Shown: positions 1 through 64,000 of the stretch, piece after piece | Position numbering within the stretch: the stretch's first letter is position 1 | Layout: the number at the start of each line of letters is the position of its first letter | Assembly (NCBI GenBank): GCA_012842395.1 | Contig: DUSX01000034.1 | Location: 62,001-126,000, forward strand | DNA from: Bacillota bacterium | GTDB lineage: Bacteria; Bacillota; SHA-98; UBA4971 | Reading direction: 5' to 3' | DNA length: 64,000 bases | Made by a program: the position numbers and the translations under genes | Notes under the pieces: generated by a model | Told to the model about the DNA's origin: nothing | Seen by the model: only the letters and a program-made list of their open reading frames with translations | Database searches by the model: none

Positions 1-648
1 CGACTTCCAGTCGCCCTTCTCACCTTCTTGGATCGTTCCGAGGCGCAGGAGAGTCGGCTCTCCCAAGATAGCGCTGGTCTGGGCCTGAAGGATGAGGAAT
101 TTCATGTTGTCGATCCACACGGTGTCGGGCTCCGCCCCCGGGGACTTCCGATCCTGCACGCTGAGGACGTACGCCACCCTGTCGCGTATGTTCGCCCTTT
201 CGGACACTCGCACGTCGTACGCATCAGCGATGCTATCCCTCGTGAACCTCAGCATGTAGCTGAGGGTCTCCAGGCCAGCCACGGACATCGAGTCGTATGC
301 CTTCCAATGCCCATCTTTCGGCACCACGACGCCTGCGCCTTTCGCAAGGATCACGCGCGTCCCCTCGTTGGAGGACGGCGCAAGATACGTGATGTGATAC
401 TTGTCCGGCCTCTTGAACACGACCTGCATGGTGACGGTTTCCTCAACGCCGCCCCGGTTGTACACAGACTCCAGAACGCACGTGAGGTCTCGCACCCTAG
501 CGTTCGCGCTCTGAATCTGCTTGAGCACATCCTGGGTGTTGATGGACTCGTCTGCAGCGTGCCCCGCGCCCGAGATCGCGAGGACGAAGAGAGCGAGCAC
601 ACCAACCGTCCTTGCCAACCGCCTACAACAAACAAGCGCATCCGACAC
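1..648 (-). CDS. LolA-like outer-membrane-lipoprotein-sorting family protein (3' end off the window)
   Basis: The minus-strand frame is open from about 648 to the window edge. It begins with a basic then hydrophobic stretch ending in GAGHA-ADES, which reads as a signal peptide. The mature part has the pattern of the LolA/LolB-like fold: an amphipathic start (TQDVLKQIQSANARVRDLT), then beta-strand-rich text such as VTMQVVFKRPDKYHITYLAP and later DTVWIDNMKFLILQAQ. In Firmicutes such proteins are exported envelope proteins (the GerS family in spore formers is one case). The GTG at 648 is chosen because an in-frame stop lies just upstream; GTG at 600 is the alternative. The C-terminus is missing, so the subfamily and lipid-carrier role are open. 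Confidence 0.7.
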   Translation of the reverse strand, partial: MSDALVCCRRLARTVGVLALFVLAISGAGHAADESINTQDVLKQIQSANARVRDLTCVLESVYNRGGVEETVTMQVVFKRPDKYHITYLAPSSNEGTRVILAKGAGVVVPKDGHWKAYDSMSVAGLETLSYMLRFTRDSIADAYDVRVSERANIRDRVAYVLSVQDRKSPGAEPDTVWIDNMKFLILQAQTSAILGEPTLLRLGTIQEGEKGDWKS

Positions 649-822
649 AGCTTCCCATCCCCCAACTCCGTCGACTTGTGACTTGTTCCCGTGCGGACCC
701 TGCTTCGGTTTTCACCACGGCACCACTTCGCCAGGCTGCACGCCCGTCCTCTAGAAACGAGCGAGCGTGCCACCTTGTTCCGTCCGGACGTCCGCGCCAG
801 GACGACGGGCCCGGAGCTGGCC

Positions 823-1647
823 TTAGCCTTCAGCGGGACGCCCGAAATCCAGCTTCATCATGCCTTGGAGCATCCGCGCATTCTCAGCGGCCTGCCCGGC
901 ATGGCAATTGTTGAAAAGCACGTAGGTCTTCGCGGCCCGCGCGTCCAAGGCTTTGATCCTCGGCACCCATTCCGCCAGTTCAGCCTCGGTGTACAAGTAA
1001 TTGTAACGCTCCCACCCCTGCGTGTGGTTCCACCATTTTTCGGCGTTCCTTCCATGGAATCTCACATAAGCGATATCCGCGGTCACCTCGGCGACCGGGG
1101 GCACCAGTCCCCGCAGCCTCGGTTCGTCCACACAACAGAACCCGAGCCCTTCAGCGCGAAGGAGTTCGAAGGTCTCGGGTCTCACCCACTCGCTGTTGCG
1201 AAACTCCACGACTACGGCTATGTCTTTCAGGCGCTCCCTGAAGCGTCTGACATAGTCAGCGTTTTCCGGAGTCCTTTTGAAACCCCACGGGAATTGCGCC
1301 AAAACACACCCGAGGTTGCCACGGGTCGTCATGGGCTTGATTGCCTCCATGAACGCCCGGAAGACGTCGCTCTTGTCTTCCCCGGCCGCAGGCTCCTTGA
1401 ACTCGTGAGTCATCCCCTTGTGAGCTTTCACACAGAACTCAAATCCCTCGGGGACCTTGCGCGCGAGCCCTTCCATGGTCCGGACCGACGGCATCTGGTA
1501 ATACGTGAAATCCAACTCGACGCAGGGGAAAAGCCCCGCATAGAATTTGAGCATTTCGCCGTCCTTGATATCATCCGGGTAGAAGACACCTTTCCAGTCC
1601 TTGTAGCTGAACCCGGCCGTGCCGATGAGCACCATAAGCCGACTCAC
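823..1647 (-). CDS. DUF72 family protein (YecE-like)
   Basis: A 274-residue protein starting with the family signature IGTAGFSYKDWKGVFYP and continuing with Tyr/Trp-rich segments (ELDFTYYQMPS, VVVEFRNSEWV, YVRFHGRNAEKWW, YVLFNNCHAGQAAENA) that mark the DUF72 TIM-barrel-like family. Length is normal. The biochemical role of the family is not settled. The GTG start overlaps the TGA of dinB by four bases (GTGA), so it is probably translated from the same mRNA as dinB and the M28 peptidase gene. A second start (ATG at 1635) is possible. Confidence 0.88.
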   Translation of the reverse strand: MSRLMVLIGTAGFSYKDWKGVFYPDDIKDGEMLKFYAGLFPCVELDFTYYQMPSVRTMEGLARKVPEGFEFCVKAHKGMTHEFKEPAAGEDKSDVFRAFMEAIKPMTTRGNLGCVLAQFPWGFKRTPENADYVRRFRERLKDIAVVVEFRNSEWVRPETFELLRAEGLGFCCVDEPRLRGLVPPVAEVTADIAYVRFHGRNAEKWWNHTQGWERYNYLYTEAELAEWVPRIKALDARAAKTYVLFNNCHAGQAAENARMLQGMMKLDFGRPAEG

Positions 1648-2933
1648 CCTCCCTGTTTTGACCCGTCAGCGTCGACTTGCCCCGACCGCCTCCTGGACGT
1701 GGGGTTCCCGCGCACACGCGCAGGCCTCGTGACGTCAATGAGGCTCGCCCTGGTGATGGCATGCTCGCCGAACCTATCCCTCACCCTGTCCAGGGCGCAA
1801 ACGAGGCTTCTCCGTCGCTCCCCTCTCGACGGAGGCTCGAAGAGCGCGAGCTGACACGTATAATCGCTCGCCGCTGCAAGCCCCGACGCCGACACGCCTA
1901 TGAGGCGGACTTTCCTTGATCGTGCCCAGTTGTCGCGGAGAAGCTCGACGGCTGCCATGTAGATGTCCTGGTCATAGCAGGTGAATCCGCTCAACGTGCG
2001 CGACCTCGTGATGGTGGTGAAGTCCGAATACCTCAGCTTGAGAGTGACGGTCCTCGCCACAAGCTCATGCTTGCGCAGCCTCCTCGCGACCTGGTCTGCT
2101 AGGGAGAGAAGGTGTCTCACTAGTGCCTCCTCGTCAGCGCAGTCCTCGACAAGAGTCACCTCTCGACCAAGGGACTTCGGCCTTTCGTTGATACCGGGGT
2201 CCACGGGGCTGTCGTCGATTCCGTTCGCCACGTCATGGAGGACGCGCCCCATGACGCCGAACCTCGCGACAAGCACGTCCACGGGCGACTGCGCAAGGGC
2301 GCCTGCCGTGGTGATCCCCATGGACTCCAAAGCCGCCGCGGTCCTCTCGCCCACCCCGTACAGCCTGCCGACAGGCAGGGGCCAGATGACCCTCGGCACG
2401 TCCGCGGCCGTGATGACCGTGAGCCCATCCGGTTTACGCATGTCCGAGGCCATCTTCGCAAGGAACTTGTTGGGCGCCACGCCCACGGAGCACGTGAGCC
2501 CGAACTCCTGCCGGACCTCCTGCTTGATCTTGCGCGCTATGACGCGCGCGTCGCCGTGCAGCCGTTCGCACCCTCTCACGTCGAGAAATGCCTCGTCGAT
2601 GGAAAACGGCTCAACAACCGGGGTGTACCGCCGATACACCTCGAGCAGGCGCCGCGAGACGGCCGCGTAGTCTTGCAGACGGCTTGACAGGAACACCCCG
2701 TGAGGACAGAGTCGCTTTGCTTCCGCGACAGGCATGGCCGACCGCACACCGAACGAACGGGCCTCGTACGACGCCGTGGACACCACCCCTCTGCCGTCAG
2801 GGTCCCCGCACACGATGACGGGCTTCCCGCGAAGCTCGGGGTGGGCTTGCTGCTCAACCGCGGCGAAGAACGCGTCCATGTCTATGTGGATGACCCTCAG
2901 ATCACTTCCTGCGTACGAGCCCTGCTCTCTCAA
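1644..2933 (-). CDS. dinB: DNA polymerase IV (Y-family translesion polymerase)
   Basis: Error-prone translesion DNA polymerase. The N-terminal catalytic motif HIDMDAFFAAVEQ and the second acidic motif SIDEAFLDV supply the three metal-binding acids. The finger/palm text (IVCGDPDGRGVVSTASYEAR) and helix-hairpin-helix region (LPVGRLYGVGERTAAALESMGI) follow, then the little-finger domain. A clamp-binding motif (QLALF) is visible near the C-terminus. At about 429 residues the length is usual. The longest frame starts at TTG 2933, 32 bases inside the M28 gene; a start nearer the conserved RVIHIDMD (around 2900) is equally possible. It lies in an apparent three-gene operon with the M28 peptidase and DUF72 genes. 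Confidence 0.95.
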   Translation of the reverse strand: MREQGSYAGSDLRVIHIDMDAFFAAVEQQAHPELRGKPVIVCGDPDGRGVVSTASYEARSFGVRSAMPVAEAKRLCPHGVFLSSRLQDYAAVSRRLLEVYRRYTPVVEPFSIDEAFLDVRGCERLHGDARVIARKIKQEVRQEFGLTCSVGVAPNKFLAKMASDMRKPDGLTVITAADVPRVIWPLPVGRLYGVGERTAAALESMGITTAGALAQSPVDVLVARFGVMGRVLHDVANGIDDSPVDPGINERPKSLGREVTLVEDCADEEALVRHLLSLADQVARRLRKHELVARTVTLKLRYSDFTTITRSRTLSGFTCYDQDIYMAAVELLRDNWARSRKVRLIGVSASGLAAASDYTCQLALFEPPSRGERRRSLVCALDRVRDRFGEHAITRASLIDVTRPARVRGNPTSRRRSGQVDADGSKQGG

Positions 2934-5052
2934 GGTCGTCCACGAATCCCTTCAGGTCGTCGAGGGTGAACCCCGCGAACTCCGCGGACACCAAGGCCGC
3001 GATCCTCCCCAGAGTTCGCTTGCCGTCCATGTAGTTCACGGCCTCGATGAGCTTGAGCTGGAAATCCGGGTCCTCCCTCTGCCTTTCTTCATACTGCTTG
3101 CGACGCTTCTCACCAACCCTGTCGTACAGGTACGCCGGGTCCAGCGGGCCTTTGAAGAGTCGCACGTACACAGCCCCGCTCGCTGCCTCATCGTCATCCG
3201 TGCGAGCTAGCTGCTCGCGGCGACCGCTCTGCCAGCCTGTGAGCTTGCCTTCCTCGGAAGCTTCGCGGAAAGCTCCGGCGAAGAGCTCGACCTTTGCGCG
3301 AGCCGCCCTCGCCGTCGCGCGAATGCCGCTCTTCAGAGTCCGCGCCATCTCGCGCACGCGCGAGGCGTCCCCGGCCGGCACCAGCTTCACCACGCCGTCA
3401 ACTGCCGCGAGCTCTCTGTCGACCATGACCTCAAGACGCTGCTCGAGAGCCTTCGCGATATCAACCCGCCTCGCCGGCTCGCGGCACATCGCAGCAGCCT
3501 CGCATGATGCCCTGGCGGCGCTGGCGATCCTGTCCCTCGCACCCGCATCAACCAGGTTCAGGGCGAATTGTGCGGCCGCGGCGTCGGCCGCCGCAAACGT
3601 CAGCGCGATCGACGATGCCACGAGTCCGATGCGCAGAAGCTCCTCAGGGTCGAGTCGCTCGACCGTATCCATATTCGAGTGGTAATACCGGTCCGGCCAA
3701 TGCCCCAGATACACGCACGGCACCTTGAACGACGAGTCAACGAGGATGTAATGGTCTGACCCAGCCGTGAACCCAGTCACGTTGTAGTGCCAGTCGCGAG
3801 TCACCTGGCTCCCCTCATACATCTTGCCGCGCAAGGCCACCATCTCCATGTAGAACGCCGCCACGTCGTTCACGGCCGACGGGAGGCTCCAGGGCGTCGG
3901 CACGAGGTTGGCGCAGGACATGGTATCGCGGGACTCGCCCACCATGTCGAGGTTCACACCCGCCTTGACCTTCCTCGCCCAGCCCGGATGGCGGTCCAGA
4001 TACGCCATCGTTCCGAACATCTCTGGGACGAACATGAACCTCACGCCGAGACGAGGCCGAGCCAGTCTCCCTTCTGCGATCCCTTGAGACAGCGCCCTTG
4101 CTATCTCCATGGCCAGCCCGCAGCCGCTGGCGTTGTCGTTCGCGCCCGGCTTGGGGTGGCAGAGGTGGGCGATGATGAGGACCTCACCGTCGTCAGTGCC
4201 TTCGCCGGCCTCACCTGGGATAAGCCCGGTTACGACATGCATCTCGCCGGGGAAGAGCCGCGCCTCGACGCTTGCCTTGACCCGCACAGGCCCGCTTTTC
4301 AAGAGCGACCTCAGCTCCTCGGCCTGTCGATGCGACAGCGAAAACCCCAATGCCATCCTGCCGATGTCCTCGTGCGTCACTGGAAAGCTTGCATAGTTCA
4401 CAGCGTCAGGAAGGTCATACCGCGTCCTGCCGATGGACGAGTCTTCGTGCACCATGTGGTCGCTGAGCACGCCCACGGCACCCCGGCGCCTGACAGCGTT
4501 CAGGAACGCCGACCGAGCGGCCCCAGAGGTAAGGACGAGTTTCCTCGCGACGCTGCGGGTTACATACACGTCCTCGGACTCCCCGTCGCCGATATCTACG
4601 ACGTCAAGCACAACTCCCTCTGGGGGCGTGGAAGTGCTGCCGAATATCAGGCACATTGGCTCCGTTTCAAAATCACAGATGGGGCGTTCCTCGGGATACA
4701 CGAGGGAGAGCGTGGCGCGGACAGGTTCCCACGCCGGGGGTGGCGTCCAGGTTCCGTATGTCTTCTTCCCATCGATGGGGTACCTTTCGATGGTGACACG
4801 GTCGATCCCCCAGCTCATAAGCTTCTCCCGGATGTACTGGGCAGCCCGCAAGTAGTCAGACGAGCCCTTTGCCCTGTGAAACCTCGCGATCTCAGATGCA
4901 TAGACAAGCGCGCGCTTTCCTGACAGCTCGCGCCTCAATGATCGAACGAGCTCAGAACCAACCATGGCACGTTTGCTGCCCGTCTCATGACCTGGGGAGA
5001 CCAGCTCAGCACTCCGCGCTAGCGCCGCGCGGAGCCGCCCATCGACGGGCAT
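2902..5052 (-). CDS. M28-family metallopeptidase / DUF4910-like aminopeptidase
   Basis: A 716-residue protein. The central block has the co-catalytic zinc site of M28 aminopeptidases: HLCHPKPGANDNASGCG (His and Asp ligands), FVPEMFGT (acidic residue), GVNLDMVGES and GSDHYILVD. An inserted PA-like region (about residues 140-230) precedes it, and a C-terminal region of about 200 residues is predicted helical (KRRKQYEERQREDPDFQLKLIEAVNYMDG). No signal peptide is obvious, so it is probably cytoplasmic, hydrolysing N-terminal residues from peptides. ATG 5052 is the longest start, but its purine-rich stretch sits too close; ATG 4965 (MVGSELVRS) is plausible. Peptide breakdown fits an amino-acid-fermenting host. 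Confidence 0.82.
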   Translation of the reverse strand: MPVDGRLRAALARSAELVSPGHETGSKRAMVGSELVRSLRRELSGKRALVYASEIARFHRAKGSSDYLRAAQYIREKLMSWGIDRVTIERYPIDGKKTYGTWTPPPAWEPVRATLSLVYPEERPICDFETEPMCLIFGSTSTPPEGVVLDVVDIGDGESEDVYVTRSVARKLVLTSGAARSAFLNAVRRRGAVGVLSDHMVHEDSSIGRTRYDLPDAVNYASFPVTHEDIGRMALGFSLSHRQAEELRSLLKSGPVRVKASVEARLFPGEMHVVTGLIPGEAGEGTDDGEVLIIAHLCHPKPGANDNASGCGLAMEIARALSQGIAEGRLARPRLGVRFMFVPEMFGTMAYLDRHPGWARKVKAGVNLDMVGESRDTMSCANLVPTPWSLPSAVNDVAAFYMEMVALRGKMYEGSQVTRDWHYNVTGFTAGSDHYILVDSSFKVPCVYLGHWPDRYYHSNMDTVERLDPEELLRIGLVASSIALTFAAADAAAAQFALNLVDAGARDRIASAARASCEAAAMCREPARRVDIAKALEQRLEVMVDRELAAVDGVVKLVPAGDASRVREMARTLKSGIRATARAARAKVELFAGAFREASEEGKLTGWQSGRREQLARTDDDEAASGAVYVRLFKGPLDPAYLYDRVGEKRRKQYEERQREDPDFQLKLIEAVNYMDGKRTLGRIAALVSAEFAGFTLDDLKGFVDDLERAGLVRRK

Positions 5053-5160
5053 CCCCCTTTCATTGGGACTTTACAATGAGCGCGCGGAACGACCTGACGC
5101 GCCCGGATCGACCATCCCGAAAAGCCAGGTATCAAAGGCCGGAAGCGCCCCGGGCGCCAT

Positions 5161-5748
5161 TCACTGCGTAGCCTTGAGGAGCGTTACGAAATCGCCCTGT
5201 TTCAAGCCTGCCGCGTTTGCTTCGTCGGTATCAATGTGCATGTCGAGGGCGAAGTCCCCTCTCACGCGCACGACGACTTCATCGAAAACGAGCGCCCTCG
5301 GGCCTTCCGTGCGGACCGCCACGATCTCGCCGTCGCTCACGCCATACTCCTTCGCAAGGTCCGGCGTGAAGTGAATGTGCCGCTTAGCGACTATGACGCC
5401 CTCGTCCACCTTGACCGGGCCGTTGGGGCCGACTATCACGATGCCGGGGGTGCCCGCAAGATCTCCCGACTCCCTCACAGGGGCATCTATGCCCAGGGCG
5501 TAACAGTCGGTGCGAGAGATCTCGACCTGGGTCGCCTTCCGCACGGGACCGAGAATGCGGACTTTCTGGATGACTCCCTTCGGCCCGACAAGCGTCACGG
5601 TCTCGTTTGCCGCGAACTGCCCGGGCTGGGAGAGTTCCTTAAAACACGTGAGACTATACCCGGATCCGAAAAGGGCCTCAAGGTCCTTCTGGCTGACATG
5701 CACGTGTCTTCCTGAAACGCCAACTGGGATCTTTCTAGCTTCGCTCAT
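5161..5748 (-). CDS. pduL: Phosphate propanoyltransferase (PduL-type phosphotransacylase)
   Basis: PduL-type enzymes swap CoA and phosphate on short acyl groups (acyl-CoA to acyl-phosphate) and are not related to Pta. The 195 residues carry both halves of the double beta-barrel and the zinc-binding His-rich motifs GVSGRHVHVSQKDLE and VAKRHIHFTPDLAKE, plus DMHIDTDEANAAG near the end. There is no encapsulation-type N-terminal extension, so this looks like a free cytoplasmic enzyme. ATG 5748 has a clear GGAGGGG ribosome site. No microcompartment shell gene is near. A role in making acetyl- or butyryl-phosphate for ATP from fermentation products is likely but inferred. Confidence 0.93.
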   Translation of the reverse strand: MSEARKIPVGVSGRHVHVSQKDLEALFGSGYSLTCFKELSQPGQFAANETVTLVGPKGVIQKVRILGPVRKATQVEISRTDCYALGIDAPVRESGDLAGTPGIVIVGPNGPVKVDEGVIVAKRHIHFTPDLAKEYGVSDGEIVAVRTEGPRALVFDEVVVRVRGDFALDMHIDTDEANAAGLKQGDFVTLLKATQ

Positions 5749-5813
5749 AGCGCCAACCCCTCCAAGAATGTCGGATTACAGCCTGTTGCGCCCACGTGGG
5801 TGATTCTGAGTGC

Positions 5814-5970
5814 ATCGCCACAAGTTCACGCTACCTGGTCAAGACGCAAGCCCTGTCCGGGATTGCAGCCCTTGCCTTCCGGTGCGTTCGTGCCTTCGTT
5901 CGACCTCGCGAGCCTGTCCAGGCCGTATGCGTACTCGCCAATACGTTCTCCGAATACGCGTGATTTCCTC
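5814..5970. repeat. Degenerate intergenic repeat, copy A
   Basis: The 414-base gap between pduL and tRNA-Trp holds no convincing gene. It starts with cgccacaagttcacgctacc and goes on with cctgtccgggattgc and cgttcgacctcgcgag. These line up, with many mismatches, to the repeat at 58691-58888 (cgccagaagctcgcctacct, cctgcccggggttgc, cgttcgaatcc). The alignment is by eye; the boundaries are approximate. Confidence 0.45.
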
Positions 5971-6092
5971 CTGCTAAGAAGGGAGCGGCTCGCCGCGTTC
6001 CGCTGGCACGGCGAGCTGTACCACCACGCCAGCACGCCTGGTGCCGATGAATGTGCGCGGACAGATGAACCGGGCCGGGCCGGCCGGCATCG

Positions 6093-6121
6093 TTGACAAA
6101 GCCGCAAGCGTCTGATAGAAT
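6093..6121 (+). promoter_or_regulatory. Sigma-A promoter of tRNA-Trp
   Basis: A perfect -35 TTGACA (6093-6098), a 17-base spacer and TAGAAT (6116-6121) lie about 40 bases before the mature tRNA start. Confidence 0.85.
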
Positions 6122-6162
6122 CGACTTGGGCGAAAGCCTGAACTGAACACTGTGAGGCGCGC

Positions 6163-6238
6163 AGGGGAGTAGCTCAATGGGTAGAGCGGCGGTCTCCAAA
6201 ACCGTAGGTTGCGGGTTCAAGTCCTGTCTCCCCTGCCA
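6163..6238 (+). tRNA. tRNA-Trp (anticodon CCA)
   Basis: The cloverleaf is read directly. The acceptor arms are AGGGGAG and CTCCCCT with discriminator G and an encoded CCA. The D-arm is GCTC/GAGC, the anticodon loop is CTCCAAA with anticodon CCA, and the T-arm is GCGGG-TTCAAGT-CCTGT. From 6191 onward the gene coincides with the left attachment repeat of the integrated element, so its 3' half is restored by the element. Its original downstream sequence now lies beyond 14464. Confidence 0.96.
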
Positions 6239-6239
6239 G
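6191..6239 (+). other. attL of the integrated element (49-bp direct repeat)
   Basis: This 49-base segment, running from the anticodon arm of tRNA-Trp to one base past the CCA, recurs without mismatch at 14416-14464. The bases just outside differ on both sides (c versus t, t versus a). This is the expected trace of tyrosine-recombinase integration into a tRNA 3' end. Confidence 0.93.
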
Positions 6240-6269
6240 TATTCTCAAGGGTTTCAGGGTTCACGAGGA

Positions 6270-6308
6270 GACAGCAAAAAGCGGTTTGACAGCAAAATGA
6301 CAGCAAAA
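6270..6308. repeat. Putative integrase arm-type sites, left end
   Basis: Three direct copies of gacagcaaaa lie at 6270-6279, 6288-6297 and 6299-6308, just inside attL. The same decamer recurs just inside attR. The integrase has an AP2-like N-terminal arm-binding domain, so these are its likely sites. The role is inferred. Confidence 0.65.
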
Positions 6309-6314
6309 CGAGAA

Positions 6315-6340
6315 GGGGGCCCGGCAACCGCCGAGCCCCC
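6315..6340 (-). terminator. Likely terminator of the capsid transcription unit
   Basis: The stem gggggc/gccccc plus cggc/gccg has one bulge-like mismatch and an aacc loop. It sits 15 bases after the capsid stop on the minus strand and is followed by a moderately T-rich stretch. Confidence 0.6.
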
Positions 6341-6355
6341 CGATGCTCTCCCGCC

Positions 6356-7618
6356 TTAGACGCCCGGCACGATGCCGGTCACCTTCACGATATGGGTTGG
6401 CCGTCCCACCGCCACATCTGCCCGGAAGCGCGCGCGGATCAGCACTTGCCCGCGCGCCCAGGCGTCGCCAGCCTCGTAGCTCGCCTGAATGGTCACAGGC
6501 AGGCGCAGCCCCAGGAAGACATTCGAGAAGTCGCCCACCAGCGCCAGGGAAGCATTGGTGGCGGTCCCCACCGTCAGGTTCGTCGGCAGGGCGCTCGTCG
6601 TCAGCTTGCGGAGGTTCTGCCACGAGACAGGCGGCGTCAAGGGTTGGCCTGTTGTGTCGGTCAGCCGGTCAATGGCGCCCATGTCCCGAGGGTGCAGGAT
6701 GGCCGCAACCGCCTGCCCGTTGTTCTCAGCAATCTTCTGCACGGCCTCGGAGAACGGTGCGTAGGACGTGATGGCGCCGCCGTTCGCGCCGAGACTTACC
6801 TCCAGAACGCCCGGCGTGCTGGCAACGCCCAAGGGCTCTTCTCCAGCGCCACTGCCCAACAGAATCGCCTTGTCCAGCGCGAGCCCGGCGGCGGCGGCGA
6901 TGGCGTTTTCAACGGCCTGTCCCGCGAGGGTCGAATCTTCCAGGAGCTCCAGCGACATCCGCACGAGCACCATCCACGTCTTAGCCGTGAGTACCCGGGC
7001 ACCGAAGGCCGTGGTGCTGTCCTCGCCTATCGCCTCGTTCTCGGCCTTCCAGCCGCCGGTCGGGTCGGCCTCTAGCGAGGGAATAGTCAGCGTCTTTGAC
7101 TCCATCGGGACGGTCCTGACGCCCGCTTGAATCGCGACGGCGTTCGCCCGCGCCAGGTCAAGCACGAAAGCCGCGAGCTCGTCTGGGACGGTGAACCCGC
7201 CGGCAGAATCCGGCGTCGTCCCGAGGGCCGCCCGCACGTCGCGGGGGATGGTGCGCCAGTCACCTACAGCCATGGCGCGCACCAGTTGCCCGAAGGCATG
7301 CCGCTGTTCGTCCAGGCTCGCGCCAATCTCGGTCCGCCCAGTCGCCCGCACCCAAGCGGTCAGCTTATCCTGGGGAGCGAGCACCGCCACGCGAGCCCCG
7401 TCCCCGAAGTCAGCGCCCCCGGCGATACGGTAGCCAGTCAGGGGCTTCTGCTTCTCCTTGGCCACCTCGGCCTCAAGGTCGGCAATCTGCTTGCGAAGGT
7501 TCCGAACGTCGGCCATAATCGCCTCGGCCGTCTCCACGTCTCGAAGCTCCAGGGCCGCCTTGGCAGCCCGCTCGGCCTCGGCAAGTCTGGCGTGCAAGTC
7601 CCGCAGTTCTCTAGTCAT
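6356..7618 (-). CDS. HK97-fold phage major capsid protein
   Basis: A 420-residue protein. Residues 1-70 are a charged coiled coil (ELRDLHARLAEAERAAKAAL, VRNLRKQIADLEAEVAKEK) like the scaffold or delta segment of HK97 capsids. The core shows the typical capsid pattern: TTPDSAGGFTVPDELAAFVL, TLTIPSLEADPTGGWKAENE, MVLVRMSLELLEDS, ALDKAILLGSGAGEEPLGV, ILHPRDMGAIDRL and GDFSNVFLGLRLPVTI. In phages of this type a head protease removes the N-terminal segment; no protease gene is present here. The ATG overlaps the end of the upstream 55-residue gene, so the two are translationally coupled. It is the last gene before attL. It presumably forms the element's own shell or changes a helper's head; neither can be proved from sequence. 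Confidence 0.93.
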   Translation of the reverse strand: MTRELRDLHARLAEAERAAKAALELRDVETAEAIMADVRNLRKQIADLEAEVAKEKQKPLTGYRIAGGADFGDGARVAVLAPQDKLTAWVRATGRTEIGASLDEQRHAFGQLVRAMAVGDWRTIPRDVRAALGTTPDSAGGFTVPDELAAFVLDLARANAVAIQAGVRTVPMESKTLTIPSLEADPTGGWKAENEAIGEDSTTAFGARVLTAKTWMVLVRMSLELLEDSTLAGQAVENAIAAAAGLALDKAILLGSGAGEEPLGVASTPGVLEVSLGANGGAITSYAPFSEAVQKIAENNGQAVAAILHPRDMGAIDRLTDTTGQPLTPPVSWQNLRKLTTSALPTNLTVGTATNASLALVGDFSNVFLGLRLPVTIQASYEAGDAWARGQVLIRARFRADVAVGRPTHIVKVTGIVPGV

Positions 7619-7778
7619 CTTCGTATCCCTCCATGAATTCTTCGGCCAGGCGGCGCAGGCGCTTGAGTTTCAGGTATTCCTGCTCCTCCTCGGGAGTAAT
7701 GTTGCGCCGCTCCGCCTGAGCACGGTCAAGTATTGCTTCCTGCTCGGCGGCTATCGCCGCCGGTGTCCACTTCGGCAT
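7611..7778 (-). CDS. Small charged protein coupled to the capsid gene
   Basis: A 55-residue acidic/basic helical protein (TPAAIAAEQEAILDRAQAER, EEEQEYLKLKRLRRLAEEF). ATG 7778 is preceded by aggaggacagac, the best ribosome site in the cluster, so I prefer it over a longer frame opening at 7952. Its stop overlaps the capsid start by eight bases. The family is not recognised. A capsid-assembly accessory or small regulatory protein is possible but is only position-based inference. The stretch 7779-7954 upstream shows no other gene. Confidence 0.7.
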   Translation of the reverse strand: MPKWTPAAIAAEQEAILDRAQAERRNITPEEEQEYLKLKRLRRLAEEFMEGYEDD

Positions 7779-7954
7779 GTCTGTCCTCCTAGAACGACAA
7801 AAACCCGGCCTGCCCGCGTCTACCGCGAGCTGGTCCGGGCCTCCACCGGCCTTGGGACCTGAGAACGCCTCCACCGGCGCTCCCGGCCTGTTCGCTTTTT
7901 CAACATGGGCCGCTCCACCGCTAGCCCGTGAATATTCTACCATGCCTGCCATCG

Positions 7955-8143
7955 CTATTCAACCTCCACCCACTCGCCGCCGCGCGCGAGGCGCTTCTGC
8001 TTTCGCCGCTCCCGGCGCTCCTCGGCCTTCGCCTGCTTCACCAGCTCGTCAGCTTGCCTGCGTTCATCCTCTGTCATAGGACGCCCCGAGTCTAGGACGC
8101 CCTTCACGAAACGCCGCCACTGAGTCCACGCGCCCCCGGTCAT
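7955..8143 (-). CDS. Small basic hypothetical protein of the element
   Basis: A 62-residue protein, very rich in Arg, Lys and Glu in its second half (DELVKQAKAEERRERRKQKR), with a Trp-containing start (GGAWTQWRRFVKGVLDSG). Its ATG overlaps the stop of the upstream gene as ATGA, which supports it as a real coupled gene. A nucleic-acid-binding role would fit the composition, but no known family is recognised. Confidence 0.62.
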   Translation of the reverse strand: MTGGAWTQWRRFVKGVLDSGRPMTEDERRQADELVKQAKAEERRERRKQKRLARGGEWVEVE

Positions 8144-8388
8144 AGCCCGATGCCCTCCTCCGGCGGCAAGAATGCGTTCTCCGGGAGCCCGAGCCGCCGC
8201 GCACGCTCCTTGGCCTCCTCCCGGGCGGCCACGCGCCGCTCCATCTCATCCGCGAGCTCCCTGGCGAGACGGAACAGCACCTTGGCCGTGCTGGGTTCCT
8301 CCCGCGAGAGATAGCCCGGCGCGAGCAGGCGGACAATCTGATTACCTACTGCGTTGAGCTCATCGAAGCTCAGATCATCGAGTCGCAT
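8140..8388 (-). CDS. Small helical hypothetical protein of the element
   Basis: An 82-residue protein beginning MRLDDLSFDELNAVGNQIV, predicted almost wholly helical, with a charged middle (LARELADEMERRVAAREEAK). ATG 8388 has gaggaggg eight bases upstream and is preferred to an earlier ATG at 8418 that has no such site. It is coupled by ATGA to the next gene. The family is not recognised. Confidence 0.65.
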   Translation of the reverse strand: MRLDDLSFDELNAVGNQIVRLLAPGYLSREEPSTAKVLFRLARELADEMERRVAAREEAKERARRLGLPENAFLPPEEGIGL

Positions 8389-8430
8389 TTTAAGCCCTCC
8401 TCTTCTCGGTTTGTTCAAAAAGGGAAATTT

Positions 8431-8450
8431 GCGCGCGCGGGGGCGCGCGC
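8431..8450 (-). terminator. Possible terminator or hairpin before the small-gene block
   Basis: An 8-bp GC-only stem (gcgcgcgc on both arms, 4-base loop) is followed on the minus strand by aaatttccctttttg. It could end transcription from the replication genes or act as a leader hairpin for the genes downstream. Confidence 0.4.
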
Positions 8451-8513
8451 CCGGTCCAGGGAAACGGCCTAGAATATTTTTGAAATACCCCCTAGCGAAA
8501 ACCTACGACGTCA

Positions 8514-8610
8514 CGTAGCACCCGGCAAAGTGGGGTAAAACATCCGATTTTGCCCCATTTTTGCCGCGTAAGTGGGGACAAGCGAGGTTCCTTGCCCCAT
8601 CTGTGCTACG
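8514..8610. repeat. Iteron-like cluster inside an inverted repeat; candidate replication origin
   Basis: Four related sites alternate in orientation: tggggtaaaa (8531, plus), ttttgcccca (8548, minus), tggggacaag (8573, plus) and cttgcccca (8591, minus). They form two neighbouring potential hairpins. The group is enclosed by a perfect inverted repeat, cgtagcac (8514-8521) and gtgctacg (8603-8610). It lies in the largest non-coding gap of the leftward block, between two genes. Because the element encodes its own helicase, an origin is the leading guess; an operator array is the alternative. Confidence 0.6.
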
Positions 8611-8615
8611 CGCCG

Positions 8616-8858
8616 TCAGTGAAGAAGGTCCAGCGCCGCAAGGACGTCCGCGAGAATCGCCCGGGCCGTCTCCGCGTCCTCGCTCTCGCGCATGGCCTCG
8701 ACGTCCAGGGTGACGGTCTTCCCGGGGCGGGTCCTCCCCTCGCCGTCCTCCCAGTCCGGGAGGCTCACCTGCAACCTCCCGGCCTTCGGGAACCACCTCA
8801 GCACGTTCTTGCCGCTCGCCGCCACGATAGGCTTCTCATTCTCCCAGTACCGATTCAT
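8616..8858 (-). CDS. Hypothetical element protein (80 aa)
   Basis: An 80-residue protein with a beta-rich first half (KPIVAASGKNVLRWFP, RLQVSLPDWEDGEG) and a helical second half (DAETARAILADVLAALDLL). The ATG has aggagg at good spacing. The fold could be a small beta-sheet nucleic-acid binder, but I do not recognise a family. The stop lies six bases from the iteron-like cluster. Confidence 0.68.
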   Translation of the reverse strand: MNRYWENEKPIVAASGKNVLRWFPKAGRLQVSLPDWEDGEGRTRPGKTVTLDVEAMRESEDAETARAILADVLAALDLLH

Positions 8859-8870
8859 GCTTACCGCCTC

Positions 8871-8990
8871 CTATCTCCCGGCCTCGGCGCCCTCGGGCCG
8901 GGTGAACGCCGCCACGGGCTTCTGTGGGGCGCTCGCCACGCGGCGGCGGGTCCTCCTGTCGCGCCAGGATGCCCTGCAAGCTCGGGTCAC
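8871..8990 (-). CDS. Possible 39-aa protein; surrounding gap has a 20-bp direct repeat
   Basis: A GTG-started frame (8990) ends with a TAG inside the ribosome site of the next gene and has the codon bias of its neighbours toward its end (PQKPVAAFTRPEGAEAGR). Support is weak. Within 8859-9134, the 20-mer gcgccaggatgccctgcaag at 8961-8980 recurs at 9098-9117 with one mismatch. The gap may therefore be mostly non-coding or a decayed duplication. Confidence 0.3.
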   Translation of the reverse strand: MTRACRASWRDRRTRRRVASAPQKPVAAFTRPEGAEAGR

Positions 8991-9134
8991 CCCCTCGCGC
9001 GCGATCCCGTTCCGGGGTTTTCGGAGGCGCGCGCCCGGTCCCGGCGGCCTGCGTCGGCTTGCGCGGTAGGGGGGTGCAAGCGTTACCTCAATCTGCCGCG
9101 CCAGGATGCCCTACAAGGGGGCTTTCGCACCTGC

Positions 9135-9341
9135 TCAGGTATCATCCCCTGTCCCGCCCGTTTCTCGCGGCTCCCGGGGCCTCCTGCGGGCCTCCTCGCG
9201 GGCTTCCCGCACCCGGGCTCTCAGCACAGCCTTCCCCCGCTCAAGCGCCCGCGTCCAAATCTCGCGGTCGTGGGCAAGCAGGCTCAGAAACTCGGCCTCC
9301 GTCAGGACCATAACGCACCTCGGCAAGCGAACCTCGATCAT
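9135..9341 (-). CDS. Hypothetical element protein (68 aa)
   Basis: Starts MIEVRLPRCVMVLTEAEFL and continues as an Arg/Glu-rich helix (WTRALERGKAVLRARVREAR). The ATG overlaps the TGA of the upstream 39-residue zinc-ribbon gene (ATGA), and GGGGGTGA precedes it. The beginning resembles short phage proteins with one beta strand and a long helix. No function can be assigned. Confidence 0.6.
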   Translation of the reverse strand: MIEVRLPRCVMVLTEAEFLSLLAHDREIWTRALERGKAVLRARVREAREEARRRPREPRETGGTGDDT

Positions 9342-9457
9342 GCGCTCACCCCCAGACAACCGGGATTCCACCAGCACCGCCAGCGCCTGCCGCAGGCCGG
9401 ACAGCGATACAGCGCGAGGAGGCAGCGAGGACAGGCGTCGGCTAGTTGGCGTCGCAT
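9338..9457 (-). CDS. Tiny zinc-ribbon protein (39 aa)
   Basis: A 39-residue frame with two CxxC pairs (DACPRCLLALYRCPACGRRW) and four Trp residues. ATG 9457 is preceded by gaggaggtg at good spacing inside the end of the upstream gene, and its stop is coupled (ATGA) to the next gene. Both features make it more than a chance frame. It follows another zinc protein and the replication helicase, so a small accessory to replication or transcription is a fair guess. Confidence 0.6.
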   Translation of the reverse strand: MRRQLADACPRCLLALYRCPACGRRWRCWWNPGCLGVSA

Positions 9458-9792
9458 ACGCAATGCACCTCCTCGAACGCGCGTCCGGCCTCCTGCGAGG
9501 ACCACCTTGCCACGATGCGCCCAGTGTCGGGCGGGCAGCACCTCGCGCACGTCCACGGACCGTAAGCGATGCTCTGCCAGAACAGGGTCCCGCCGCACCG
9601 GTCGCACACCGGAGGCGGGAGGTCCGGCGCAGGCCGCAACAGGCGCACCAGCTCAGTCTTGCGCCCGATTAGCGCGGCCTTCAGCTCAGGCCTGAGCACT
9701 CCTGCTGGAGCCTCCACGCGGAGCTTGTCCCCGACGAGGGATACACGAGCACCTAGGGAACGGAGGCGGTCGAGGACGGCCTCGGGAGTCAT
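9442..9792 (-). CDS. Replication-linked protein: TubC-N-like domain plus zinc finger
   Basis: A 116-residue protein. Residues 1-50 (PEAVLDRLRSLGARVSLVGD, LRPELKAALIGRKTELVRLL) resemble the small TubC N-terminal docking-like domain often seen beside phage replication proteins. Residues 62-90 carry CDRCGG and CARCCPP, a four-Cys zinc site. The ATG overlaps the helicase stop (ATGA). The helicase lacks a primase or zinc domain, so this may act with it as a separate subunit. That is inference from order and domains. Confidence 0.6.
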   Translation of the reverse strand: MTPEAVLDRLRSLGARVSLVGDKLRVEAPAGVLRPELKAALIGRKTELVRLLRPAPDLPPPVCDRCGGTLFWQSIAYGPWTCARCCPPDTGRIVARWSSQEAGRAFEEVHCVCDAN

Positions 9793-11312
9793 ACCTCGAA
9801 CACCTCCCGGTCGCCGGTCTTGCGGTCGGAGTGAAGGAAGTGAACCTTAGTGAACCTTTTTTCCGGTTTTTCTTCTTGTACTGTACTCTCGCGAGAAATA
9901 TGGGAAATTGGTTCACTATCGTTCACTTGGTTCACTAACCCGATGCCGTACCACCAGAAGGGTCCCCCTGTGCTCCTGCGCCGCTCGAACCCGCGTTCCG
10001 CTAATCGCATGCCGAAGTTGCGCTGTGCTAACGGCCTTTCACCGTTCGCCTCGCACCACTCCACGTATGCCCTGTAGAGGTCCCCCGCTCTGGCCTTCGC
10101 GAGAGGGTTCACGGTGCAGCATTCCTCCAGGAAGTGCGCGAGAACGTCCATTTCGGCGCGATATGCCCCGGTCGCCTCGCGTACCTCGTCCGGCACTCCA
10201 AGACCGTGTTTCTGCCAGTCTAGGCACCCGCGCACAGCCCAGGCGAGAATGCCGGACAGCTCGGCCTCAAAACGGGCCATAAGTTCCCGCCTCGGGAGGC
10301 GTTCACCCTCGGGTATCCGCACGTCGAACGGGATAAGGCGAATGCGGTCCCAGATCGCGGCGTCCGTCCCTCGGATAACCGGCCTGTGATTCGTCCCAAG
10401 CCATAGCTTGAATTCCGGCTTGAATTCGAACCACTCGGCGCGCATGAACCGCGCCGTGATGGTGTCGCCTCCCGTGAGGTCCTTAATCTTCGCCTCAGCG
10501 AGCCTCCGGCCTTCCTCGGCCTCGGAGGCGTAGACGAACCGCGCACCCCTGAGCCTCGCTACGTCGTTCGGCACACCGTCCCGGTCACGCGCAAGGAGTG
10601 TGTCGGTTGTGGTCCTCGCTGCATAGTCGCCGAGGAGCAGTGCCACAGTCTCAAGGAACGTCGTCTTGCCATTTGCGCCGGTCCCGTAGAGGATGAAGCA
10701 AACCCGCTCGTCTGTGCAGCCGGTCAGGGAATACCCCACGGCGCGCTGGAGGAACGTCACCAGGTCCACGCGGCCTGCCATGATCCGGTCGAGGAAGGCG
10801 CACCATTGCGGGCAGGTGGCATTCGGGTCATAGACGACCGGCGCGAGCCTCGTGAGCAGGTCTCGCGGGTCATGCGGCCTCAACTCGCCTGTGCGCAGGT
10901 CAAGAGTCCCGTTCTGGCAGTTGAGCAGCCACGGGTCCCTATCCAGCTCCTCCGGGAGGACGGGAATCCCCGGCTCGGTCTTGAGGAGTTCCACCATCGC
11001 ACGGATTTTCTGCGCCGCCTCGCTCCTCAATGCATGTTTCGCGAGGTCCTTTCGGCGCCGGTCGTCTTCCTCTGAAGCGGCCTCAAGGTACATGCGCCTA
11101 ACAGTATCCTTCGCACGAGCCTGCACTTCGCCGGCCAGATCCTCCTTCCACCGCCTTCCATCCCAGACGAACCAACGCTGGAAGGGATGGCAGTAGCGCA
11201 GGTCGGGGCCGTGAGCTATCAGGAAGCGCCGCGCGTTTCCGAGGTCCGTCGTGTGCAAGTCCTCAAAAGGGTTGTGGAAACCTTCCTGCTGTGCTAACCT
11301 GGAAGTGGCCAT
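9789..11312 (-). CDS. D5/P4-family phage replication helicase (SF3), lacking a primase domain
   Basis: A 507-residue protein with the D5_N region (RDPWLLNCQNGTLDLRTGEL, LLTRLAPVVYDPNATCPQW) and an SF3 ATPase: Walker A GTGANGKT at residues 210-217, Walker B region ARFVYASEAEEG and sensor motif FKLWLGTNHRP. A winged C-terminal part follows (GDLYRAYVEWCEANGERPLA). P4-type alpha proteins also carry an N-terminal TOPRIM or prim-pol domain; here only about 110 unassigned residues precede D5_N and no primase motifs are visible. ATG 11312 has aaggaggt at ideal spacing. It should unwind the element's origin. Confidence 0.93.
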   Translation of the reverse strand: MATSRLAQQEGFHNPFEDLHTTDLGNARRFLIAHGPDLRYCHPFQRWFVWDGRRWKEDLAGEVQARAKDTVRRMYLEAASEEDDRRRKDLAKHALRSEAAQKIRAMVELLKTEPGIPVLPEELDRDPWLLNCQNGTLDLRTGELRPHDPRDLLTRLAPVVYDPNATCPQWCAFLDRIMAGRVDLVTFLQRAVGYSLTGCTDERVCFILYGTGANGKTTFLETVALLLGDYAARTTTDTLLARDRDGVPNDVARLRGARFVYASEAEEGRRLAEAKIKDLTGGDTITARFMRAEWFEFKPEFKLWLGTNHRPVIRGTDAAIWDRIRLIPFDVRIPEGERLPRRELMARFEAELSGILAWAVRGCLDWQKHGLGVPDEVREATGAYRAEMDVLAHFLEECCTVNPLAKARAGDLYRAYVEWCEANGERPLAQRNFGMRLAERGFERRRSTGGPFWWYGIGLVNQVNDSEPISHISRESTVQEEKPEKRFTKVHFLHSDRKTGDREVFEV

Positions 11313-11354
11313 GCTGAACCTCCTTCCGGAACCCCGGCGCGAGCCGGGCCTTTT

Positions 11355-11558
11355 CTACGCCTCGCCGTTCCGCGCCCGCTCCCACCGGGCCGTCTGCTCC
11401 TCGATCCAGCGCCGCAACCACGACGCCGGAATGCGGCAGGTCCGCCCCAAGCGAATGGTCGGGATCTCCCCACGGTTAATGGCCTCATAAAGGAAACTCC
11501 GGCTGTACCCGCACATTTGGGCCGCCTCGGTGACGGTCAAAAGCAACTTCTCAGGCAT
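11355..11558 (-). CDS. Excisionase-like helix-turn-helix protein
   Basis: A 67-residue MerR-like/Xis winged helix: LLTVTEAAQMCGYSRSFLYE, AINRGEIPTIRLGRTCRIPA, then a Trp-rich basic helix. This is the usual form of excisionase/AlpA-type proteins that direct excision and may activate transcription. ATG 11558 lies inside the end of the XRE gene, so they are coupled. It is preferred to the longer frame because the conserved domain starts at once. Confidence 0.85.
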   Translation of the reverse strand: MPEKLLLTVTEAAQMCGYSRSFLYEAINRGEIPTIRLGRTCRIPASWLRRWIEEQTARWERARNGEA

Positions 11559-11757
11559 GGTCCCGCTCATCGTCGTCGCCCTCCAAATCCTCCACGGCGA
11601 CGCCCAGGGCCGCCGCAAGCCTCTCCAACTGCGAGTGATACGGTTTCGCATACCCGCGCTCGAAAGCACTTATCAGCTGAGGATGCAGCCCCGCCAGGTA
11701 CGCCAACTGCGTCTGCGTCATGCGGCGCGCCTGCCGCAGCTCACGCAACTTCCGCAT
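11551..11757 (-). CDS. XRE-family repressor-like regulator
   Basis: A 68-residue single helix-turn-helix protein (ARRMTQTQLAYLAGLHPQLI, SAFERGYAKPYHSQLERLAA) with a short acidic tail. It has no ligand or self-cleavage domain, so induction by RecA-style cleavage is not expected. It heads the leftward operon and faces the divergent region 11758-11872, which is where it would bind. It probably decides whether the replication and capsid genes are expressed, as Stl or CI-like proteins do in other satellites. Confidence 0.87.
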   Translation of the reverse strand: MRKLRELRQARRMTQTQLAYLAGLHPQLISAFERGYAKPYHSQLERLAAALGVAVEDLEGDDDERDHA

Positions 11758-11872
11758 GTTCTGTCGCCCCCCTTGACGGAATTTGCTTCTCGCGTTAAGT
11801 TTAAATCAGGGACACACGGGGTCCGAGTATCTTAGCGCGTGATTATCGCGTGATGCGTGGAGGCGTACCAGA
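11758..11872. promoter_or_regulatory. Divergent control region of the element
   Basis: It separates the leftward and rightward operons. On the plus strand, TTGACG and TAAGTT are 17 bases apart. A direct repeat of cgcgtgat (spacing three bases) lies near 11835-11853, followed by a third partial copy, and could be an operator. No clear minus-strand promoter was found. All assignments are by eye. Confidence 0.45.
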
Positions 11873-12805
11873 TTGGAGCTGATTCCTGGGCAATTTGAGT
11901 TCTTGTGGGACGTTCCGGACCGAGGCTTCGTGTGGGATGACGCCGCCGAGCTGCTTCCGGGCACCACGGGGAAGCCAGCGCCCGGCCAGCGCCGCCTTGC
12001 ACCGCCGTATCTCGTCCAGCACCCAGAGACAACTTCCCGCCTGCGCCGTCGGCCGCTAGAGGATGGAACACTATTCTTGGAGTTTGCGTCTCTCGAACCC
12101 ACTCCGGAGGCTATTCTCAAGTTCGCCAACAAGCATGGCTTCTTGGGCCTCACGGTTGCGCTTATGCCTGCAAACGGACGATCCGAGTTACGCTTAGGAG
12201 AAAGTCTCGCGGCCTGGGTTGCAGCGATAGAGGACATGCACGCCTACGTTCAGGTATGGGAAATGCTACAGCGTCGCGATGCGGGAGGGCTCGGGCAGTT
12301 TATCGTGTGGAGCCCCGACGGTAGCGGGGTCACGTTCTATGCAGGCGGTCTCGAAGACGTTCCGAGGGACCGTGGGGGCCTGCCCAGACACCCGTTCTAC
12401 CATATCGCGCACAAGTATGAGTTCGCGGATCATCTCGCGAAGTGGAGGCTCGGAGACGTAATAGAACCCGCGCGGCTCCTGCTTGTGCGTGTGGTCAGCG
12501 AACGCCTCAACGGGCAAGCCTCGCCGCGCCTGCTCCTCAGCCGAAAAGGGAACGGGTTCGCGGGCTTCGTCATGCCAACGAACCTCTACAGTGCTATGTG
12601 GGTCCAGTTCTACCGTGCCATTTTGGGTGAAGCGCGGTATCGCCGATGCGAGATTTGCGGCCAATGGATGGACGTTACGTACTCCCGGCGGGATAAACGG
12701 CAACACACGGAATGCGGGTGGCGGGTGCGAGGACGACGGCGCAACGAAAAGAAACGCAAAGCACGGCAAGCATTGCAAGACACGGGAGGCACAGACAGGC
12801 CATAG
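11873..12805 (+). CDS. Hypothetical protein with C-terminal CGNR-like zinc finger
   Basis: A 310-residue protein. The first 200 residues have no family I recognise. The C-terminus has the arrangement of CGNR/ABATE-type zinc fingers: a helix (LYSAMWVQFYRAILGE), then RRCEICGQWMDVTYSRRDKR and HTECGWRVRGRRRNEKKRK, a Cys/His set with a basic tail, suggesting DNA or RNA binding. The start is TTG 11873 with a ggaggcg site. It is the first rightward gene and leads toward the integrase. Cargo or a transcription regulator are the two likely roles. Confidence 0.6.
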   Translation: MELIPGQFEFLWDVPDRGFVWDDAAELLPGTTGKPAPGQRRLAPPYLVQHPETTSRLRRRPLEDGTLFLEFASLEPTPEAILKFANKHGFLGLTVALMPANGRSELRLGESLAAWVAAIEDMHAYVQVWEMLQRRDAGGLGQFIVWSPDGSGVTFYAGGLEDVPRDRGGLPRHPFYHIAHKYEFADHLAKWRLGDVIEPARLLLVRVVSERLNGQASPRLLLSRKGNGFAGFVMPTNLYSAMWVQFYRAILGEARYRRCEICGQWMDVTYSRRDKRQHTECGWRVRGRRRNEKKRKARQALQDTGGTDRP

Positions 12806-12849
12806 CGCCGCGGGCCACGATAGGGGGCCGGGCGAAAGGAGAATGAACA

Positions 12850-13116
12850 GTGGGAGAGGCGATGGTTCTGGCACTGAGTCTGAACGATTCTAACCCTGGA
12901 ATGCGGAGACTAATCATTGTCCGAGAGGGGGCAAACGGGCTCGAAATTCATGAGCGGCGCGTGTCTCGCGATAGCGATCCGCTACGGAGGCAGAGGGAAG
13001 AGGCGAGGGTCGCCTGTAAGCGCCATGACGATCCACTGTGGGGCGAGCTTGAAGACATATTCAGGGACGTTCCCGCAGCCCTAAGCCTGGAGGCGAAAGC
13101 CAATGTCGAAGCGTAG
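12850..13116 (+). CDS. Hypothetical element protein (88 aa) upstream of integrase
   Basis: An 88-residue protein (GTG 12850 with gaaaggag; ATG 12862 also possible) containing RRLIIVREGANGLEIHERRV and ending DIFRDVPAALSLEAKANVEA. The stop overlaps the integrase ATG by 14 bases, so it is probably co-translated. The family is not recognised. Confidence 0.62.
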   Translation: MGEAMVLALSLNDSNPGMRRLIIVREGANGLEIHERRVSRDSDPLRRQREEARVACKRHDDPLWGELEDIFRDVPAALSLEAKANVEA

Positions 13117-14290
13117 GGGTCACGGGGAGGGTTCCATCTACCAGCGTAAGGACGGGCGATGGTGCGCCACCGTCACCGTGGGCAGGGATGCCACCGGCAA
13201 GCCTAAGCGGAGGTACATTTACGGGCGCACAAGGAAGGAGGTCCAGGAACAGCTAACGAAGCTCCTTGCCGACGCGCAAGGCGGCCTGCCGATTGACGTG
13301 ACAAAGCAGACGGTCGGGCAGTTCCTGCTGCACTGGCTGAATGACACCGTCCGGGGCTCTCGGGCGCCGAAGACGTACCTTCGGTACGAAAGCACGATCA
13401 ATACCCACCTCATCCCCGCCCTGAGCAACATCCCCCTGGCGAAGCTCGCTCCACAACACCTTCTGCGCCTCTACAGGGAGCTACAGGACGCCGGCGGGCA
13501 CGACAAGGCGCACAAGTGCCATGCGACCTTGCACTGTGCCCTGAGCACAGCCGTCAAGTTGGGGCTTATTCCTCGCAACCCTGCCGACCTTGTTGACGCC
13601 CCGAGGGTCGAGCGAAAGGAAATGCGGGTCCTCACACCCGAGGAGACCGCCAGGCTCTTTGATGCCGCCCGGGGCGATAGATACTATGCCTTATACGTCC
13701 TCGCGGCCACATGCGGCCTGCGCCTGGGTGAATTGCTCGGCCTGAAATGGCAGGACATCGACTTCGACGCAGGAACCCTCCAGGTGCAGAGGCAGCTTCA
13801 GTGGATTACGGGAGCAGGGCCGACGTTTAAGGAGCCGAAAACCAAAGGCTCCCGCCGCACAATCTACCTCCCCCGTCTCGCGATTGACGCCCTGAAGGAG
13901 CACCGCAAGCGGCAGGCCGCCGAAAGGCTCAAACTGGGCGAAGTATGGCAGGCTCAGGACCTCGTGTTCCCCTCCGAGATAGGAACGCCCGCTAATCCAT
14001 CAAACATCTATAAGTGGTCCTGGCACCCGATTCTTGAGAAGGCAGGATTGCCCCGAATCAGAATTCACGATCTGAGGCATACCGCCGCGAGCCTCCTGCT
14101 CCTCGCGAACGAGAATCCCCGCGTGGTGCAGGAGCTACTTGGGCACTCGGATATATCGACCACGCTCGGGATATATAGCCATATCCTGCCCTCGATGAAG
14201 CAACGGGTCGCGGCCACGATGGACAGAATCCTTTCCCCTCAGCCCGAACAGCGCAGGGTCCGAGGGTCGGATGAACCTACGGTTATTTGA
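13103..14290 (+). CDS. int: Tyrosine-recombinase integrase with AP2-like arm-binding domain
   Basis: A 395-residue integrase. Residues 1-60 are the AP2-like arm-binding domain (GEGSIYQRKDGRWCATVTVG), followed by a SAM-like core-binding domain (TVGQFLLHWLNDTVRG) and the catalytic domain. Catalytic residues are Arg in CGLRLGELLGLKW, HDLRHTAAS (His-x-x-Arg), LGHSDISTTLGIYSH (His and the nucleophile Tyr). It lies 125 bases from attR and reads toward it, the usual place for an enzyme that recombines at a tRNA 3' end. It should carry out integration, and excision together with the Xis-like protein. Confidence 0.96.
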   Translation: MSKRRGHGEGSIYQRKDGRWCATVTVGRDATGKPKRRYIYGRTRKEVQEQLTKLLADAQGGLPIDVTKQTVGQFLLHWLNDTVRGSRAPKTYLRYESTINTHLIPALSNIPLAKLAPQHLLRLYRELQDAGGHDKAHKCHATLHCALSTAVKLGLIPRNPADLVDAPRVERKEMRVLTPEETARLFDAARGDRYYALYVLAATCGLRLGELLGLKWQDIDFDAGTLQVQRQLQWITGAGPTFKEPKTKGSRRTIYLPRLAIDALKEHRKRQAAERLKLGEVWQAQDLVFPSEIGTPANPSNIYKWSWHPILEKAGLPRIRIHDLRHTAASLLLLANENPRVVQELLGHSDISTTLGIYSHILPSMKQRVAATMDRILSPQPEQRRVRGSDEPTVI

Positions 14291-14305
14291 CCAATGCTCG
14301 TTTCT

Positions 14306-14325
14306 GACAGCAAAACTGACAGCAA
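14306..14325. repeat. Putative integrase arm-type sites, right end
   Basis: gacagcaaaa at 14306-14315 and gacagcaatc at 14318-14327 match the sites inside attL (the right copy of the second is degenerate). Same orientation as at the left end. Confidence 0.6.
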
Positions 14326-14415
14326 TCGGAGAAGAAAAACGTGCATCTGGGTGGAAATGGTAGACATAACGCCCAGCTAGAAGGACGGTAAGGACGACTA
14401 TGGACGGTTCGGAAT

Positions 14416-14464
14416 GGTCTCCAAAACCGTAGGTTGCGGGTTCAAGTCCTGTCTCCCCTGCCAG
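14416..14464 (+). other. attR of the integrated element (tRNA-Trp 3' fragment)
   Basis: The exact copy of 6191-6239, consisting of the tRNA-Trp anticodon arm through CCA with no 5' half upstream. It is the displaced host end of the original gene, followed by the host terminator. Confidence 0.93.
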
Positions 14465-14475
14465 AAAAGGTTTAG

Positions 14476-14500
14476 CCCCGCGAGAATTCGCGGGGTTTTT
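14476..14500 (+). terminator. Original tRNA-Trp terminator, displaced by the element
   Basis: An 8-bp perfect stem (ccccgcga/tcgcgggg, loop gaat) is followed by five T residues on the plus strand. It lies 12 bases after attR, which is where the tRNA-Trp terminator would sit in the empty site. Confidence 0.85.
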
Positions 14501-14517
14501 CTATTATGCCGCTGCTC

Positions 14518-15030
14518 CTAAGGTCGCGTCGCGGCTTCAAGGCTTGCGACGTTCCTTGCGCGGGCATCTTTGAGTCTACGGATGAGCGCCTCCGTGCGAG
14601 CGATCCGCGCGCGCGTTTCGCCGGGGCGGACGGTCGTCGCGAAGTAGAGCACCGCACCCTCGTTGCTTCCGCGAGGAAGCAGGTACAGGGGCATTACTAC
14701 CTCCGAAAGGCTCTCCGCGTCACCGCCCGGAGTGGAAGCACCCTGCGTTTCATCAAAGGGGATCACCACGGCTTTATCCGCCTCCACACGATCAACGACA
14801 CCAGTCCAGCACGCGCGCAGATCCTCGCTTCCATCATCCGCCGCGCCATGGATAATCCTCTCAAGGAGAACGCCGAGGCTGCCCACCACCAGCGTGACGA
14901 CTATGGCTGTCGCCACGAGCCCCAGCCAAGCCCCTGGAGGGATCGTTTCCTGCTGCCGTGCCTGCCATGCGGGACCTCGGCCGGCCCGGGCACGCCTGCG
15001 CTTCATGAGCTCATCGCGTTCGTTCGGCAT
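14518..15030 (-). CDS. Membrane-anchored DUF3006 protein
   Basis: A basic N-terminus (DELMKRRRARAGRGPAWQAR) leads into one membrane helix (WLGLVATAIVVTLVVGSLGVLL). An outside part follows with a DUF3006-like segment (ACWTGVVDRVEADKAVVIPF) and a basic helical tail. DUF3006 domains are small beta folds of unknown role, common in Firmicutes. ATG 15030 has a ggtggag site and is preferred; a frame starting at 15096 adds 22 residues without a ribosome site. The gene is adjacent to, but not part of, the integrated element. Confidence 0.65.
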   Translation of the reverse strand: MPNERDELMKRRRARAGRGPAWQARQQETIPPGAWLGLVATAIVVTLVVGSLGVLLERIIHGAADDGSEDLRACWTGVVDRVEADKAVVIPFDETQGASTPGGDAESLSEVVMPLYLLPRGSNEGAVLYFATTVRPGETRARIARTEALIRRLKDARARNVASLEAATRP

Positions 15031-15308
15031 GTTCTCCACCCCAGTCGTCGCGGGCGCTCGCGCTCCAGCCCGCTCGCATGCCTTTGTTTTCTCCATGCGC
15101 CACCAGCGATCCTACGATGTAGTCCCATGTTCATCCTTTAGTTGGAGCACAACAAGTTGGAGCGTACGGGACACGCCCCCGGCCCGGGGACGAGCCAAGC
15201 CGCACGGCGCCGTCCAGCTAGGTCGTTGGCCCGGTTAGCGTAAGGTCTCTGTTGGTAAGTATAGGATGAATGAAGAAGAGAGGCCTCAGGCAGTTGGCTG
15301 GATGCCTG

Positions 15309-15337
15309 TTGCCTTGCCGCGCAGTCCTTGGTAGAAT
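15309..15337 (+). promoter_or_regulatory. Sigma-A promoter of the histidine phosphatase gene
   Basis: TTGCCT (15309-15314), a 17-base spacer and TAGAAT (15332-15337). The 343-base gap 15031-15373 shows nothing else that I can name. Confidence 0.65.
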
Positions 15338-15373
15338 GAATGAGGCTACGGCTGGGAAGGAGACCGTCACGGC

Positions 15374-16012
15374 GTGAATATCATCCTCATCCGTCATGGC
15401 CAAACGAGGTGGAACAAAGAGGAAGTATTCCGGGGCAGGGCTGACATCCCCCTCGACAAGACCGGACTCGCTCAGGCTGAGGCGACCGCCAGAGCCCTGG
15501 CGCGGGTTGAGATCGCGGCGGTCTACTCGAGTCCTCTCGCAAGGGCGCACGAGACGGCTCGCATCATAGCAGGCCCCCACGGGCTTGACGTGCAGCTCGT
15601 CGACGGATTCACTGATATCGACTGCGGCGCGTGGGAGGGGCTACCCGTGCAAGAGGCCCGATCCCGCTATCCGCGCATGTTTGAGGCGTGGCAAAAGGCC
15701 CCTCACACCGTCACTTTCCCGGGAGGCGAAAGCCTCGACATCGTCTCGGCGAGAGCCTGGACGGCTCTCGAGCAGATCGCAGCCGACAGGACAAATGACG
15801 AGGCTGTCGTCGTCGTATCCCACCGAGTCGTCAACAAGCTCATCCTTCTTAAGGCGCTGGGCCTCGCGAGCTCGGCCTTCTGGAAGATCCGCCAAGACAC
15901 CTGTTGCTTGAATATCATCGAGCACGGGCCGGGCGGGTACGTGCTTCGGCTGCTCAACGACAGGTGCCATCTCGTCGGGGGCCCGATCCCTGGCCCGACC
16001 CTGGATTTCTGA
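15374..16012 (+). CDS. Histidine phosphatase family protein (GpmB/CobC-like)
   Basis: A 212-residue phosphatase of the phosphoglycerate-mutase superfamily. The phosphoacceptor motif is LIRHGQTRWN at the start, followed by DIPLDKTGLAQAEATARAL, VYSSPLARAHETARII, the acidic motif GFTDIDCGAWEG and the second catalytic histidine in VVVVSHRVVNK. It has no cobalamin genes nearby, so CobC is not supported; a small-molecule phosphatase is the safe call. It is a single gene with its own promoter, convergent with the HAD gene. Start GTG 15374. Confidence 0.9.
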   Translation: MNIILIRHGQTRWNKEEVFRGRADIPLDKTGLAQAEATARALARVEIAAVYSSPLARAHETARIIAGPHGLDVQLVDGFTDIDCGAWEGLPVQEARSRYPRMFEAWQKAPHTVTFPGGESLDIVSARAWTALEQIAADRTNDEAVVVVSHRVVNKLILLKALGLASSAFWKIRQDTCCLNIIEHGPGGYVLRLLNDRCHLVGGPIPGPTLDF

Positions 16013-16059
16013 ACCTGCTCAAGCAAGACCTCGCCGCCGTCATCACTCGCCATTCAGTT

Positions 16060-16716
16060 CTACGCCGTGCGCTTCGCAACCACCGGCAGTATCCCACGCA
16101 AATCCTCCACGATTGCGACGGGGCCGAAAGGCGCGAACTCCTCACGGCGGGTCAAGCCGTGGAGCACTGCGCAGAAGCGAACGCCCGCACGCCGCGCAGC
16201 CTCAGCGTCAACGAGGCTGTCGCCTGCGAAGAGCGTCTCGCCCGGTTCCACGTGGAGCACGGACATCGCCCTGAGAAGCGAATCAGGCGCAGGTTTGTGA
16301 CGGGCCACGTCCTCCGCGCCGATTATGACGTCAAACGCCTCAAGCATGGCCTCCTTCTCGAGGATCCGCTCTATCCTGCGTCGGAGCTTGGTTGATACTA
16401 TTCCCGTCACCACGCCCGCAGCCTTCAGGGTTTCGACGGTCCCCGCCACTTCGCCGTACATCTTGGTGCCTTCCACCATGACGTCCTCGGCCTTCTCCAT
16501 GAAGAGAGCGGCAAGCGCAGCCTGGTCATAGCCCGGCGCGAGGATTCGGAACATCTCGGGAAGCGTCAGGCCCACGGTTCGCAGGACCTCGCGTTCGCCG
16601 CGCAACGGAGCGCCGACCGCACTCAACGCGTAGCGGACGCACTTCACGACCGGGTCCGACGAATCCGCAAGCGTGAAGTCAAAATCGAAAAGAACGCACC
16701 GGAACCTGGGAGACAA
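16060..16716 (-). CDS. HAD-family phosphatase (phosphoglycolate phosphatase/PpaX-like)
   Basis: All four HAD motifs are present: LFDFDFTLADSS (nucleophile and acid Asp), GIVSTKLRR, KPAPDSLL (Lys) and LFAGDSLVDAEAA. A helical cap of the Gph/PpaX type sits between motifs I and II. Likely a cytoplasmic hydrolase of phosphoglycolate or pyrophosphate-like substrates; the substrate cannot be read from sequence. TTG 16716 follows ggaggt at proper spacing and is preferred to the longer frame opening at 16758. Confidence 0.87.
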   Translation of the reverse strand: MSPRFRCVLFDFDFTLADSSDPVVKCVRYALSAVGAPLRGEREVLRTVGLTLPEMFRILAPGYDQAALAALFMEKAEDVMVEGTKMYGEVAGTVETLKAAGVVTGIVSTKLRRRIERILEKEAMLEAFDVIIGAEDVARHKPAPDSLLRAMSVLHVEPGETLFAGDSLVDAEAARRAGVRFCAVLHGLTRREEFAPFGPVAIVEDLRGILPVVAKRTA

Positions 16717-16765
16717 AGCCACACCTCCATAGCGGTCGCCCTCAACGCGACGCCCCACCTCGGGA

Positions 16766-17938
16766 CTAGCTCACCCTGACGATCGCGCACTTGAGGTAAT
16801 GGGTTTCCTCTACGCCCAGCATGATCGGGTGGTCCCTGGCCTGAGCCCGCAGCTCCACTAGCCTCGCCTCCCTGCCCGCGTCGGCCGCGGCGTCAGCGAG
16901 CATCGCGACAAACGCCTCCGGCCTCATATGGTATGAACACGAGCACGTCACGAGGATGCCCGAGGGCGCGAGGATCTTCATGGCGCGGAGGTTTACTTCC
17001 TTGTAGCCCCTGTATGCAGCCTCTACCGCGTGCTTGCCGGGTGCAAAGGCAGGAGGATCGACGATGACAAGGTCGAAGCGTTCGCCCTCGCTATCGAGCC
17101 GCCTCAGCACGTCGAAGGCGTTTCCCTCCACAAAAGAGACCCTGTCGGCGAATCCGTTCTTCTCGGCGTTCAGTCTCGCCACCTCGAGTGCGGACGCCGA
17201 CGAATCAACCCCTACCACTTCACGCGCGCCGAAGGCCGCGGCATGAAGGGCGAAGCCCCCGGTGTAGCAGAATGCATCCAGCACTCGAGCACCGTCGCAC
17301 CATGGCGCGATGGCCCTGTGGTTTTCCCGCTGGTCAAGGAAAAGGCCGGTCTTCTGCCCCAGTGCGACGTCCACCCAGAAACTCAGGCCGTTTTCCTGAG
17401 CCCAGAACGCCGTCGGAAACTGCCCGCTGACGAACCCCGACCTTTGACCGAGGCCTTCGAGCTCCCTCACTCGGGAGTCGTTGCGCTCGTATATCTTGCT
17501 CGTTCCCAGCAGGTCGCGGAGCGCGGCCACGATCATGTCCATCCTGACATCCATGCCAAGCGCGAGGGTCTGAACCACGCACACGTCTTCATACCTGTCC
17601 ACGATGAGGGACGATAACATGTCCCCGTCGCTGAACACCACGCGATGGCACGGCGCCTCCGCGCCTATGGCCCTTCGGTAGTCGCGTGCAGCCGCAATTC
17701 GCCTGTAGAAAAACGTCTCATCGATGTTCTGCTCTTCCCAGGACAACACCCTCACGGTGATGCTGGATGCGGGGTTTATGAAGCCCCGGCCGAGGAACCT
17801 CTTCTTGTAGTCGACCACGTCCACTATGTCGCCTGGCGCCTGCTCTCCAACGATCGCATCGATCTCGCCAGCGTAAACCCACGGGTGCCGCGCCCGAGCG
17901 CGGCCGTCCCTTCCCCGTTTCAACACCACGTACGCCAT
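16766..17938 (-). CDS. Class I SAM-dependent rRNA large-subunit methyltransferase (RlmI-like)
   Basis: A 390-residue protein with an N-terminal PUA domain (HPWVYAGEIDAIVGEQAPGD, FLGRGFINPASSITVRVLSW), an EEHEE-type middle part and a C-terminal Rossmann methyltransferase: motif I VLDAFCYTGGFALHAA, motif II VVGVDSSASALEVA and catalytic region DLVIVDPPAFAP with TCSCSYHM. This is the architecture of RlmI, which makes 5-methylcytosine in 23S rRNA. The ortholog-level target is not certain. Confidence 0.9.
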   Translation of the reverse strand: MAYVVLKRGRDGRARARHPWVYAGEIDAIVGEQAPGDIVDVVDYKKRFLGRGFINPASSITVRVLSWEEQNIDETFFYRRIAAARDYRRAIGAEAPCHRVVFSDGDMLSSLIVDRYEDVCVVQTLALGMDVRMDMIVAALRDLLGTSKIYERNDSRVRELEGLGQRSGFVSGQFPTAFWAQENGLSFWVDVALGQKTGLFLDQRENHRAIAPWCDGARVLDAFCYTGGFALHAAAFGAREVVGVDSSASALEVARLNAEKNGFADRVSFVEGNAFDVLRRLDSEGERFDLVIVDPPAFAPGKHAVEAAYRGYKEVNLRAMKILAPSGILVTCSCSYHMRPEAFVAMLADAAADAGREARLVELRAQARDHPIMLGVEETHYLKCAIVRVS

Positions 17939-17978
17939 CTGAGGTTGTCATCTCTTTCGCCTCGGGCCGGGCAGAGGA

Positions 17979-18806
17979 TCATCCCCCCGGCGCGATTCCC
18001 AACATTTCTCTAGTTTCGGCAGGGGTCGCGATTTCCCTTCCGACCTCGCGTGCGATGCGGGCCACGCGCGCCACGAGTTGCGCGTTGCTTTGCGCCAGGA
18101 CCCCCCTGGAATAGTATACATTGTCCTCGAACCCAACCCTCACGTGGCCGCCCATCACAATGGCCAGCACCGCGAGAGGGAGCTCGGCCTTGCCCACGCC
18201 CGCAACCTGCCACATGGCCCCTGGAGGTATCTGCCGCACGAGGTGCATCAGGTTATCCACGGTTCCCGGGATGCCTCCAGGCACCCCCATGACGAAATCG
18301 AAATAGAAGGGCTCCTTGAGAAGCCCTCGCCTCGCAAGCCTGAGGGCGTTGGCCACCATTCCGACGTCGAATACCTCGAGCTCCGGCTTTATGCCGAGCT
18401 CGGCCATTTTCACGGCAAACGCCTCTATGAGGGCGGGCGGGTTCTCGAAAACCCCGTCCCCGAAGTTCACCGTGCCGCACGTGAGCGTCGCCATCTCCGG
18501 GACCAGGGCCAGCGGGCGGAGCCTCTCTTCAGGCGGGGTGCCCACTGCGCCGCCAGTTGACACCTGCACTATGCAATCGCATCTCTCATGGATGAGGCGA
18601 ATGGTCTCGCGGAACACCTGAACGTCCTGGGTAGGCCTCCCCTCACCGTCCCGCACGTGGAGGTGGATGATGGACGCCCCCGCCTCACGCGCCTCGGCCG
18701 CCGCCCGGGCGATCTCATCGGGCGTGAGCGGAAGGTTGGGATTGTCCTCCCTGGTGGTCTCGGCACCCGTGAGCGCCGCTGTTATTATGAGCTTATCGGC
18801 CGCCAT
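17979..18806 (-). CDS. kce: 3-keto-5-aminohexanoate cleavage enzyme
   Basis: A 275-residue member of the BKACE (DUF849) family, zinc enzymes that condense a beta-keto acid with acetyl-CoA. The start [20 protein letters not shown], the zinc motif [36 protein letters not shown] and [11 protein letters not shown] are all typical. In lysine fermentation it converts 5-amino-3-oxohexanoate and acetyl-CoA to 3-aminobutyryl-CoA and acetoacetate. ATG 18806 lies inside the end of kal. It is the last gene of the operon. Confidence 0.95.
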
Positions 18807-19194
18807 TCCCGCCCCTCCTGCGCTGTCTGTCCTTCGGGACGACGCACGTCCCGCTCGCGCGCAGCACCAGCACCGGCTCGGAGAGAACCTCCGCGGCTGA
18901 CGAATCCTGCGCAAGCGACGCGATGACCTTGTGGATCGTGAACTCCATCTTGCGCGAGGTGTTTCCAACGGCCGTTATGCGTCCTCTCGCCTCGAGGTAA
19001 TCGCCGGCGTACACAGGCACGAGAAACTCAACGTTGTCGTATGCACGAAACAGCCCTTCATCACCGTCGTGCCGGATCAGGAGCTCTGTCGCCACATCGC
19101 CCAGGAGCTGCATGAGTCGCCCACCATCAACTATTCCCCCACCGTAGTGGCTGTCTTGTTGGCTCATCCTTACTCTTATTAGGGACTCCTCCAT
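18793..19194 (-). CDS. kal: 3-aminobutyryl-CoA ammonia lyase
   Basis: A 133-residue hotdog-fold protein ([53 protein letters not shown]) of the type that removes ammonia from L-3-aminobutyryl-CoA to give crotonyl-CoA. The length matches known Kal proteins, with a slightly longer basic tail ([12 protein letters not shown]). ATG 19194 is the natural start; the frame is open far upstream but that part is out-of-family. It overlaps kce by 14 bases. Crotonyl-CoA would then pass to butyryl-CoA enzymes encoded elsewhere. Confidence 0.93.
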
Positions 19195-19286
19195 CCCGAT
19201 CCCCCCAACCCCTCTAAGTGGTCGCCTCGCGAGCACGCCGGGCCCGCACATCGCACCTCCCCCCGGCCGGGGCACGCACCTGTTCG

Positions 19287-20084
19287 TCATGTTCCTTCGG
19301 AGCATGGCCCTTCGGAGGGCGTCCACGTGCCCATGCGTCTCGCGAGCTCCTGAGCTATGAACGCACCGACGTGCGACGGGACCGTGCCCGGTCCGAACCC
19401 CGCGTCGTATCCAAGCTCCACAGCGAGCTCGTGGCTTATCCGCGGGCCTCCCACTATGAGCAACACCCTGCCGCGCAGGCCCTCGGCCTCGACAAGCTCG
19501 GCCAGGTGTGTCAAGTTGTCTATGTGAATGTTCCTCTGGGTCACCACCTGCGAGACCAGGATCGCGTCCGCGCCAACCTCGATAGCCTTGGCGACCAGCG
19601 CCTCGTTGGGTACCTGACTGCCGAGGTTGTACGCCTCGAACCACGGGTAACGCTCCAGCCCGTACTCGCCCGCATATCCCTTCATGTTGATGATCGCATC
19701 GATGCCCACAGTGTGGGCGTCGGTGCCAGTGCACGCCGCAACAACGACGATCTTTCTGCCAATGCGTGTCTTTATGAAGTCGTTTATCTCGTCGAAGGTC
19801 ATGTGTTTCATGTTCACCTTCGGAACCTCGATCGTGGTGAGGTCCACCGAATGAACGCATCTGCCGTATATCACGAAGAACGTGAAGCTGCCGGCGATGT
19901 CGTGGCTGTACACAACCCGGACGTCGTCAAGGCCCATCTTCTCGCACAGCAATTGGGCTGCCCTGGTGGCCTCGGGCCCGCACGAGACCGGCAACGTGAA
20001 GCTCATCTGAATCCACCCGTCGTCGATGGTATCGCCGTACGGCCGAACCCTGCTCCGATCCACCTTAACCGTCGACACCGCCAC
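19287..20084 (-). CDS. kamE: Lysine 5,6-aminomutase, beta subunit (B12-binding)
   Basis: A 265-residue cobalamin-binding subunit. The B12 signature is visible as [13 protein letters not shown] (Asp-x-His-x-x-Gly), followed by Rossmann text ([40 protein letters not shown]). The N-terminal domain begins [19 protein letters not shown]. With KamD it moves the 6-amino group of beta-lysine (or D-lysine) to carbon 5, using adenosylcobalamin and PLP. GTG 20084 after ggaggt is chosen; GTG 20078 is also possible. It follows kamD by 14 bases. Confidence 0.95.
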
Positions 20085-20098
20085 CCAGACCTCCCTTC

Positions 20099-21784
20099 TC
20101 ACAGAGTAAGAGCGCCAGGCCCAGACGCCATTCTTGCAGCAACTCCCGCCCCCGCCTCGGGGTCGAAGGCGCCACCAGACGCCGGGCATGCGGCGGCACG
20201 CCAAAGTTTGGGCGCGAAGCTCGGGGACGACAGCTCCTTCATGAAAAGGTCTGGGAACGGGTTATAGTAGCCATCTCGCTTTCTCACGACCCCGTCGAGG
20301 CCACGCCCACCGTGCGGATCCCTCTTCACTCCCGCGAACATGCCTTGCGATATGGCGGACATGAGGCCGATCTCCGCAACTTGCTCCAGCATGGCCACGG
20401 CCTTTGTCAACACCTCGTTGGCACGCTGCTCCATCTTCCCGCCCGGCCTATAGGAGATCTCATGCCCGAGATGCCGGGCGTTGTTCATGACGTATCTCGC
20501 GTTCTCGATAGCAAGGTACCTGTCCTGCAGAAACGGGGTGTGTATGTGCTCGGTCAAGACGCCCACAAGCTGGATGGTCTGGCCCGAGATGACGCCCGCC
20601 AGGTTGAACATGGCGTCCATGAGGTGTCCTTTGAAGATGTTCCCAGTCATGTGCTTGGTGGGCGGCATGTACTTCAGGGGTGCATGGGGGAAAATGGCTC
20701 GCGCCATCTCAGCCTGGGCGAGCTCATAGAGGAACCCATCCTGCATATCGGGGTTCATCTGGAAGGCGTGTCCTAGCCCAATCTGCCCGGGCCGGAGGCC
20801 GGACCGCAACGCAAGCTCCTCGTTGATGAACTGCGACGCGAGGACCGTGTGAGCGTGCTCGTAAGCGTCCGCCGTCGTGAGGTAGTTGTCCTCGCCGGTG
20901 TTGATCACCACCCCGGCATACGCGTTTATCATCCTCGAGAATCGCTGATCAATGAAGGTGCGGCGCATGTTGATGTCGCGAAAGAGTATCCCGTACATCG
21001 CGTCGTTGAGCATCATGTCGAGGCGCTCCATGGCCCCGATGGCGGCTATCTCGGGCATGCACAGCCCGGAGCAGTAGTTCACCAGGCGTATGTACCTGCC
21101 ACATTCGCGGCTTACCTCGTCGAGAGCCTCACGCATTATCCGGAAGTTTGCCTGCGTTGCGTACGTTCCGCCGTAACCCTCCGTGGTTGGCCCATAGGGC
21201 ACGTAGTCGAGCAGGCTCTGAGCCGTGCTACGGATCACCGCGATTATGTCCGCACCGCACTTCGCGGCGGCGGTCGCCTGTGTTACGTCCTCGTATATGT
21301 TGCCGGTAGCGACGATCACGTATATGTACGGAGGCTCGGCCGTATCGAGCTCCTCTATCAGGCGCTCGCGCTCGAGACGCCTGCCCTTGATGTACGCGCA
21401 CATCCGCGAGGCCTCGGTCTCCACCGCCTCTCGCACGGCGCTTTCGTCGGCGGCGTGGATCCGCTCCAACTCAAGCTCTCCGCGGGCGATCCTATGCGCG
21501 ATCGCGGCGGCGGACTGGCCCTCGTGCACCATCGCCGACCCGATCCAGTACGCGATCCCATCGCCAAGGAGCCCGGCCGCCTGGGCGCGTTCCACTATCA
21601 CATTGGGAAGCGGGACCCCTGCCTCGTCCACGCCGTTCAGCCCGAGCAGCCGGAGAACGGTCCTCTCGATTGTCGTGGTGGTGTTGGCCGCGATCTCGGG
21701 CTCTATGCCGTCCGCGATCTGCCTCGCGGCCCGTCTTGCGCGTTCGACGAGGGATGTATCCACGTTGATCCTGGTGGCGATCAC
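20099..21784 (-). CDS. kamD: Lysine 5,6-aminomutase, alpha subunit
   Basis: A 561-residue alpha subunit with the TIM-barrel text of the family: TIERTVLRLLGLNGVDEAGVP, YIYVIVATGNIYEDVTQATA, CGADIIAVIRSTAQSLLDYV, LRPGQIGLGHAFQMNP and YMPPTKHMTGNIFKGHLMDA. About 45 residues at the C-terminus (LWRAAACPASGGAFDPEAGA onward) go beyond the usual ending at about 516-520 residues and are low complexity. GTG 21784 overlaps the kamB stop and has a gggggag site. Confidence 0.95.
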   Translation of the reverse strand: MIATRINVDTSLVERARRAARQIADGIEPEIAANTTTTIERTVLRLLGLNGVDEAGVPLPNVIVERAQAAGLLGDGIAYWIGSAMVHEGQSAAAIAHRIARGELELERIHAADESAVREAVETEASRMCAYIKGRRLERERLIEELDTAEPPYIYVIVATGNIYEDVTQATAAAKCGADIIAVIRSTAQSLLDYVPYGPTTEGYGGTYATQANFRIMREALDEVSRECGRYIRLVNYCSGLCMPEIAAIGAMERLDMMLNDAMYGILFRDINMRRTFIDQRFSRMINAYAGVVINTGEDNYLTTADAYEHAHTVLASQFINEELALRSGLRPGQIGLGHAFQMNPDMQDGFLYELAQAEMARAIFPHAPLKYMPPTKHMTGNIFKGHLMDAMFNLAGVISGQTIQLVGVLTEHIHTPFLQDRYLAIENARYVMNNARHLGHEISYRPGGKMEQRANEVLTKAVAMLEQVAEIGLMSAISQGMFAGVKRDPHGGRGLDGVVRKRDGYYNPFPDLFMKELSSPSFAPKLWRAAACPASGGAFDPEAGAGVAARMASGPGALTL

Positions 21785-22926
21785 GCTACTCCCCCCTCAC
21801 CTGGCAACTTCACGTCCTCGCTCGCCCTGGCCAGCTCTACGCGACTTCTGCTGGCCGCGACGGCGGTTTGAGGAAGGTTCCGCGAAATCCCTGCCACAAC
21901 GTCGAAGACCGGCACAGGCGCGACGGCAAGTGCCGTGCCGTCCACGAAACCCTCGGGGTCGAAAAGGCGGCCGTCGGGCGCAGCGGGGTTCGTGGTCACC
22001 GCCACAAGCTTGATAGGATGAATCACGGCGAGCCTTCCCCCGGCGGACCTGAAACGCTCGATGTCCCCGGGCTCGGCAAGGATCTTCGTGGCATCGCGGA
22101 CCACCACAGTGAGCCGGGTCGCACGGTGCCCTCTTAGAAGCGCTCTCAGGAGTCCGCCTGCGAGCGCGCCGCCTATCACGATCGCGTCGTGGTCCTGCGT
22201 GACCATGCCAGCCACCTCATGCGCCCGGAGAAGCACGCTCGGCACGCGCAAACGGGTGAGCGAGCCATCCCGGCGGACCAGCACCACGTCGGCCCGGGAG
22301 AGGGAGTCGCGGAGCACGCGCGCGGCCGCTTCGCTGCTCCAAGCCGGCGTCATAAGCACCCGCGCCGCTACGGCCGTACGGCGGACCACCTTGGGCATGG
22401 TCTCGGCGGCTGCGGCGCCAGTGGCAAGCACCGTCGCCTCAACCAGCGAAGGCGCGCACGAGAACCTCCTCCCAGCAGCGCCATCCAGCGCGACGAAACT
22501 CGCGCCGAGCTCGCGCATGAGAGCAACGGCCTCTCGCGCCGCCGCTGCGCTGTTTCCACCGCCCACCTCGACAGTGCCCGGCGCAAGGGTCCTGTACACG
22601 ACCAGCCGGCCCAGTGCCGATGAATGACGGGTCACACCAACACGCTCTATCGGCGTCCGTGTCTTCGCCGCAAGGCGCTCGGCGGTTGCGAAGAGCGCTC
22701 CCGCTGGTAGTCGTATCGGCGGCTTCGGCTGCATCGTCACGGCATCCACGTCCTCGCCGTCCCGACCTGCGGAAGCCACCCCCACGGGTATCCCCCTCGC
22801 GGCGAGCCCGTCGAGTATCGCCCCGAGCGTCACGGTCTTGCCGCAGTTCTTCGCCATGCCAACCACGGCCACGCTCCTGCCCGCTGCAAGGACGACATCG
22901 GCAATGCCGGGATTCGGCCCTGCCAC
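21781..22926 (-). CDS. kamB: P-loop protein of the lysine operon, probable aminomutase reactivase subunit KamB
   Basis: About 380 residues. A Walker A-like loop (VVGMAKNCGKTVTLGAILDG) near the start is followed by IPVGVASAGRDGEDVDAVT. Position between kamA and kamD is that of kamB in known lysine fermentation clusters, where KamB and the MutS-like KamC are thought to repair the B12-dependent mutase. Strong family markers other than the P-loop are not known to me, so the name rests partly on context. GTG 22926 has ggggaggt at eight bases and is preferred to GTG 22935. No kamC follows. Confidence 0.65.
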   Translation of the reverse strand: MAGPNPGIADVVLAAGRSVAVVGMAKNCGKTVTLGAILDGLAARGIPVGVASAGRDGEDVDAVTMQPKPPIRLPAGALFATAERLAAKTRTPIERVGVTRHSSALGRLVVYRTLAPGTVEVGGGNSAAAAREAVALMRELGASFVALDGAAGRRFSCAPSLVEATVLATGAAAAETMPKVVRRTAVAARVLMTPAWSSEAAARVLRDSLSRADVVLVRRDGSLTRLRVPSVLLRAHEVAGMVTQDHDAIVIGGALAGGLLRALLRGHRATRLTVVVRDATKILAEPGDIERFRSAGGRLAVIHPIKLVAVTTNPAAPDGRLFDPEGFVDGTALAVAPVPVFDVVAGISRNLPQTAVAASRSRVELARASEDVKLPGEGGVA

Positions 22927-22931
22927 GACAT

Positions 22932-24215
22932 TCACCTCCCCTTGTCGGTCTCTCGCGCTCTCTTCCGCGCGTGTCTCTCAAGGTCTTTCGGCTCCATGCT
23001 CACGGCCTTGCTTTCGAGGAGCCCCGCGACCCCGACGGGCCTCCGCTCCACCTCCTTGCAGAGCGAGCATGTGCCGCACGAGCTTTCGTAGCTTTCCGGC
23101 TCGTTGTACACGCTGATGACGCCCTCGTAATTGCGAAGCACGACCTTGTGTTCGCCCTGTGAGATAAGGTACTGAGGCCCGACGGGGATCTTGCCCCCGC
23201 CGCCCGGCGCGTCCACGACGAAGGTGGGCACCGCGAATCCCGATGTATGGCCCCGAAGGTACTCGATGATCTCGATGCCCTTCGCCACCGGCGTCCTGAA
23301 ATGACCCAGCCCCATCGAGAGATCGCACTGGTAAATGTAGTAGGGACGGACCCTCATCTTCACAAGCTCGTGCACAAGCTTCTTCATTACGTAAGGGCAG
23401 TCGTTCACCCCGCGGAGCAACACCGACTGGTTGCCCAGGGGAATCCCCGCGTCCGCCAGCATCTCGCACGCCTTTCTTGACTCAGGCGTGATCTCTTTCG
23501 GGTGGTTGAAGTGAGTGTTCACCCATAGGGGGTGGTACTTCCTCAACATGGCGCAAAGCTCAGGCGTGATCCGTTGCGGGAGGACCACAGGGGTCCTCGT
23601 TCCGATACGGATCACCTCCACGTGCTCGATGGATCTCAACGCCTTGAGCACATATTCGAGGGCGTCGTCGTCAAGCACCAGCGGGTCGCCGCCCGACACC
23701 AACACGTCCCGCACCTCCGGGGTCCTCCGGATGTAATCGATGGCCCGGTCGATGTCGTCCCTCGTCACGTGGGCATCGGCGTGCCCGGCCAGCCGGCGCC
23801 TGGTGCAGTGCCGGCAGTACATGGAGCAGAAATTCGTCACCAAGAAAAGCACCCTGTCCGGGTACCTGTGCGTGAGGTACGGCACAGGCGAGTCCACATC
23901 CTCGTGCAATGGGTCAACCATGTCGTACGGCGTGGTGCGCAGCTCTAGCGCAGTCGGCACCCCCTGTCTCCTCACGGGGCAATGTGGATCGTCGGGCGAC
24001 ATCAGGCTCACGTAGTACGGTGTGATCGCCATGCGAAAGCGTTCCAGACACCGTGTCGCGCCCTCTTCTTCCTCGGGGGTGAGGTTTAGGGCTTTTTTGA
24101 GGGTCTCCACGTCGGTGACCCTGTTTCTTACCTGCCAGCGCCAGTCGTTCCAATCGGCGCTGCTGACATCCTTCCATAGCGGGATGTCGCGGAAGTGTCT
24201 CATCTGCGCCGCCAT
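22932..24215 (-). CDS. kamA: L-lysine 2,3-aminomutase
   Basis: A 427-residue radical SAM enzyme that makes L-beta-lysine, the first step of lysine fermentation. The 4Fe-4S motif is NFCSMYCRHCTRRR (CxxxCxxC). SAM and PLP region text includes VLVSGGDPLVLDDD, IRIGTRTPVVLPQRI and NQSVLLRGVNDCP. The C-terminal zinc cysteines are present in SSCGTCSLCKE. Length and all motifs match clostridial enzymes. Start 24215 is kept, though ATG 24203 is equally plausible. It follows kdd by 15 bases. Confidence 0.97.
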   Translation of the reverse strand: MAAQMRHFRDIPLWKDVSSADWNDWRWQVRNRVTDVETLKKALNLTPEEEEGATRCLERFRMAITPYYVSLMSPDDPHCPVRRQGVPTALELRTTPYDMVDPLHEDVDSPVPYLTHRYPDRVLFLVTNFCSMYCRHCTRRRLAGHADAHVTRDDIDRAIDYIRRTPEVRDVLVSGGDPLVLDDDALEYVLKALRSIEHVEVIRIGTRTPVVLPQRITPELCAMLRKYHPLWVNTHFNHPKEITPESRKACEMLADAGIPLGNQSVLLRGVNDCPYVMKKLVHELVKMRVRPYYIYQCDLSMGLGHFRTPVAKGIEIIEYLRGHTSGFAVPTFVVDAPGGGGKIPVGPQYLISQGEHKVVLRNYEGVISVYNEPESYESSCGTCSLCKEVERRPVGVAGLLESKAVSMEPKDLERHARKRARETDKGR

Positions 24216-24230
24216 CTCCTTCGGCGGCCG

Positions 24231-25271
24231 TCAACCGGCCGCCCATCTTTTCAGGAACATCTCCATCAGGACCGGGCACTCACGGAGCGTGGCCAGGGCT
24301 ATCTCAGCGTGTCCCTCCGTGTACCCGTTTCCAATGATCATCGTCACGTCCTTGCCGATCCCTTCGGCACCGAGCGCGGCAGCGGTAAAACTCGTCGCCA
24401 TGCTGAAGAAATACACGATCCCCTTGTCGCGCGTCGCCATGATGGACGCCATCTCGGTGCCCGGGATGTTCACGCAGTTGATCGTAATGTCGGCAAGCCT
24501 GCCCGAGGTGAGCTCGCTCACCTTCTCGAACACTTCCAACGGGCGCGTCGCGTCCGCCGCAAAAGCATGGTCCGCGAGGCCCGATTCGACCACGCGATCG
24601 AGGCTCTTTTGACTGTGAGCAAGCCCAAGGACCCTCCCCGTCACCCCCGCACGCTTCCTCGCCTCGAAAAGGCATAGTAGACCCGACTTCCCGCCCGCAC
24701 CGACGACCAGCACCGTGTCCCCAGGCTTCACGAGCTTCGCGGTTTGAGCTGGTGCCCCGGCAACGTCGAGCACCGCGAGGGCAAGAGAAGGGGGCATGTC
24801 GGACGGGAGCACCGTCCAGACGCCGCTCTCAAACAGAATGGCCTGACCCCGGATCCTCACTTGATCCGTGTCCTTGCGTATCTCGAGGATCTCCTCGATC
24901 ACAAGAGGTGTCAGCGAGAGCGAAACCAGGCTAGCTATACGTTCGCCGGGTTTCAAGTCAACCCTTCCCACAAGCTCCCGGCCGACCTCGCGGACGGTGC
25001 CGGTGAACATCCCGCCTGAGCCGGTCGCGGGATTGTGGTGTTTCCCCCGCTCCCTCACGATGTCCAGCATGATTCGCTTCATCTCGTCCTCGTCGCCCCC
25101 GGCCTGTTGCTGGATCTGTGTAAAGCTGGCCGCATCTATGTTCAGCATGTCGACGTCGACGAGGATCTCATTGTCGTAGAGCACCATTGTGTTGTCGATC
25201 TTCCAGGCCGCCTGTGGCAGCACCCCTTTCGGCTCGATCACGCGATGGGTCCCGTATTTGCATCCCTTCAC
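24231..25271 (-). CDS. kdd: L-erythro-3,5-diaminohexanoate dehydrogenase
   Basis: About 346 residues, starting KGCKYGTHRVIEPKGVLPQA as in characterised Kdd proteins. The NAD-binding loop is VLVVGAGGKSGLL, and KHHNPATGSGGMFTGTV is the family-specific block. It oxidatively deaminates 3,5-diaminohexanoate to 5-amino-3-oxohexanoate. GTG 25271 sits at good distance from ggggggt; the longer GTG 25280 overlaps that site. It is the first gene of the operon, about 160 bases downstream of the sigma-54-type promoter. Confidence 0.95.
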   Translation of the reverse strand: MKGCKYGTHRVIEPKGVLPQAAWKIDNTMVLYDNEILVDVDMLNIDAASFTQIQQQAGGDEDEMKRIMLDIVRERGKHHNPATGSGGMFTGTVREVGRELVGRVDLKPGERIASLVSLSLTPLVIEEILEIRKDTDQVRIRGQAILFESGVWTVLPSDMPPSLALAVLDVAGAPAQTAKLVKPGDTVLVVGAGGKSGLLCLFEARKRAGVTGRVLGLAHSQKSLDRVVESGLADHAFAADATRPLEVFEKVSELTSGRLADITINCVNIPGTEMASIMATRDKGIVYFFSMATSFTAAALGAEGIGKDVTMIIGNGYTEGHAEIALATLRECPVLMEMFLKRWAAG

Positions 25272-25442
25272 GACGTTCACCCCCGCACATCACGGCTTCC
25301 GCGCGCGACCGGACGAATCGGAGGGGCGAACTGGAGCCTGCCCTCCGCGACGCCCCGAGGCCGTGTCGCGACCTTCCTCGCGCCCTGAGCACGCGGCCCC
25401 CAGGTGCTGGCAACGGCCGGCACCCAACAACTCACTATTATA

Positions 25443-25457
25443 AGCAAAGTGCGTGCC
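25443..25457 (-). promoter_or_regulatory. Sigma-54 (RpoN) promoter of the lysine fermentation operon
   Basis: The minus strand reads GGCACGCACTTTGCT. It matches the -24/-12 consensus TGGCACG-N4-TTGCW at every position except the first T (here C), with the GG and GC exactly ten bases apart. A TATAAT overlaps just downstream but has no matching -35. The rest of 25281-25812 holds no convincing gene; enhancer sites for an activator would be expected at about 25500-25650. Confidence 0.7.
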
Positions 25458-25812
25458 GTACGCACGCACGAACTGCGGGAGAAAACCGTATTGGGGGCGT
25501 GGTTTCCCACACGGTGCACGTGGATTGTGAAGGGTGCAGGGCGCCCATGTTTCGGCACCCGCCCGGTATTCAGCGGCCGCACGCGCTGTCATGGAGGGCT
25601 GGTGAGCGCCCCGAGGTGCCGTCGCCACGAGGCGCGAAGCGAATTCACGAGATTCTGGGGATAGACATGGCACACCAGTTATGGTAAAATGCAGCTATCA
25701 TGGCCGCGACGCTCCCTCGGTTCTCCGGCGGTGCAGGTGTGCGGCCTAGAGGTAGAGAGGCCCGGTTCGGGCCGGGCCGGCCGATGTGGCTGCCTGGTGC
25801 CCGGCAGCGATA

Positions 25813-26031
25813 TCAACGGGTTTTGTGGGTCATCTCAGTCTTGCGGGCCTTGGATGTTCCGTGCGCGTGAACGCCCTTCACCTGGGCTTTTTGAGACGAG
25901 GATTCCCGCCCGCGTGGAGTGCCCCGGGGTTTGGTGGCTTCGACAGCTAAAACCTCCCTGGCTTCCTCTGTTTCCTTCGCCGCGCGGGCGGGTTTGACTG
26001 GTTCTTGCGCTTGCCAAGTGTCGCCAACCAT
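25813..26031 (-). CDS. Possible small basic, low-complexity protein (72 aa)
   Basis: A frame from ATG 26031 with ggagatgg upstream, encoding a protein almost free of large hydrophobic residues and rich in Lys, Arg, Glu, Thr and Ala (PVKPARAAKETEEAREVLAV, GTSKARKTEMTHKTR). Such composition could be a disordered nucleic-acid-binding or spore-core-like protein. No family is recognised and the codon bias is only partly like that of its neighbours, so it may be a chance frame. Confidence 0.35.
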   Translation of the reverse strand: MVGDTWQAQEPVKPARAAKETEEAREVLAVEATKPRGTPRGRESSSQKAQVKGVHAHGTSKARKTEMTHKTR

Positions 26032-26170
26032 GATCTAACCATCTCCGTGCATGACATTCCCGCGTCTATCATGCCCGCCGGAGACTGCGACAATCCGTGC
26101 TCGGCGGCAGGCCGCTGTCGGCGCCAAGTCGCAGCGCGAAAGCCCAGGATTCCCACGTCCACGCGGTTCG

Positions 26171-27457
26171 TCAGGCCAGGCCGATGTCCCTGCGGTACCA
26201 CATCCCACGGAACTTCACATGCCGCACGCCTTCGTACGCGCGAGCGCTGGCCTCCCGAACGGTCCCGGCGGTGGCCACGACGTTCATCACGCGTCCACCT
26301 GAGCTCACCAAGCGGCCATCGGCGTCGTATTTCGTGCCGGCGTGAAACAGAAGGAGTCCCTCGGCCCAGGCGGCCTCCTCATCCATGTAGATCCGGTCGC
26401 CCACAGCCGGCTGGGCCGGATACCCTTCGGATGCCACGACTAGGCACACGCTCGCCCCTTCACGCCATCGCACCGCCACCGACGCCGGCCCGAACCCGAA
26501 AGCATCTCCCTCAACGGCGGCTTCTATGATGTCCACGAGGTCGGATTCCATCATGGGAAGAACGGCTTGGGTCTCCGGGTCCCCAAGCCTCGCGTTGAAC
26601 TCGAGCACCTTCGGCCCAGACGACGTAAGCATGAGCCCGGCGTAGAGGACTCCTACGTATCTGCGGCCTTCCTCAGCCAGGCCCCGCACAGCTGGCTCGA
26701 TGATCTCCGCCATGATCCTTGACTCCAGGGGCCCGCTGGACTCCGGAGCAGGGGCTATTGCCCCCATTCCACCCGTGTTGGGGCCGACGTCGCCGTCGCC
26801 GGCGCGTTTGTGATCCCTCGCGGGCATGAGCGGGACCGCGGTCCTGCCGTCCGTGACCGCGAAGAAGCTCATCTCTCGCCCGGTGAGGAGTTCTTCCACC
26901 ACGATGCCCCGACCCGACTTCAGCGATGCCACGGCTCGGACGGCATGTTCGGCCTCATCAGGCGTTGTTCCGACGATGACCCCTTTGCCGGCCGCGAGCC
27001 CGTCCGCCTTCACGACAACGGGCGCACCGTGCCGCCGGACGAAGTCGACGGCCGCGTCCTCGTCGAGGAAGATGCGGTAGTCTGCGGTGGGGATCCCATT
27101 CCTCTTCATGAACTCCTTCGCCCAGGCTTTGCTGGACTCAATCTCAGCGGCTAGGCGCGTGGGCCCGAATACGGCCAGCCCAAGCCGGGTGAACTCGTCC
27201 GCGAGCCCCATTGCGAGAGGAGCCTCCGGCCCAACCACGGTGATGTCCACGCGCCTGTCCAGGGCGAATCTCGAAAGCTCCGCGACGTCGGTCGCGGCTA
27301 TGGGCACGCACGAGGCGAGCCTCGCTATCCCGGGGTTGCCAGGCGCGGCGTAAACCTCCGCGACCCGGGGGCTTGAGGCGAGTTTCCACACGAGCGCGTG
27401 CTCCCTTCCTCCCTGCCCGACAACGAGCACGCGAAGACCATCACGCTTCAATTCCAT
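26171..27457 (-). CDS. purD: Phosphoribosylamine-glycine ligase (GAR synthetase)
   Basis: A 428-residue ATP-grasp enzyme that joins glycine to phosphoribosylamine (step 2 of purine synthesis). The N-terminal LRVLVVGQGGREHALVWKLA, VGPEAPLAMGLADEF, SKAWAKEFMKRNGIPTADY and PVVVKADGLAAGKGVIVGTT are all typical, as is NTGGMGAIAPAP and EFNARLGDPETQAVLPMM. ATG 27457 is set by the conserved N-terminus; upstream open frame is not family sequence. It is the last gene of the pur operon. Confidence 0.97.
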   Translation of the reverse strand: MELKRDGLRVLVVGQGGREHALVWKLASSPRVAEVYAAPGNPGIARLASCVPIAATDVAELSRFALDRRVDITVVGPEAPLAMGLADEFTRLGLAVFGPTRLAAEIESSKAWAKEFMKRNGIPTADYRIFLDEDAAVDFVRRHGAPVVVKADGLAAGKGVIVGTTPDEAEHAVRAVASLKSGRGIVVEELLTGREMSFFAVTDGRTAVPLMPARDHKRAGDGDVGPNTGGMGAIAPAPESSGPLESRIMAEIIEPAVRGLAEEGRRYVGVLYAGLMLTSSGPKVLEFNARLGDPETQAVLPMMESDLVDIIEAAVEGDAFGFGPASVAVRWREGASVCLVVASEGYPAQPAVGDRIYMDEEAAWAEGLLLFHAGTKYDADGRLVSSGGRVMNVVATAGTVREASARAYEGVRHVKFRGMWYRRDIGLA

Positions 27458-27658
27458 CACCCCATTGATGAGTCTTGCGGGCGCCGAGACCAGAATGCCT
27501 ACCCGTAAGCCAGGATGCGCCGCATATCGCTCCTGCGGGGCCTGGGTTGCCGCACGGCAGGCGCCGGTGATGGGCCGCTTTCGGCGCCTAGCGCGCCTCG
27601 GGCCCTCGCCCCTCTCACACACAGGAGCGGCAACCATTCGCGCATCCCTGGCTAAGTA

Positions 27659-27857
27659 TGTCGCCAAAAGTTCGCGCTACTTTTCGGCGGAGGGGTCTTG
27701 CCCAGGGTTGCCGGTGCTTGCACAACGGGGCATGGAGAATTCGGCTCTCTTAAGCGCCGAATTCGAACGAGGCGCGCCGCAAGCGCGCCGTCCCCGGAGG
27801 GCAACACCGGCAACCCTCGCGCCGTCAAGAAAGGAGACGAAAACTTATGGCGCCGCA
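27659..27857. repeat. Degenerate intergenic repeat, copy B
   Basis: About 199 bases filling the gap between purD and purH and ending three bases from the purH stop. Its ends form an imperfect inverted repeat (tcgccaaaagttcg and, inverted, gcgccataagttttcg), and ggttgccggtg/caccggcaacc form an inner one. In reverse orientation it aligns to 58691-58888 through ctcgttcgaat, gccgaattc, gccccgt and ccggcaa. No protein of the flanking genes extends into it. Confidence 0.65.
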
Positions 27858-27859
27858 CA

Positions 27860-29446
27860 TTAGTGCCTGAAATGCCGGACGCCGGTGAATACCATGGCGA
27901 TCCCGTGCTCGTTGGCGGCAGCTATGCACTCCTCGTCCCTGACAGACCCGCCGGGCTGGACGATGGCCGTCACGCCAGCCTTCGCAGCCTCGTCGATGCC
28001 GTCCCGGAACGGGAAGAAGGCATCGGACGCCAGAACAGCGCCTCGGGCGTTCGGCCCGGCATGCTCCGCAGCTATCCTCACGGAGCCGACGCGGTTCATC
28101 TGGCCCGCCCCGACCCCGACCGTGGCATCGTCCTTCCACAGCACGATGGCATTGGATTTGACGTGCTTCGCGACGCGCATTGCGTGGAGGAGCCATCTTG
28201 CCTCTTGAACGCTTGGCCTTCTCGCCGTCACCACGCGAACATCGCGGTCCGCGTCGCCGTCGGCACCGTCCGCCTCCTGGGCGAGGAAGCCTCCGTCCAC
28301 CCAGCGCACGTCCATTCCCTTCGCGGCGACGCTCAAGGGATCATCCCCCGCGGGATCATCCCTCGGGATCACGAGCACCCGCATGTTGCGCTTCGTGGCG
28401 AGGATGCGGAGCGCATCGTCCTCCACGCCCCAGGCGAGAACGACCTCCACGAACGTCTCCACGAGCTTGCTGGCCACTTCCTCGGTGAGGGTCCCGCCGA
28501 GGCCCACCACGCTCCCGAAGGCGGATACGCTGTCAGCCTCGCGAGCCTTCACGTACGCGGTTGCGAGGTCATCCCCCACCGCCACGCCGCAAGGATTGGT
28601 GTGCTTTATGACCACGGCGACTGGTTCCTTGAATTCCTTCATGATCCTGAGCGCCGCGTCGGCGTCGAGGATGTTGTTGAACGAAAGCGGTTTGCCCTGC
28701 ACCTGTCGGGCGCCGGCAAGGCCTCTCCTCCCCCACCTCGCCGTCCCCAGGCCCTCGACAGCATAGAAAGCCGCCCTCTGATGAGGGTTCTCACCGTAAC
28801 GCAGATCGAGCACTTTCGTGCCCCGCACCCACAAGCGCTCGCCGAACGGGCCGTCGTCCGAACCGGCCGCCCGGCTCAGGAACTCCGCTATGGCGTGGTC
28901 GTACTCAGCCGTGTGCCGGAAGGCCTCAGCAGCGAGGCGCGTCCGTGTGGCATGCGATACCTCCCCAAGACGCTCGAGTTCGGATATGACCTCCGCATAC
29001 CTCGCGGGGTTGGTCACGACCGTGACGCGCTCGAAGTTCTTGGCTGCCGCCCTCACCATGGTCGGGCCACCGATATCGATGTTCTCAACGGCCTCCTCGA
29101 GGGTGACACCCGGCCTTGCCACAGTCTGCGTGAACGGGTAAAGGTTCACCGCCACGAGGTCGATGAACGCGATGCCCAGTTGCCGGAGTTCCTCCTCGTG
29201 CTGGGGCGTCCGCCGCGCGAGGATCCCGGCGTGCACCGCGGGGTGAAGGGTCTTCACACGGCCTCCGAGGATCTCAGGGAAGCCTGTCAGGTCCGACACC
29301 TTCCTTACGGGGACTCCGGCCTCTTGCAGAACGGCCGCGGTGCCCCCAGTGGACACGATCTCGTAGCCGAGCCGCGAGAGCGCGCCCGCGAACTCTACCA
29401 CGCCTGTCTTGTCGTAAACGCTGATGATCGCCCTACGCACTTCCAA
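27860..29446 (-). CDS. purH: Bifunctional AICAR transformylase / IMP cyclohydrolase
   Basis: A 528-residue enzyme for the last two steps to IMP. The N-terminal MGS-like cyclohydrolase domain shows RRAIISVYDKTGVVEFAGAL, EIVSTGGTAAVL and GRVKTLHPAVHAGIL. The transformylase domain has VVIKHTNPCGVAVGD and ASDAFFPFRDGIDEAA with GGSVRDEECIAAANE. TTG 29446 lies six bases after aaggaggtg and begins at the conserved domain; the frame continues upstream but is unrelated there. Confidence 0.97.
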   Translation of the reverse strand: MEVRRAIISVYDKTGVVEFAGALSRLGYEIVSTGGTAAVLQEAGVPVRKVSDLTGFPEILGGRVKTLHPAVHAGILARRTPQHEEELRQLGIAFIDLVAVNLYPFTQTVARPGVTLEEAVENIDIGGPTMVRAAAKNFERVTVVTNPARYAEVISELERLGEVSHATRTRLAAEAFRHTAEYDHAIAEFLSRAAGSDDGPFGERLWVRGTKVLDLRYGENPHQRAAFYAVEGLGTARWGRRGLAGARQVQGKPLSFNNILDADAALRIMKEFKEPVAVVIKHTNPCGVAVGDDLATAYVKAREADSVSAFGSVVGLGGTLTEEVASKLVETFVEVVLAWGVEDDALRILATKRNMRVLVIPRDDPAGDDPLSVAAKGMDVRWVDGGFLAQEADGADGDADRDVRVVTARRPSVQEARWLLHAMRVAKHVKSNAIVLWKDDATVGVGAGQMNRVGSVRIAAEHAGPNARGAVLASDAFFPFRDGIDEAAKAGVTAIVQPGGSVRDEECIAAANEHGIAMVFTGVRHFRH

Positions 29447-29620
29447 TTCGTCCACCTCCTTGTGATGCAGGACCGGTGTTGAGGACGCATCAGAGATTGC
29501 CCGCCCCATTTCCACTTTCCGTTACTTGCCAGGCAGCCGGTGTTGCACTCGGAGACGACGCCCGAGGCGGCGCGTCCCGGCAGAAGCCGGACCAGACGCA
29601 CGGGGTGAGCCCGCGCAGGC

Positions 29621-30241
29621 TCACCGCTCTTCCACCAAGACCCTCCTCCCCTCAAGTCTCACCCGCCCCTCTGCAAGAGCCCGAATGCACTCCACGAGGA
29701 GGTCGTGCTCTTGCTCAAGGATTCGGGCGGAGAGCGACTCGGGAGTGTCGTCTGGCATCACCGGGACAACTCGTTGGCCCAGTATCGGCCCTGTATCCAC
29801 GCCTTCATCCACGAAGTGCACCGTGCAACCGCTGTATTTCACCCCATACTCCAGCGCCTGGCGTTGAGCTTCCAGGCCGCGGAACGCTGGGAGCAACGAC
29901 GGGTGTATGTTGATCACCCGGCCCGGAAACGCTTCGAGAAACGTCCTGCCGAGGACCCTCATGAAACCCGCCAGGACCACCAGGTCCGGTCCGAACTCGG
30001 CTACCGCACGGACGAGAGCCTCCTCGAACGCCGCACGCGAGGCAAAGGCGTCGCGCTTGACGACCGCGGCCGGTATCCCGTGGGAGGCTGCCCTCCCGAG
30101 GACAGGCGCGTCGGGATTGTCGCACACGACGCCCACCACTCGGGCGTTCAACCTCCCGCGTTCGGCGGCGTCCACTATGGCCTGAAAGTTGGATCCCCGG
30201 CCTGAAGCCATCACTACGACGCTGAACCCGTCACGCGTCAA
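29621..30241 (-). CDS. purN: Phosphoribosylglycinamide formyltransferase (10-formyl-THF dependent)
   Basis: A 206-residue PurN with [20 protein letters not shown] (phosphate loop), [18 protein letters not shown], the catalytic [20 protein letters not shown] (Asn, His) and the Asp-containing [16 protein letters not shown] 30241 follows ggggaggtga and overlaps the end of the fused purF-purM gene by 11 bases, so translation is coupled. It formylates GAR (step 3). Confidence 0.96.
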
Positions 30242-32822
30242 CGAAAGTCACCTCCCCGTTCCCCGGAACGACCTCTCCCACGACATAACACCGCTCGCCC
30301 GCCGCCTCCAGGATCTGCACAGCCCGCGCGACGTCCCCTGGCTTCACGGCGACGATGAACCCGATGCCCATGTTGAACGTCCTCGCCATCTCTCGCTCTT
30401 CCACATTCCCGAGCCTCTGGATCAATCTGAAAACGGGCGGAACGGGCCACGACCCGCGCCTGAGCCTCAGGCCCAGGCCGGGCGGGAGCATGCGCGGAGG
30501 ATTGTCGATGAGTCCCCCTCCGGTTATGTGAGCCATGCCGCATATACGAACCTTGGCTGCAAGGTCCAATATGGACCGCACGTAAATCCTGGTTGGCTCG
30601 AGGAGCTCCTCCCAGAGCCGACGTCTCACGCCTTCCGGCTCGTCATTGAGACCGAGCCCGGCGATGTCGAAGAGGACGTGCCGCGCGAGGGAGAACCCGT
30701 TGCTGTGGAGGCCAGACGAGGCAAGGCCTATAAGGGCGTCCCCGGGCTCGATTCGCGTGCCGTCCACGAGCTGGCTTCGACTCACAAGTCCCACCGCGAA
30801 TCCCGCCACGTCGAAATCGCCTTCACCGTAAAACCCAGGCATCTCGGCGGTCTCCCCTCCGAGCAACGCGCATCCCGCTTGCCTGCACCCCTCCGCCATC
30901 CCGGACACTATGGTCGCGACCTTCTCCGGGTCTATTCTGGACTGGGCGAGGTAATCAAGGAAAAAGAGCGGCCTCGCCCCGCACGTGAGCACGTCGTTCA
31001 CGCACATGGCCACAGCGTCGATGCCTATCGTATCGAGCTTCCCGGCCTCGATCGCGACGCGCAGCTTCGTCCCAACTCCGTCGGCGCCCGCCACGAGCAG
31101 GAGGTCCCCTGCGGGCGAGCCAGCCTCACCCAGCTTGTACACCCCGCCGAACCCACCGATTCCGCCGACCACACCCTCATCGAATGTGGAGGCAACCGCA
31201 TCCCGGATGAGCTCCACAGCCCTCGCGCCCCGGTCAATGTCAACGCCCGCGCCCGCGTATGTTGCACGCAGGACAGGGCCCGCACTCGCTGCAGCGACGG
31301 GGCGTGCAGCCTCACCCCACGCGCCAGCGCCCGTCTCAAGCGTAGTCGCAGTGACACCAGGCGCACCCCTTTCGACAGGCACCGGGTAATCGCCGTCGAA
31401 GCACGCGAGGCACAGTCCCAGCTCTTCCCGGCGCGTCGCGCCCGCAGCACGCTTCATGGCCTCCAGCAGCCCCTCGCGGCTCAGGTAATGTAAGGTGTCA
31501 GCCCCCGTCAAGGCCAGCACGAACTCCTCACCACCCGACGCCGCAAGCCGATCGCCACGCCTGGACGTATCGATGCCGTAGAAACAGGGATACATCACGG
31601 GGGGCGAGGCCACGAGCAGGCCCACGCTCCTCGCACCGGCTTCGCGCAGGAGCCTCACCAGCCGCGCGCTGGTGGTGCCCCGAACGATCGAGTCGTCCAC
31701 CAGCACGACACGCTTGCCCTCCACGAGCCGGCGCACGGCGTTGAGCTTGAGCCGCACGCCAAGGCTCCTCTCGCCCTGGGTTGGTTGGATGAACGTGCGG
31801 CCCAGGTATCTGTTCTTGACGAGGCCGTACTCAAACGGTATGCCGCTTTCCCTAGCGAACCCCAGTCCAGCCGCAACTCCAGACTCGGGCACGGGCACCA
31901 CCACGTCAGCGTCCAGCCTGTGTTCCTCTGCAAGCACGCGTCCCATCTCGTACCTGGCCTCATTCACGTTCACGCCATCGATCACGCTGTCTGGCCTTGC
32001 GAAGTAGATGTACTCGAACACGCACGTGGTGCGCCTCGTTATCACCGGGCCGTGCACCGATCTCACGCCGTTCGCGTCGATGAGCACGATCTCCCCCGGT
32101 TCCACCTCGCGCATGAGGTCGGCTCCGATCACATCTAAGGCGCACGACTCCGACGCGAGCGCAAAGCCGCCCGAGGGCAGCACGCCCAGGCAAAGCGGTC
32201 TGAACCCGTGCGGATCGCGCATCCCCATGAGCATCGTCTCCGTCATCAACACGACTGAATAGGCGCCCTCCAAGTCGATCATGCACTTGAGGAGGGCGTC
32301 CGCCAGGTCGTTCTGGGAGTATCTGGCTAGGAGACACCCGATGACCTCAGTGTCCACGGTGGTCTGGAAGACCGACCCCGACATGCCGAGGGTCTTCCTC
32401 AGCGCGTCCGCGTTGACCACGTTTCCGTTGTGCGCGAGGGCCAGGTCCCCCCAGGGATAGTGGAACACGAGCGGTTGAGCGTCGGTTATGCCGGCCGAAC
32501 CGGCAGTTGAGTAGCGCACGTGTCCGATGGCGAGGGTGCCCTTCATACGTTCGCCGACCCCACCTCCGAAGACCTCGGACACGAGCCCCATGGCTTTGTG
32601 GAGACGTATGCCCGTCCCCGCCCCGGACGACACCGCCATTCCCGCGCTTTCCTGCCCTCTGTGCTGAAGCGCCTGCAGCCCGTAGTACACAAACTCCGAG
32701 GCACTTAGCCCCCCCGCCGTCATCACGCCGATGACGCCGCACTTCTCCCGCCACCCAAAAGGCCGACCCATCGGATCCGGACCCATCGGACCCGGCACGA
32801 GATCTAGGATCCCATGGCCCAT
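30231..32822 (-). CDS. purF-purM: PurF-PurM fusion: amidophosphoribosyltransferase + AIR synthetase
   Basis: One uninterrupted frame of 863 residues. Residues 1-480 are PurF: the N-terminal nucleophile Cys 28 in [10 protein letters not shown] (after a pro-segment to be removed), HRGQESAG, the PRPP loop [14 protein letters not shown] and the 4Fe-4S cysteines of the Bacillus-type enzyme ([38 protein letters not shown]). Residues 481-519 are an Ala/Gly/Pro-rich linker. Residues 520-863 are a full-length Pur[92 protein letters not shown] and RTFNMGIGF. No in-frame ATG, GTG or TTG occurs in the linker, so separate translation of PurM is unlikely. The start overlaps purL by 19 bases. Confidence 0.94.
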
Positions 32823-35110
32823 GCTATCGCCCCCCGGTACACTCTCGCGAGCTCTTGTACTGGGATGTCCACGAGCGTGCGGGCCCCTCGCCTTGCGCGG
32901 CTCGACTGAGGGCCCGTGCACTCGTCCCGCCCCCCGTCCCGCCCCTCGTCCCGCCGATCATCCTCGATGACAAGACGCGTTCCGCCTACCTCGCCGAGCA
33001 CCGTCACAGGCACGTCGCGGCTATCCGCCATCGCGAGCACGTCGGTCAGCGCAGCCGGCGGAAAGGATACCAACATCCTGGCCCCGGACTCGCTGAAGAG
33101 GAACCGGTCCGCACGCAGACTGCCAGGCAGCCTCACGCGCGCTCCGATCCCGTCACCATCGCGCCCCAGGATGCACGCCTCGGAGAGCGCGACGGCGAGA
33201 CCGCCCTCGGACAGGTCATGGCACGAGGAAAGGAGGCCTCTGCGGATGAGGGAGATCGATAGCTGAATCAGGGCGCGCTCCGCATCGAGGCGCACGGCGG
33301 GCACAGGCCCTCCCTCGATCCCGTGTACCTCGGCTAGGTACGCGGTCGCTCCGATCTCGTCGTACGTCAGCCCGAGAACCGCCACGGTGTCTCCCTCGTG
33401 CTTGAAGCCGGGGGTCGTCAGGTAAGCCAGGTCCTCGATGAGGCCGACCATCCCGACTACGGGCGTCGGGTAAACCGCCACCGCGGGCGACCCGGGCTTC
33501 GCCGACTCGTTGTAAAAGCTCACGTTTCCGCCGGTCACCGGGATCTCAAGCGCCCGCGCCGCCTCCGCCATGCCTTCGACCGCCCTCTTGAACTGCCAGA
33601 AGACCTCGGGCTTCTCGGGGTTGCCGAAATTCAGGCAGTCGGTGATCCCCACAGGCTCCGCCCCCATTGCGGCGACGTTTCGCGCGGCCTCAGCCACGGC
33701 GTGGGCGGCACCCGCCCAAGGGTCGAGGTAGCAGAAAACCGAGTTCGCGTCGCACGTGAGTGCAAGGCCTTTCCTCGTGCCGGTCACTCTCACCACTGAG
33801 GTGCCCTTCCCCGGGAGCACGACAGTGTTGGTCCCGACTTGGTGGTCGTATTGGCTGTACACCCATTCCTTGCTTGCGATACCGGGCGACGCCAGGAGAC
33901 TCGAGATAGCGGCACCATAGTCGTCCGGCTCGGGCACGCTCGCAAGGTCGCGCGCCCTCTCTCGCCTGAAGTACTCCGGCTCCACGGCCTCCCTGATGTA
34001 GCACGGAGCCATGTCTGTGAGCGCCTTCGCAGGCACTTCCGCCACGATGGCGGCTCCGTCTCTCACCCGCAGGACACCGTCGCTGGTGACGCGGCCGACC
34101 ACAGTCGCCTCGAGCCCCCACTTCTTGAAAACCCGTTCCACCTGGGGCTCGCTGCCAGCCTTCACCGTCACGAGCATCCTCTCCTGGGACTCCGAGAGCA
34201 TGACCTCGTACGGGGTCATGCCCTCCTCGCGCCTCGGCACCTTGGCGATGTCGATCTCCATGCCCACGCCCCCGTGGGAAGCCATCTCACACGACGAGCA
34301 CGTCAGCCCTGCCGCGCCCATATCCTGGATTCCGACGACCACGTCCTCCCCGAGAGCGTATAGCTCCAGGCACGCCTCGACCAGGAGCTTCTCCATGAAC
34401 GGGTCTCCAACCTGAACCGCGGACCGCTTGGCCATAGCCTCGGGAGATAGCTCCGCCGATGCAAATGTCGCGCCGTGCATCCCGTCCCGTCCCGTGCGTG
34501 CGCCCACCACCATGACCGGATTTCCTGCACCGCGGGCCGCGGACTTCTTGACTGCGGATGCCGGGGCCACGCCCACGCACATCACGTTCACAAGAGGGCT
34601 TTCCCTAAAGCTCTCGTGCGTCGCGACCTCCCCCCCCACCGTGGGTATGCCGATGGAGTTTCCGTACCCAGCTATGCCCGCCACCACCTGGCCAAAGAGG
34701 TGCCGCGAGTGGGGATCCGAGAGCGGTCCGAACCTCAGGGAGTCGAGGAGCGCGATAGGGCGGGCGCCCATCGTGAAGATGTCGCGAATGATGCCGCCGA
34801 CCCCTGTTGCCGCGCCTTGGTACGGCTCGACAGCGGAGGGATGGTTGTGGCTTTCGATCTTGAATACCACGGCCAGGCCGTCCCCGATGTCCACCACGCC
34901 CGCGTTCTCGCCCGGTCCCTGAATCACGCGCTTGCCGGCTGTTGGCAGGAGGGCGAGCAAGGCCTTGGAGTTCTTGTAGCTGCAGTGCTCCGACCACATG
35001 ACAGCGAACATGCCGAGTTCTACAAGGTTGGGCTCGCGTCCGAGGATGTCCAGGACGCGTTGATACTCCTCATCAGAGAGGCCCATCTCCCGCCACGGCT
35101 TCTCACCCAA
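32804..35110 (-). CDS. purL: Phosphoribosylformylglycinamidine synthase, synthetase subunit
   Basis: A 768-residue small-type PurL that works with PurQ and PurS in making FGAM. Recognised by [67 protein letters not shown], the metal/ATP site text and [19 protein letters not shown] charged low-complexity insert ([14 protein letters not shown]) lies near the C-terminus. TTG 35110 follows gggaggtggg and overlaps the purQ stop by eight bases. Confidence 0.96.
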
Positions 35111-35807
35111 GCTTCCCACCTCCCGAAAGGAAATCGAAGGCCGAGGCAAAGACCAGTCTGCCGTCGGTGCCCCCCAAGACGGCCTCGCATGCCCGCTCGG
35201 GGTGGGGCATCATACCGAGCACGTTCCCACGTTCGTTGGTTATCCCCGCGATGGAGCGGCACGAACCGTTGGGATTCGCCTCCGGCGCGGCTACGCCTTC
35301 CCTGTTGACGTACCGGAACACCACCCGGCCGCTCCGCTCGAGATGGTCCAGGGTTGCGTCATCCGCGTAGTAGTTGCCCGTGGCGTGAGCTATCGGCATC
35401 GAGAGCACCTGTCCGGGCCGGCAGAGACGGGTGAAGGGGGTGAGGGCATTCTCCACACGCAGGTGCACGCGCTCGCACCTGAATCTCGGGACCGCGTTCG
35501 TCAACATGGCGCCAGGCAGCAGACCGCACTCGAGGAGTATTTGAAAGCCGTTGCATATTCCGAGGACAAGCCCGCCCGCCTCGGCGAACTCCACCACCTC
35601 GTCCATTATCGGCGAGAATCTCGCGATCGCCCCGGCGCGGAGGTAATCCCCATACGAGAAGCCCCCGGGGAGGATCACGAGATCGTGCCCGCCAAGGTCG
35701 CGGTCTTGATACCAGACGTACCTCACGTCTACGCCGAACGATTCAACCGCCCGGTAGCAGTCGGCGTCGCAGTTGGATCCCGGGAACACCACCACCCCGA
35801 CCCTCAT
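35103..35807 (-). CDS. purQ: Phosphoribosylformylglycinamidine synthase, glutaminase subunit
   Basis: A 234-residue class I glutamine amidotransferase. It starts [20 protein letters not shown], has the nucleophile in [12 protein letters not shown] and the His/Glu pair in [14 protein letters not shown]. It supplies ammonia to PurL. The start overlaps the stop of purS by four bases. Confidence 0.97.
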
Positions 35808-36079
35808 CCCGCCCCGCCTCCAGCCTCGCCGAGCTCCGTCACGTCAAGCGAGAAGTTCTCGATGACGGGGTTTGCCAGGAGCTTGTCAGCGATGTCCTGT
35901 ATCTCGCGCCTGGCGGATTCCCGATCGCTCGACTCCAGGACGAGTTCGATGTGCTTGCCAATGCGCACGTCCAGGACGTTATCGTGGCTCATAGCGTGGA
36001 GCGCCCTCTTCACCGCAGACCCCTGGGGGTCCAGTATGGACTGTTTCAAAGTCACGGTGACCTGAGCCTTGAATCTCAC
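35804..36079 (-). CDS. purS: Phosphoribosylformylglycinamidine synthase, PurS subunit
   Basis: A 91-residue protein with [40 protein letters not shown] and [15 protein letters not shown], the standard PurS pattern that bridges PurQ and PurL. GTG 36079 overlaps the purC stop as GTGA; the longer upstream frame is purC read out of frame. Confidence 0.95.
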
Positions 36080-36843
36080 GGCCTGCTGCCCTCCCCTTCT
36101 CCGGACGTCCATCGTGTGGGCTCGCCCACCACGCGCCGCAGGACCTCCGCGTATGCCTCCTCGACGCCCCCCATGTCTCGCCTGAAGCGGTCCTTGTCGA
36201 GCCGCTCGCCGCTGGCGACGTCCCAGAGCCTGCACGTGTCCGGCGAGATCTCGTCCCCGAGCAGGAGCACGCCGTCGGACCATCCGAACTCCAGCTTGAA
36301 GTCAACCAGAACGAGCCCCCTCTCGGCAAGGAACGGCGCGAGTTCCCGGTTTACAGCGCCCGCAGCTTCCCGCAGGCTTGAGACGACGTCGCGCGAGGCG
36401 AGTCCCAGCCCAACGATATGGTCCTCCACGACGAGGGGGTCGCCGAGGGCGTCGCTCTTGTAGTAGAACTCGATGATGGGGAATGCGGGCCGCGTGCCTT
36501 CCGCAATGCCGAGCCTCCTTGAGAGGCTGCCCGCAACGATGTTCCTCACAACGACCTCCAGCGGAAGCATGGAAAGCCTCCGCACGACCATGGTGTTCTC
36601 ACTCTCGAGCCTCACGAAGTGGGTCCGTATGGAGCGGGACTCAAGGTGGGTGAAAAGCGCCGCCGAAACCTGGCAGTTCACTGTGCCCTTGCCCGCGATC
36701 TTTCCCCTCTTTCGACCGTCCAGAGCGGTTGCATCATCCTTGAACTCAACGAGATAGCAGTCGGGGTCATTCATGCGATAGACTCGCTTCGCCTTTCCCT
36801 CGTATACGAGCTCGTTGGGTCTTGCCACGTCAGACAGGGTCAT
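36076..36843 (-). CDS. purC: SAICAR synthetase
   Basis: A 255-residue enzyme that joins aspartate to CAIR. It shows NELVYEGKAKRVYRMNDPDC, FKDDATALDGRKRGKIAGKG, EVVVRNIVAGSLSRRLGI, EFYYKSDALGDPLVVEDHI and LVDFKLEFGWSDGVLLLGDE. ATG 36843 has ggaggcg about nine bases upstream. Confidence 0.97.
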   Translation of the reverse strand: MTLSDVARPNELVYEGKAKRVYRMNDPDCYLVEFKDDATALDGRKRGKIAGKGTVNCQVSAALFTHLESRSIRTHFVRLESENTMVVRRLSMLPLEVVVRNIVAGSLSRRLGIAEGTRPAFPIIEFYYKSDALGDPLVVEDHIVGLGLASRDVVSSLREAAGAVNRELAPFLAERGLVLVDFKLEFGWSDGVLLLGDEISPDTCRLWDVASGERLDKDRFRRDMGGVEEAYAEVLRRVVGEPTRWTSGEGEGSRP

Positions 36844-36955
36844 CTCAGCTGCGCCTCCCTCTCCGGCATCGTGTTTTCGCCGATTGCGAGTCCGTCTGGA
36901 GCCTGAAGCCTGGGTAAAGCCTGAAGCCAAAAGCCTTCAACTTCAACGACGTACC

Positions 36956-37504
36956 TCATCCCTGTCTCCCGAGCGTCTCGATCACCCGGGCGTGTTTCGC
37001 CTCCACCTGCTGCGCGAGTTGGTCCCGGTACCGGGTCAGGCTCGCCGAAAGATTCGGGTCCGACGTCGCGAGGATCGAGATCGCGAGAAGTGCTGCATTC
37101 AGCGCTGCGCCTATCCCCACACACGCGACAGGCACCCCGGGCGGCATCTGGACCGTGGAATAGAGCGCGTCCACACCGGCGAGCGCCGACCCGCCACACG
37201 GCACTCCGATAACCGGGAGCACCGTTGCGGCAGCCACGACGCCGGCAAGGTGCGCAGCCCCGCCAGCGGCGGCGACGATGACCCGAATGCCGCGCCCCGC
37301 CGCCTCGCGTGCGATGCTGATCGTCCGGTCGAGCGACCGGTGGGCGGACGTCACAACGACCTCGCATTCAACTCCGAACGCCCTGAGCGTGTCGATACAC
37401 TCCCGCATGACCGGGAGGTCGGAATCGCTCCCCATCATCACCATGACCCTCGCGCCCGCGCCGCCAGCGGTCTTGAGGCTATCTCGCCTGTGTTCGCCGC
37501 TCAT
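36956..37504 (-). CDS. purE: N5-carboxyaminoimidazole ribonucleotide mutase
   Basis: A 182-residue class I PurE. MVMMGSDSDLPVMRECIDTL (phosphate site), VVTSAHRSLDRTI (catalytic His) and AAAGGAAHLAGVVAAAT are diagnostic. ATG 37504 has ggaggcgg at eight bases; the TTG at 37519 is too close to it. No purK is visible, so the CAIR source is either another locus or bicarbonate at high concentration. It is the first gene of the pur operon. Confidence 0.96.
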   Translation of the reverse strand: MSGEHRRDSLKTAGGAGARVMVMMGSDSDLPVMRECIDTLRAFGVECEVVVTSAHRSLDRTISIAREAAGRGIRVIVAAAGGAAHLAGVVAAATVLPVIGVPCGGSALAGVDALYSTVQMPPGVPVACVGIGAALNAALLAISILATSDPNLSASLTRYRDQLAQQVEAKHARVIETLGRQG

Positions 37505-37534
37505 TTCAGCCGCCTCCAATGCCCAGGAAATACC

Positions 37535-37583
37535 AAAGCCCCGGCGGATAGGCTTCGAGTGAAACCTATCCGCCGGGGCTTTT
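37535..37583 (-). terminator. Strong hairpin in the pur leader (terminator or attenuator)
   Basis: An 18-bp perfect stem (aaagccccggcggatagg and its complement) with a 12-base loop lies between the pur promoter and the purE ribosome site, about 30 bases before the ATG. T-runs flank it on both strands (tttt on plus, ttt on minus). It can stop rluD read-through, but being downstream of the pur promoter it can also attenuate the operon. I see no known aptamer in the leader. Confidence 0.7.
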
Positions 37584-37783
37584 ATCCCTCAAGGTGTAGC
37601 ACCGCGACGCCTCGCCGCGGGCCTGCGTCGCTCGGACCGAGCCCCGTCACTGCGCCGCGCGCCTGGCGGGTGGAACCCTAGACGCACTTTCCCTCGCGCG
37701 CCGGCCGACCAGCCACCTCGCCGTTCACGGATCCATCAGCTGGCAACACCGGCGCAACGTGTTATTCGTCTGTCGTCGCCTCG

Positions 37784-37813
37784 ACCATACCACACTCCTC
37801 GGTTGAATGTCAA
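37784..37813 (-). promoter_or_regulatory. Sigma-A promoter of the purine operon
   Basis: The minus strand reads TTGACA (37813-37808), an 18-base spacer and TATGGT (37789-37784), just past the rluD stop. It implies a leader of about 270 bases before purE. The leader (37584-37777) is GC-rich and holds no gene. Confidence 0.75.
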
Positions 37814-37823
37814 GAGCCCTCTG

Positions 37824-38774
37824 TCACAACTTTTCACGCGCCTCCGAGCGCAAGCGGGCGAGAAGCCGGCGCATGTCATCAGGAAGTGGCGCGGTGAACG
37901 TCATTCTCTCACCGGTGCGCGGATGGTTGAAGCTCACGGCCGCTGCGTGCAAGGCTTGGCCCGAGATCTCCGGAGCCCTCCTGGCCGTCCGCTCCCTGCG
38001 TCCCCCGTAGACGGGATCGCCCACGATAGGGTGGCCGATGTGGGCGAGGTGAACCCTGATCTGATGAGTCCTGCCCGTCACGGGATGGAGCTTCAGCAGC
38101 GCGTACCCATCTAGGTCTTCGAGCACTTCGTACTCGGTGAGAGCGGCCCTGCCTTGTCCCTCCGGAACCACCGCCATCCTCTTTCTCTGGACCGGGTGCC
38201 GGCCAATGGGAGCGTCTATGACGCCGCGCGCCGCCCGCGGCACGCCGTGCACTACAGCGAGATATGTCTTCTCGATCGCTCGCTCCTTGAGAGCCCTTGA
38301 GAGGGCCAGGTGGGTCGCGTCGTTCTTCGCAGCTACGATCACGCCCGAGGTGTCTTTGTCGAGCCGATGGACTATTCCCGGCCGGATCTTCCCGCCTATG
38401 CCCGAAAGGTCGCGACAATGGGCAAGGAGCGCGTTTACCAACGTCCCCGACCAGTTCCCCGCGGCCGGGTGAACCACAAGGCCCCGTGGCTTGTTGATGA
38501 CGATGATGTCGCTGTCCTCATATAGGATGTCCAAGGGCAGATCTTCCGGCGCCACATCAAGCGGCTGGGGCTCGGGCAGCTCCACGGTCACGAGATCACC
38601 AGCCCGCACCCGCCTGGCCGCCTTCGCGCGCGCGCCGTCCACGAGTGCGCGGCCCTCATCGATGAGTCTCTGCGCCGCGGAACGTGAGAGGGCAAGGCGC
38701 CCCGCGATATAAACGTCGAGACGCTTGCCCTCATCGTTCTCGTCCACTCGGTTTTCAACCGGTGGCAGGCCCAT
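37824..38774 (-). CDS. rluD: RluD-family 23S rRNA pseudouridine synthase
   Basis: A 316-residue protein with an N-terminal S4 domain (GKRLDVYIAGRLALSRSAAQ) and the catalytic core: VINKPRGLVVHPAAGN, IVHRLDKDTSGVIVAAKND (catalytic Asp), KTYLAVVHGVP and LHPVTGRTHQIRVHLAHIGH. It modifies uridines in large-subunit rRNA; the exact sites cannot be told from other RluA/RluD members. ATG 38774 lies one base after the lgt stop. Confidence 0.93.
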   Translation of the reverse strand: MGLPPVENRVDENDEGKRLDVYIAGRLALSRSAAQRLIDEGRALVDGARAKAARRVRAGDLVTVELPEPQPLDVAPEDLPLDILYEDSDIIVINKPRGLVVHPAAGNWSGTLVNALLAHCRDLSGIGGKIRPGIVHRLDKDTSGVIVAAKNDATHLALSRALKERAIEKTYLAVVHGVPRAARGVIDAPIGRHPVQRKRMAVVPEGQGRAALTEYEVLEDLDGYALLKLHPVTGRTHQIRVHLAHIGHPIVGDPVYGGRRERTARRAPEISGQALHAAAVSFNHPRTGERMTFTAPLPDDMRRLLARLRSEAREKL

Positions 38775-38775
38775 G

Positions 38776-39555
38776 TTACTCGCGCCCCACCGCCTGTGCC
38801 TGGCTCGACCGCTGCTCCTCGGCGTGCTCGCTCGACAGGATGGAGATGCACGCAAACGCGCCGAACGCTAACACTATGCTGGCTAGCTGTGCCAAGGAGA
38901 GCGGGCCCAGCATTCTCGGCACGTCGCGGAAGATCTCCACTATGAACCTGGACACCGAGTACAGCCCGACGTACAGGAACATAAGGTATCCTGGGAATCG
39001 CTTGTGGTTCCTCAGTCGGTAGAGGATGAAGAAGATGACGAGGCTGAGGACTGCCGCGTAGATCTGCGTCGGATGACGAAGCGTCTGGTCACCAGCCTTG
39101 CACGCAAGCGCCCACGGCAGGCTAGCGGGAAGACCGTAGCAGCACCCGTTCAGAAGGCATCCCACTCGCACCAGAGCGTACGCAAGAGGAATAATGGGTG
39201 CGGCCACGTCAGCCAAGACCCATGGATTCAGCTTCTCGTGCCGCGCGAACCAGATGCCCACTAGTATCGCGAGAGCAAGGCCACCCTGAAAGGAAAGGCC
39301 ACCGTCCCTCAAATTGATGATCTTGACCGGGTCCTGAAAGTAGGTTGGGATGTCAAGCAGGATGAACAAGACCCTCGCGCCAACGATCCCGGCGATGCAC
39401 GTATACAGGGCGAGGTCGATGATCTTGTCGGGGTTTATGCCCCTGCGCTTCGCCTCTCTCATCCCGAGGATGGTGCCAATGACGAATGCGACCGCCAGAA
39501 GGAAACCATAGGAAAAGACCGGTATGCGCCATATCTGGAACAGTATTGGCCTCAC
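38776..39555 (-). CDS. lgt: Prolipoprotein diacylglyceryl transferase
   Basis: A 259-residue membrane enzyme with about seven hydrophobic segments. Signature blocks are NLRDGGLSFQGGLALAILVG, YALVRVGCLLNGCCYG, RHPTQIYAAVLSL and the C-terminal FRDVPRMLGPLSLAQLAS. It adds diacylglycerol to the lipobox Cys of prolipoproteins. GTG 39555 overlaps the lspA stop (GTGA) with gggaggag at seven bases, so both lipoprotein-processing enzymes are co-translated. Confidence 0.95.
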   Translation of the reverse strand: MRPILFQIWRIPVFSYGFLLAVAFVIGTILGMREAKRRGINPDKIIDLALYTCIAGIVGARVLFILLDIPTYFQDPVKIINLRDGGLSFQGGLALAILVGIWFARHEKLNPWVLADVAAPIIPLAYALVRVGCLLNGCCYGLPASLPWALACKAGDQTLRHPTQIYAAVLSLVIFFILYRLRNHKRFPGYLMFLYVGLYSVSRFIVEIFRDVPRMLGPLSLAQLASIVLAFGAFACISILSSEHAEEQRSSQAQAVGRE

Positions 39556-40028
39556 TCGCAACTCCTCCCCCCGGTTCTCCCCAGAACCAATGCGTATACC
39601 AACAAGAGCGCTCCTGCAGTAATGGCAACGTCCGCAAGATTGAACACCGGCCAGAAGCGGAGGTCGATGAAATCTACGACGTACCCGACCCGGACCCGGT
39701 CGATGAGGTTGCCAACGGCGCCCCCAAGCACAAGCGCTGACCCTGCCTCGAAGGGCCGGCCATGCTTGTGAACCGTCCCGGTCGCGTTCGCCACCACCCA
39801 CCAGGCCACCACGAGAACGGACACGACCACCGGGATCGTTGCTGTGCTAAAGATACCGAAAGCGGCCCCGGGGTTGCGCACATGGGTGATCCGCGCGAAT
39901 CCCCAAAGAACAGGGAAACCACCGCCCTGGGGCATGGTCATCTCAATGACGGCCTTGGTCATCTGGTCCGCCGCGGCAACGGCGGCGGCAGCGAGCCCCT
40001 GCCGAACCCATGTGCGCGCTCCAAACAT
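39552..40028 (-). CDS. lspA: Lipoprotein signal peptidase (signal peptidase II)
   Basis: A 158-residue membrane aspartic peptidase. DQMTKAVIEMTMP, THVRNPGAAFGIFS, LVLGGAVGNLIDRVRVGYVV (catalytic Asp) and FNLADVAITAGALLLVYAL (second Asp) are the conserved regions. The frame opens as far as 40106, but a promoter -10 lies at 40091-40096, so an initiation site downstream (ATG 40028) is chosen. Confidence 0.93.
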   Translation of the reverse strand: MFGARTWVRQGLAAAAVAAADQMTKAVIEMTMPQGGGFPVLWGFARITHVRNPGAAFGIFSTATIPVVVSVLVVAWWVVANATGTVHKHGRPFEAGSALVLGGAVGNLIDRVRVGYVVDFIDLRFWPVFNLADVAITAGALLLVYALVLGRTGGRSCE

Positions 40029-40090
40029 GTTTCGCCCGCTCGAGCGGCGACCGGCTGAGCGCCAGTGCCGAAGAATCATACGCCGTGGGT

Positions 40091-40119
40091 ATTGTACCAC
40101 ATACACAGGGGGCTTTCAA
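40091..40119 (-). promoter_or_regulatory. Sigma-A promoter of lspA-lgt-rluD
   Basis: Minus strand TTGAAA (40119-40114), 17 bases, TACAAT (40096-40091). It lies at the end of the upstream gene and gives a leader of about 55 bases before ATG 40028. Confidence 0.7.
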
Positions 40120-40802
40120 GAACGCTCGCGCGGCGCGTCAGGGTCGGGCGGGATTTCATCTGGATTCTCTGCCATGATGAGGTCAACCTGCTCCACTGCG
40201 CCTTCGACCTCGTCCGCGTCCTCGAACGCCTCCCCATACTCCTCCGCGCCGGGCACGTCCTGAGGCGTGCTGGACGTGCCGTAGCGCGCTACGTCTTGCC
40301 ATACGTCCTCGCCGTCTATGCCGGGGGTCCTGCCATCGAGGATGTGAACACCGAAAGGCCTCCCGATGGCCTCCTCTTCGATCGGACGCACCCGCCTTGT
40401 GGGGATCTCGCGCTCGACGTCCTCTTGGCAGCGGGAGCAGAGCGCTGCGTAAGGTATCATCTCAAGCCTGCGCGGGTCGATCTCACGCCCGCAACGTTCG
40501 CACGTGCCGTAGGCTCCGCTCCTCGCTCTCTCGATGGCCTCATCGATGAGTTTGAGGAGCACCCGTGCGTCGTCGCGGAACTTGACGTCTTTCGCCCTCT
40601 CGAAGAGCTCGGTCCCGACGTCAGCCGGGTGATTGTCATACATCGAGAACTCCCCGATGGAGTCCTGCATCGACGCGTCGAGCCCCCCTTGGCCGCCGCG
40701 CCCTTCGAGGATATCGATCCTGTGCCTCAACCGTACTCTCTCTTGCAAGAGCCTCTGAAGGAACTTCTCCTGGGTTCGCCGTTCCACTCGTCTCATCTCC
40801 AC
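40116..40802 (-). CDS. DksA/TraR C4-type zinc finger protein (YteA family)
   Basis: A 228-residue protein. A coiled N-terminal region (KFLQRLLQERVRLRHRIDIL) precedes MYDNHPADVGTELFERAKDV, IDEAIERARSGAYGTCERCG and ALCSRCQEDVER, the four-Cys zinc finger of TraR/DksA proteins. The long acidic C-terminus (EYGEAFEDADEVEGAVEQVD) is typical of the Firmicute YteA group, linked to sporulation in Bacillus. It may bind RNA polymerase. GTG 40802 or ATG 40796 may be the start. Confidence 0.88.
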   Translation of the reverse strand: MEMRRVERRTQEKFLQRLLQERVRLRHRIDILEGRGGQGGLDASMQDSIGEFSMYDNHPADVGTELFERAKDVKFRDDARVLLKLIDEAIERARSGAYGTCERCGREIDPRRLEMIPYAALCSRCQEDVEREIPTRRVRPIEEEAIGRPFGVHILDGRTPGIDGEDVWQDVARYGTSSTPQDVPGAEEYGEAFEDADEVEGAVEQVDLIMAENPDEIPPDPDAPRERS

Positions 40803-40876
40803 TGATTACCGCACACGGGCCCCGCGGCCCGCAGCCACGCCTTCCACGCCGCGCTCTCGCGCCTGACCACCATCTC

Positions 40877-41203
40877 TCAGCGAACTTGGAGGTGGTCTGA
40901 GACTATCCTCACGATCTCTGCTATGAAACGTCCGATGACCGGAAGGTTGAGCTGCACTAGGCGGGAGAGAATCAGAAGAAAGACTGCGGCAAGGACGGTC
41001 GCCCCTATGCCGATGCCGAAACCCCGCGCAAGACCGCCCAGGAAGTTGACGTAGATGATCCGCCGGGGATTCCGGAGGAACTCCACATACTCCGCAATAT
41101 TCATCTTGTCCATGGCGAGCGACAGTTCAGCGATGCGACGTATGAGCGTGTTCGCCGTATCCTGGTCGATGGTCGCCCTGGCTTCTCCCCGTTTCTTCTC
41201 CAT
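40877..41203 (-). CDS. DUF5665 membrane protein
   Basis: A 108-residue protein with a charged start, an amphipathic segment (MDKMNIAEYVEFLRNPRRII), one Gly-rich membrane helix region (NFLGGLARGFGIGIGATVLA AVFLLIL) and a C-terminal amphipathic helix. This is the DUF5665 pattern found near lspA in many Firmicutes. Function is unknown. Confidence 0.78.
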   Translation of the reverse strand: MEKKRGEARATIDQDTANTLIRRIAELSLAMDKMNIAEYVEFLRNPRRIIYVNFLGGLARGFGIGIGATVLAAVFLLILSRLVQLNLPVIGRFIAEIVRIVSDHLQVR

Positions 41204-41278
41204 CGCCCTAAGGAGATCACCGCACGGCCGCGCTGCCCGAGCGTCGGTGCCAGCCCTCGTCCGCTACCCCTTCCGCCG

Positions 41279-41602
41279 CTACTTAGGGTGCCCCGGTCGT
41301 TCGTTCTTTAGTTTAGTGAGTAACTCGTCGACCCGTTCCTGGGGGACGCCCTCGATGGCGATGACCTTGTCCCGCCCCTTCTCACCGTTTTCGACGGTCA
41401 CGGACGACCTTCCCACCCCGACCAAGTCCGCAATCAGCTCGCATACGGCACGATTGGCAAGTCCTTCCACAGGGGGCGCGCTCACCCTCACCACAAGGAC
41501 GCCGTCCTCGAGCCCGACCACTTCCGAAACGGAAGAGCGGGGCTTCACTCTCACGCTCAGCCTCGCTCTTCCACCTGGTGTCCTTGGATGCGCCGTCTCC
41601 AC
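41279..41602 (-). CDS. DUF167 (YggU-like) protein
   Basis: A 107-residue protein with ARLSVRVKPRSSVSEVVGLE, LVVRVSAPPVEGLANRAVCE and VGRSSVTVENGEKGRDKVIA, which define the small alpha/beta DUF167 family found in sepF-divIVA regions. Function is unknown; a nucleic-acid role has been suggested from structure. A short 9-base gap separates it from the upstream gene. Confidence 0.9.
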   Translation of the reverse strand: METAHPRTPGGRARLSVRVKPRSSVSEVVGLEDGVLVVRVSAPPVEGLANRAVCELIADLVGVGRSSVTVENGEKGRDKVIAIEGVPQERVDELLTKLKNERPGHPK

Positions 41603-41611
41603 CGCCTCCCC

Positions 41612-41953
41612 TCAAGTGGTCACCGCGGACCTCACCTTCACTCCGTCCAGGCTCCCGAGCTTCCCGGTGAGGCTTCCTATCTCGTCGGTCGTGCCGTCAA
41701 CGATCAGCGCTATAACAGCAACGTCCTTCTCTCTGTACGGCACGCCCATCCGTCCGACGATCATGCTTGCATGGAGGCTCAGGATCTCGTTCACCTTGGG
41801 CGCCGCCTTCAACCTGTCCTCGACGAGGATGCCCACGACCGCTATCCTTCTCTCTTTGCCCGGGCTCTCCTTGCCCTTTCCTTTGCCGCCTTCGGCCTGG
41901 CCTCGTAGTGTGCCTCGACCCGGGCTCCCATCGATCTCACATCCGCCGCTCAC
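41612..41953 (-). CDS. TM1266-type ferredoxin-fold regulator
   Basis: A 113-residue protein. After a 30-residue low-complexity Gly/Lys-rich start comes RRIAVVGILVEDRLKAAPKV, SMIVGRMGVPYREKDVAVIA and VDGTTDEIGSLTGKLGSLDG, the ACT-like fold annotated as a putative regulator of iron-only hydrogenase systems. No hydrogenase gene is near, so the name is by family only. It overlaps the S4 gene as GTGA. Confidence 0.85.
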   Translation of the reverse strand: MSGGCEIDGSPGRGTLRGQAEGGKGKGKESPGKERRIAVVGILVEDRLKAAPKVNEILSLHASMIVGRMGVPYREKDVAVIALIVDGTTDEIGSLTGKLGSLDGVKVRSAVTT

Positions 41954-42327
41954 AGGTCGTCCCGCACCTCCCGTTCGAGGCTGACAACGGTCCGGCCCTT
42001 GCGGGTCTCACCGCCCACTTCCACAAGCCTCACGCTCCCCCTGCCCTCGAGCGACATCACGTCCGATGGCCTCACCGCGAACGACGGGTCAAGCCTCTGG
42101 ACGCCGTTCACCTTCACGCGACCCCGCCGGATCTCCTCGGCCATCGCCGTGCGGGACGTGCCGAATCCCAGGCTGGCCACGGCATCCAACCGCAGGCTCG
42201 CGACCGTGCCCTTCACGGCCTTCCCACGCCGCAGCGCCCTGGGGTCATCCCGTCCGCCCGCGCCGTGCCCGCTCGCGTCCTCCCCGATCAACGAGACACC
42301 GCCCCCCTCCATCTCGCGACCATTCAT
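41950..42327 (-). CDS. S4-domain RNA-binding protein, resembling only the C-terminal half of YlmH
   Basis: A 125-residue protein. Residues 40-120 match the S4 domain of YlmH (SLRLDAVASLGFGTSRTAMA, RGRVKVNGVQRLDPSFAVRP, DVMSLEGRGSVRLVEVGGET). YlmH is normally about 260 residues; its N-terminal domain is absent and replaced by about 38 Gly-rich residues. The frame overlaps sepF (ATGA), so no upstream coding sequence is hidden there. It is either a genuine short S4 protein or a shortened YlmH. Confidence 0.78.
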   Translation of the reverse strand: MNGREMEGGGVSLIGEDASGHGAGGRDDPRALRRGKAVKGTVASLRLDAVASLGFGTSRTAMAEEIRRGRVKVNGVQRLDPSFAVRPSDVMSLEGRGSVRLVEVGGETRKGRTVVSLEREVRDDL

Positions 42328-42794
42328 CGACCCTCGAAGATGGTGGACGAGGTCGCGGCCACCTCCCCTTTCGAAGGGAGGTCAAGGCCTATCTCGAAAT
42401 TGCTCGGGGTGAAGAGGAATATACCGTCCCCCACCTTCTGCATGCTTCCGTCGAGCGCGTAGGCCGCTCCACCGGCGAAATCAAGCACTCGTCGCGCCAG
42501 ATCGCGGTCGAGCTCCGACACGCTGATTATCACGGGACGCCGCTTCTTGAGGTGGTCGAGGATCCCGGGGATATCATCGAAGGCGCGGGGCTCGGTCACC
42601 ACCAGCTTCGCCTTGGGCGGTTGCGGCAACGCAACCACCCCGCGGCCGCGGCCACGCCTTGGCTGCGTCGCTGCGCGCTCCGTTTCGAGAAGGCGCTGGT
42701 CGTAGAGGACTTCGCTCTCGTCCTCGGACTCTTCCTCCTGGACCTCGCCGAAGCCCATGAAGTCCAGGATCCTGTCGATAAAGCCCTTCCTCAC
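42324..42794 (-). CDS. sepF: Cell division protein SepF
   Basis: A 156-residue protein. The N-terminal amphipathic helix for membrane binding (RKGFIDRILDFMGFGEVQEE) is followed by an acidic, basic-rich linker and the SepF core: KLVVTEPRAFDDIPGILDHL, KKRRPVIISVSELDRDLARR, VLDFAGGAAYALDGSMQKVG and GIFLFTPSNFEI. It anchors FtsZ filaments to the membrane together with FtsA. GTG 42794 overlaps the yggS stop. Confidence 0.95.
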   Translation of the reverse strand: MRKGFIDRILDFMGFGEVQEEESEDESEVLYDQRLLETERAATQPRRGRGRGVVALPQPPKAKLVVTEPRAFDDIPGILDHLKKRRPVIISVSELDRDLARRVLDFAGGAAYALDGSMQKVGDGIFLFTPSNFEIGLDLPSKGEVAATSSTIFEGR

Positions 42795-43510
42795 AACACC
42801 GCCTCCCCCCGCCTTGGCCCGAAGATGCCCGTGCCGATCCGCACCATGGTAGAGCCTTCCTCCACCGCAACCTCAAAGTCCTGCGTCATTCCCATGGACA
42901 AGCACACTCTGTCGGCTTTGAAAAGGCCCTCGTCTTGTATTCTCCCGCAGATCTCCTTCGCCATGCGGAAGTACGGCCGCGCGCCCTCGGTCGTCTCGAC
43001 CACGGGTGCGATGGCCATCACCCCCGCGAGGCGCACTCTATCGAGGGCCGCCACTTGTCTCGCCAAGTCAACGGCGGCGTCGGGGTCCACACCGAACCTG
43101 GACGGCAAGCCGGACACATTGATCTCGAGCAAGCATTCCACGACCTTGTCCAGTCTCTCCGCAACCCGCTGGATCTCGCACGCGAGCCTCCAAGAGTCCA
43201 GCGACTGGATGAGGTTGAAGATCTCGAGGGCCGTCTTGACCTTGTTGGTCTGAAGGTGACCGATGAGGTGCCACGCGACGGGTTTCCCATCCACGCACGC
43301 CCCGAGAAGCGCGAACTTCCGGCTCGCTTCCTGAACGCGGTTCTCTCCGATGATGGATATCCCGGCGCGGACCGCCTCGCGTATCGCCTCGGGACCAACG
43401 GTCTTCGTGACCGCGACGATCTGCACGTCACGCGGATCTCGACCGGCCCTTGCAGCGGCCTCGGATATCCTCCGCCGCACGGACTCGATCATGAAAGCAA
43501 TGTCAGCCAA
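42791..43510 (-). CDS. yggS: YggS-family PLP homeostasis protein
   Basis: A 239-residue single-domain TIM-barrel PLP protein. PLP Lys lies in VQIVAVTKTVGPEAIREAV; further marks are IIGENRVQEASRKF, WHLIGHLQTNKVKTALEIF, LLEINVSGLPSRFGVD and CLSMGMTQDFEVAVEEGSTM. It keeps free PLP balanced; in Firmicutes it sits beside sepF (ylmE). The operon is probably rich in PLP users (KamA, KamD), but that link is loose. The start is TTG 43510. Confidence 0.95.
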   Translation of the reverse strand: MADIAFMIESVRRRISEAAARAGRDPRDVQIVAVTKTVGPEAIREAVRAGISIIGENRVQEASRKFALLGACVDGKPVAWHLIGHLQTNKVKTALEIFNLIQSLDSWRLACEIQRVAERLDKVVECLLEINVSGLPSRFGVDPDAAVDLARQVAALDRVRLAGVMAIAPVVETTEGARPYFRMAKEICGRIQDEGLFKADRVCLSMGMTQDFEVAVEEGSTMVRIGTGIFGPRRGEAVL

Positions 43511-43582
43511 TCGCCTTTCGCCTCCAGGGAGCCTTTCGTCTCCGGGGAGCTATGAAGGGGGCGCGCAGGAACCAGGTCCCAC

Positions 43583-45022
43583 CTAGCGCCAGACCGTGAT
43601 GCGCGCCTCGTGAACCACCGACGGGTTCGTGAGAACGCGCTCGCCTTCCTTGAGGCCGCGGACCACGACGGTATCCTGGTCGCCTCCCACGATCTCCACA
43701 GGTTTCCTCACGACACCGAGGTTCACCGGAACGTAAACCAAGTAGCCCTCGCCGCTCCGCACGATCGCCCGCCGCGGGATCGTAAGCCCCGAGCATGTCC
43801 TCGTGACGAACCTCACGCGAATCCGTCGCGCAGCGCAGAGCTCCTGAGGAAACCCAGAGACCTCCACCAACACTGCCCGGTCTCCCGAAGGTGTGGGATC
43901 GCCTCTGGATACGACGCGTGCGGGGAAGAGGCCCATGTCGGACGCGGAACCGCATGCCACCCGAACCCGCGACGACGCCAGGACTTGGTCGTCTTCGTTG
44001 GAAAGGACCGCCAACACCAACAGACGGTAGTTGTTGATGAGACGGAAGACCGGCTCCCCCTCGGCGACCTCCGAACCATCGCTCACGGAAACAGGCGACG
44101 TCACCAGCGACCGAACGCGGTCTGGGGTCAAGTCCTTGGCGGACGACGGCGTGAGCGAGTTCTCCATGCCGTCGAACTCGAAGCTGACCACCCCGGGCTC
44201 CTTCGCACGCAGCTCACACACGGCCTGCCGGTATGACCTCTCCCGCTCTTGGACCTTGGCGGCGAGAGCCTGTCCACGCACCTTGAGGGCTTTCTCTTCC
44301 TCGGCGAGGCGCCGAGACGCAGCGGCAAGCGCCGTGTCCGCACGCCCGAGCGCCGCCTTGTGCTTTTCCTCGCCAGACGCGTCACGGGATGCCCTTGCAC
44401 GGTCCAGCGCGCGTCTCTCGTTCTCAACATCCAATCTGCATGAATCAACCTGGTTCTTCAGCTCAGTGAGCCTTGCGCGAGCATACGCATCGAACTTGGC
44501 GAGCTCTTCCTTGGCCTCCGCAAGCGGTGGCTCGAGCTGCTGCCTGGCCTCTTCCCTGCAGATCTCGGCAACGACCGTCCCGGCCTTCACGCGCTCGCCC
44601 TCGGCCACCAGCAAGCGCACCTTGCCTTCAATCGGCGCCACGATCACCGTCTCGTCGCGCACGACCACCGCCTCGGTATCGAAGCCTTCCTGAACCGATC
44701 CCCAGGCTGCCTGGGCGCACTCCAGCCGGCTCTCGAACGCCGATATGGCCGTGGCCCTTCGAAGCGACCACACGGTAAGGCTTGTGACGGCAAGCACGAG
44801 CACAGCCCCGCCCATGACAAACGACCTCAGCCTGCGCCGCCTCGCCCGGTCGCCGTCCGGTGCAGACCGCTCGGAAGGCACCTTGCACGCCTCCGGGTCT
44901 GCGTCGTCGAAACCCCCTACGACCCTCAGATGTGAGCGGGGCACGCCCCGCGTTGCGGGCCTTCGCCTTCCCCGCCCGCGGGCGGTGCCGCGCTCTTCGT
45001 CGCGAGCCCTGGCGCGACGCAC
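43583..45022 (-). CDS. HlyD-family membrane-fusion-like protein
   Basis: A 479-residue protein. A basic cytoplasmic start of about 65 residues leads into one membrane helix (FVMGGAVLVLAVTSLTVWSL). Then come a lipoyl-like half motif (IVAPIEGKVRLLVAEGERVK), a long coiled coil at about residues 180-290 (KEELAKFDAYARARLTELKN, ASRRLAEEEKALKVRGQALA) and a beta-barrel C-terminus (TIPRRAIVRSGEGYLVYVPV). Similar proteins occur just upstream of sepF in clostridia. No transporter gene is adjacent, so an efflux role is unproven; an envelope or division role fits the place. Confidence 0.8.
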   Translation of the reverse strand: MRRARARDEERGTARGRGRRRPATRGVPRSHLRVVGGFDDADPEACKVPSERSAPDGDRARRRRLRSFVMGGAVLVLAVTSLTVWSLRRATAISAFESRLECAQAAWGSVQEGFDTEAVVVRDETVIVAPIEGKVRLLVAEGERVKAGTVVAEICREEARQQLEPPLAEAKEELAKFDAYARARLTELKNQVDSCRLDVENERRALDRARASRDASGEEKHKAALGRADTALAAASRRLAEEEKALKVRGQALAAKVQERERSYRQAVCELRAKEPGVVSFEFDGMENSLTPSSAKDLTPDRVRSLVTSPVSVSDGSEVAEGEPVFRLINNYRLLVLAVLSNEDDQVLASSRVRVACGSASDMGLFPARVVSRGDPTPSGDRAVLVEVSGFPQELCAARRIRVRFVTRTCSGLTIPRRAIVRSGEGYLVYVPVNLGVVRKPVEIVGGDQDTVVVRGLKEGERVLTNPSVVHEARITVWR

Positions 45023-45195
45023 AATCCGATACCCCCCATACCCTACACAGCCATACAGTTTTTCTACAGCCCAAGCTCAAGTCCTGCCTCGACGAAGATG
45101 CCGCCGCCAACTTGTGTTCGTCGCGGTCCGAAGCTGTACGACAGCGCTAGACCGGGCCTTTCAGGTTTCGACAGGCTGCGAGGATCGTCTCAGGG

Positions 45196-46005
45196 TTACC
45201 CACGGATGAAGAGCAGAGCGGCCATCCGCCCGGTTACGCCCCGGGCGCCCCTGTAGGAGAAGAATAGGTCTTGCCTGCAGGACGTGCAGAAGGTTGAGGT
45301 GAAGATGCTGCCGGGCGAAAGCCCAGCCATCTCTAGCTCTCTTCGGCAGGCTTCCTTAAGGTCCAACCGGAAGCGATCCTGACCCACCTGGCGGACGACA
45401 TCATGGCTGCATGCCGCAGCACTACACGCCTCCGCGACCTCTCTTCCGACCTCGTAGCAACACGCGCCTATGGACGGGCCGATGCCTGCCAGCAAATCGC
45501 GGGGGCGCAGGTCGAACGCCCGGCACATCACCTCCACGGCCTTCGCTGGAGCCCGGCGCGCAATACCACGCCATCCGGCGTGAACGAGCCCCACGGCGCG
45601 CCCGGAGCGGTGCACCAAGAACACAGGCACGCAGTCCGCCACATAGGAGGAGATCACAGTGCCCGGTGACGCCGTCACAAGGCAATCAGTCAATGGAATG
45701 CCTGGAGCCCACGGCGACCAGTCCCGCCCGCGGTCCTCCGGACCCACCACTGCCACCGCATCCCCGTGGACTTGCTCGCCCGCCACAAGCGAGCCGTCGG
45801 GTGCCCTGATCGCCGAAAGAGCCAGTCGCCGGTTTTCGCGCACCCGGCCCGGGTCATCGCCAACGTGAAAGCCCATGTTGAGCGTGGCAAACGGCCCCTC
45901 GCTCCGCCCACCAAGCCTGGTGGTGAAGGCGTGAGACACCGTCCCGAGCGCCTCGATCTCCGGAAACACCAAGTACTCCACGCCGTTCGAACAACGCGCC
46001 TCCAA
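45196..46005 (-). CDS. pgeF: Peptidoglycan editing factor PgeF (laccase-domain, YlmD/YfiH family)
   Basis: A 269-residue protein with SHAFTTRLGGRSEGPFATLN, GEQVHGDAVAVV, the metal/purine-site motif SYVADCVPVFLVHRSGRAVG, VHAGWRGIARR and GPSIGACCYEVG. These define the family once called polyphenol oxidase, now linked to purine nucleoside phosphorylase/deaminase activity and peptidoglycan quality control. TTG 46005 has acggaggt upstream. Confidence 0.93.
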   Translation of the reverse strand: MEARCSNGVEYLVFPEIEALGTVSHAFTTRLGGRSEGPFATLNMGFHVGDDPGRVRENRRLALSAIRAPDGSLVAGEQVHGDAVAVVGPEDRGRDWSPWAPGIPLTDCLVTASPGTVISSYVADCVPVFLVHRSGRAVGLVHAGWRGIARRAPAKAVEVMCRAFDLRPRDLLAGIGPSIGACCYEVGREVAEACSAAACSHDVVRQVGQDRFRLDLKEACRRELEMAGLSPGSIFTSTFCTSCRQDLFFSYRGARGVTGRMAALLFIRG

Positions 46006-46107
46006 CTCGCGTGCAACCTCCGTCGAATCATACGACCCTTTGCTGGACTAACCGCATCTCTAGCGGATCTCTACAGGTTCCCGGTGCTCGTCAGCGCCCA
46101 GGTTCCG

Positions 46108-46190
46108 TTCATGGTTGCCGGGTTGCCCCCCGGCGAGGGCGAGAGCGCGCTTGCAGCACGAGGATTTCGCATTTGCCGGGCGAGAAGAGC
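46108..46190. repeat. Degenerate intergenic repeat, copy C (partial)
   Basis: In the 346-base gap between pgeF and nrdG, the run ggttgccgggttgccc...gcgcgcttgcagcacg matches one half of copy B (ggttgccggtgttgccctcc...gcgcgcttgcggcgcg in reverse orientation). The rest of the gap shows no gene. Confidence 0.45.
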
Positions 46191-46351
46191 CAAGCGAGAG
46201 CAGCCAAGGCCGTCACGCCCCGTCGTACATCGCACGCAGCGGCGACCCTGGTGCCCTCAACAACACAGATGAAAACCTGTGCCATCGCTCCTGGCGCGAG
46301 GCTCCGGCGTCGTCGCAAGCCGGCGATAACGGCCGCGGCCCCGACCTGCCT

Positions 46352-46891
46352 CTACCCTCCGCAAACCGCGACCCCGTCATACCTTGGGCTGAGATCCACG
46401 ACGGTGCCGAGCATGAGCGAGCCCTTCACGTCTATGATACGCTGGTTCCGTGACCCCCGAAACGCTATCGACGTGTCTCTCTCGCGCTCCACGTATGGGC
46501 CGTCCACCAGGATGTCGGTGACATCGAGGAGGTCGCGCCAGGCCCTCGGCGAGTCAGGACGTGTCAGGGCTTCCCACGTGTACCCGGTGTACGTGACGAT
46601 GTTCAGCCCAAGAAGCTTCAAGCGCCAGCCCAGAAGCGCGAACCCCTCAGCTTGCGCAAAAGGCTCCCCGCCGCTGAACGTCACCCCACGGATTATAGGC
46701 GTGAGCCTCATCCGCTCTATCACCTCATCCAGGCTGAACGCGCGCCCTCCTGCAGGATCGTGAGTCTCTGGGTTGTGGCATCCCTTGCACCCGTGCGGGC
46801 ATCCCTGGGCGAAGACAACCGCACGTATCCCGGGCCCGTCGACTACGCTTTCCCTTGTGATGCCAGCAAGCCTGAGCGTCAAGTCTGCCAT
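46352..46891 (-). CDS. nrdG: Anaerobic ribonucleotide reductase activating protein
   Basis: A 179-residue radical SAM activase for NrdD. The cluster motif is FAQGCPHGCKGCHNP (CxxxCxxC); VDGPGIRAVVF precedes it and IIRGVTFSGGEPFAQAEGF and TDILVDGPYVE follow. It makes the glycyl radical on NrdD using SAM and a 4Fe-4S cluster. It is separated from nrdD by 327 bases containing a repeat copy. Confidence 0.96.
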   Translation of the reverse strand: MADLTLRLAGITRESVVDGPGIRAVVFAQGCPHGCKGCHNPETHDPAGGRAFSLDEVIERMRLTPIIRGVTFSGGEPFAQAEGFALLGWRLKLLGLNIVTYTGYTWEALTRPDSPRAWRDLLDVTDILVDGPYVERERDTSIAFRGSRNQRIIDVKGSLMLGTVVDLSPRYDGVAVCGG

Positions 46892-46989
46892 GGTGGTCCC
46901 TCCGCCCTCCCGCCACGCGCGGCCACCCGCCTAAGTGCGGGGTCATTGGCTTTCTCTCGCTCTCTGGGCGCGGATCGGCTTTGTGGCTG

Positions 46990-47150
46990 TCGCACAAAGC
47001 GTATCAACACCTCGCCCTTCTGCAAGACGGACCGGATTCCGTCGAAACATGTCCCGCGTGGCGCCTCGTTCGAATCAGTCTGGCGCGCGATGCAGTAAAA
47101 CCTTTCCAGACCTGCTCGTGCAAACCCCGGCAACCCGGCGCCCCTAAGAA
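46990..47150. repeat. Degenerate intergenic repeat, copy E
   Basis: The nrdD-nrdG gap contains gcgcctcgttcgaatcagtc, gtgcaaaccccggcaaccc and aagaaacgagacggag. These are in the same order and orientation as cgcctcgttcgaatccggt, cacgcgccggcaatcc and aaagagaagacgaatg in the 58691-58888 copy. No gene is seen in the gap. Confidence 0.55.
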
Positions 47151-47218
47151 ACGAGACGGAGACCCTGGCCCCCTGCTCAATGGGAACGCCGACATATGGG
47201 CGGCACGCCTCAAAGGCC

Positions 47219-49327
47219 TCAAAACGTGAGATGGGGCTTGCGCGCAGCGAGCTCAGCGCGCTTGGCGTCGTTGAACCTGTCGATGGTGGACAGGTACCCG
47301 GTTATGCGCCTCACCCTTCTTATGTCGGACGATCCGCACTTGGGGCACGTGTCCTCGATGATCCCAGAGTAAGAGCACGACCTGCACTCGTCTATCGGAA
47401 AGTTGATTCCACCGTATCCCACATCGCAGCTGGCCATGTGCTGCACGATGGCCTCGACAGCATCGGGGTTGTGAATGGGCGGGGATGAGAGTTCCACGTA
47501 CGAGATATGTCCGGCGTTGGTGTACTTGTGGTACTGGCCCTCGATCCTTATCTTCTCGTACATGCTTATCTCGAAATCCACAGGCACGTGAAAGCTGTTC
47601 GTGTAGAATTCCTTGTCGGTAACCCCAGGCACGACGCCAAACCGCTTGCGGTCGAGAGCCACGAACCTCCCAGAAAGGCCCTCGGCAGGGGTCGCAAGGA
47701 GCGTGTAATTGAGGTCGTGGATCTCAGCTGCCTCATCCACCCGTTCCCGCATGAACGCCACGATCTCGAGGCCGAGCCTCTGAGCCTCGTCACTTTCGCC
47801 GTGATGCGCTCCAATCAAGACCTTGAGAGCCTCCGCAAGCCCGATGAACCCTATCGACAGCGTACCGTGTTTGATGGCCGGCTCGATGCAATCGTCCGGG
47901 CCAAGGTCTTTAGAGCCCAGGTAGAGACCCTGTCCCATCAGGAACGGCATGTCCTTCACTTTGAGCTTGCGTTGCACGTTGTACCGGTGATAGAGCTGCC
48001 TCGCAGCGAGCCGCATGACCTCCGACAGCCCGGTGAAGAACCTGTCTATGTCGCCCCGCGACTGGAGAGCCACCCGGGGCAGGTTGACCGACGTGAACGA
48101 AAGGTTGCCCCGGCCTGTCGTCACCTCGGGACCATGCCGGTTGCCTATGACTCTCGTGCGGCATCCCATGTACGCCACTTCCGAGCCATATTTCCGGTTG
48201 AACGACGAATCCATGAACGAAAACGTCGGGTTCATCCGGCGGCTCGCCACCCGCACCGCTAGCTTGAAGAGATCGTAGTTCGGGTCGCCGGGCTTCATGT
48301 TCACGCCATCCTTCACCCTGAAGATGATGTTGGGGAATATCGGATTCTCCCCACGCCCGAGGCCTTTCTCGAAAGCCAGCAGCAGGCAGCGGGTGACCAT
48401 TCTGCCGGCCTCGCTTTGATCGCACCCGAGATTGATCGAGGAGAACGGCACCTGCGACCCAGCCCGGCTATGCATGGAGTTGAGGTTGTACACCAGGGCC
48501 TCCATGGCCTGAAAAACCTCTTCCTCGGAATGACCCTCCATGAATGGAGCAAGATCACGGTCAAAGAAGCCGAACGACTGCCCGCCATGCATGTCGTTCT
48601 GGGAGCTCTGGAGGATGATGGCCGCGAGGGCCGCCGCGGACGCAGGCCGCTTCGGTGGCCGTATGTACCCGTGACCCGTGCTGAAGCCGTTTGACAGGAG
48701 CTCGTACAAGGGTATTTGCACGCACGTCAGCGTCTTGCCGTACCAGTCGAGGTCGTGGATGTGGATGTCCCCTTCCAGGTGCGCCCGGGCGATGTCCTCT
48801 GGGATGAGCCTGTGCAGGTAGTAGTGACGGCTCGCTGCGGACGCGATCTGCAGCATCTTCGCGGAGGGCGAATTCCCCACGTTGGCGTTCTCGCGGTTCG
48901 TTTCCACCAGGATGTCGGCCACTACGTCCATGAGCTCGGCCTTCGCTTCACGGATCCGCGTGCGCTTGTCGCGATATAGAATGTAAGCTTTGGCCACCTT
49001 CGCATGGCCAGCTTCGATCAGGACGCGCTCCACGATGTCCTGGACGCCCTCGACAGTCGGAATGGCGCCCACGCACTCGTCAGCCACGTGCGAGAGCACC
49101 CTTGCCGTGAGCTCCTCCGCAAGCCTCGGGTTCTCCTCGTCAACTGCGCGCATGGCTTTGCTGATCGCGTTCAGTATCTTCGCTTCGTCGAACGGCACTA
49201 TCCTGCCGTCCCGTTTCTGGATGCTCGTAAACACCCTGGACGGCCTGGCGAATCTGCCCTTCTCGCCGCCATCCGCGGCATCTACGCCCTGGAGATCCTC
49301 TCCCGCTACAGTAGCCCTTACTGCCAC
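47219..49327 (-). CDS. nrdD: Anaerobic (class III) ribonucleoside-triphosphate reductase
   Basis: A 702-residue enzyme. An ATP-cone covers about residues 30-120 (IQKRDGRIVPFDEAKILNAI, VEGVQDIVERVLIEAGHAKV). The catalytic barrel includes HIHDLDWYGKTLTCVQIPL and VPFSSINLGC. The C-terminal zinc site is CRSCSYSGIIEDTCPKCGS, and the radical glycine is in RRITGYLSTIDRFNDAK. It reduces nucleotides without oxygen, showing an anaerobic lifestyle. GTG 49327 after ggaggggtga is preferred to GTG 49354. Confidence 0.96.
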   Translation of the reverse strand: MAVRATVAGEDLQGVDAADGGEKGRFARPSRVFTSIQKRDGRIVPFDEAKILNAISKAMRAVDEENPRLAEELTARVLSHVADECVGAIPTVEGVQDIVERVLIEAGHAKVAKAYILYRDKRTRIREAKAELMDVVADILVETNRENANVGNSPSAKMLQIASAASRHYYLHRLIPEDIARAHLEGDIHIHDLDWYGKTLTCVQIPLYELLSNGFSTGHGYIRPPKRPASAAALAAIILQSSQNDMHGGQSFGFFDRDLAPFMEGHSEEEVFQAMEALVYNLNSMHSRAGSQVPFSSINLGCDQSEAGRMVTRCLLLAFEKGLGRGENPIFPNIIFRVKDGVNMKPGDPNYDLFKLAVRVASRRMNPTFSFMDSSFNRKYGSEVAYMGCRTRVIGNRHGPEVTTGRGNLSFTSVNLPRVALQSRGDIDRFFTGLSEVMRLAARQLYHRYNVQRKLKVKDMPFLMGQGLYLGSKDLGPDDCIEPAIKHGTLSIGFIGLAEALKVLIGAHHGESDEAQRLGLEIVAFMRERVDEAAEIHDLNYTLLATPAEGLSGRFVALDRKRFGVVPGVTDKEFYTNSFHVPVDFEISMYEKIRIEGQYHKYTNAGHISYVELSSPPIHNPDAVEAIVQHMASCDVGYGGINFPIDECRSCSYSGIIEDTCPKCGSSDIRRVRRITGYLSTIDRFNDAKRAELAARKPHLTF

Positions 49328-49411
49328 TCGAAGCTCACCCCTCCACTGAAACACAGCCGGGCCCCCGCGGCCCGGAGCCGAAACCCGCGCTCCCGCGCCG
49401 CGCCGGGCTCT

Positions 49412-49870
49412 TCACTCCTCGTTCAGGAGCTTCTTCAGCTCGTCCATGAACGTGTCTATGTCCTTGAATTCGCGATACACCGAGGCGAAGCGCACGTAGG
49501 CGACTTTGTCGAGGTCCCGCAGCCTCCGGATGACCATTTCGCCGATCTCCCGGCTTGACACCTCGCGTTCCAGACGGCCGCGCAACTCGCGCTCGACGTC
49601 GCTCGTTACCTCTTCCAGCACACTCATGGGAACGGGTCGTTTCTGGCACGCTTTCATGAGGCCGGTCAGGATCTTGTTGCGATTGAATGGTTCGCGCCTG
49701 CCGTCTTTTTTCACCACCATCAGCGGTACCTCGTCAACGACCTCGTAAGTCGTAAACCTGCGCCCGCACGACATGCATTCGCGCCGACGTCTGATCGCCG
49801 CTCCTTCCTCGGTCGCACGCGAATCTATCACCCTGCTGTCGGGATGGCCGCAGTACGGGCACTTCATCAC
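49412..49870 (-). CDS. nrdR: Transcriptional repressor NrdR
   Basis: A 152-residue regulator: zinc ribbon [19 protein letters not shown] with [15 protein letters not shown], then an ATP-cone ([20 protein letters not shown]). It senses ATP/dATP and represses ribonucleotide reductase genes. Here it heads the nrdR-nrdD-nrdG transcription unit, behind two NrdR-box-like sites, so it should control itself. Confidence 0.97.
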
Positions 49871-50038
49871 TATCCCCCTAAGTGCGGGAAGCGCGCGTGT
49901 CGCTCACTCGTCCGGCACCCCGGTCGTCGCCCGGTAGTCACCGTCCGGCCGTTCCACGAGCATCAGGCTCGCACGCCATCGCCGAAGGCCTTGACTCCCG
50001 CTGCGCCTCGGTGCTGCCACGCACAACGTCCCTGCCAG

Positions 50039-50093
50039 GATCTATATATTGTGGCTGATTGTTATTATATTGCCCAACATATTGTATGTCCAA
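50039..50093 (-). promoter_or_regulatory. nrdR promoter with two NrdR boxes
   Basis: On the minus strand, TTGGAC (50093-50088), an 18-base spacer and a perfect TATAAT (50069-50064). Box-like sequences at 50039-50054 (minus: ccacaatatatagatc) and 50072-50087 (minus: atacaatatgttgggc) resemble the NrdR site acaCwATATATwGtgt. They have centres about 33 bases apart, near three helical turns, as in known paired boxes. Both would block RNA polymerase. Confidence 0.75.
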
Positions 50094-50238
50094 CCCGGTT
50101 TCGCCACCGCTCCGCGGGGAAAGGCGCGATGCCACGATCCTGCTCCTCGGGGCGGTCGTTATCTCATTCTTACTTACCGCGTGAGTGCACCGCACGCGCA
50201 GAGAAAGGCCAGTAGTCGTACTTTCCCATCCTTGCCCA

Positions 50239-50268
50239 GAATAAAAGCATGTACCCGAGGCAATACTT
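50239..50268 (+). promoter_or_regulatory. Candidate forespore (sigma-F/G) promoter of sigG
   Basis: GAATA (50239-50243), a 15-base spacer and GGCAATACTT (50259-50268) resemble the sigma-F/sigma-G pattern GYATA-N15/16-GGnnAnAnTR, with one mismatch in the -35. It lies about 45 bases before the sigG ATG. The match is by eye. Confidence 0.45.
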
Positions 50269-50313
50269 GTATTGAACCTGAGATATTCTGGAAACGCGGG
50301 GGAACCCCCTACG

Positions 50314-51084
50314 ATGACGAACAAGGTCGAGATATGCGGAGTCAATACGTCGAAGCTGCCAGTTTTGAGCAACCAGAAGATGCGTGAGCTTCTAGACCTC
50401 GTCAGGCGCGGGGATAAGGACGCGCGGGACAAGCTCATATACGGAAACCTCCGCCTAGTGCTCAGCGTCATACAGCGTTTCAATAACAGGGGAGAGTATG
50501 TGGACGACCTTTTCCAGGTCGGGTGCATAGGCCTGATGAAGGCAATCGACAATTTTGATCTCACGCAGAACGTGAAGTTCTCGACCTACGCAGTTCCCAT
50601 GATAGTCGGGGAGATCCGTCGCTATCTCAGGGACAACAACCCGATCAGGGTATCCCGCTCGCTGCGGGACGTGGCGTACAAAGCGCTACAGGTAAGGGAC
50701 GCCCTCGTCAGCAGGAACTCCAGGGAGCCCTCCATCACAGAGATCGCGGACGAGCTCAAGCTGCCTCGCGAGGAAGTGGTGTACGCTCTTGACGCCATTC
50801 AGGATCCCGTGTCGCTCTTCGAGCCCATTTACCACGACGGCGGCGACCCGATCTACGTGATGGACCAGGTGAGCGACGAGAAGAACCAGGATTCAACGTG
50901 GTTGGAGGGCATATCCATACGCGAGGCCATGGAGAAGCTGAATGAACGGGAACGGCTCATACTGAAGCTGCGCTTCTTCGAAGGCAAAACCCAGATGGAG
51001 GTCGCCGAGGAGATCGGCATCTCTCAAGCGCAGGTGTCGCGCCTCGAAAAGGCGGCTCTCAAACACATGAGACGGTTCATGTAG
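50314..51084 (+). CDS. sigG: RNA polymerase sporulation sigma factor SigG
   Basis: A 256-residue late forespore sigma factor. The start NKVEICGVNTSKLPVLSNQK is nearly diagnostic for SigG, followed by region 2 (GDKDARDKLIYGNLRLVLSV, DDLFQVGCIGLMKAIDNFDL, KFSTYAVPMIVGEIRRYLRD) and region 4 (REAMEKLNERERLILKLRFF, QMEVAEEIGISQAQVSRLEK). ATG 50314 is chosen by the conserved start; its ribosome site lies in a gggggaaccccc palindrome, which could form a small hairpin. The gene is divergent from nrdR. Confidence 0.96.
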   Translation: MTNKVEICGVNTSKLPVLSNQKMRELLDLVRRGDKDARDKLIYGNLRLVLSVIQRFNNRGEYVDDLFQVGCIGLMKAIDNFDLTQNVKFSTYAVPMIVGEIRRYLRDNNPIRVSRSLRDVAYKALQVRDALVSRNSREPSITEIADELKLPREEVVYALDAIQDPVSLFEPIYHDGGDPIYVMDQVSDEKNQDSTWLEGISIREAMEKLNERERLILKLRFFEGKTQMEVAEEIGISQAQVSRLEKAALKHMRRFM

Positions 51085-51141
51085 GCGGCTGGGCGGGCTC
51101 GGCCCGGTCGTTTCGCCAGGCACGAAGAATCGGAGGTGACC

Positions 51142-51990
51142 GTGTTGCGGGTCAGGATAGCAGTGAGCGCGCTGATACTAATTGCCACCGTCGCTGGCGT
51201 CGCCTTGTCGGCGGCGGTTTTCGATACTAGGATACTGCCATCGTCTCCCAGCCTAACCGCGGAAAACGCGTTTAACACGAGAAACCTCATACGGCTGCAC
51301 GTGGTCGCAAACAGTGACAGCGAGGATGACCAGGCCTTGAAACTCCGGGTGCGCGACGCGATCCTGGCCCGAGCCAGAACGCTGCTTGGGTCGGTGAAGA
51401 CCAAGGAGGAGGCGTGGCAGGTTCTGCTCGAGAAAGCCAGCGAGCTTCAAGCGGCCGCGACGGAGCGGATCCGGGCCTCGGGAGAGTCGTATGGGGCTCG
51501 CGTGGAGATGGGCACCTTCGCGTTCCCTGAACGGACGTACGGACCGATAACCATCCCCAGTGGAGACTATGACGCTGTGAGGGTGGTGCTCGGAGAAGGC
51601 AAGGGCCAGAACTGGTGGTGCGTGCTGTTCCCGCCACTCTGCTTCATACAGGTGGACAAGGAAGGCAGACTGGAAGGTCTCACGCTCGACCTCTCACCAG
51701 GAGAAACCCTCGCGAAGCTGCGCCTCGACCTCGCAGGGCCCCCTCGCGCCGGCTACCCCGCAGCCGTGCCGCAGACCGGGACGCGGACCCGGACCGGAGG
51801 CGCATTCCAGCGGACCGTCACGGCGTCTGCCCCGCCGATTCTCACGCCCGTGCCCGCGGCTACGAGGCTGTGCCTGTCCGCGGCACTCCCAACTTACTCG
51901 CCAGCCACGCATTTCGTGCGGCCTTTCCTTTCCTATGATGGCCGCGTCGAAGGCTTGACTCGCCTCTTTCTACCCGTGTCGACGGGCTGA
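51142..51990 (+). CDS. spoIIR: Stage II sporulation protein R
   Basis: A 282-residue secreted signalling protein. An N-terminal membrane/signal segment (VRIAVSALILIATVAGVALS) leads to the SpoIIR core: NLIRLHVVANSDSEDDQALK, LRVRDAILARARTLLG and GKGQNWWCVLFPPLCF. It activates SpoIIGA to process pro-SigE. About 75 residues after the core are Pro/Thr/Ala-rich, longer than in Bacillus. GTG 51142 lies five bases after GGAGG; TTG 51145 is possible. SpoIIGA and pro-SigE are both encoded nearby at 55223-56923. Confidence 0.9.
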   Translation: MLRVRIAVSALILIATVAGVALSAAVFDTRILPSSPSLTAENAFNTRNLIRLHVVANSDSEDDQALKLRVRDAILARARTLLGSVKTKEEAWQVLLEKASELQAAATERIRASGESYGARVEMGTFAFPERTYGPITIPSGDYDAVRVVLGEGKGQNWWCVLFPPLCFIQVDKEGRLEGLTLDLSPGETLAKLRLDLAGPPRAGYPAAVPQTGTRTRTGGAFQRTVTASAPPILTPVPAATRLCLSAALPTYSPATHFVRPFLSYDGRVEGLTRLFLPVSTG

Positions 51991-52212
51991 AGCGCAGCGA
52001 CAGTGCCGCGCCAGGGTCTGCGTCCGTGCTACATGGGTGGGCCGTGGGCCGTCGGCCGCCCTCCAATACAGACCGACTCCTGACGAACGCCCCTACGGCC
52101 GCGCCCCGCACAACACTTGCCAGCGTAGGCGCGGAGACGCCTGAAGAGGGACGCGCACACGCCGCCACTTACTCGAATATAGTACCTTATGCAAGTCTTG
52201 GGGGTGGTGGCG

Positions 52213-52473
52213 ATGCTGGTCCGGATCTCGGACCTTCGAACGCGCGAGGTTGTAAACGTCGTCGATGGCCGGAGGCTCGGACCGATATGCGACATGGAGA
52301 TCGACCTTGCCACGGGGCAAGTGAGGTCCATAATGGTCCCCGGCCCCGCTAGGCTCATGGGAATCCTCGGGCGGTACAACGATTACGTCATCCCATGGGA
52401 AAAGATCCGCAGGATCGGGCTGGATGTCATCCTCGTCGAGGCAAGCGAGTACGCCGAATCGTCCAAGCAATGA
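52213..52473 (+). CDS. YlmC/YmxH-family sporulation protein (PRC-barrel)
   Basis: An 86-residue PRC-barrel-like protein: VRISDLRTREVVNVVDGRRL, GPICDMEIDLATGQVRSIMV and GRYNDYVIPWEKIRRIGLDV. YlmC/YmxH proteins are associated with sporulation in Firmicutes and are often next to sigG, as here. The molecular role is not known. ATG 52213 follows gggggtgg at proper spacing, rather than ATG 52189. Confidence 0.88.
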   Translation: MLVRISDLRTREVVNVVDGRRLGPICDMEIDLATGQVRSIMVPGPARLMGILGRYNDYVIPWEKIRRIGLDVILVEASEYAESSKQ

Positions 52474-52669
52474 CTGGCCCCGCACGCGGGCGGGCCAATG
52501 AGACGTGAGCCGGGGGAGGCGGCCCGCGGTGGAAGGCGTCCTGTCCTCCGCAGCTCCGCTCGGATGCTGACCGCTCTGGACAGGCCCGCGGCCGCCCGCC
52601 GACCGCCTCCGCCGAACGCTTGAACCGAAGGCTCCAGGATGGGGCCGAGCCCTAGCCCGGCCCAAGCGC

Positions 52670-54061
52670 TCATTCTCCGGCCGCGGCTGCGGCCTTCGCC
52701 CTCGCCCTTGCCTTCGGGTATTCCTTTTCCCAGGCAACCTCGGCGATCCTGCCGTAGGCCTCGGCGTATTCGTCGAGCGCCCTCGCAAGCACCGTGATAA
52801 CGCAGTCCGCCCCCTCGTGGGTCGGGTGCGCCCCGTGCCTCGCCACGACCTCTCGGAGGACCCACGGGTTGTCTATTATCATGCAAGGCCGGAGATGGTT
52901 TTGGTTCAAAGGCATCCTCGACTTGATGTCCATGAAGAACGGGGACTTCAGCACATCCGCTATCGTGGTGTTCTTGATGTTGTCCACAGCGAAATGGACG
53001 AACACGCACGGTTCGATGTCCCCTCTGGCGTTTATATGCAGGTAAGAGCGGCCGCCGGCAAGGCATCCCGCCACCAGCGGGCCATCGTTCCAGAAGTCTG
53101 CCACGAAGATGGGGCGCGTCTCGCGTATGTGAAGGACGTGCCTGCGCATCCGGTCCCGCTGCTCGGGAGTGCACATGAGACCCATGTCAGCGTCCTTTCC
53201 GACCGGCACGAACGTGAAGAACCACCCGTACATCGCGCCCTTGTCGATCAACATGTCTATGAACTCGTCGCTCGCGACGACATCGGTGTTGAACCTTGTA
53301 TACGTGGCCGAGAAGCCGAACACGGCGCCTGCCTGCCTCAGATTGTCCATGGCCTGCATGACCTTGGCGAACGTACCCGCCCCCCGGCGCGCGTCGGTCG
53401 CCTCCTCGAAGCCTTCGAGGCTTATGGCTGGGGACATGTTCCCGAGCTCGGCGAGACGCCGTGCCGTGCGCTCGTCGATGAGGGTACCGTTAGTGTACAC
53501 CATGAAGACCACGCCGTCGTGCTTCTCCGCCATGTCCAACAGGTCTTCCCGGGTGAAAGGCTCGCCTCCGGACACGACGATGAAGTGGATCCCCAGCTCC
53601 TTGGCCTCAGTGATGATCCTGTCAAAGGTGGCAGTATCGATCTCGTCCCGTTTCGTGTACCTGCCAGCGTAGCACCCTGTGCACGCGAGGTTGCACCGCA
53701 TCGTGGGGCTTATGACGAGGAGCGCGGGGATGTTGGTGCCGAGTCTCTCCGCGTGCCTCTTGCGTTCCTGCCAACCTAGGTAGACTTCGTTCACGAACAG
53801 GTTGACCAAGCCCCTGGTGCGGAAGTTCGGGTGGAGAGAAGAGAACGCTCTTTGCGCAAGCCGGGTCCAGACGTGATCGGGATTCTCAAAGGCCCGCCTC
53901 GCCATCTGCAGCTGAGCTTTATGCTCAGGCGTGGCAGCCAGGGATTCAAGGATCTTCGCGAACGTCACCAGATGACGCTGAGGGTCCTTCGCGAGAAGCG
54001 AGAACATGTAATCAACCACCTGGGTAGCCGCATACTTCTTCATTAGATCGTACGCTCTCAC
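52670..54061 (-). CDS. Radical SAM protein with SPASM-like C-terminus, function unknown
   Basis: A 463-residue protein. About 110 helical residues (KYAATQVVDYMFSLLAKDPQ, VNLFVNEVYLGWQERKRHAE) precede the cluster motif CNLACTGC (Cys 123, 127, 130) and FIVVSGGEPFTREDLLDMAE. The C-terminus has further cysteines in GCLAGGRSYLHINARGDIEP-CVF and RPCMIID, as in SPASM-type auxiliary cluster proteins. GTG 54061 has aaaggaggc at seven bases. It sits beside a winged-helix gene. SPASM-type enzymes often modify peptides, but no precursor peptide is visible, so the substrate is unknown. Confidence 0.85.
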   Translation of the reverse strand: MRAYDLMKKYAATQVVDYMFSLLAKDPQRHLVTFAKILESLAATPEHKAQLQMARRAFENPDHVWTRLAQRAFSSLHPNFRTRGLVNLFVNEVYLGWQERKRHAERLGTNIPALLVISPTMRCNLACTGCYAGRYTKRDEIDTATFDRIITEAKELGIHFIVVSGGEPFTREDLLDMAEKHDGVVFMVYTNGTLIDERTARRLAELGNMSPAISLEGFEEATDARRGAGTFAKVMQAMDNLRQAGAVFGFSATYTRFNTDVVASDEFIDMLIDKGAMYGWFFTFVPVGKDADMGLMCTPEQRDRMRRHVLHIRETRPIFVADFWNDGPLVAGCLAGGRSYLHINARGDIEPCVFVHFAVDNIKNTTIADVLKSPFFMDIKSRMPLNQNHLRPCMIIDNPWVLREVVARHGAHPTHEGADCVITVLARALDEYAEAYGRIAEVAWEKEYPKARARAKAAAAAGE

Positions 54062-54299
54062 CGTTTGGCCTCCTTTCCGAAACGTTATCGAGTCACTCGG
54101 CCAGCGTCCGACATCCCGACATACCCCCGCAACCCAGTGAAGCTTGGCACCGCCCTCTCCGTTACGCCGCTCGCCTGCTGCGCCCTCGAAGAACCGCCAG
54201 CGTTCCACAGCCCATCGCTTCCCCACCCTACGCCGCACGCCACCCCCCGCTCGCCACCTGAGCCACGCGCCAGCGCGACTTGCAATCCCCCCTTTCGTC

Positions 54300-55001
54300 T
54301 CACACAGGCCTCGCTATCTCCCTCACGAAGTCGAGCAACAGGCTTCTCTCCTGTCCGCTCAGTCTGTCGACCTGCTCCTGAAACCTCCTCATGTAGGCTG
54401 CCATCCTCCCCGTGGTTTCACCGGAAACTGCGGGATGTACAAGCAGCATGCCCATGATCGCGCCGGAAAAGACCAGGAGAGCGCTGTGAGCGTCCGCGCC
54501 CGCTTGCACGAGCCGTGCAAGGACGTCCACGCTGTTCCCGCCAAGAAGACGCGTGCACGCCACCAGGAGGACAGCCATGTACCCGCAGAACGCCGCAGGC
54601 CCGTTAGCGCGATCCAGATCCTCCATGAATCCCTGCCATATGCCTTGGGATGTCGACCCTCGCAGCTCGGACAGGGAGGCCACCAGATTCTTCTTGATGA
54701 GAGCGAGCTCGTCACCGAAGGCCAGGCGCCCGGCGGGCTTGGGTCGACGCTCGCCTGCCCCCTCGCCGGGGTCGTTCGGACGGAACATGATCATCGACCT
54801 TCCCGGCATTCTTACGTTCCTGTTGAGGACGTATTCCACCCCTACCAGTCCGTCTGCGGCGAGTTCCCGAAGCATGTCGTACGCGGTCCACTTGCTTACC
54901 CCGACCGCTCTCGCGACGTCCTCGTAGTGCACAGCATGCCCCTGTTCTTGGTACAGTCTGCGCAGGGCCTCGAGGAACTCCCTCTTCCGTTCAGTCAAGC
55001 C
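54300..55001 (-). CDS. Winged-helix regulator-like protein
   Basis: A 233-residue protein. Residues 1-60 are a winged helix (ERKREFLEALRRLYQEQGHA, ARAVGVSKWTAYDMLRELAA, GLVGVEYVL). The rest is helical with a hydrophobic middle (GYMAVLLVACTRLL, ALLVFSGAIMGMLLV) that could be a ligand or dimer domain. The start is probably GTG 55001, six bases after gggggga, rather than ATG 55010. It lies 238 bases upstream of the radical SAM gene; they may form a regulator-enzyme pair. Family not named. Confidence 0.72.
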   Translation of the reverse strand, partial: GLTERKREFLEALRRLYQEQGHAVHYEDVARAVGVSKWTAYDMLRELAADGLVGVEYVLNRNVRMPGRSMIMFRPNDPGEGAGERRPKPAGRLAFGDELALIKKNLVASLSELRGSTSQGIWQGFMEDLDRANGPAAFCGYMAVLLVACTRLLGGNSVDVLARLVQAGADAHSALLVFSGAIMGMLLVHPAVSGETTGRMAAYMRRFQEQVDRLSGQERSLLLDFVREIARPV

Positions 55002-55222
55002 CACGAACATTCCCCCAAAAGACCCAAAAGCTGCGCCTTGAGAAGCGCCGACGCACGAAGCGCGAACCCCGGCGCCAGCGCCCTTTCCGCTTCCTCCTTG
55101 CTCACCTGTTACTATTACTGCAAGTATACGGCTCCGCTCCACGCCACGTCAAACCCGTAGGATCGGCTGGATCACGGAAATGCGCCGATCTTCCCGGGCG
55201 CGCCGCGCCCGTGCTGCTGTTC

Positions 55223-55963
55223 CTATTCCACTTTCCTCATCTCCCTGCGAAGCTTCCTGATGATCCTCTTTTCGAGGCGAGAGATGTACGATTGCGAGAT
55301 GCCCAACATATCCGCCACCTCTTTCTGCGTCTTCTCGGTCCCGTCACGTAGCCCAAACCTGAGCTCCATTATGCGCTTCTCCCTCGCGGAAAGGCGTTGC
55401 ATGGCGTCATCCAGAAGGGATCTATCGACTTTCTCTTCTATACATTTGTACACCACGTCGGTGTCGGTTCCCATAACGTCCGAGAGCAGGAGCTCGTTGC
55501 CATCCCAGTCAACGTTGAGAGGCTCGTCGAAGGACACCTCTGCCCTGGACTTGCTCGTGCGCCGGAGGTACATGAGGATCTCGTTTTCAATGCACCGCGA
55601 CGCGTACGTTGCCAGCTTGATCCTCTTCGACGGATCGAACGTGTTGACCGCTTTGATGAGGCCTATCGTGCCGATGGAGACAAGATCCTCTACGCCGATT
55701 CCCGTGTTCTCGAATTTCCGGGCTATGTACACCACGAGCCTCAGGTTCCTCTCGATAAGCTCCCCCTTGACCTGGGAGTCGCCCCGCTCGAGGCGCGCGA
55801 GAAGCGCCGTCTCCTCATCGCTCGAGAGCGGAGGAGGAAGAACCTCGCCGTTTCCGACGTAAAGAACGGCGCGGCCCGGGACGAGCCCGCGCCTTATGGC
55901 ATAAAGCACGAGGCGAATCCGCAAGGCGGATAGCCAGTGCTCCAGACTCATGCCAACGCTCAT
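55223..55963 (-). CDS. sigE: RNA polymerase sporulation sigma factor SigE (pro-form)
   Basis: A 246-residue early mother-cell sigma factor. The hydrophobic pro-segment ([20 protein letters not shown]) and the processing region [19 protein letters not shown] are both present, as needed for cleavage by SpoIIGA. Region 2 is [20 protein letters not shown] with [20 protein letters not shown]. Region 4 is [43 protein letters not shown] 55963 has gggagggg upstream. It lies behind spoIIGA, as in other spore formers. Confidence 0.96.
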
Positions 55964-56044
55964 CCTGGTCCCCTCCCGGACAGTACTGGACTGGCATCAC
56001 CGCGGGTTGCTCCACCCGCGCGGCCGCCGCGCGGCCGGCCAAGC

Positions 56045-56923
56045 TCAGGATGCCTCGGCCAGGATATCGGGATGAAGAAGCGCCGCGAAAGCCCCCTCGG
56101 GCGAGAAGCGCTTCATCAGCACTCCGACCACGGCGTTCCGGCTCGAAGTCGCTCGCGGCCCGCCGAGAACCCTGACCTCGTCCACGCGGAACCCGGCGAG
56201 CAAACCCCTCTCTTCTCCTACCGACACGAACGGGATCACACGAAACCTCGAAAGCCACGCGGAGTCTGCCAGGAGCTCGGAAACCAGGCCGAAGTCTCCG
56301 GCGTCGAAGGCCATAAACGCTCGCCTCACGCGCTCGGGCAACGCGTCCGCCACGGCACTGTATTCCAGCAAGATCACGGGGGACCCGCTTATCGGGTCTC
56401 TGAGGCGGTTCCCCGTGTCGATAAGGGCGTTGAGTCTCAAGGTCACCTCGCCGAGACACACTTCTATCGGCACAAAGAACAACCAGTCTCGAATCCGACG
56501 GTGGACGAGACCCCAACCGATCTCCGTAGTCAGGAGGATGGTCCCCACGAGCCCGACGATGGTTGGCACGAGCCGCCACCCGGTCAGGTACGCGGTCGCA
56601 AGCGCCCCTCCGAAAGCGAGCACGCTGATGCCCAACACATGGGCGCAGACGAGGAGGAATCTATGAGCCGGGAGACGTCCGAATCCCAGCCTCGCCGCGG
56701 GGAGGATCGAAAGGATCGCGAGGGGGACCGCTGCGCCAGCAGGAATGCGGTCTGCGAAGAACATGGCCACGATCGCGGCGTCGATGCCCCCCGCAAGCAC
56801 CGAGCCAGCCAGAAGCCTCAATGGCCGCGTCTTATACCCGAGCACCGCCCCGGTCGCCCAGAGCGTCAGCCATTGCATGACGAGTGTCATCACACACGCA
56901 TTCACGATAGCTTGGCCGTTCAT
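56045..56923 (-). CDS. spoIIGA: Sporulation sigma-E factor processing peptidase
   Basis: A 292-residue protein with five or so membrane helices in the first half (TLVMQWLTLWATGAVLGYKT, LVPTIVGLVGTILLTTEIGW) and a cytoplasmic aspartic-protease-like half with NALIDTGNRLRDPISGSPVI, the catalytic DTGN motif. Activated by SpoIIR, it cleaves pro-SigE. ATG 56923 follows gggaggcgg. The C-terminus (VVGVLMKRFSPEGAFAALLH) matches the family. Confidence 0.93.
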   Translation of the reverse strand: MNGQAIVNACVMTLVMQWLTLWATGAVLGYKTRPLRLLAGSVLAGGIDAAIVAMFFADRIPAGAAVPLAILSILPAARLGFGRLPAHRFLLVCAHVLGISVLAFGGALATAYLTGWRLVPTIVGLVGTILLTTEIGWGLVHRRIRDWLFFVPIEVCLGEVTLRLNALIDTGNRLRDPISGSPVILLEYSAVADALPERVRRAFMAFDAGDFGLVSELLADSAWLSRFRVIPFVSVGEERGLLAGFRVDEVRVLGGPRATSSRNAVVGVLMKRFSPEGAFAALLHPDILAEAS

Positions 56924-57060
56924 CTCGTCCGCCTCCCGGAGCCCGTGCAACCGCGCACGGCGCGTAGCCGTCCCCCGTGCGCCCGCGGCTCGGTGCGTCC
57001 TCTTGAGTTCGAGCCCTCGCGGCGTATCCTTCCTCCGCCGGCGGTCGCTTCCTCTCTAAA

Positions 57061-57093
57061 AGTATACAGCCATGCCCGGCAGAAATATGTCAG
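57061..57093 (-). promoter_or_regulatory. Candidate spoIIGA-sigE promoter with long spacing
   Basis: Minus strand CTGACA (57093-57088), a 21-base spacer and TATACT (57066-57061). The stretched spacing copies the Spo0A-activated spoIIG promoter. I found no good 0A box (TGTCGAA) beside it. The rest of 56924-57497 has no gene I can support. Confidence 0.5.
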
Positions 57094-57497
57094 ACCATGA
57101 CGAGCGTCCGCTTCGGCGAGGTCATCGACCGCGGGCCGAGGATCGGGCACGCCGCACAGAACTGCACAGAATCGGGCTGCCTTGGACGCGTATACGGGTC
57201 CTGCGAAGCGAAGACGAGAATACGTGGGGAAGGTGCCGTTGAAGTTGAAGATCAACAGGGGCCCGGCGGCACACCTGCGGTCCGCGGGAGATGCGGGGTC
57301 AACCGGCGGGCGAGGCACGACAACAAGCTGATGAACACGGCGGGAACCATACCAGGAGGCGAGGCCCGCCCCGCACACGCTGGTGTCGGCGTGCCACCTT
57401 CCGTGAGGGTACGACGGTACGGCAAAGCGCGCGCCGCCCAGGAACGGCGCGCTAGGAATCAAGCGGTCCTCTGAGGCGGCACGCGGGACCGGCAGCG

Positions 57498-58559
57498 TTA
57501 CCTTCTCTGGCCACGTCTCAGGAAGGCGGGAATGTCCAGGTCGTCGCTGGTCGTCGCGAAATCGCTTATCTCGACGGCCTCCAGGCCGACCTTTTCCCGG
57601 CGTGCCTTCCCTTCGAAGCCGGTGGCGATGACCGTGATCCTGATCTCGTCCTTCAGCGACTCATCGATCATCGCGCCGAAAATGATGTTCGCGTCAGGGT
57701 CCGCGGCCTGAGCGATGATCTCCGCTGCCTCATTCACCTCGAACAACCCCAACGTGCTGTTGCCGGTGATGTTCATTAGAACGCCTTTTGCACCCTCGAT
57801 GGACGTCTCCAGGAGCGGGCTTTCTATGGCAGCCCTGGCGGCTTCCTGGGCGCGATTCTCGCCGGACGCGATCCCGATCCCCATGAGGGCTGAACCTGCG
57901 TCGCTCATGATGGTCCGCACGTCCGCGAAATCCACGTTTATGAGCCCCGGCACTGTGATGAGATCCGATATGCCTTGAACCCCGTGCCTCAAGACATCAT
58001 CCGCCAAGCGGAACGCCTCGAGGATCGATGTTTTCTTTTCGCTCACCTGAAGCAACCTGTCGTTGGGGATGACTATGAGCGCATCCACTTTGGACTTGAG
58101 GTTATCGAGGCCCGCGAGAGCCTGGGTCATGCGTCTGCGCCCTTCAAAAGAGAAAGGTTTCGTCACCACTCCGACGGTGAGCGCACCGAGCTCCTTTGCT
58201 ATGCCGGCGACTACGGGCGCGCCGCCAGTGCCGGTGCCCCCTCCCATGCCGGCGGTGATGAACACCATGTCCGCCCCCTCCAGAGCTCGGCGAAGCACCT
58301 CGTAACTTTCCTGGGCCGCCTGCGCGCCTATCTCGGGGTTTGACCCAGCCCCGAGGCCCCTCGTCAGCTTCTCGCCGACCTGGATCTTCACGTTCGCGTC
58401 GGACGCGGCCAGGGCCTGAGCGTCGGTGTTGATGGCCACGAATTCAACGCCTGAGAGACCAGACGCGATCATGCGGTTCACCGCGTTCGACCCCCCGCCG
58501 CCGACGCCCACCACCTTGATGTTGGTAAACTGCTCCATCTCGAGTTCAAGGTTGAACAC
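57498..58559 (-). CDS. ftsZ: Cell division protein FtsZ
   Basis: A 353-residue tubulin-like GTPase. [20 protein letters not shown], the GTP loop [40 protein letters not shown] and NADP... style T7 text ([20 protein letters not shown]) are present. The C-terminal linker is short and ends in a conserved FtsA/SepF-binding peptide ([15 protein letters not shown]). It forms the division ring. The stop of ftsA and a repeat copy lie upstream. Confidence 0.98.
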
Positions 58560-58690
58560 GAATCATCCCTCCTGCGCTTCGCCGCAGCGCCCGGGGCCCT
58601 CCTCCCGCCTGCGGCAGATCCCGGAGAGCTACAATCCCATGGGTCGAACAGGCCTCCCCCGGCCCACACCTAGAACACAGCCAAGTGTAT

Positions 58691-58888
58691 CGCCAGAAGC
58701 TCGCCTACCTTTCGGCGCCGCAGTCCTGCCCGGGGTTGCCGCTGTTGCGCTCCCGGGTTCGGCGCGCCCGCGGCCCGCCTCGTTCGAATCCGGTGCGCGA
58801 GATAGCCGAATTCCCCACGCCCCGTCATGCACGCGCCGGCAATCCTGGCGCCGTCGAAAGAGAAGACGAATGCTTGCGGCGTCACAAG
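58691..58888. repeat. Degenerate intergenic repeat, copy D (reference copy)
   Basis: About 198 bases filling most of the ftsZ-ftsA gap and touching the ftsA stop. Starts cgccagaagctcgcctacct; includes cggggttgccgctgttgcg, gcctcgttcgaatccgg, gccgaattccccacgcccc and ccggcaatcctggcgcc; ends gaagacgaatgcttgcggcg. It is a near relative of copy B in reverse orientation. The minus-strand reading gives a peptide similar to one from copy B, but no start or ribosome site supports a gene. Confidence 0.65.
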
Positions 58889-60199
58889 CTAGAAGAAGTC
58901 CTTAACGAAATCCCTGAACCACCCGCGCACTCCCGCGATGAGTTCCATGAGAGGCGACGACCTCGTATCCCTCGTGAGCCTGAACGCCGAATCGTTCACG
59001 ACGCACGCCACAATGCCCAGCGATGCGCAAGACACCTCCACAGGATCCTTCCCGCCACGCCACTTGATCTCGAATGGCACGCCCATCCTGACTGGCACCC
59101 CCAGGACGTCCGCGGCAAGGTCTAGGATACCGGAAGCGAGCGAACCACCACCGCTCAAGACGACCCCGCATGGGGCGAGGCCCCTCGCCCTGACCTGTCT
59201 TGTTTCCCCGTCCACAAGCTCGAGGATCTCCCTCAGCCTGGCCTCGACGATCCTTGCAAGAAACTCCTCCTGATTCGCCGCGGGAGGCGACACAGCCTCG
59301 TCTGGCACACGCTTGGCCTCGCCTCTCGGCCCAATGACGCCGGCCCGCGGCCCGGAAACACCCACGGGCGCGGTGCGTCCTGTTGCCGGGCGCGGTGCCC
59401 GCGCAGCTCCTCTCTGGCCCATCTGCCTCTTGAGGCCCTCCGCCTCCTCAAGAGAGACCTTCATTCCGACGGCGATATCGTTCGTCACGTGCGCGCCGCC
59501 TGCGGGCACCCACGAAAACAGGATCGGCGCGCCCTCATAAAACGCGGAGACCTGCGTGATCTGGCCTCCGACGTCGACGAGGATGACGCCTCGCTCGCGT
59601 TCCTCCGGGTCCAGAACCGCCTCGGCCACGGCCATCGGCTCAAGCACCCACCCGGCCACGGAAAGCCCTGCCTTCTCCACGCTGGCCTCGATGTTCGCGA
59701 GCAGGGCCGTCTGCCCCAAGATAACTCGGGCGTCAACCTCCAGGCGAACTCCGGCCATGCCCTCCGGGTTCCTTATGCCTCCGACACCGTCTACGATGTA
59801 CTCCTTCGGAAGGACGGAGATCATCCGACGTTCAGGAGGGATGGCCAGCACCCTCGCGGCATCGAGGGCGCGTCGCATGTCATCTGCGGTGATTGTGCCA
59901 TCCTCCCCGCTCACAGCCGTAACCCCGCGTGTCTCCTGACACACCGTATGAACGGCCGGGACCCCTACATACGCCTCTCGAACGTTCAACCCCGCCATGT
60001 GGCACGCGCGCTTGTTCGCGGCCTTGATCGCGGCTGCCACGGCCTCGATGTCTACCACTAAACCTCGGCGAACGCCCTGACAAGGAGAGACGCCTGCGCC
60101 CAGGATCTCTACATCCCAGTCTGGCCCGACCGCCGCAATGACCTCGGATACTCTGGTGCTGCCGATGTCAAGCCCGGCAACCACGCTTTTAACAGGCAT
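58889..60199 (-). CDS. ftsA: Cell division protein FtsA
   Basis: A 436-residue actin-like membrane tether for FtsZ. VAGLDIGSTRVSEVIAAVGP (phosphate 1), VILVDVGGQITQVSAFYEGA (phosphate 2), AGGAHVTNDIAVGMKVSLEEA and GVVLSGGGSLASGILDLAAD (adenosine) are seen. The C-terminal amphipathic helix is GVRGWFRDFVKDFF. Between the 2A/2B regions an Ala/Pro/Gly/Arg-rich stretch (about residues 255-305) replaces the usual conserved segment. Confidence 0.96.
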   Translation of the reverse strand: MPVKSVVAGLDIGSTRVSEVIAAVGPDWDVEILGAGVSPCQGVRRGLVVDIEAVAAAIKAANKRACHMAGLNVREAYVGVPAVHTVCQETRGVTAVSGEDGTITADDMRRALDAARVLAIPPERRMISVLPKEYIVDGVGGIRNPEGMAGVRLEVDARVILGQTALLANIEASVEKAGLSVAGWVLEPMAVAEAVLDPEERERGVILVDVGGQITQVSAFYEGAPILFSWVPAGGAHVTNDIAVGMKVSLEEAEGLKRQMGQRGAARAPRPATGRTAPVGVSGPRAGVIGPRGEAKRVPDEAVSPPAANQEEFLARIVEARLREILELVDGETRQVRARGLAPCGVVLSGGGSLASGILDLAADVLGVPVRMGVPFEIKWRGGKDPVEVSCASLGIVACVVNDSAFRLTRDTRSSPLMELIAGVRGWFRDFVKDFF

Positions 60200-60442
60200 A
60201 TGTTACCTCCCCGAGCACACCTGCCGTCCGGCGGAGCCGCGCGGCGCGCCCGGGCCCGATGAGCCCGCGCGTTCACCGTTGCCTCCCTGCCCCGCTGGCT
60301 GCCGACCGCGCCTAGAGCTCTGGAGCCCCGTCTTGCCCATGCTTAACCCGGTGGCCTCCGGCAGCCCGCCGACAGACCGCTGTTAATCTGCCAACTTATA
60401 GTAAGTACTAACTTCAACACTTCCCCAGTTTATCCTCTTTTG

Positions 60443-60814
60443 CTAAGCCTGGGTGCCACGCGACCGGGTCCCGGAAGACCTGGATGGACGCTGAAGGAGA
60501 TAACGGCGGATCATCCCCACGTTGGTGAAAATGCGTATGCTGAACGCCACCGTCGCACCCAGGAAAAGGTCCACGCCGAGCTTGTCCCCTACCAGGGTCA
60601 GACACGCGGCCAGCGCCATGTTGGTCACGAAACCGGATATGAACACGACCTTATCAAACTTGTCCTCAAGGCCGGCCCGGATACCACCGCACACGCTGTC
60701 CAGGGCCGCCAGGATGCCGACGGCCATGTAGTCTGAGTAGACGGCCGGAAACCTTATAGGTGTGAGCAAGGCAATAACGATCCCGAGAACGAGGCCTATG
60801 ATCGGCAGCATCAT
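60443..60814 (-). CDS. sbp: Small basic protein Sbp (DUF1290)
   Basis: A 123-residue membrane protein: MLPIIGLVLGIVIALLTPIR, YMAVGILAALDSVCGGIRAG, ISGFVTNMALAACLTLVGDK, FSIRIFTNVGMIRRYLL. This is the Sbp/DUF1290 pattern, always found just upstream of ftsA in Firmicutes. Function unknown, perhaps envelope or division. It overlaps the DUF881 gene. Confidence 0.93.
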   Translation of the reverse strand: MMLPIIGLVLGIVIALLTPIRFPAVYSDYMAVGILAALDSVCGGIRAGLEDKFDKVVFISGFVTNMALAACLTLVGDKLGVDLFLGATVAFSIRIFTNVGMIRRYLLQRPSRSSGTRSRGTQA

Positions 60815-61533
60815 TGTTGCGCCCCTTCCCCCACGGGCTTCGCGTATTGGAAGTATAGACTACCCTTGTACGCTGGCACGCGGACGCTGGTCACCTTCGT
60901 CACCTTAGCCTCGATGCCCCAAGCCCTGAGCGTATCGAGGATGCCGTCCCGCATATGGAGCGCAGCATCGAGCGTGGAGGGCTCGCCGATGGCCACTATC
61001 TCGTATGGGGGCCCGATTCTCACGTTGTTCACGGATATCACCGGGCCAGCGCACCTTATCTCCGTCGTTGCGATCACCCGCTGGCCGTTGATGGAGATGG
61101 CCTCGGCGCCCGCTGCGAAGAGCTCGTTTACGATCTTGAGGATGTCCTCGTCGTGAACAAGGAAAAGCTCAGGGCTCTCCCCCGGCGCCGCTTGACGCTT
61201 GCTGTCATCGACCGTGACAACGACGCCAGGCCCCTGGACCTCAACGAGCCCCGCTGCCATCCGCGCCTTTGCGAGCTCAAGCTTGAGGGCCTCGGCCGCC
61301 CGCTCGCCTTCCCCAACCGTGGCAAGCTGCTTGCGCAGCGCATCGACTTCTTTCTCCAGGAGACTGCGCTCTGCGTCCGACCTCCGCAACATGTCGCTGA
61401 GATCTTCCAGTCTCCTGGACGGGATCTGGGCGCGGCCGATATACTCCTGTGTTCGGAACTGAGCCACGAGCAAGACGCCAAGGACCACGCAGACCCCAGC
61501 CACGTAAACCTCGAAGTCTCGCACTCTCCTCAA
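60811..61533 (-). CDS. DUF881 family protein
   Basis: A 240-residue protein with an N-terminal membrane anchor (VYVAGVCVVLGVLLVAQF), a coiled coil (RRSDAERSLLEKEVDALRKQ) and the DUF881 domain: VQGPGVVVTVDDSKRQ, FLVHDEDILKIVNELFAAGA, AISINGQRVIATTEIRCAGP. This family lies next to ftsQ and sbp in Firmicutes and Actinobacteria; role unknown. TTG 61533 follows gggggagagc; the longer upstream frame is not family sequence. Confidence 0.9.
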   Translation of the reverse strand: MRRVRDFEVYVAGVCVVLGVLLVAQFRTQEYIGRAQIPSRRLEDLSDMLRRSDAERSLLEKEVDALRKQLATVGEGERAAEALKLELAKARMAAGLVEVQGPGVVVTVDDSKRQAAPGESPELFLVHDEDILKIVNELFAAGAEAISINGQRVIATTEIRCAGPVISVNNVRIGPPYEIVAIGEPSTLDAALHMRDGILDTLRAWGIEAKVTKVTSVRVPAYKGSLYFQYAKPVGEGAQQ

Positions 61534-61612
61534 GCTCTCTCCCCCTGGAAAACACGGATGCGCTCCCGCCGGGAAGCCTACGTCAATTATACACCTCCCC
61601 AAACGCTTGTCA

Positions 61613-62446
61613 CTATCTCCCGGTCCTCACGACCGGCCGTTTTTCGAACCTAACGTCGATGTACGTCGCATGAGCGCCTTCCTGCTCCAGCCTCGCGAGA
61701 AGGGCGTCCAGCACGGTCGCGCGGGATCGGAGCTCTTCCTCCGTCCCCTCGCCGATGATGACCTGGGTGCCTGACTGCATGTACAAACAGAACCCGCGCG
61801 ACGAGCTGAAATTGACCTCCGAGACCTGTTGGAGCACGGACGCTGGCAAAACAGCGATGAGCGTGAGCGCGGATGAGATCTCTGGTGCGTCCACGGGGTG
61901 GCCGACCTTCACCGACCGAAGCGTAAGCCCGGTCACAAGCGGCAGCTCTCTGCCGCGATAGGCCTCCTCGAGGCCTATCGCGAGGCCCGTGGCGTCAACC
62001 TCGACGAAATACCCAGCGTAGGGAATCACGGCGACCGGCACGCGTTCCCGTACGTCGATGACAATGGTGCACGGAAGCCGCCGAGACACCTGCACCTTGT
62101 CCACCCTGGGGATGGCCTTCAACCTCGCGGTAATCGCGCGAAGGTCTACATCGAAGATGTTCTCATCCTGGGCGAGGCCGCACGCCACCACGACCTCCTC
62201 CGTCGAGAGATTCGTGAGCCCTCGGACATCGATGTGCTGGACTTGGAAGTACGGCGACCTCAGAAACGTGAACGCCGCGCTCGCCACAAGAAGCACGACG
62301 AACGCCAGCGGCACGAGCCTGCGCGTCGGCTGCCGGCGTCTTCCTGGACGCGTCGCGCCCCGCCCGTCAATGTCCTCCATGGATATGCCCTCGACCGGGC
62401 CCGGTCTTCTGGGTCTCATCCCCACCGACTCGCCCCCGCCGTCCAC
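61613..62446 (-). CDS. ftsQ: Cell division protein FtsQ/DivIB
   Basis: A 277-residue bitopic protein. A Pro/Arg-rich cytoplasmic part leads to one membrane helix (LVPLAFVVLLVASAAFTFLR). A POTRA domain follows (FQVQHIDVRGLTNLSTEEVV), then the beta domain (KVQVSRRLPCTIVIDVRERV, YIDVRFEKRPVVR). It works with FtsB/FtsL-type proteins in division. GTG 62446 is used; ATG 62419 is also possible. murA ends one base upstream. Confidence 0.92.
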   Translation of the reverse strand: MDGGGESVGMRPRRPGPVEGISMEDIDGRGATRPGRRRQPTRRLVPLAFVVLLVASAAFTFLRSPYFQVQHIDVRGLTNLSTEEVVVACGLAQDENIFDVDLRAITARLKAIPRVDKVQVSRRLPCTIVIDVRERVPVAVIPYAGYFVEVDATGLAIGLEEAYRGRELPLVTGLTLRSVKVGHPVDAPEISSALTLIAVLPASVLQQVSEVNFSSSRGFCLYMQSGTQVIIGEGTEEELRSRATVLDALLARLEQEGAHATYIDVRFEKRPVVRTGR

Positions 62447-63721
62447 TCAACTCACCTGGCGCTCCAAAACGCCGACCCTCTCGATGGCCGCACCGAGCTT
62501 CGCAAGCTTGCCCGGAAGGTCTTCGTATCCTCTGTCCACATGATGCACCCCCGAGAGCACCGTGGGACCGCTTGAGACGAGCGCCGCCAGGATCAAAGCA
62601 GCCCCTCCGCGAAGGTCGGGCGCCTCAACGCTCCCCCCGGCAAGGCTCGCAACCCCCTGCACTATCGCCACACGGCCTTCCACCCTGACGGTGGCCCCCA
62701 TGCGGCTTAGCTCCTCAACGTACTTGAACCTGTTCGGGAATATCGTTTCGGTGACGATGCTCGTCCCGTCGGCGACGCTCATCGCCGCAACGAACTGCGG
62801 TTGCATGTCCGTAGGGAACCCCGGGTAGGGGGATGTTCGCACGCTTGCCGCGCGGAGCCGTTCGGGCCCCTTGACAACCACGAACGAATCGCCTTCGACT
62901 ATCTCCGCACCTGCTTCGCGCAGCTTGCCAATGAGGGCTTGGAGGTGCTCGACGACGACGTTCTCCACGCGCACGGTGCCCCTCGTCATCGCAGAGGCCA
63001 CCATGAAAGTGCCCGCCTCGATCCTATCTGGTATGACCGCGTAATCCGCCGCCCCGAGAGACTTCACCCCCTCGATTCTGATCGTATCGGTGCCGGCTCC
63101 CGACACCTTCGCGCCGAGCCGGTTGAGAAATCTCTGCTGGTCCACTATCTCGGGCTCACGGGCGGCGTTCTTGATGATTGTCGTTCCCTCGGCCAGGCAC
63201 GCAGCCATCATGATGTTCTCGGTCGCGCCGACGCTTGGGATGTCGAGGAAGACCTCCGCGCCTCTCAGCTTCTCGGCTCTCACCGAGACATACCCACTCT
63301 CTTCGTTTATCTTCGCTCCGAGCGCTGCGAAGCCCTTCAGGTGGAGGTCGATGGGGCGCGGCCCGATGTTGCAGCCACCGGGGCGCCGCGCGCGCACATA
63401 CCCCAGACGGGCGAGGAGGGGCCCCATGACCTGTATGGACGCACGCATCTCCCTCACCTGCTCCTCCGGGGGCTCGCAGCGGTCGACCCCGGATGGGTCG
63501 ATGCTCATTGTGCTACCGTCGGGTCCCACCTCGACTCTCGCGCCGAGGCCGCGAAGGACCCCCAACATGGTATCGACGTCCGCGATCCGCGGGACGTTTG
63601 AGATCCGACACACGCCGCCGGCCAGGATGGAAGCGGCCATGATCTTCAAAGCAGCGTTCTTTGCGCCCGCGACTTTCACCGTCCCAGAAAGCGGTCTTGA
63701 GCCGGCGATTACCAGCCTCAC
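62447..63721 (-). CDS. murA: UDP-N-acetylglucosamine 1-carboxyvinyltransferase
   Basis: About 424 residues, first step of peptidoglycan precursor synthesis. GTVKVAGAKNAALKIMAASI, PGGCNIGPRPIDLHLKGFAA (the Cys is the fosfomycin-target residue in this family), SVGATENIMMAACLAEGTTI, AGTFMVASAMTRGTVRVENV and PYPGFPTDMQPQFVAAMSV are standard. GTG 63721 with ggaggtga is chosen; GTG 63733 is possible. Confidence 0.96.
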   Translation of the reverse strand: MRLVIAGSRPLSGTVKVAGAKNAALKIMAASILAGGVCRISNVPRIADVDTMLGVLRGLGARVEVGPDGSTMSIDPSGVDRCEPPEEQVREMRASIQVMGPLLARLGYVRARRPGGCNIGPRPIDLHLKGFAALGAKINEESGYVSVRAEKLRGAEVFLDIPSVGATENIMMAACLAEGTTIIKNAAREPEIVDQQRFLNRLGAKVSGAGTDTIRIEGVKSLGAADYAVIPDRIEAGTFMVASAMTRGTVRVENVVVEHLQALIGKLREAGAEIVEGDSFVVVKGPERLRAASVRTSPYPGFPTDMQPQFVAAMSVADGTSIVTETIFPNRFKYVEELSRMGATVRVEGRVAIVQGVASLAGGSVEAPDLRGGAALILAALVSSGPTVLSGVHHVDRGYEDLPGKLAKLGAAIERVGVLERQVS

Positions 63722-63743
63722 AGCGCAAGTCACCTCCGGCCTC

Positions 63744-64000
63744 TTAGCCTCCGAGGACCCTGATCTCCGGCTCCAGCACCACCCCGAACCTCTTGTACAC
63801 GACATCCCGGACCTTCTCCATCAGCGTAAGGACGTCACGAGCGGTGGCACCCCCGGTGTTGATTATGAAGTTCGCATGGACCGTGGAAACCTGCGCTCCG
63901 CCCACGCGCTCGCCTTTCAGGCCGGCGGCGTCTATGAACCTCCCGGCCCCGCCGCCTGCGGGGTTCTTGAAGGCGCAGCCCGCGCTCGGAACCGAAAGCG
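63744..64000 (-). CDS. murB: UDP-N-acetylenolpyruvoylglucosamine reductase (5' end off the window)
   Basis: The frame from the window edge reads [60 protein letters not shown] and ends [19 protein letters not shown]-stop. These are the C-terminal catalytic motifs of MurB (the Cys/Ser site and the HxNFxxN region), which reduces enolpyruvyl-UDP-GlcNAc. It lies 22 bases upstream of murA in the same direction. Confidence 0.95.

Follow-up and report, generated by a model that had tools for sequence, protein, structure and literature searches.

A lone capsid gene is already known from satellites such as SaPIbov5, where it encodes Ccm (PMC8569155, PMC5052747), and from PmCI172 and EcCICFT073 (PMC6092414); in Gram-negative PICIs, capsid genes have been named the most common late gene (PMC10111431). 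In T=4 shells, the pentamers consist of Ccm (PMC8569155). By contrast, cfPICIs carry TerL, TerS, portal, protease and connectors along with the capsid (PMC10690885). Thus, the premise of an initial annotation of the locus described here, that capsid-forming satellites usually bring more head genes with the capsid, holds for the cfPICIs but not for Ccm, PmCI172 and EcCICFT073.

The window analyzed here (64,000 nucleotides of a Bacillota genome; contig DUSX01000034.1) contains, at 6191-14464, an integrated element of 8.2 kb in tRNA-Trp, the existence of which is confirmed. This tRNA-bounded mobile element encodes an integrase, excisionase-like and XRE regulators, a replication helicase, and one HK97-fold major capsid protein (MCP) with a helical scaffold-like N-terminus. 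Its features are as follows (L-numbers denote related elements and G-numbers genomes; L021 is the sister element in sister genome G001):

6163..6238, plus strand: tRNA-Trp (CCA), the attachment gene, left intact by the insertion (ARAGORN, Rfam)
6191..6239, plus: attL, 49-nt core repeat equal to the 3' part of the intact tRNA-Trp (repeat comparison; empty attB in G001-G004)
6287..6306, plus: left pair of putative integrase arm sites, TGACAGCAA twice, 11 nt apart (motif count; motif also in L021)
6356..7618, minus: MCP, HK97 fold, 420 aa (Pfam Phage_capsid 1.6e-35; PHROG major head 9.7e-46)
7611..7778, minus: 55-aa protein overlapping the MCP start (ORF list)
7955..8143, minus: 62-aa basic protein; similar small proteins, judged by eye, precede MCP in L021 and L022
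8140..8388, minus: small protein overlapping the next gene, no function assigned
8616..8858, minus: 80-aa protein, no function assigned
9135..9341, minus: small protein with homologs in L021 and L081
9338..9457, minus: small zinc-ribbon-like protein with a homolog in L021
9442..9792, minus: TubC_N-domain protein overlapping the primase gene (Pfam 3.1e-11)
9789..11312, minus: D5-type primase/helicase for replication, 507 aa (Pfam, PHROGs)
11355..11558, minus: HTH_17 excisionase-like protein (Pfam; 84.5% identical in L021)
11551..11757, minus: XRE-type regulator (PHROGs)
11873..12805, plus: 310-aa protein, Cys cluster at its C-terminus, transcribed divergently to the XRE gene (no family match)
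12850..13116, plus: 88-aa protein overlapping the integrase start (ORF list)
13103..14290, plus: tyrosine integrase, 395 aa (Pfam 7.8e-27)
14305..14325, plus: right pair of putative integrase arm sites (motif count)
14416..14464, plus: attR, 49-nt core repeat (repeat comparison)

The attL and attR sequences are identical 49-nt direct repeats, 8225 nt apart from start to start. The 9-nt motif TGACAGCAA has five matches in the window against 0.35 expected, with pairs just inside both element ends, and it is also found inside both ends of L021; this excess of paired sites, together with their recurrence in the sister element, indicates that the element ends are not due to chance. The tRNA-Trp sites of four sister genomes (G001-G004) are empty, and in two of these (G003 and G004) a terminator-like hairpin lies directly 3' of tRNA-Trp; in the window, the displaced hairpin is located at about 14474-14505, beyond attR. 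The att-bounded 8.2-kb element proposed in the initial annotation is therefore borne out by its identical repeats, its arm sites and the empty sites in sisters, the last of these being among the suggested checks, and its described lack of decay agrees with overlapping frames that are all open.

The gene plan (int, HTH_17, XRE, D5 helicase) involves divergent transcription, and the D5, HTH_17, XRE and tyrosine integrase matches uphold the replication helicase, Xis/XRE pair and integrase that had been read from the sequence. Homologs of the integrase are present in most related elements, and those of the TubC_N-domain protein occupy the same position in L022 and L025. The D5 helicase match starts beyond the primase part of the PHROG profiles. 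The 310-aa protein had no match in Pfam, PHROGs or PADLOC and is a candidate regulator or cargo; PADLOC, run on the window, identified no defence genes in the variable region. Canonical PICIs are characterized by Int, a regulator pair of the stl or alpA class, xis, and a pri-rep module in PICI order followed by an ori after rep; of this plan, int, HTH_17, XRE and the D5 helicase are observed in the window element.

As the initial annotation held, the HK97-type MCP is the only recognizable structural gene: Pfam and PHROG searches of the element proteins identified no TerL, portal, protease or tail family. Whole-genome profile searches for TerL_nuclease and portal found neither elsewhere in this genome (G000) nor in G001. 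The phrog_2 profile was dropped as the sole test for TerL after it missed the TerL of L092, and the search was repeated with PF20441. The only TerL-profile match in the genome (phrog_2, 1.9e-4), a 334-aa frame with equals in G001, G003, G004, and G005, is probably an unrelated chromosomal ATPase. A six-frame profile search detected no P27-type TerS in the window element, and so its packaging signal was not identified.

The element in G001 is of the same kind (8.5 kb) but sits at a different site; its MCP is about 57% and its helicase 76-79% identical to those of the window. Compact relatives also exist in G015 (like G001, of the same class), G645 (same phylum), and further phyla, and the gene plan recurs in other hosts. 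Profile searches placed the same MCP lineage in elements of 7.7-10.5 kb, mostly tRNA-bounded, in Bacillota, Pseudomonadota, Acidobacteriota, and Myxococcota, most of them without TerL, portal and protease. Seven elements (L021, L083, L087, L088, L092, L133, and L134) encode P27-type TerS without TerL, which usually indicates that the motor of a helper is being steered; L134 exceeded the Pfam Terminase_4 cut-off, which L021 narrowly missed and L133 did not reach. Tape measure genes occur in some related elements, and TerS, head-completion protein, portal or tape-measure genes accompany the MCP in relatives. L092 interrupts the Clp-type protease gene of a phage head cluster and has phage TerL and portal genes as neighbours. 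Two members of the MCP clade, L090 and L091, are contigs with identical terminal repeats of 127 and 123 nt, from which we infer a probably circular genome for each (8.9 and 10.4 kb, respectively). A scan of viral contigs with the window MCP alone gave no matches, and a three-sequence MCP profile was needed to obtain them; two strong-profile matches (L175 and L176) are tailed phages. MA_2_phi4 of C. difficile was dropped as evidence for packaging of lone-MCP plasmids, as its authors report the absence of a capsid gene (PMC10993401).

The AlphaFold2 model of the MCP (mean pLDDT 83.8) matches HK97 in Foldseek (1e-16), with a helical delta-like region at about residues 1-56 followed by a low-confidence linker (57-74). 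The nearest phage MCPs are 23-32% identical, and in the MCP tree all 23 MCPs of tail-less elements are separated from all 20 of tailed phages (support 96/92), with L175 and L176 placed among the phages. A single origin of all lone-MCP rows was not rejected (AU p 0.104); however, it is not shown, given that L089-L091, which have more head genes, fall among these rows. Three Sphingomonadales lone MCPs are 90-95% identical, whereas the integrases of one such pair are only 62% identical, and the dN/dS of these MCPs (0.045-0.068) shows strong purifying selection, as estimated from sequence comparison. Between the window and L021, MCP dN/dS is 0.28, at saturated dS, and is weak evidence.

We infer that the element is probably a phage satellite that supplies its own MCP (and, in relatives, often also TerS) and relies on a helper for portal, protease, motor and tail, with neither helper nor particles demonstrated. 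It fits the genomic part of the broad definition of a phage satellite, with its own integration, regulation and replication genes and an incomplete virion set; the other part, mobilization in particles by a helper phage, is inferred. This inference rests on the location of related MCPs in compact elements rather than prophages, the lack of TerL and portal in whole genomes G000 and G001 and in the other elements scanned, P27-type TerS in seven elements that have no TerL, the MCP tree split (96/92), low dN/dS, the HK97 fold with a delta-like N-terminus, and the precedent of Ccm, as well as on L092 lying within a phage protease gene and the probable circularity of L090 and L091. Against it, no helper phage was found in this genome, TerS was not detected in the element itself, and no read, induction or particle data underlie it. 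An infecting tailed phage would induce excision and D5-driven replication of the element; its MCP, co-produced with helper late genes, would enter shells built on the helper portal, forming either a whole small shell or one type of capsomer alongside helper MCP, in the manner of SaPIbov5 Ccm. The helper protease would cleave off the N-terminal region, and the helper terminase would package the 8-10 kb genome, steered in related elements by the satellite's own TerS and in the window element perhaps by a helper-like cos or pac site, before completion with helper tails. The lone MCP would thereby set particle size, providing shells that fit the satellite genome, and may deprive the helper of parts.

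The MCP could instead be mainly a weapon of phage defence that poisons or misdirects helper capsid assembly, with satellite DNA, if moved, carried in helper shells. Ccm does redirect, and thus interfere with, helper capsid assembly (PMC8569155), and the lack of a prophage helper in host and sister is consistent with defence against incoming phages; yet a pure poison would need no TerS, with which the MCP is paired in seven relatives, and the conserved whole HK97 fold suggests an assembling shell protein, so that we regard this as unlikely. EcCICFT073, an E. coli PICI with a capsid gene, is packaged only as phage-sized DNA, and deletion of that gene does not restore normal phage growth (PMC6092414). 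A capsid gene therefore need not determine shell size, which counts against such a role here; by analogy, the MCP might be a captured late gene with little part in packaging, the satellite concatemer travelling in full-size helper heads. The separate MCP lineage (96/92), dN/dS near 0.05, and the fact that the MCP is the one structural gene retained throughout the lone-MCP elements, the other head genes being variable, make this improbable.

A prophage decayed down to a few genes would explain the absence of all tail and most head genes, but is very hard to reconcile with att repeats that are identical, overlapping genes without disruption, and arm sites that are conserved, or with an element of the same plan elsewhere in G001 and elements of similar size in many hosts; nor does the element fit the definition of a defective prophage, with every frame open, sites empty in G001-G004, and a compact G001 relative. 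Origin from a full prophage was likewise rejected: the close relatives examined are compact, and the tailed phages L175 and L176 cluster with phages. Encapsulins also use HK97 folds, but a domesticated shell (an encapsulin-like compartment), or another cell function on a non-phage integrative element, is highly implausible, as the proteins matched by profile and by fold are phage MCPs, with a delta-like N-terminus, and TerS, head-completion, portal or tape-measure genes accompany the MCP in relatives.

The satellite interpretation is thus supported, with helper portal, protease and motor use inferred; it would have been refuted had relatives with the same att-bounded region been full prophages, or had similar compact elements been lacking, and neither is the case. 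With same-shell relatives in similar small elements of several phyla, there seems to be an entire lineage of phage parasites that provide the shell protein themselves and depend on a helper for everything else. We suggest only tentatively that these cross-phylum satellites own a separate MCP lineage, long apart from tailed phages and horizontally exchanged, which forms complete small shells unaided, with portal, protease, motor and tail borrowed, TerS and MCP as the core of piracy, and other head genes gained and lost. While satellites with a lone capsid gene have precedents, we did not find a separate cross-phylum satellite capsid lineage described in the literature. Known capsid-related satellites remodel the helper shell or bring a whole head; the MCP lineage points to a stable intermediate between the two, with only the shell protein, in many cases accompanied by TerS, belonging to the satellite. 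The natural series from MCP alone through MCP with TerS, with tape measure, or with portal and protease, to a full head allows head-gene gain and loss to be tested, and cultured hosts are available (Altererythrobacter xiamenensis, Qipengyuania polymorpha, and Wenzhouxiangella sediminis). The genome of Q. polymorpha 1NDH17 additionally encodes TerL and portal on a separate contig. Searches that expect a full head would overlook lone-MCP elements.

The phiRv1 and phiRv2 elements of Mycobacterium tuberculosis are prophage-like, of about 10 kb, and have few head genes, Int, Xis, and an MCP with protease. The window element resembles them in small size, few head genes, and Int plus Xis, and differs in lacking the protease, without sequence comparison behind either point. 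Gram-negative and helper-embedded PICIs similarly have int, AlpA/HTH_17 and primase followed by one or a few late genes, among which capsid is frequent, but most descriptions are from enterobacteria and Pasteurellaceae; the window element differs in its host, XRE gene, D5 helicase and tRNA-Trp site, and no Bro-type gene was seen in it. Integration inside late genes of the helper, a CLP protease site among them, is known for some PICIs (PMC6092414, PMC10111431) and is also seen in L092, which alone fits the definition of a helper-embedded PICI; the window element, in tRNA-Trp, does not. Like cfPICIs, which have their own capsid and take tails from a helper (a description that fits the tail-less L091, L138-L142, and L025), it encodes its own capsid protein, but of the genes that define them (TerL, portal, protease and MCP of their own, without tail genes) it has the MCP only. 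The window element resembles SaPIbov5-type (cos) SaPIs in that a single MCP homolog with an N-terminal delta region is the sole head gene, which fulfils one of two criteria for a Ccm-type satellite, the other being an MCP that is homologous to the helper's and co-assembles with it; dependence on a helper for portal, protease, terminase and tail is an inferred likeness. Whereas Ccm is homologous to the MCP of its helper and requires that MCP for hexamers, neither a helper nor a phage with a close MCP was identified for the window element, and its MCP belongs to a lineage that spans phyla.

The integrated element in tRNA-Trp (8.2 kb, window 6191-14464) encodes an HK97-type major capsid protein (MCP), small proteins, a TubC_N-domain protein, a D5-type helicase, HTH_17 and XRE proteins, unknown proteins of 310 and 88 aa, and an integrase. 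Family profile searches recovered no large terminase (TerL), portal, protease, connector or tail families among its proteins, which upholds the initial annotation of a capsid gene without terminase, portal or protease; the best hint was an 80-aa protein matching Tail_completion_gp17 (E 0.034), far below the family cut-off. This MCP is the only one in the draft genome (G000; 98% complete, 61 contigs), where TerL_nuclease and portal had no match anywhere; therefore, the host has no recognisable resident helper (a phage supplying the missing virion parts). Neither family was matched in the sister genome G001, and in G015 TerL and portal are present on contigs other than that of its element.

The 49-nt repeats at the two ends, claimed to be identical, do match exactly, and the left copy supplies the 3' portion of a tRNA-Trp gene that remains intact. 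Empty sites in sister strains, proposed initially as a check, were found in four genomes of the same genus (G001-G004), where the same tRNA-Trp lacks the insertion. A terminator-like hairpin immediately follows tRNA-Trp in G003 and G004; the corresponding hairpin in the window lies right of attR, 8.2 kb from the tRNA. Just within each element end, TGACAGCAA occurs as a pair with a spacing of 11-12 nt (five matches in the window versus 0.35 expected). The sister element in G001 (L021) occupies a different site with other flanking genes and has TGACAGCAA in tandem at its two ends; the two integrases are 53% identical. A motif common to the ends of both elements is the pattern expected of arm-type sites of related integrases. 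Elsewhere in the window, ARAGORN called an 84-nt tRNA-Ala (45497-45580, anticodon AGC) that Rfam did not recover at its gathering score and that is probably a false call.

Searches for loci (profile from three MCPs) and across genomes (14-row MCP profile) identified several repeat-bounded elements with the same MCP lineage and no TerL or portal inside, in Bacillota, Sphingomonadales, Solibacter, Myxococcota and Wenzhouxiangella. The same compact plan without a terminase motor, which the initial annotation suggested seeking elsewhere, thus exists in several phyla as 7.7-10.5 kb elements.

Compact relatives of the window element (host; site or repeats where noted; length)
L021: Bacillota; imperfect 30-nt repeats; 8.5 kb
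L022: window's class; tRNA-Leu; 8.6 kb
L081: Desulforudis MAG; tRNA-Lys; 9.1 kb
L082: Altererythrobacter; tRNA-Asn; 9.7 kb
L083: Qipengyuania; tRNA-Arg; 10.3 kb
L133: Sphingomonadales; 10.3 kb
L134: Sphingomonadales; 7.7 kb
L135: Sphingomonadales; 10.5 kb
L086: Solibacter MAG; tRNA-Lys; 8.6 kb
L087: Myxococcota; 9.4 kb
L177: Myxococcota; 9.1 kb
L088: Wenzhouxiangella; tRNA-Glu; 10.1 kb

Pfam scans took in the main proteins of the window element, L021, L022, L081, L082, L083 and L086-L088; for L133-L135 and L177, absence of TerL and portal inside the element was judged by reading the genes, together with whole-genome searches of G299, G310 and G253, in which portal matches were located outside the elements. 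L084 (Rhodocyclales) and L174 (G645) look similar, with one end not located. L022 additionally encodes a head-completion protein and HNH; a tape-measure-like protein occurs in L083, L092 and L093, and L133 has one that by eye resembles that of L083. Strong MCP matches were obtained in 7 of 301 genomes of the order Sphingomonadales (E < 1e-70; these include a Mu-like element and a locus with no integrase nearby), 6 of 399 genomes of the window's phylum (at 1e-50; two being tailed phages) and 2 of 379 Myxococcota genomes.

A P27-type small terminase (TerS) gene is present in L021, L083, L087, L088, L092, L133 and L134, with TerL inside the element in none of the seven; the Pfam Terminase_4 match passes the cut-off in L134, falls just short of it in L021 and lies below it in L133. 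No TerS was recovered from the window element, L022, L081, L082, L086 or L135. Over 104 residues, the TerS proteins of L021 (9715-10050, Bacillota) and L087 (8798-9340, Myxococcota) share 66% identity, a sign of exchange between phyla.

An AlphaFold2 model of the window MCP, built from 24 aligned sequences, has the HK97 fold (mean pLDDT 83.8), and its best PDB matches in Foldseek are HK97 gp5 (~1e-16). At the N-terminus, long helices are predicted at residues 2-24 and 28-56, followed by a linker modeled with low confidence (57-74); as modeled, this is the layout of the HK97 delta region. The closest annotated phage MCPs share just 23-32% identity with the MCPs of the window element and two relatives. 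Among L082, L083 and L133, MCP identity is 90-95% with a dN/dS of 0.045-0.068, and the integrases of L082 and L083 share 62% identity; by this sequence comparison, the shell protein is retained more strictly than the integrase.

In a tree of 48 MCPs, with sampling started from the window's MCP, a branch (support 96/92) separates 23 MCPs of tail-less elements from 20 of tailed phages or prophages and five resembling those of capsid-forming PICIs (cfPICIs), satellites that bring a whole head. Before L174-L177 were added, this branch had support of 90/87, with the long-branched L088 on the phage side; L175 and L176, ordinary tailed phages from the same profile, group with phage MCPs. On the element side, L089, L090 and L091 have portal and protease (plus TerL in L091) with no tail seen; therefore, lone MCPs and fuller heads are mixed in one lineage, and a single origin of the lone-MCP state was not rejected (p 0.104). 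Given the long branches, the short inner branch and sampling from the window's MCP, the element/phage split needs retesting with more data.

Several other capsid-bearing elements were observed. L090 and L091 are viral contigs (9.1 and 10.5 kb) carrying the clade MCP, portal and S78 protease, with TerL located in L091 only; based on identical terminal repeats (127 and 123 nt, respectively), they are probably complete circles. The C. difficile plasmids L143 and L144 (NZ_CP149729.1, NZ_CP149749.1; 7.9-8.3 kb) encode HNH, helicase, XRE and a lone, distantly related MCP that falls with satellite MCPs on a long branch; for a pCD-WTSI1-like element, particle-protected DNA was reported, but no capsid gene was found in it (PMC10993401). 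L137 (140-7478; 7.3 kb) resembles a Mu-like transposable element in which the MCP stands alone, and L093 (3451-7758) encodes a related MCP, S78 protease and the tape-measure-like protein; both are possible transposable phage satellites. In the order Sphingomonadales, L138-L142 appear cfPICI-like (Pfam check on L139 only), encoding MCP, S78 protease, portal, TerL and, in most of them, integrase, with no tail genes seen; L139 is ~10 kb with tRNA-Gln repeats. L025 (1116-11461 in G016, window's class) encodes TerS, TerL and a large portal; its MCP is extended at the N-terminus by a long stretch that, judged by eye, resembles a fused protease, and its helicase shares 55% identity with that of the window element. 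No tail genes were seen nearby. TubC_N-domain genes of the window element (9442-9792), L022 (10065-10403) and L025 (3707-4021) overlap or directly trail primase genes that are quite dissimilar (D5 versus Prim-Pol type).

One premise of the initial annotation needs correction: satellites with a single capsid gene are already known. In the open PMC literature, we found no description of a separate MCP lineage of small elements across several phyla, paired with TerS and lacking TerL.

The most direct hint as to which helper parts such elements take is L092, where phage TerL and portal genes and the first portion of a Clp-type protease gene are followed by a ~9.4-kb insert (TerS, MCP, TMP_3 tape measure, integrase) and the remainder of the protease gene (layout 3256-6421, 6820-16280, 16296-16646); the contig stops short of the helper's own MCP. 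L092 shares this layout with helper-embedded PICIs, whose sites in enterobacteria include CLP protease (PMC10111431). We infer that the TerS of many relatives would steer the helper motor onto satellite DNA, and that the window MCP would either act alongside helper MCP or be the sole builder of a small shell, which sequence cannot decide. The former would resemble SaPIbov5, in which one MCP homolog (Ccm) suffices for shell-size change, all else coming from the helper; Ccm forms the pentamers and helper MCP the hexamers, with delta regions removed from both (PMC8569155). We propose SaPIbov5 as a possible parallel for the window element: a single MCP, with a helper supplying all else.
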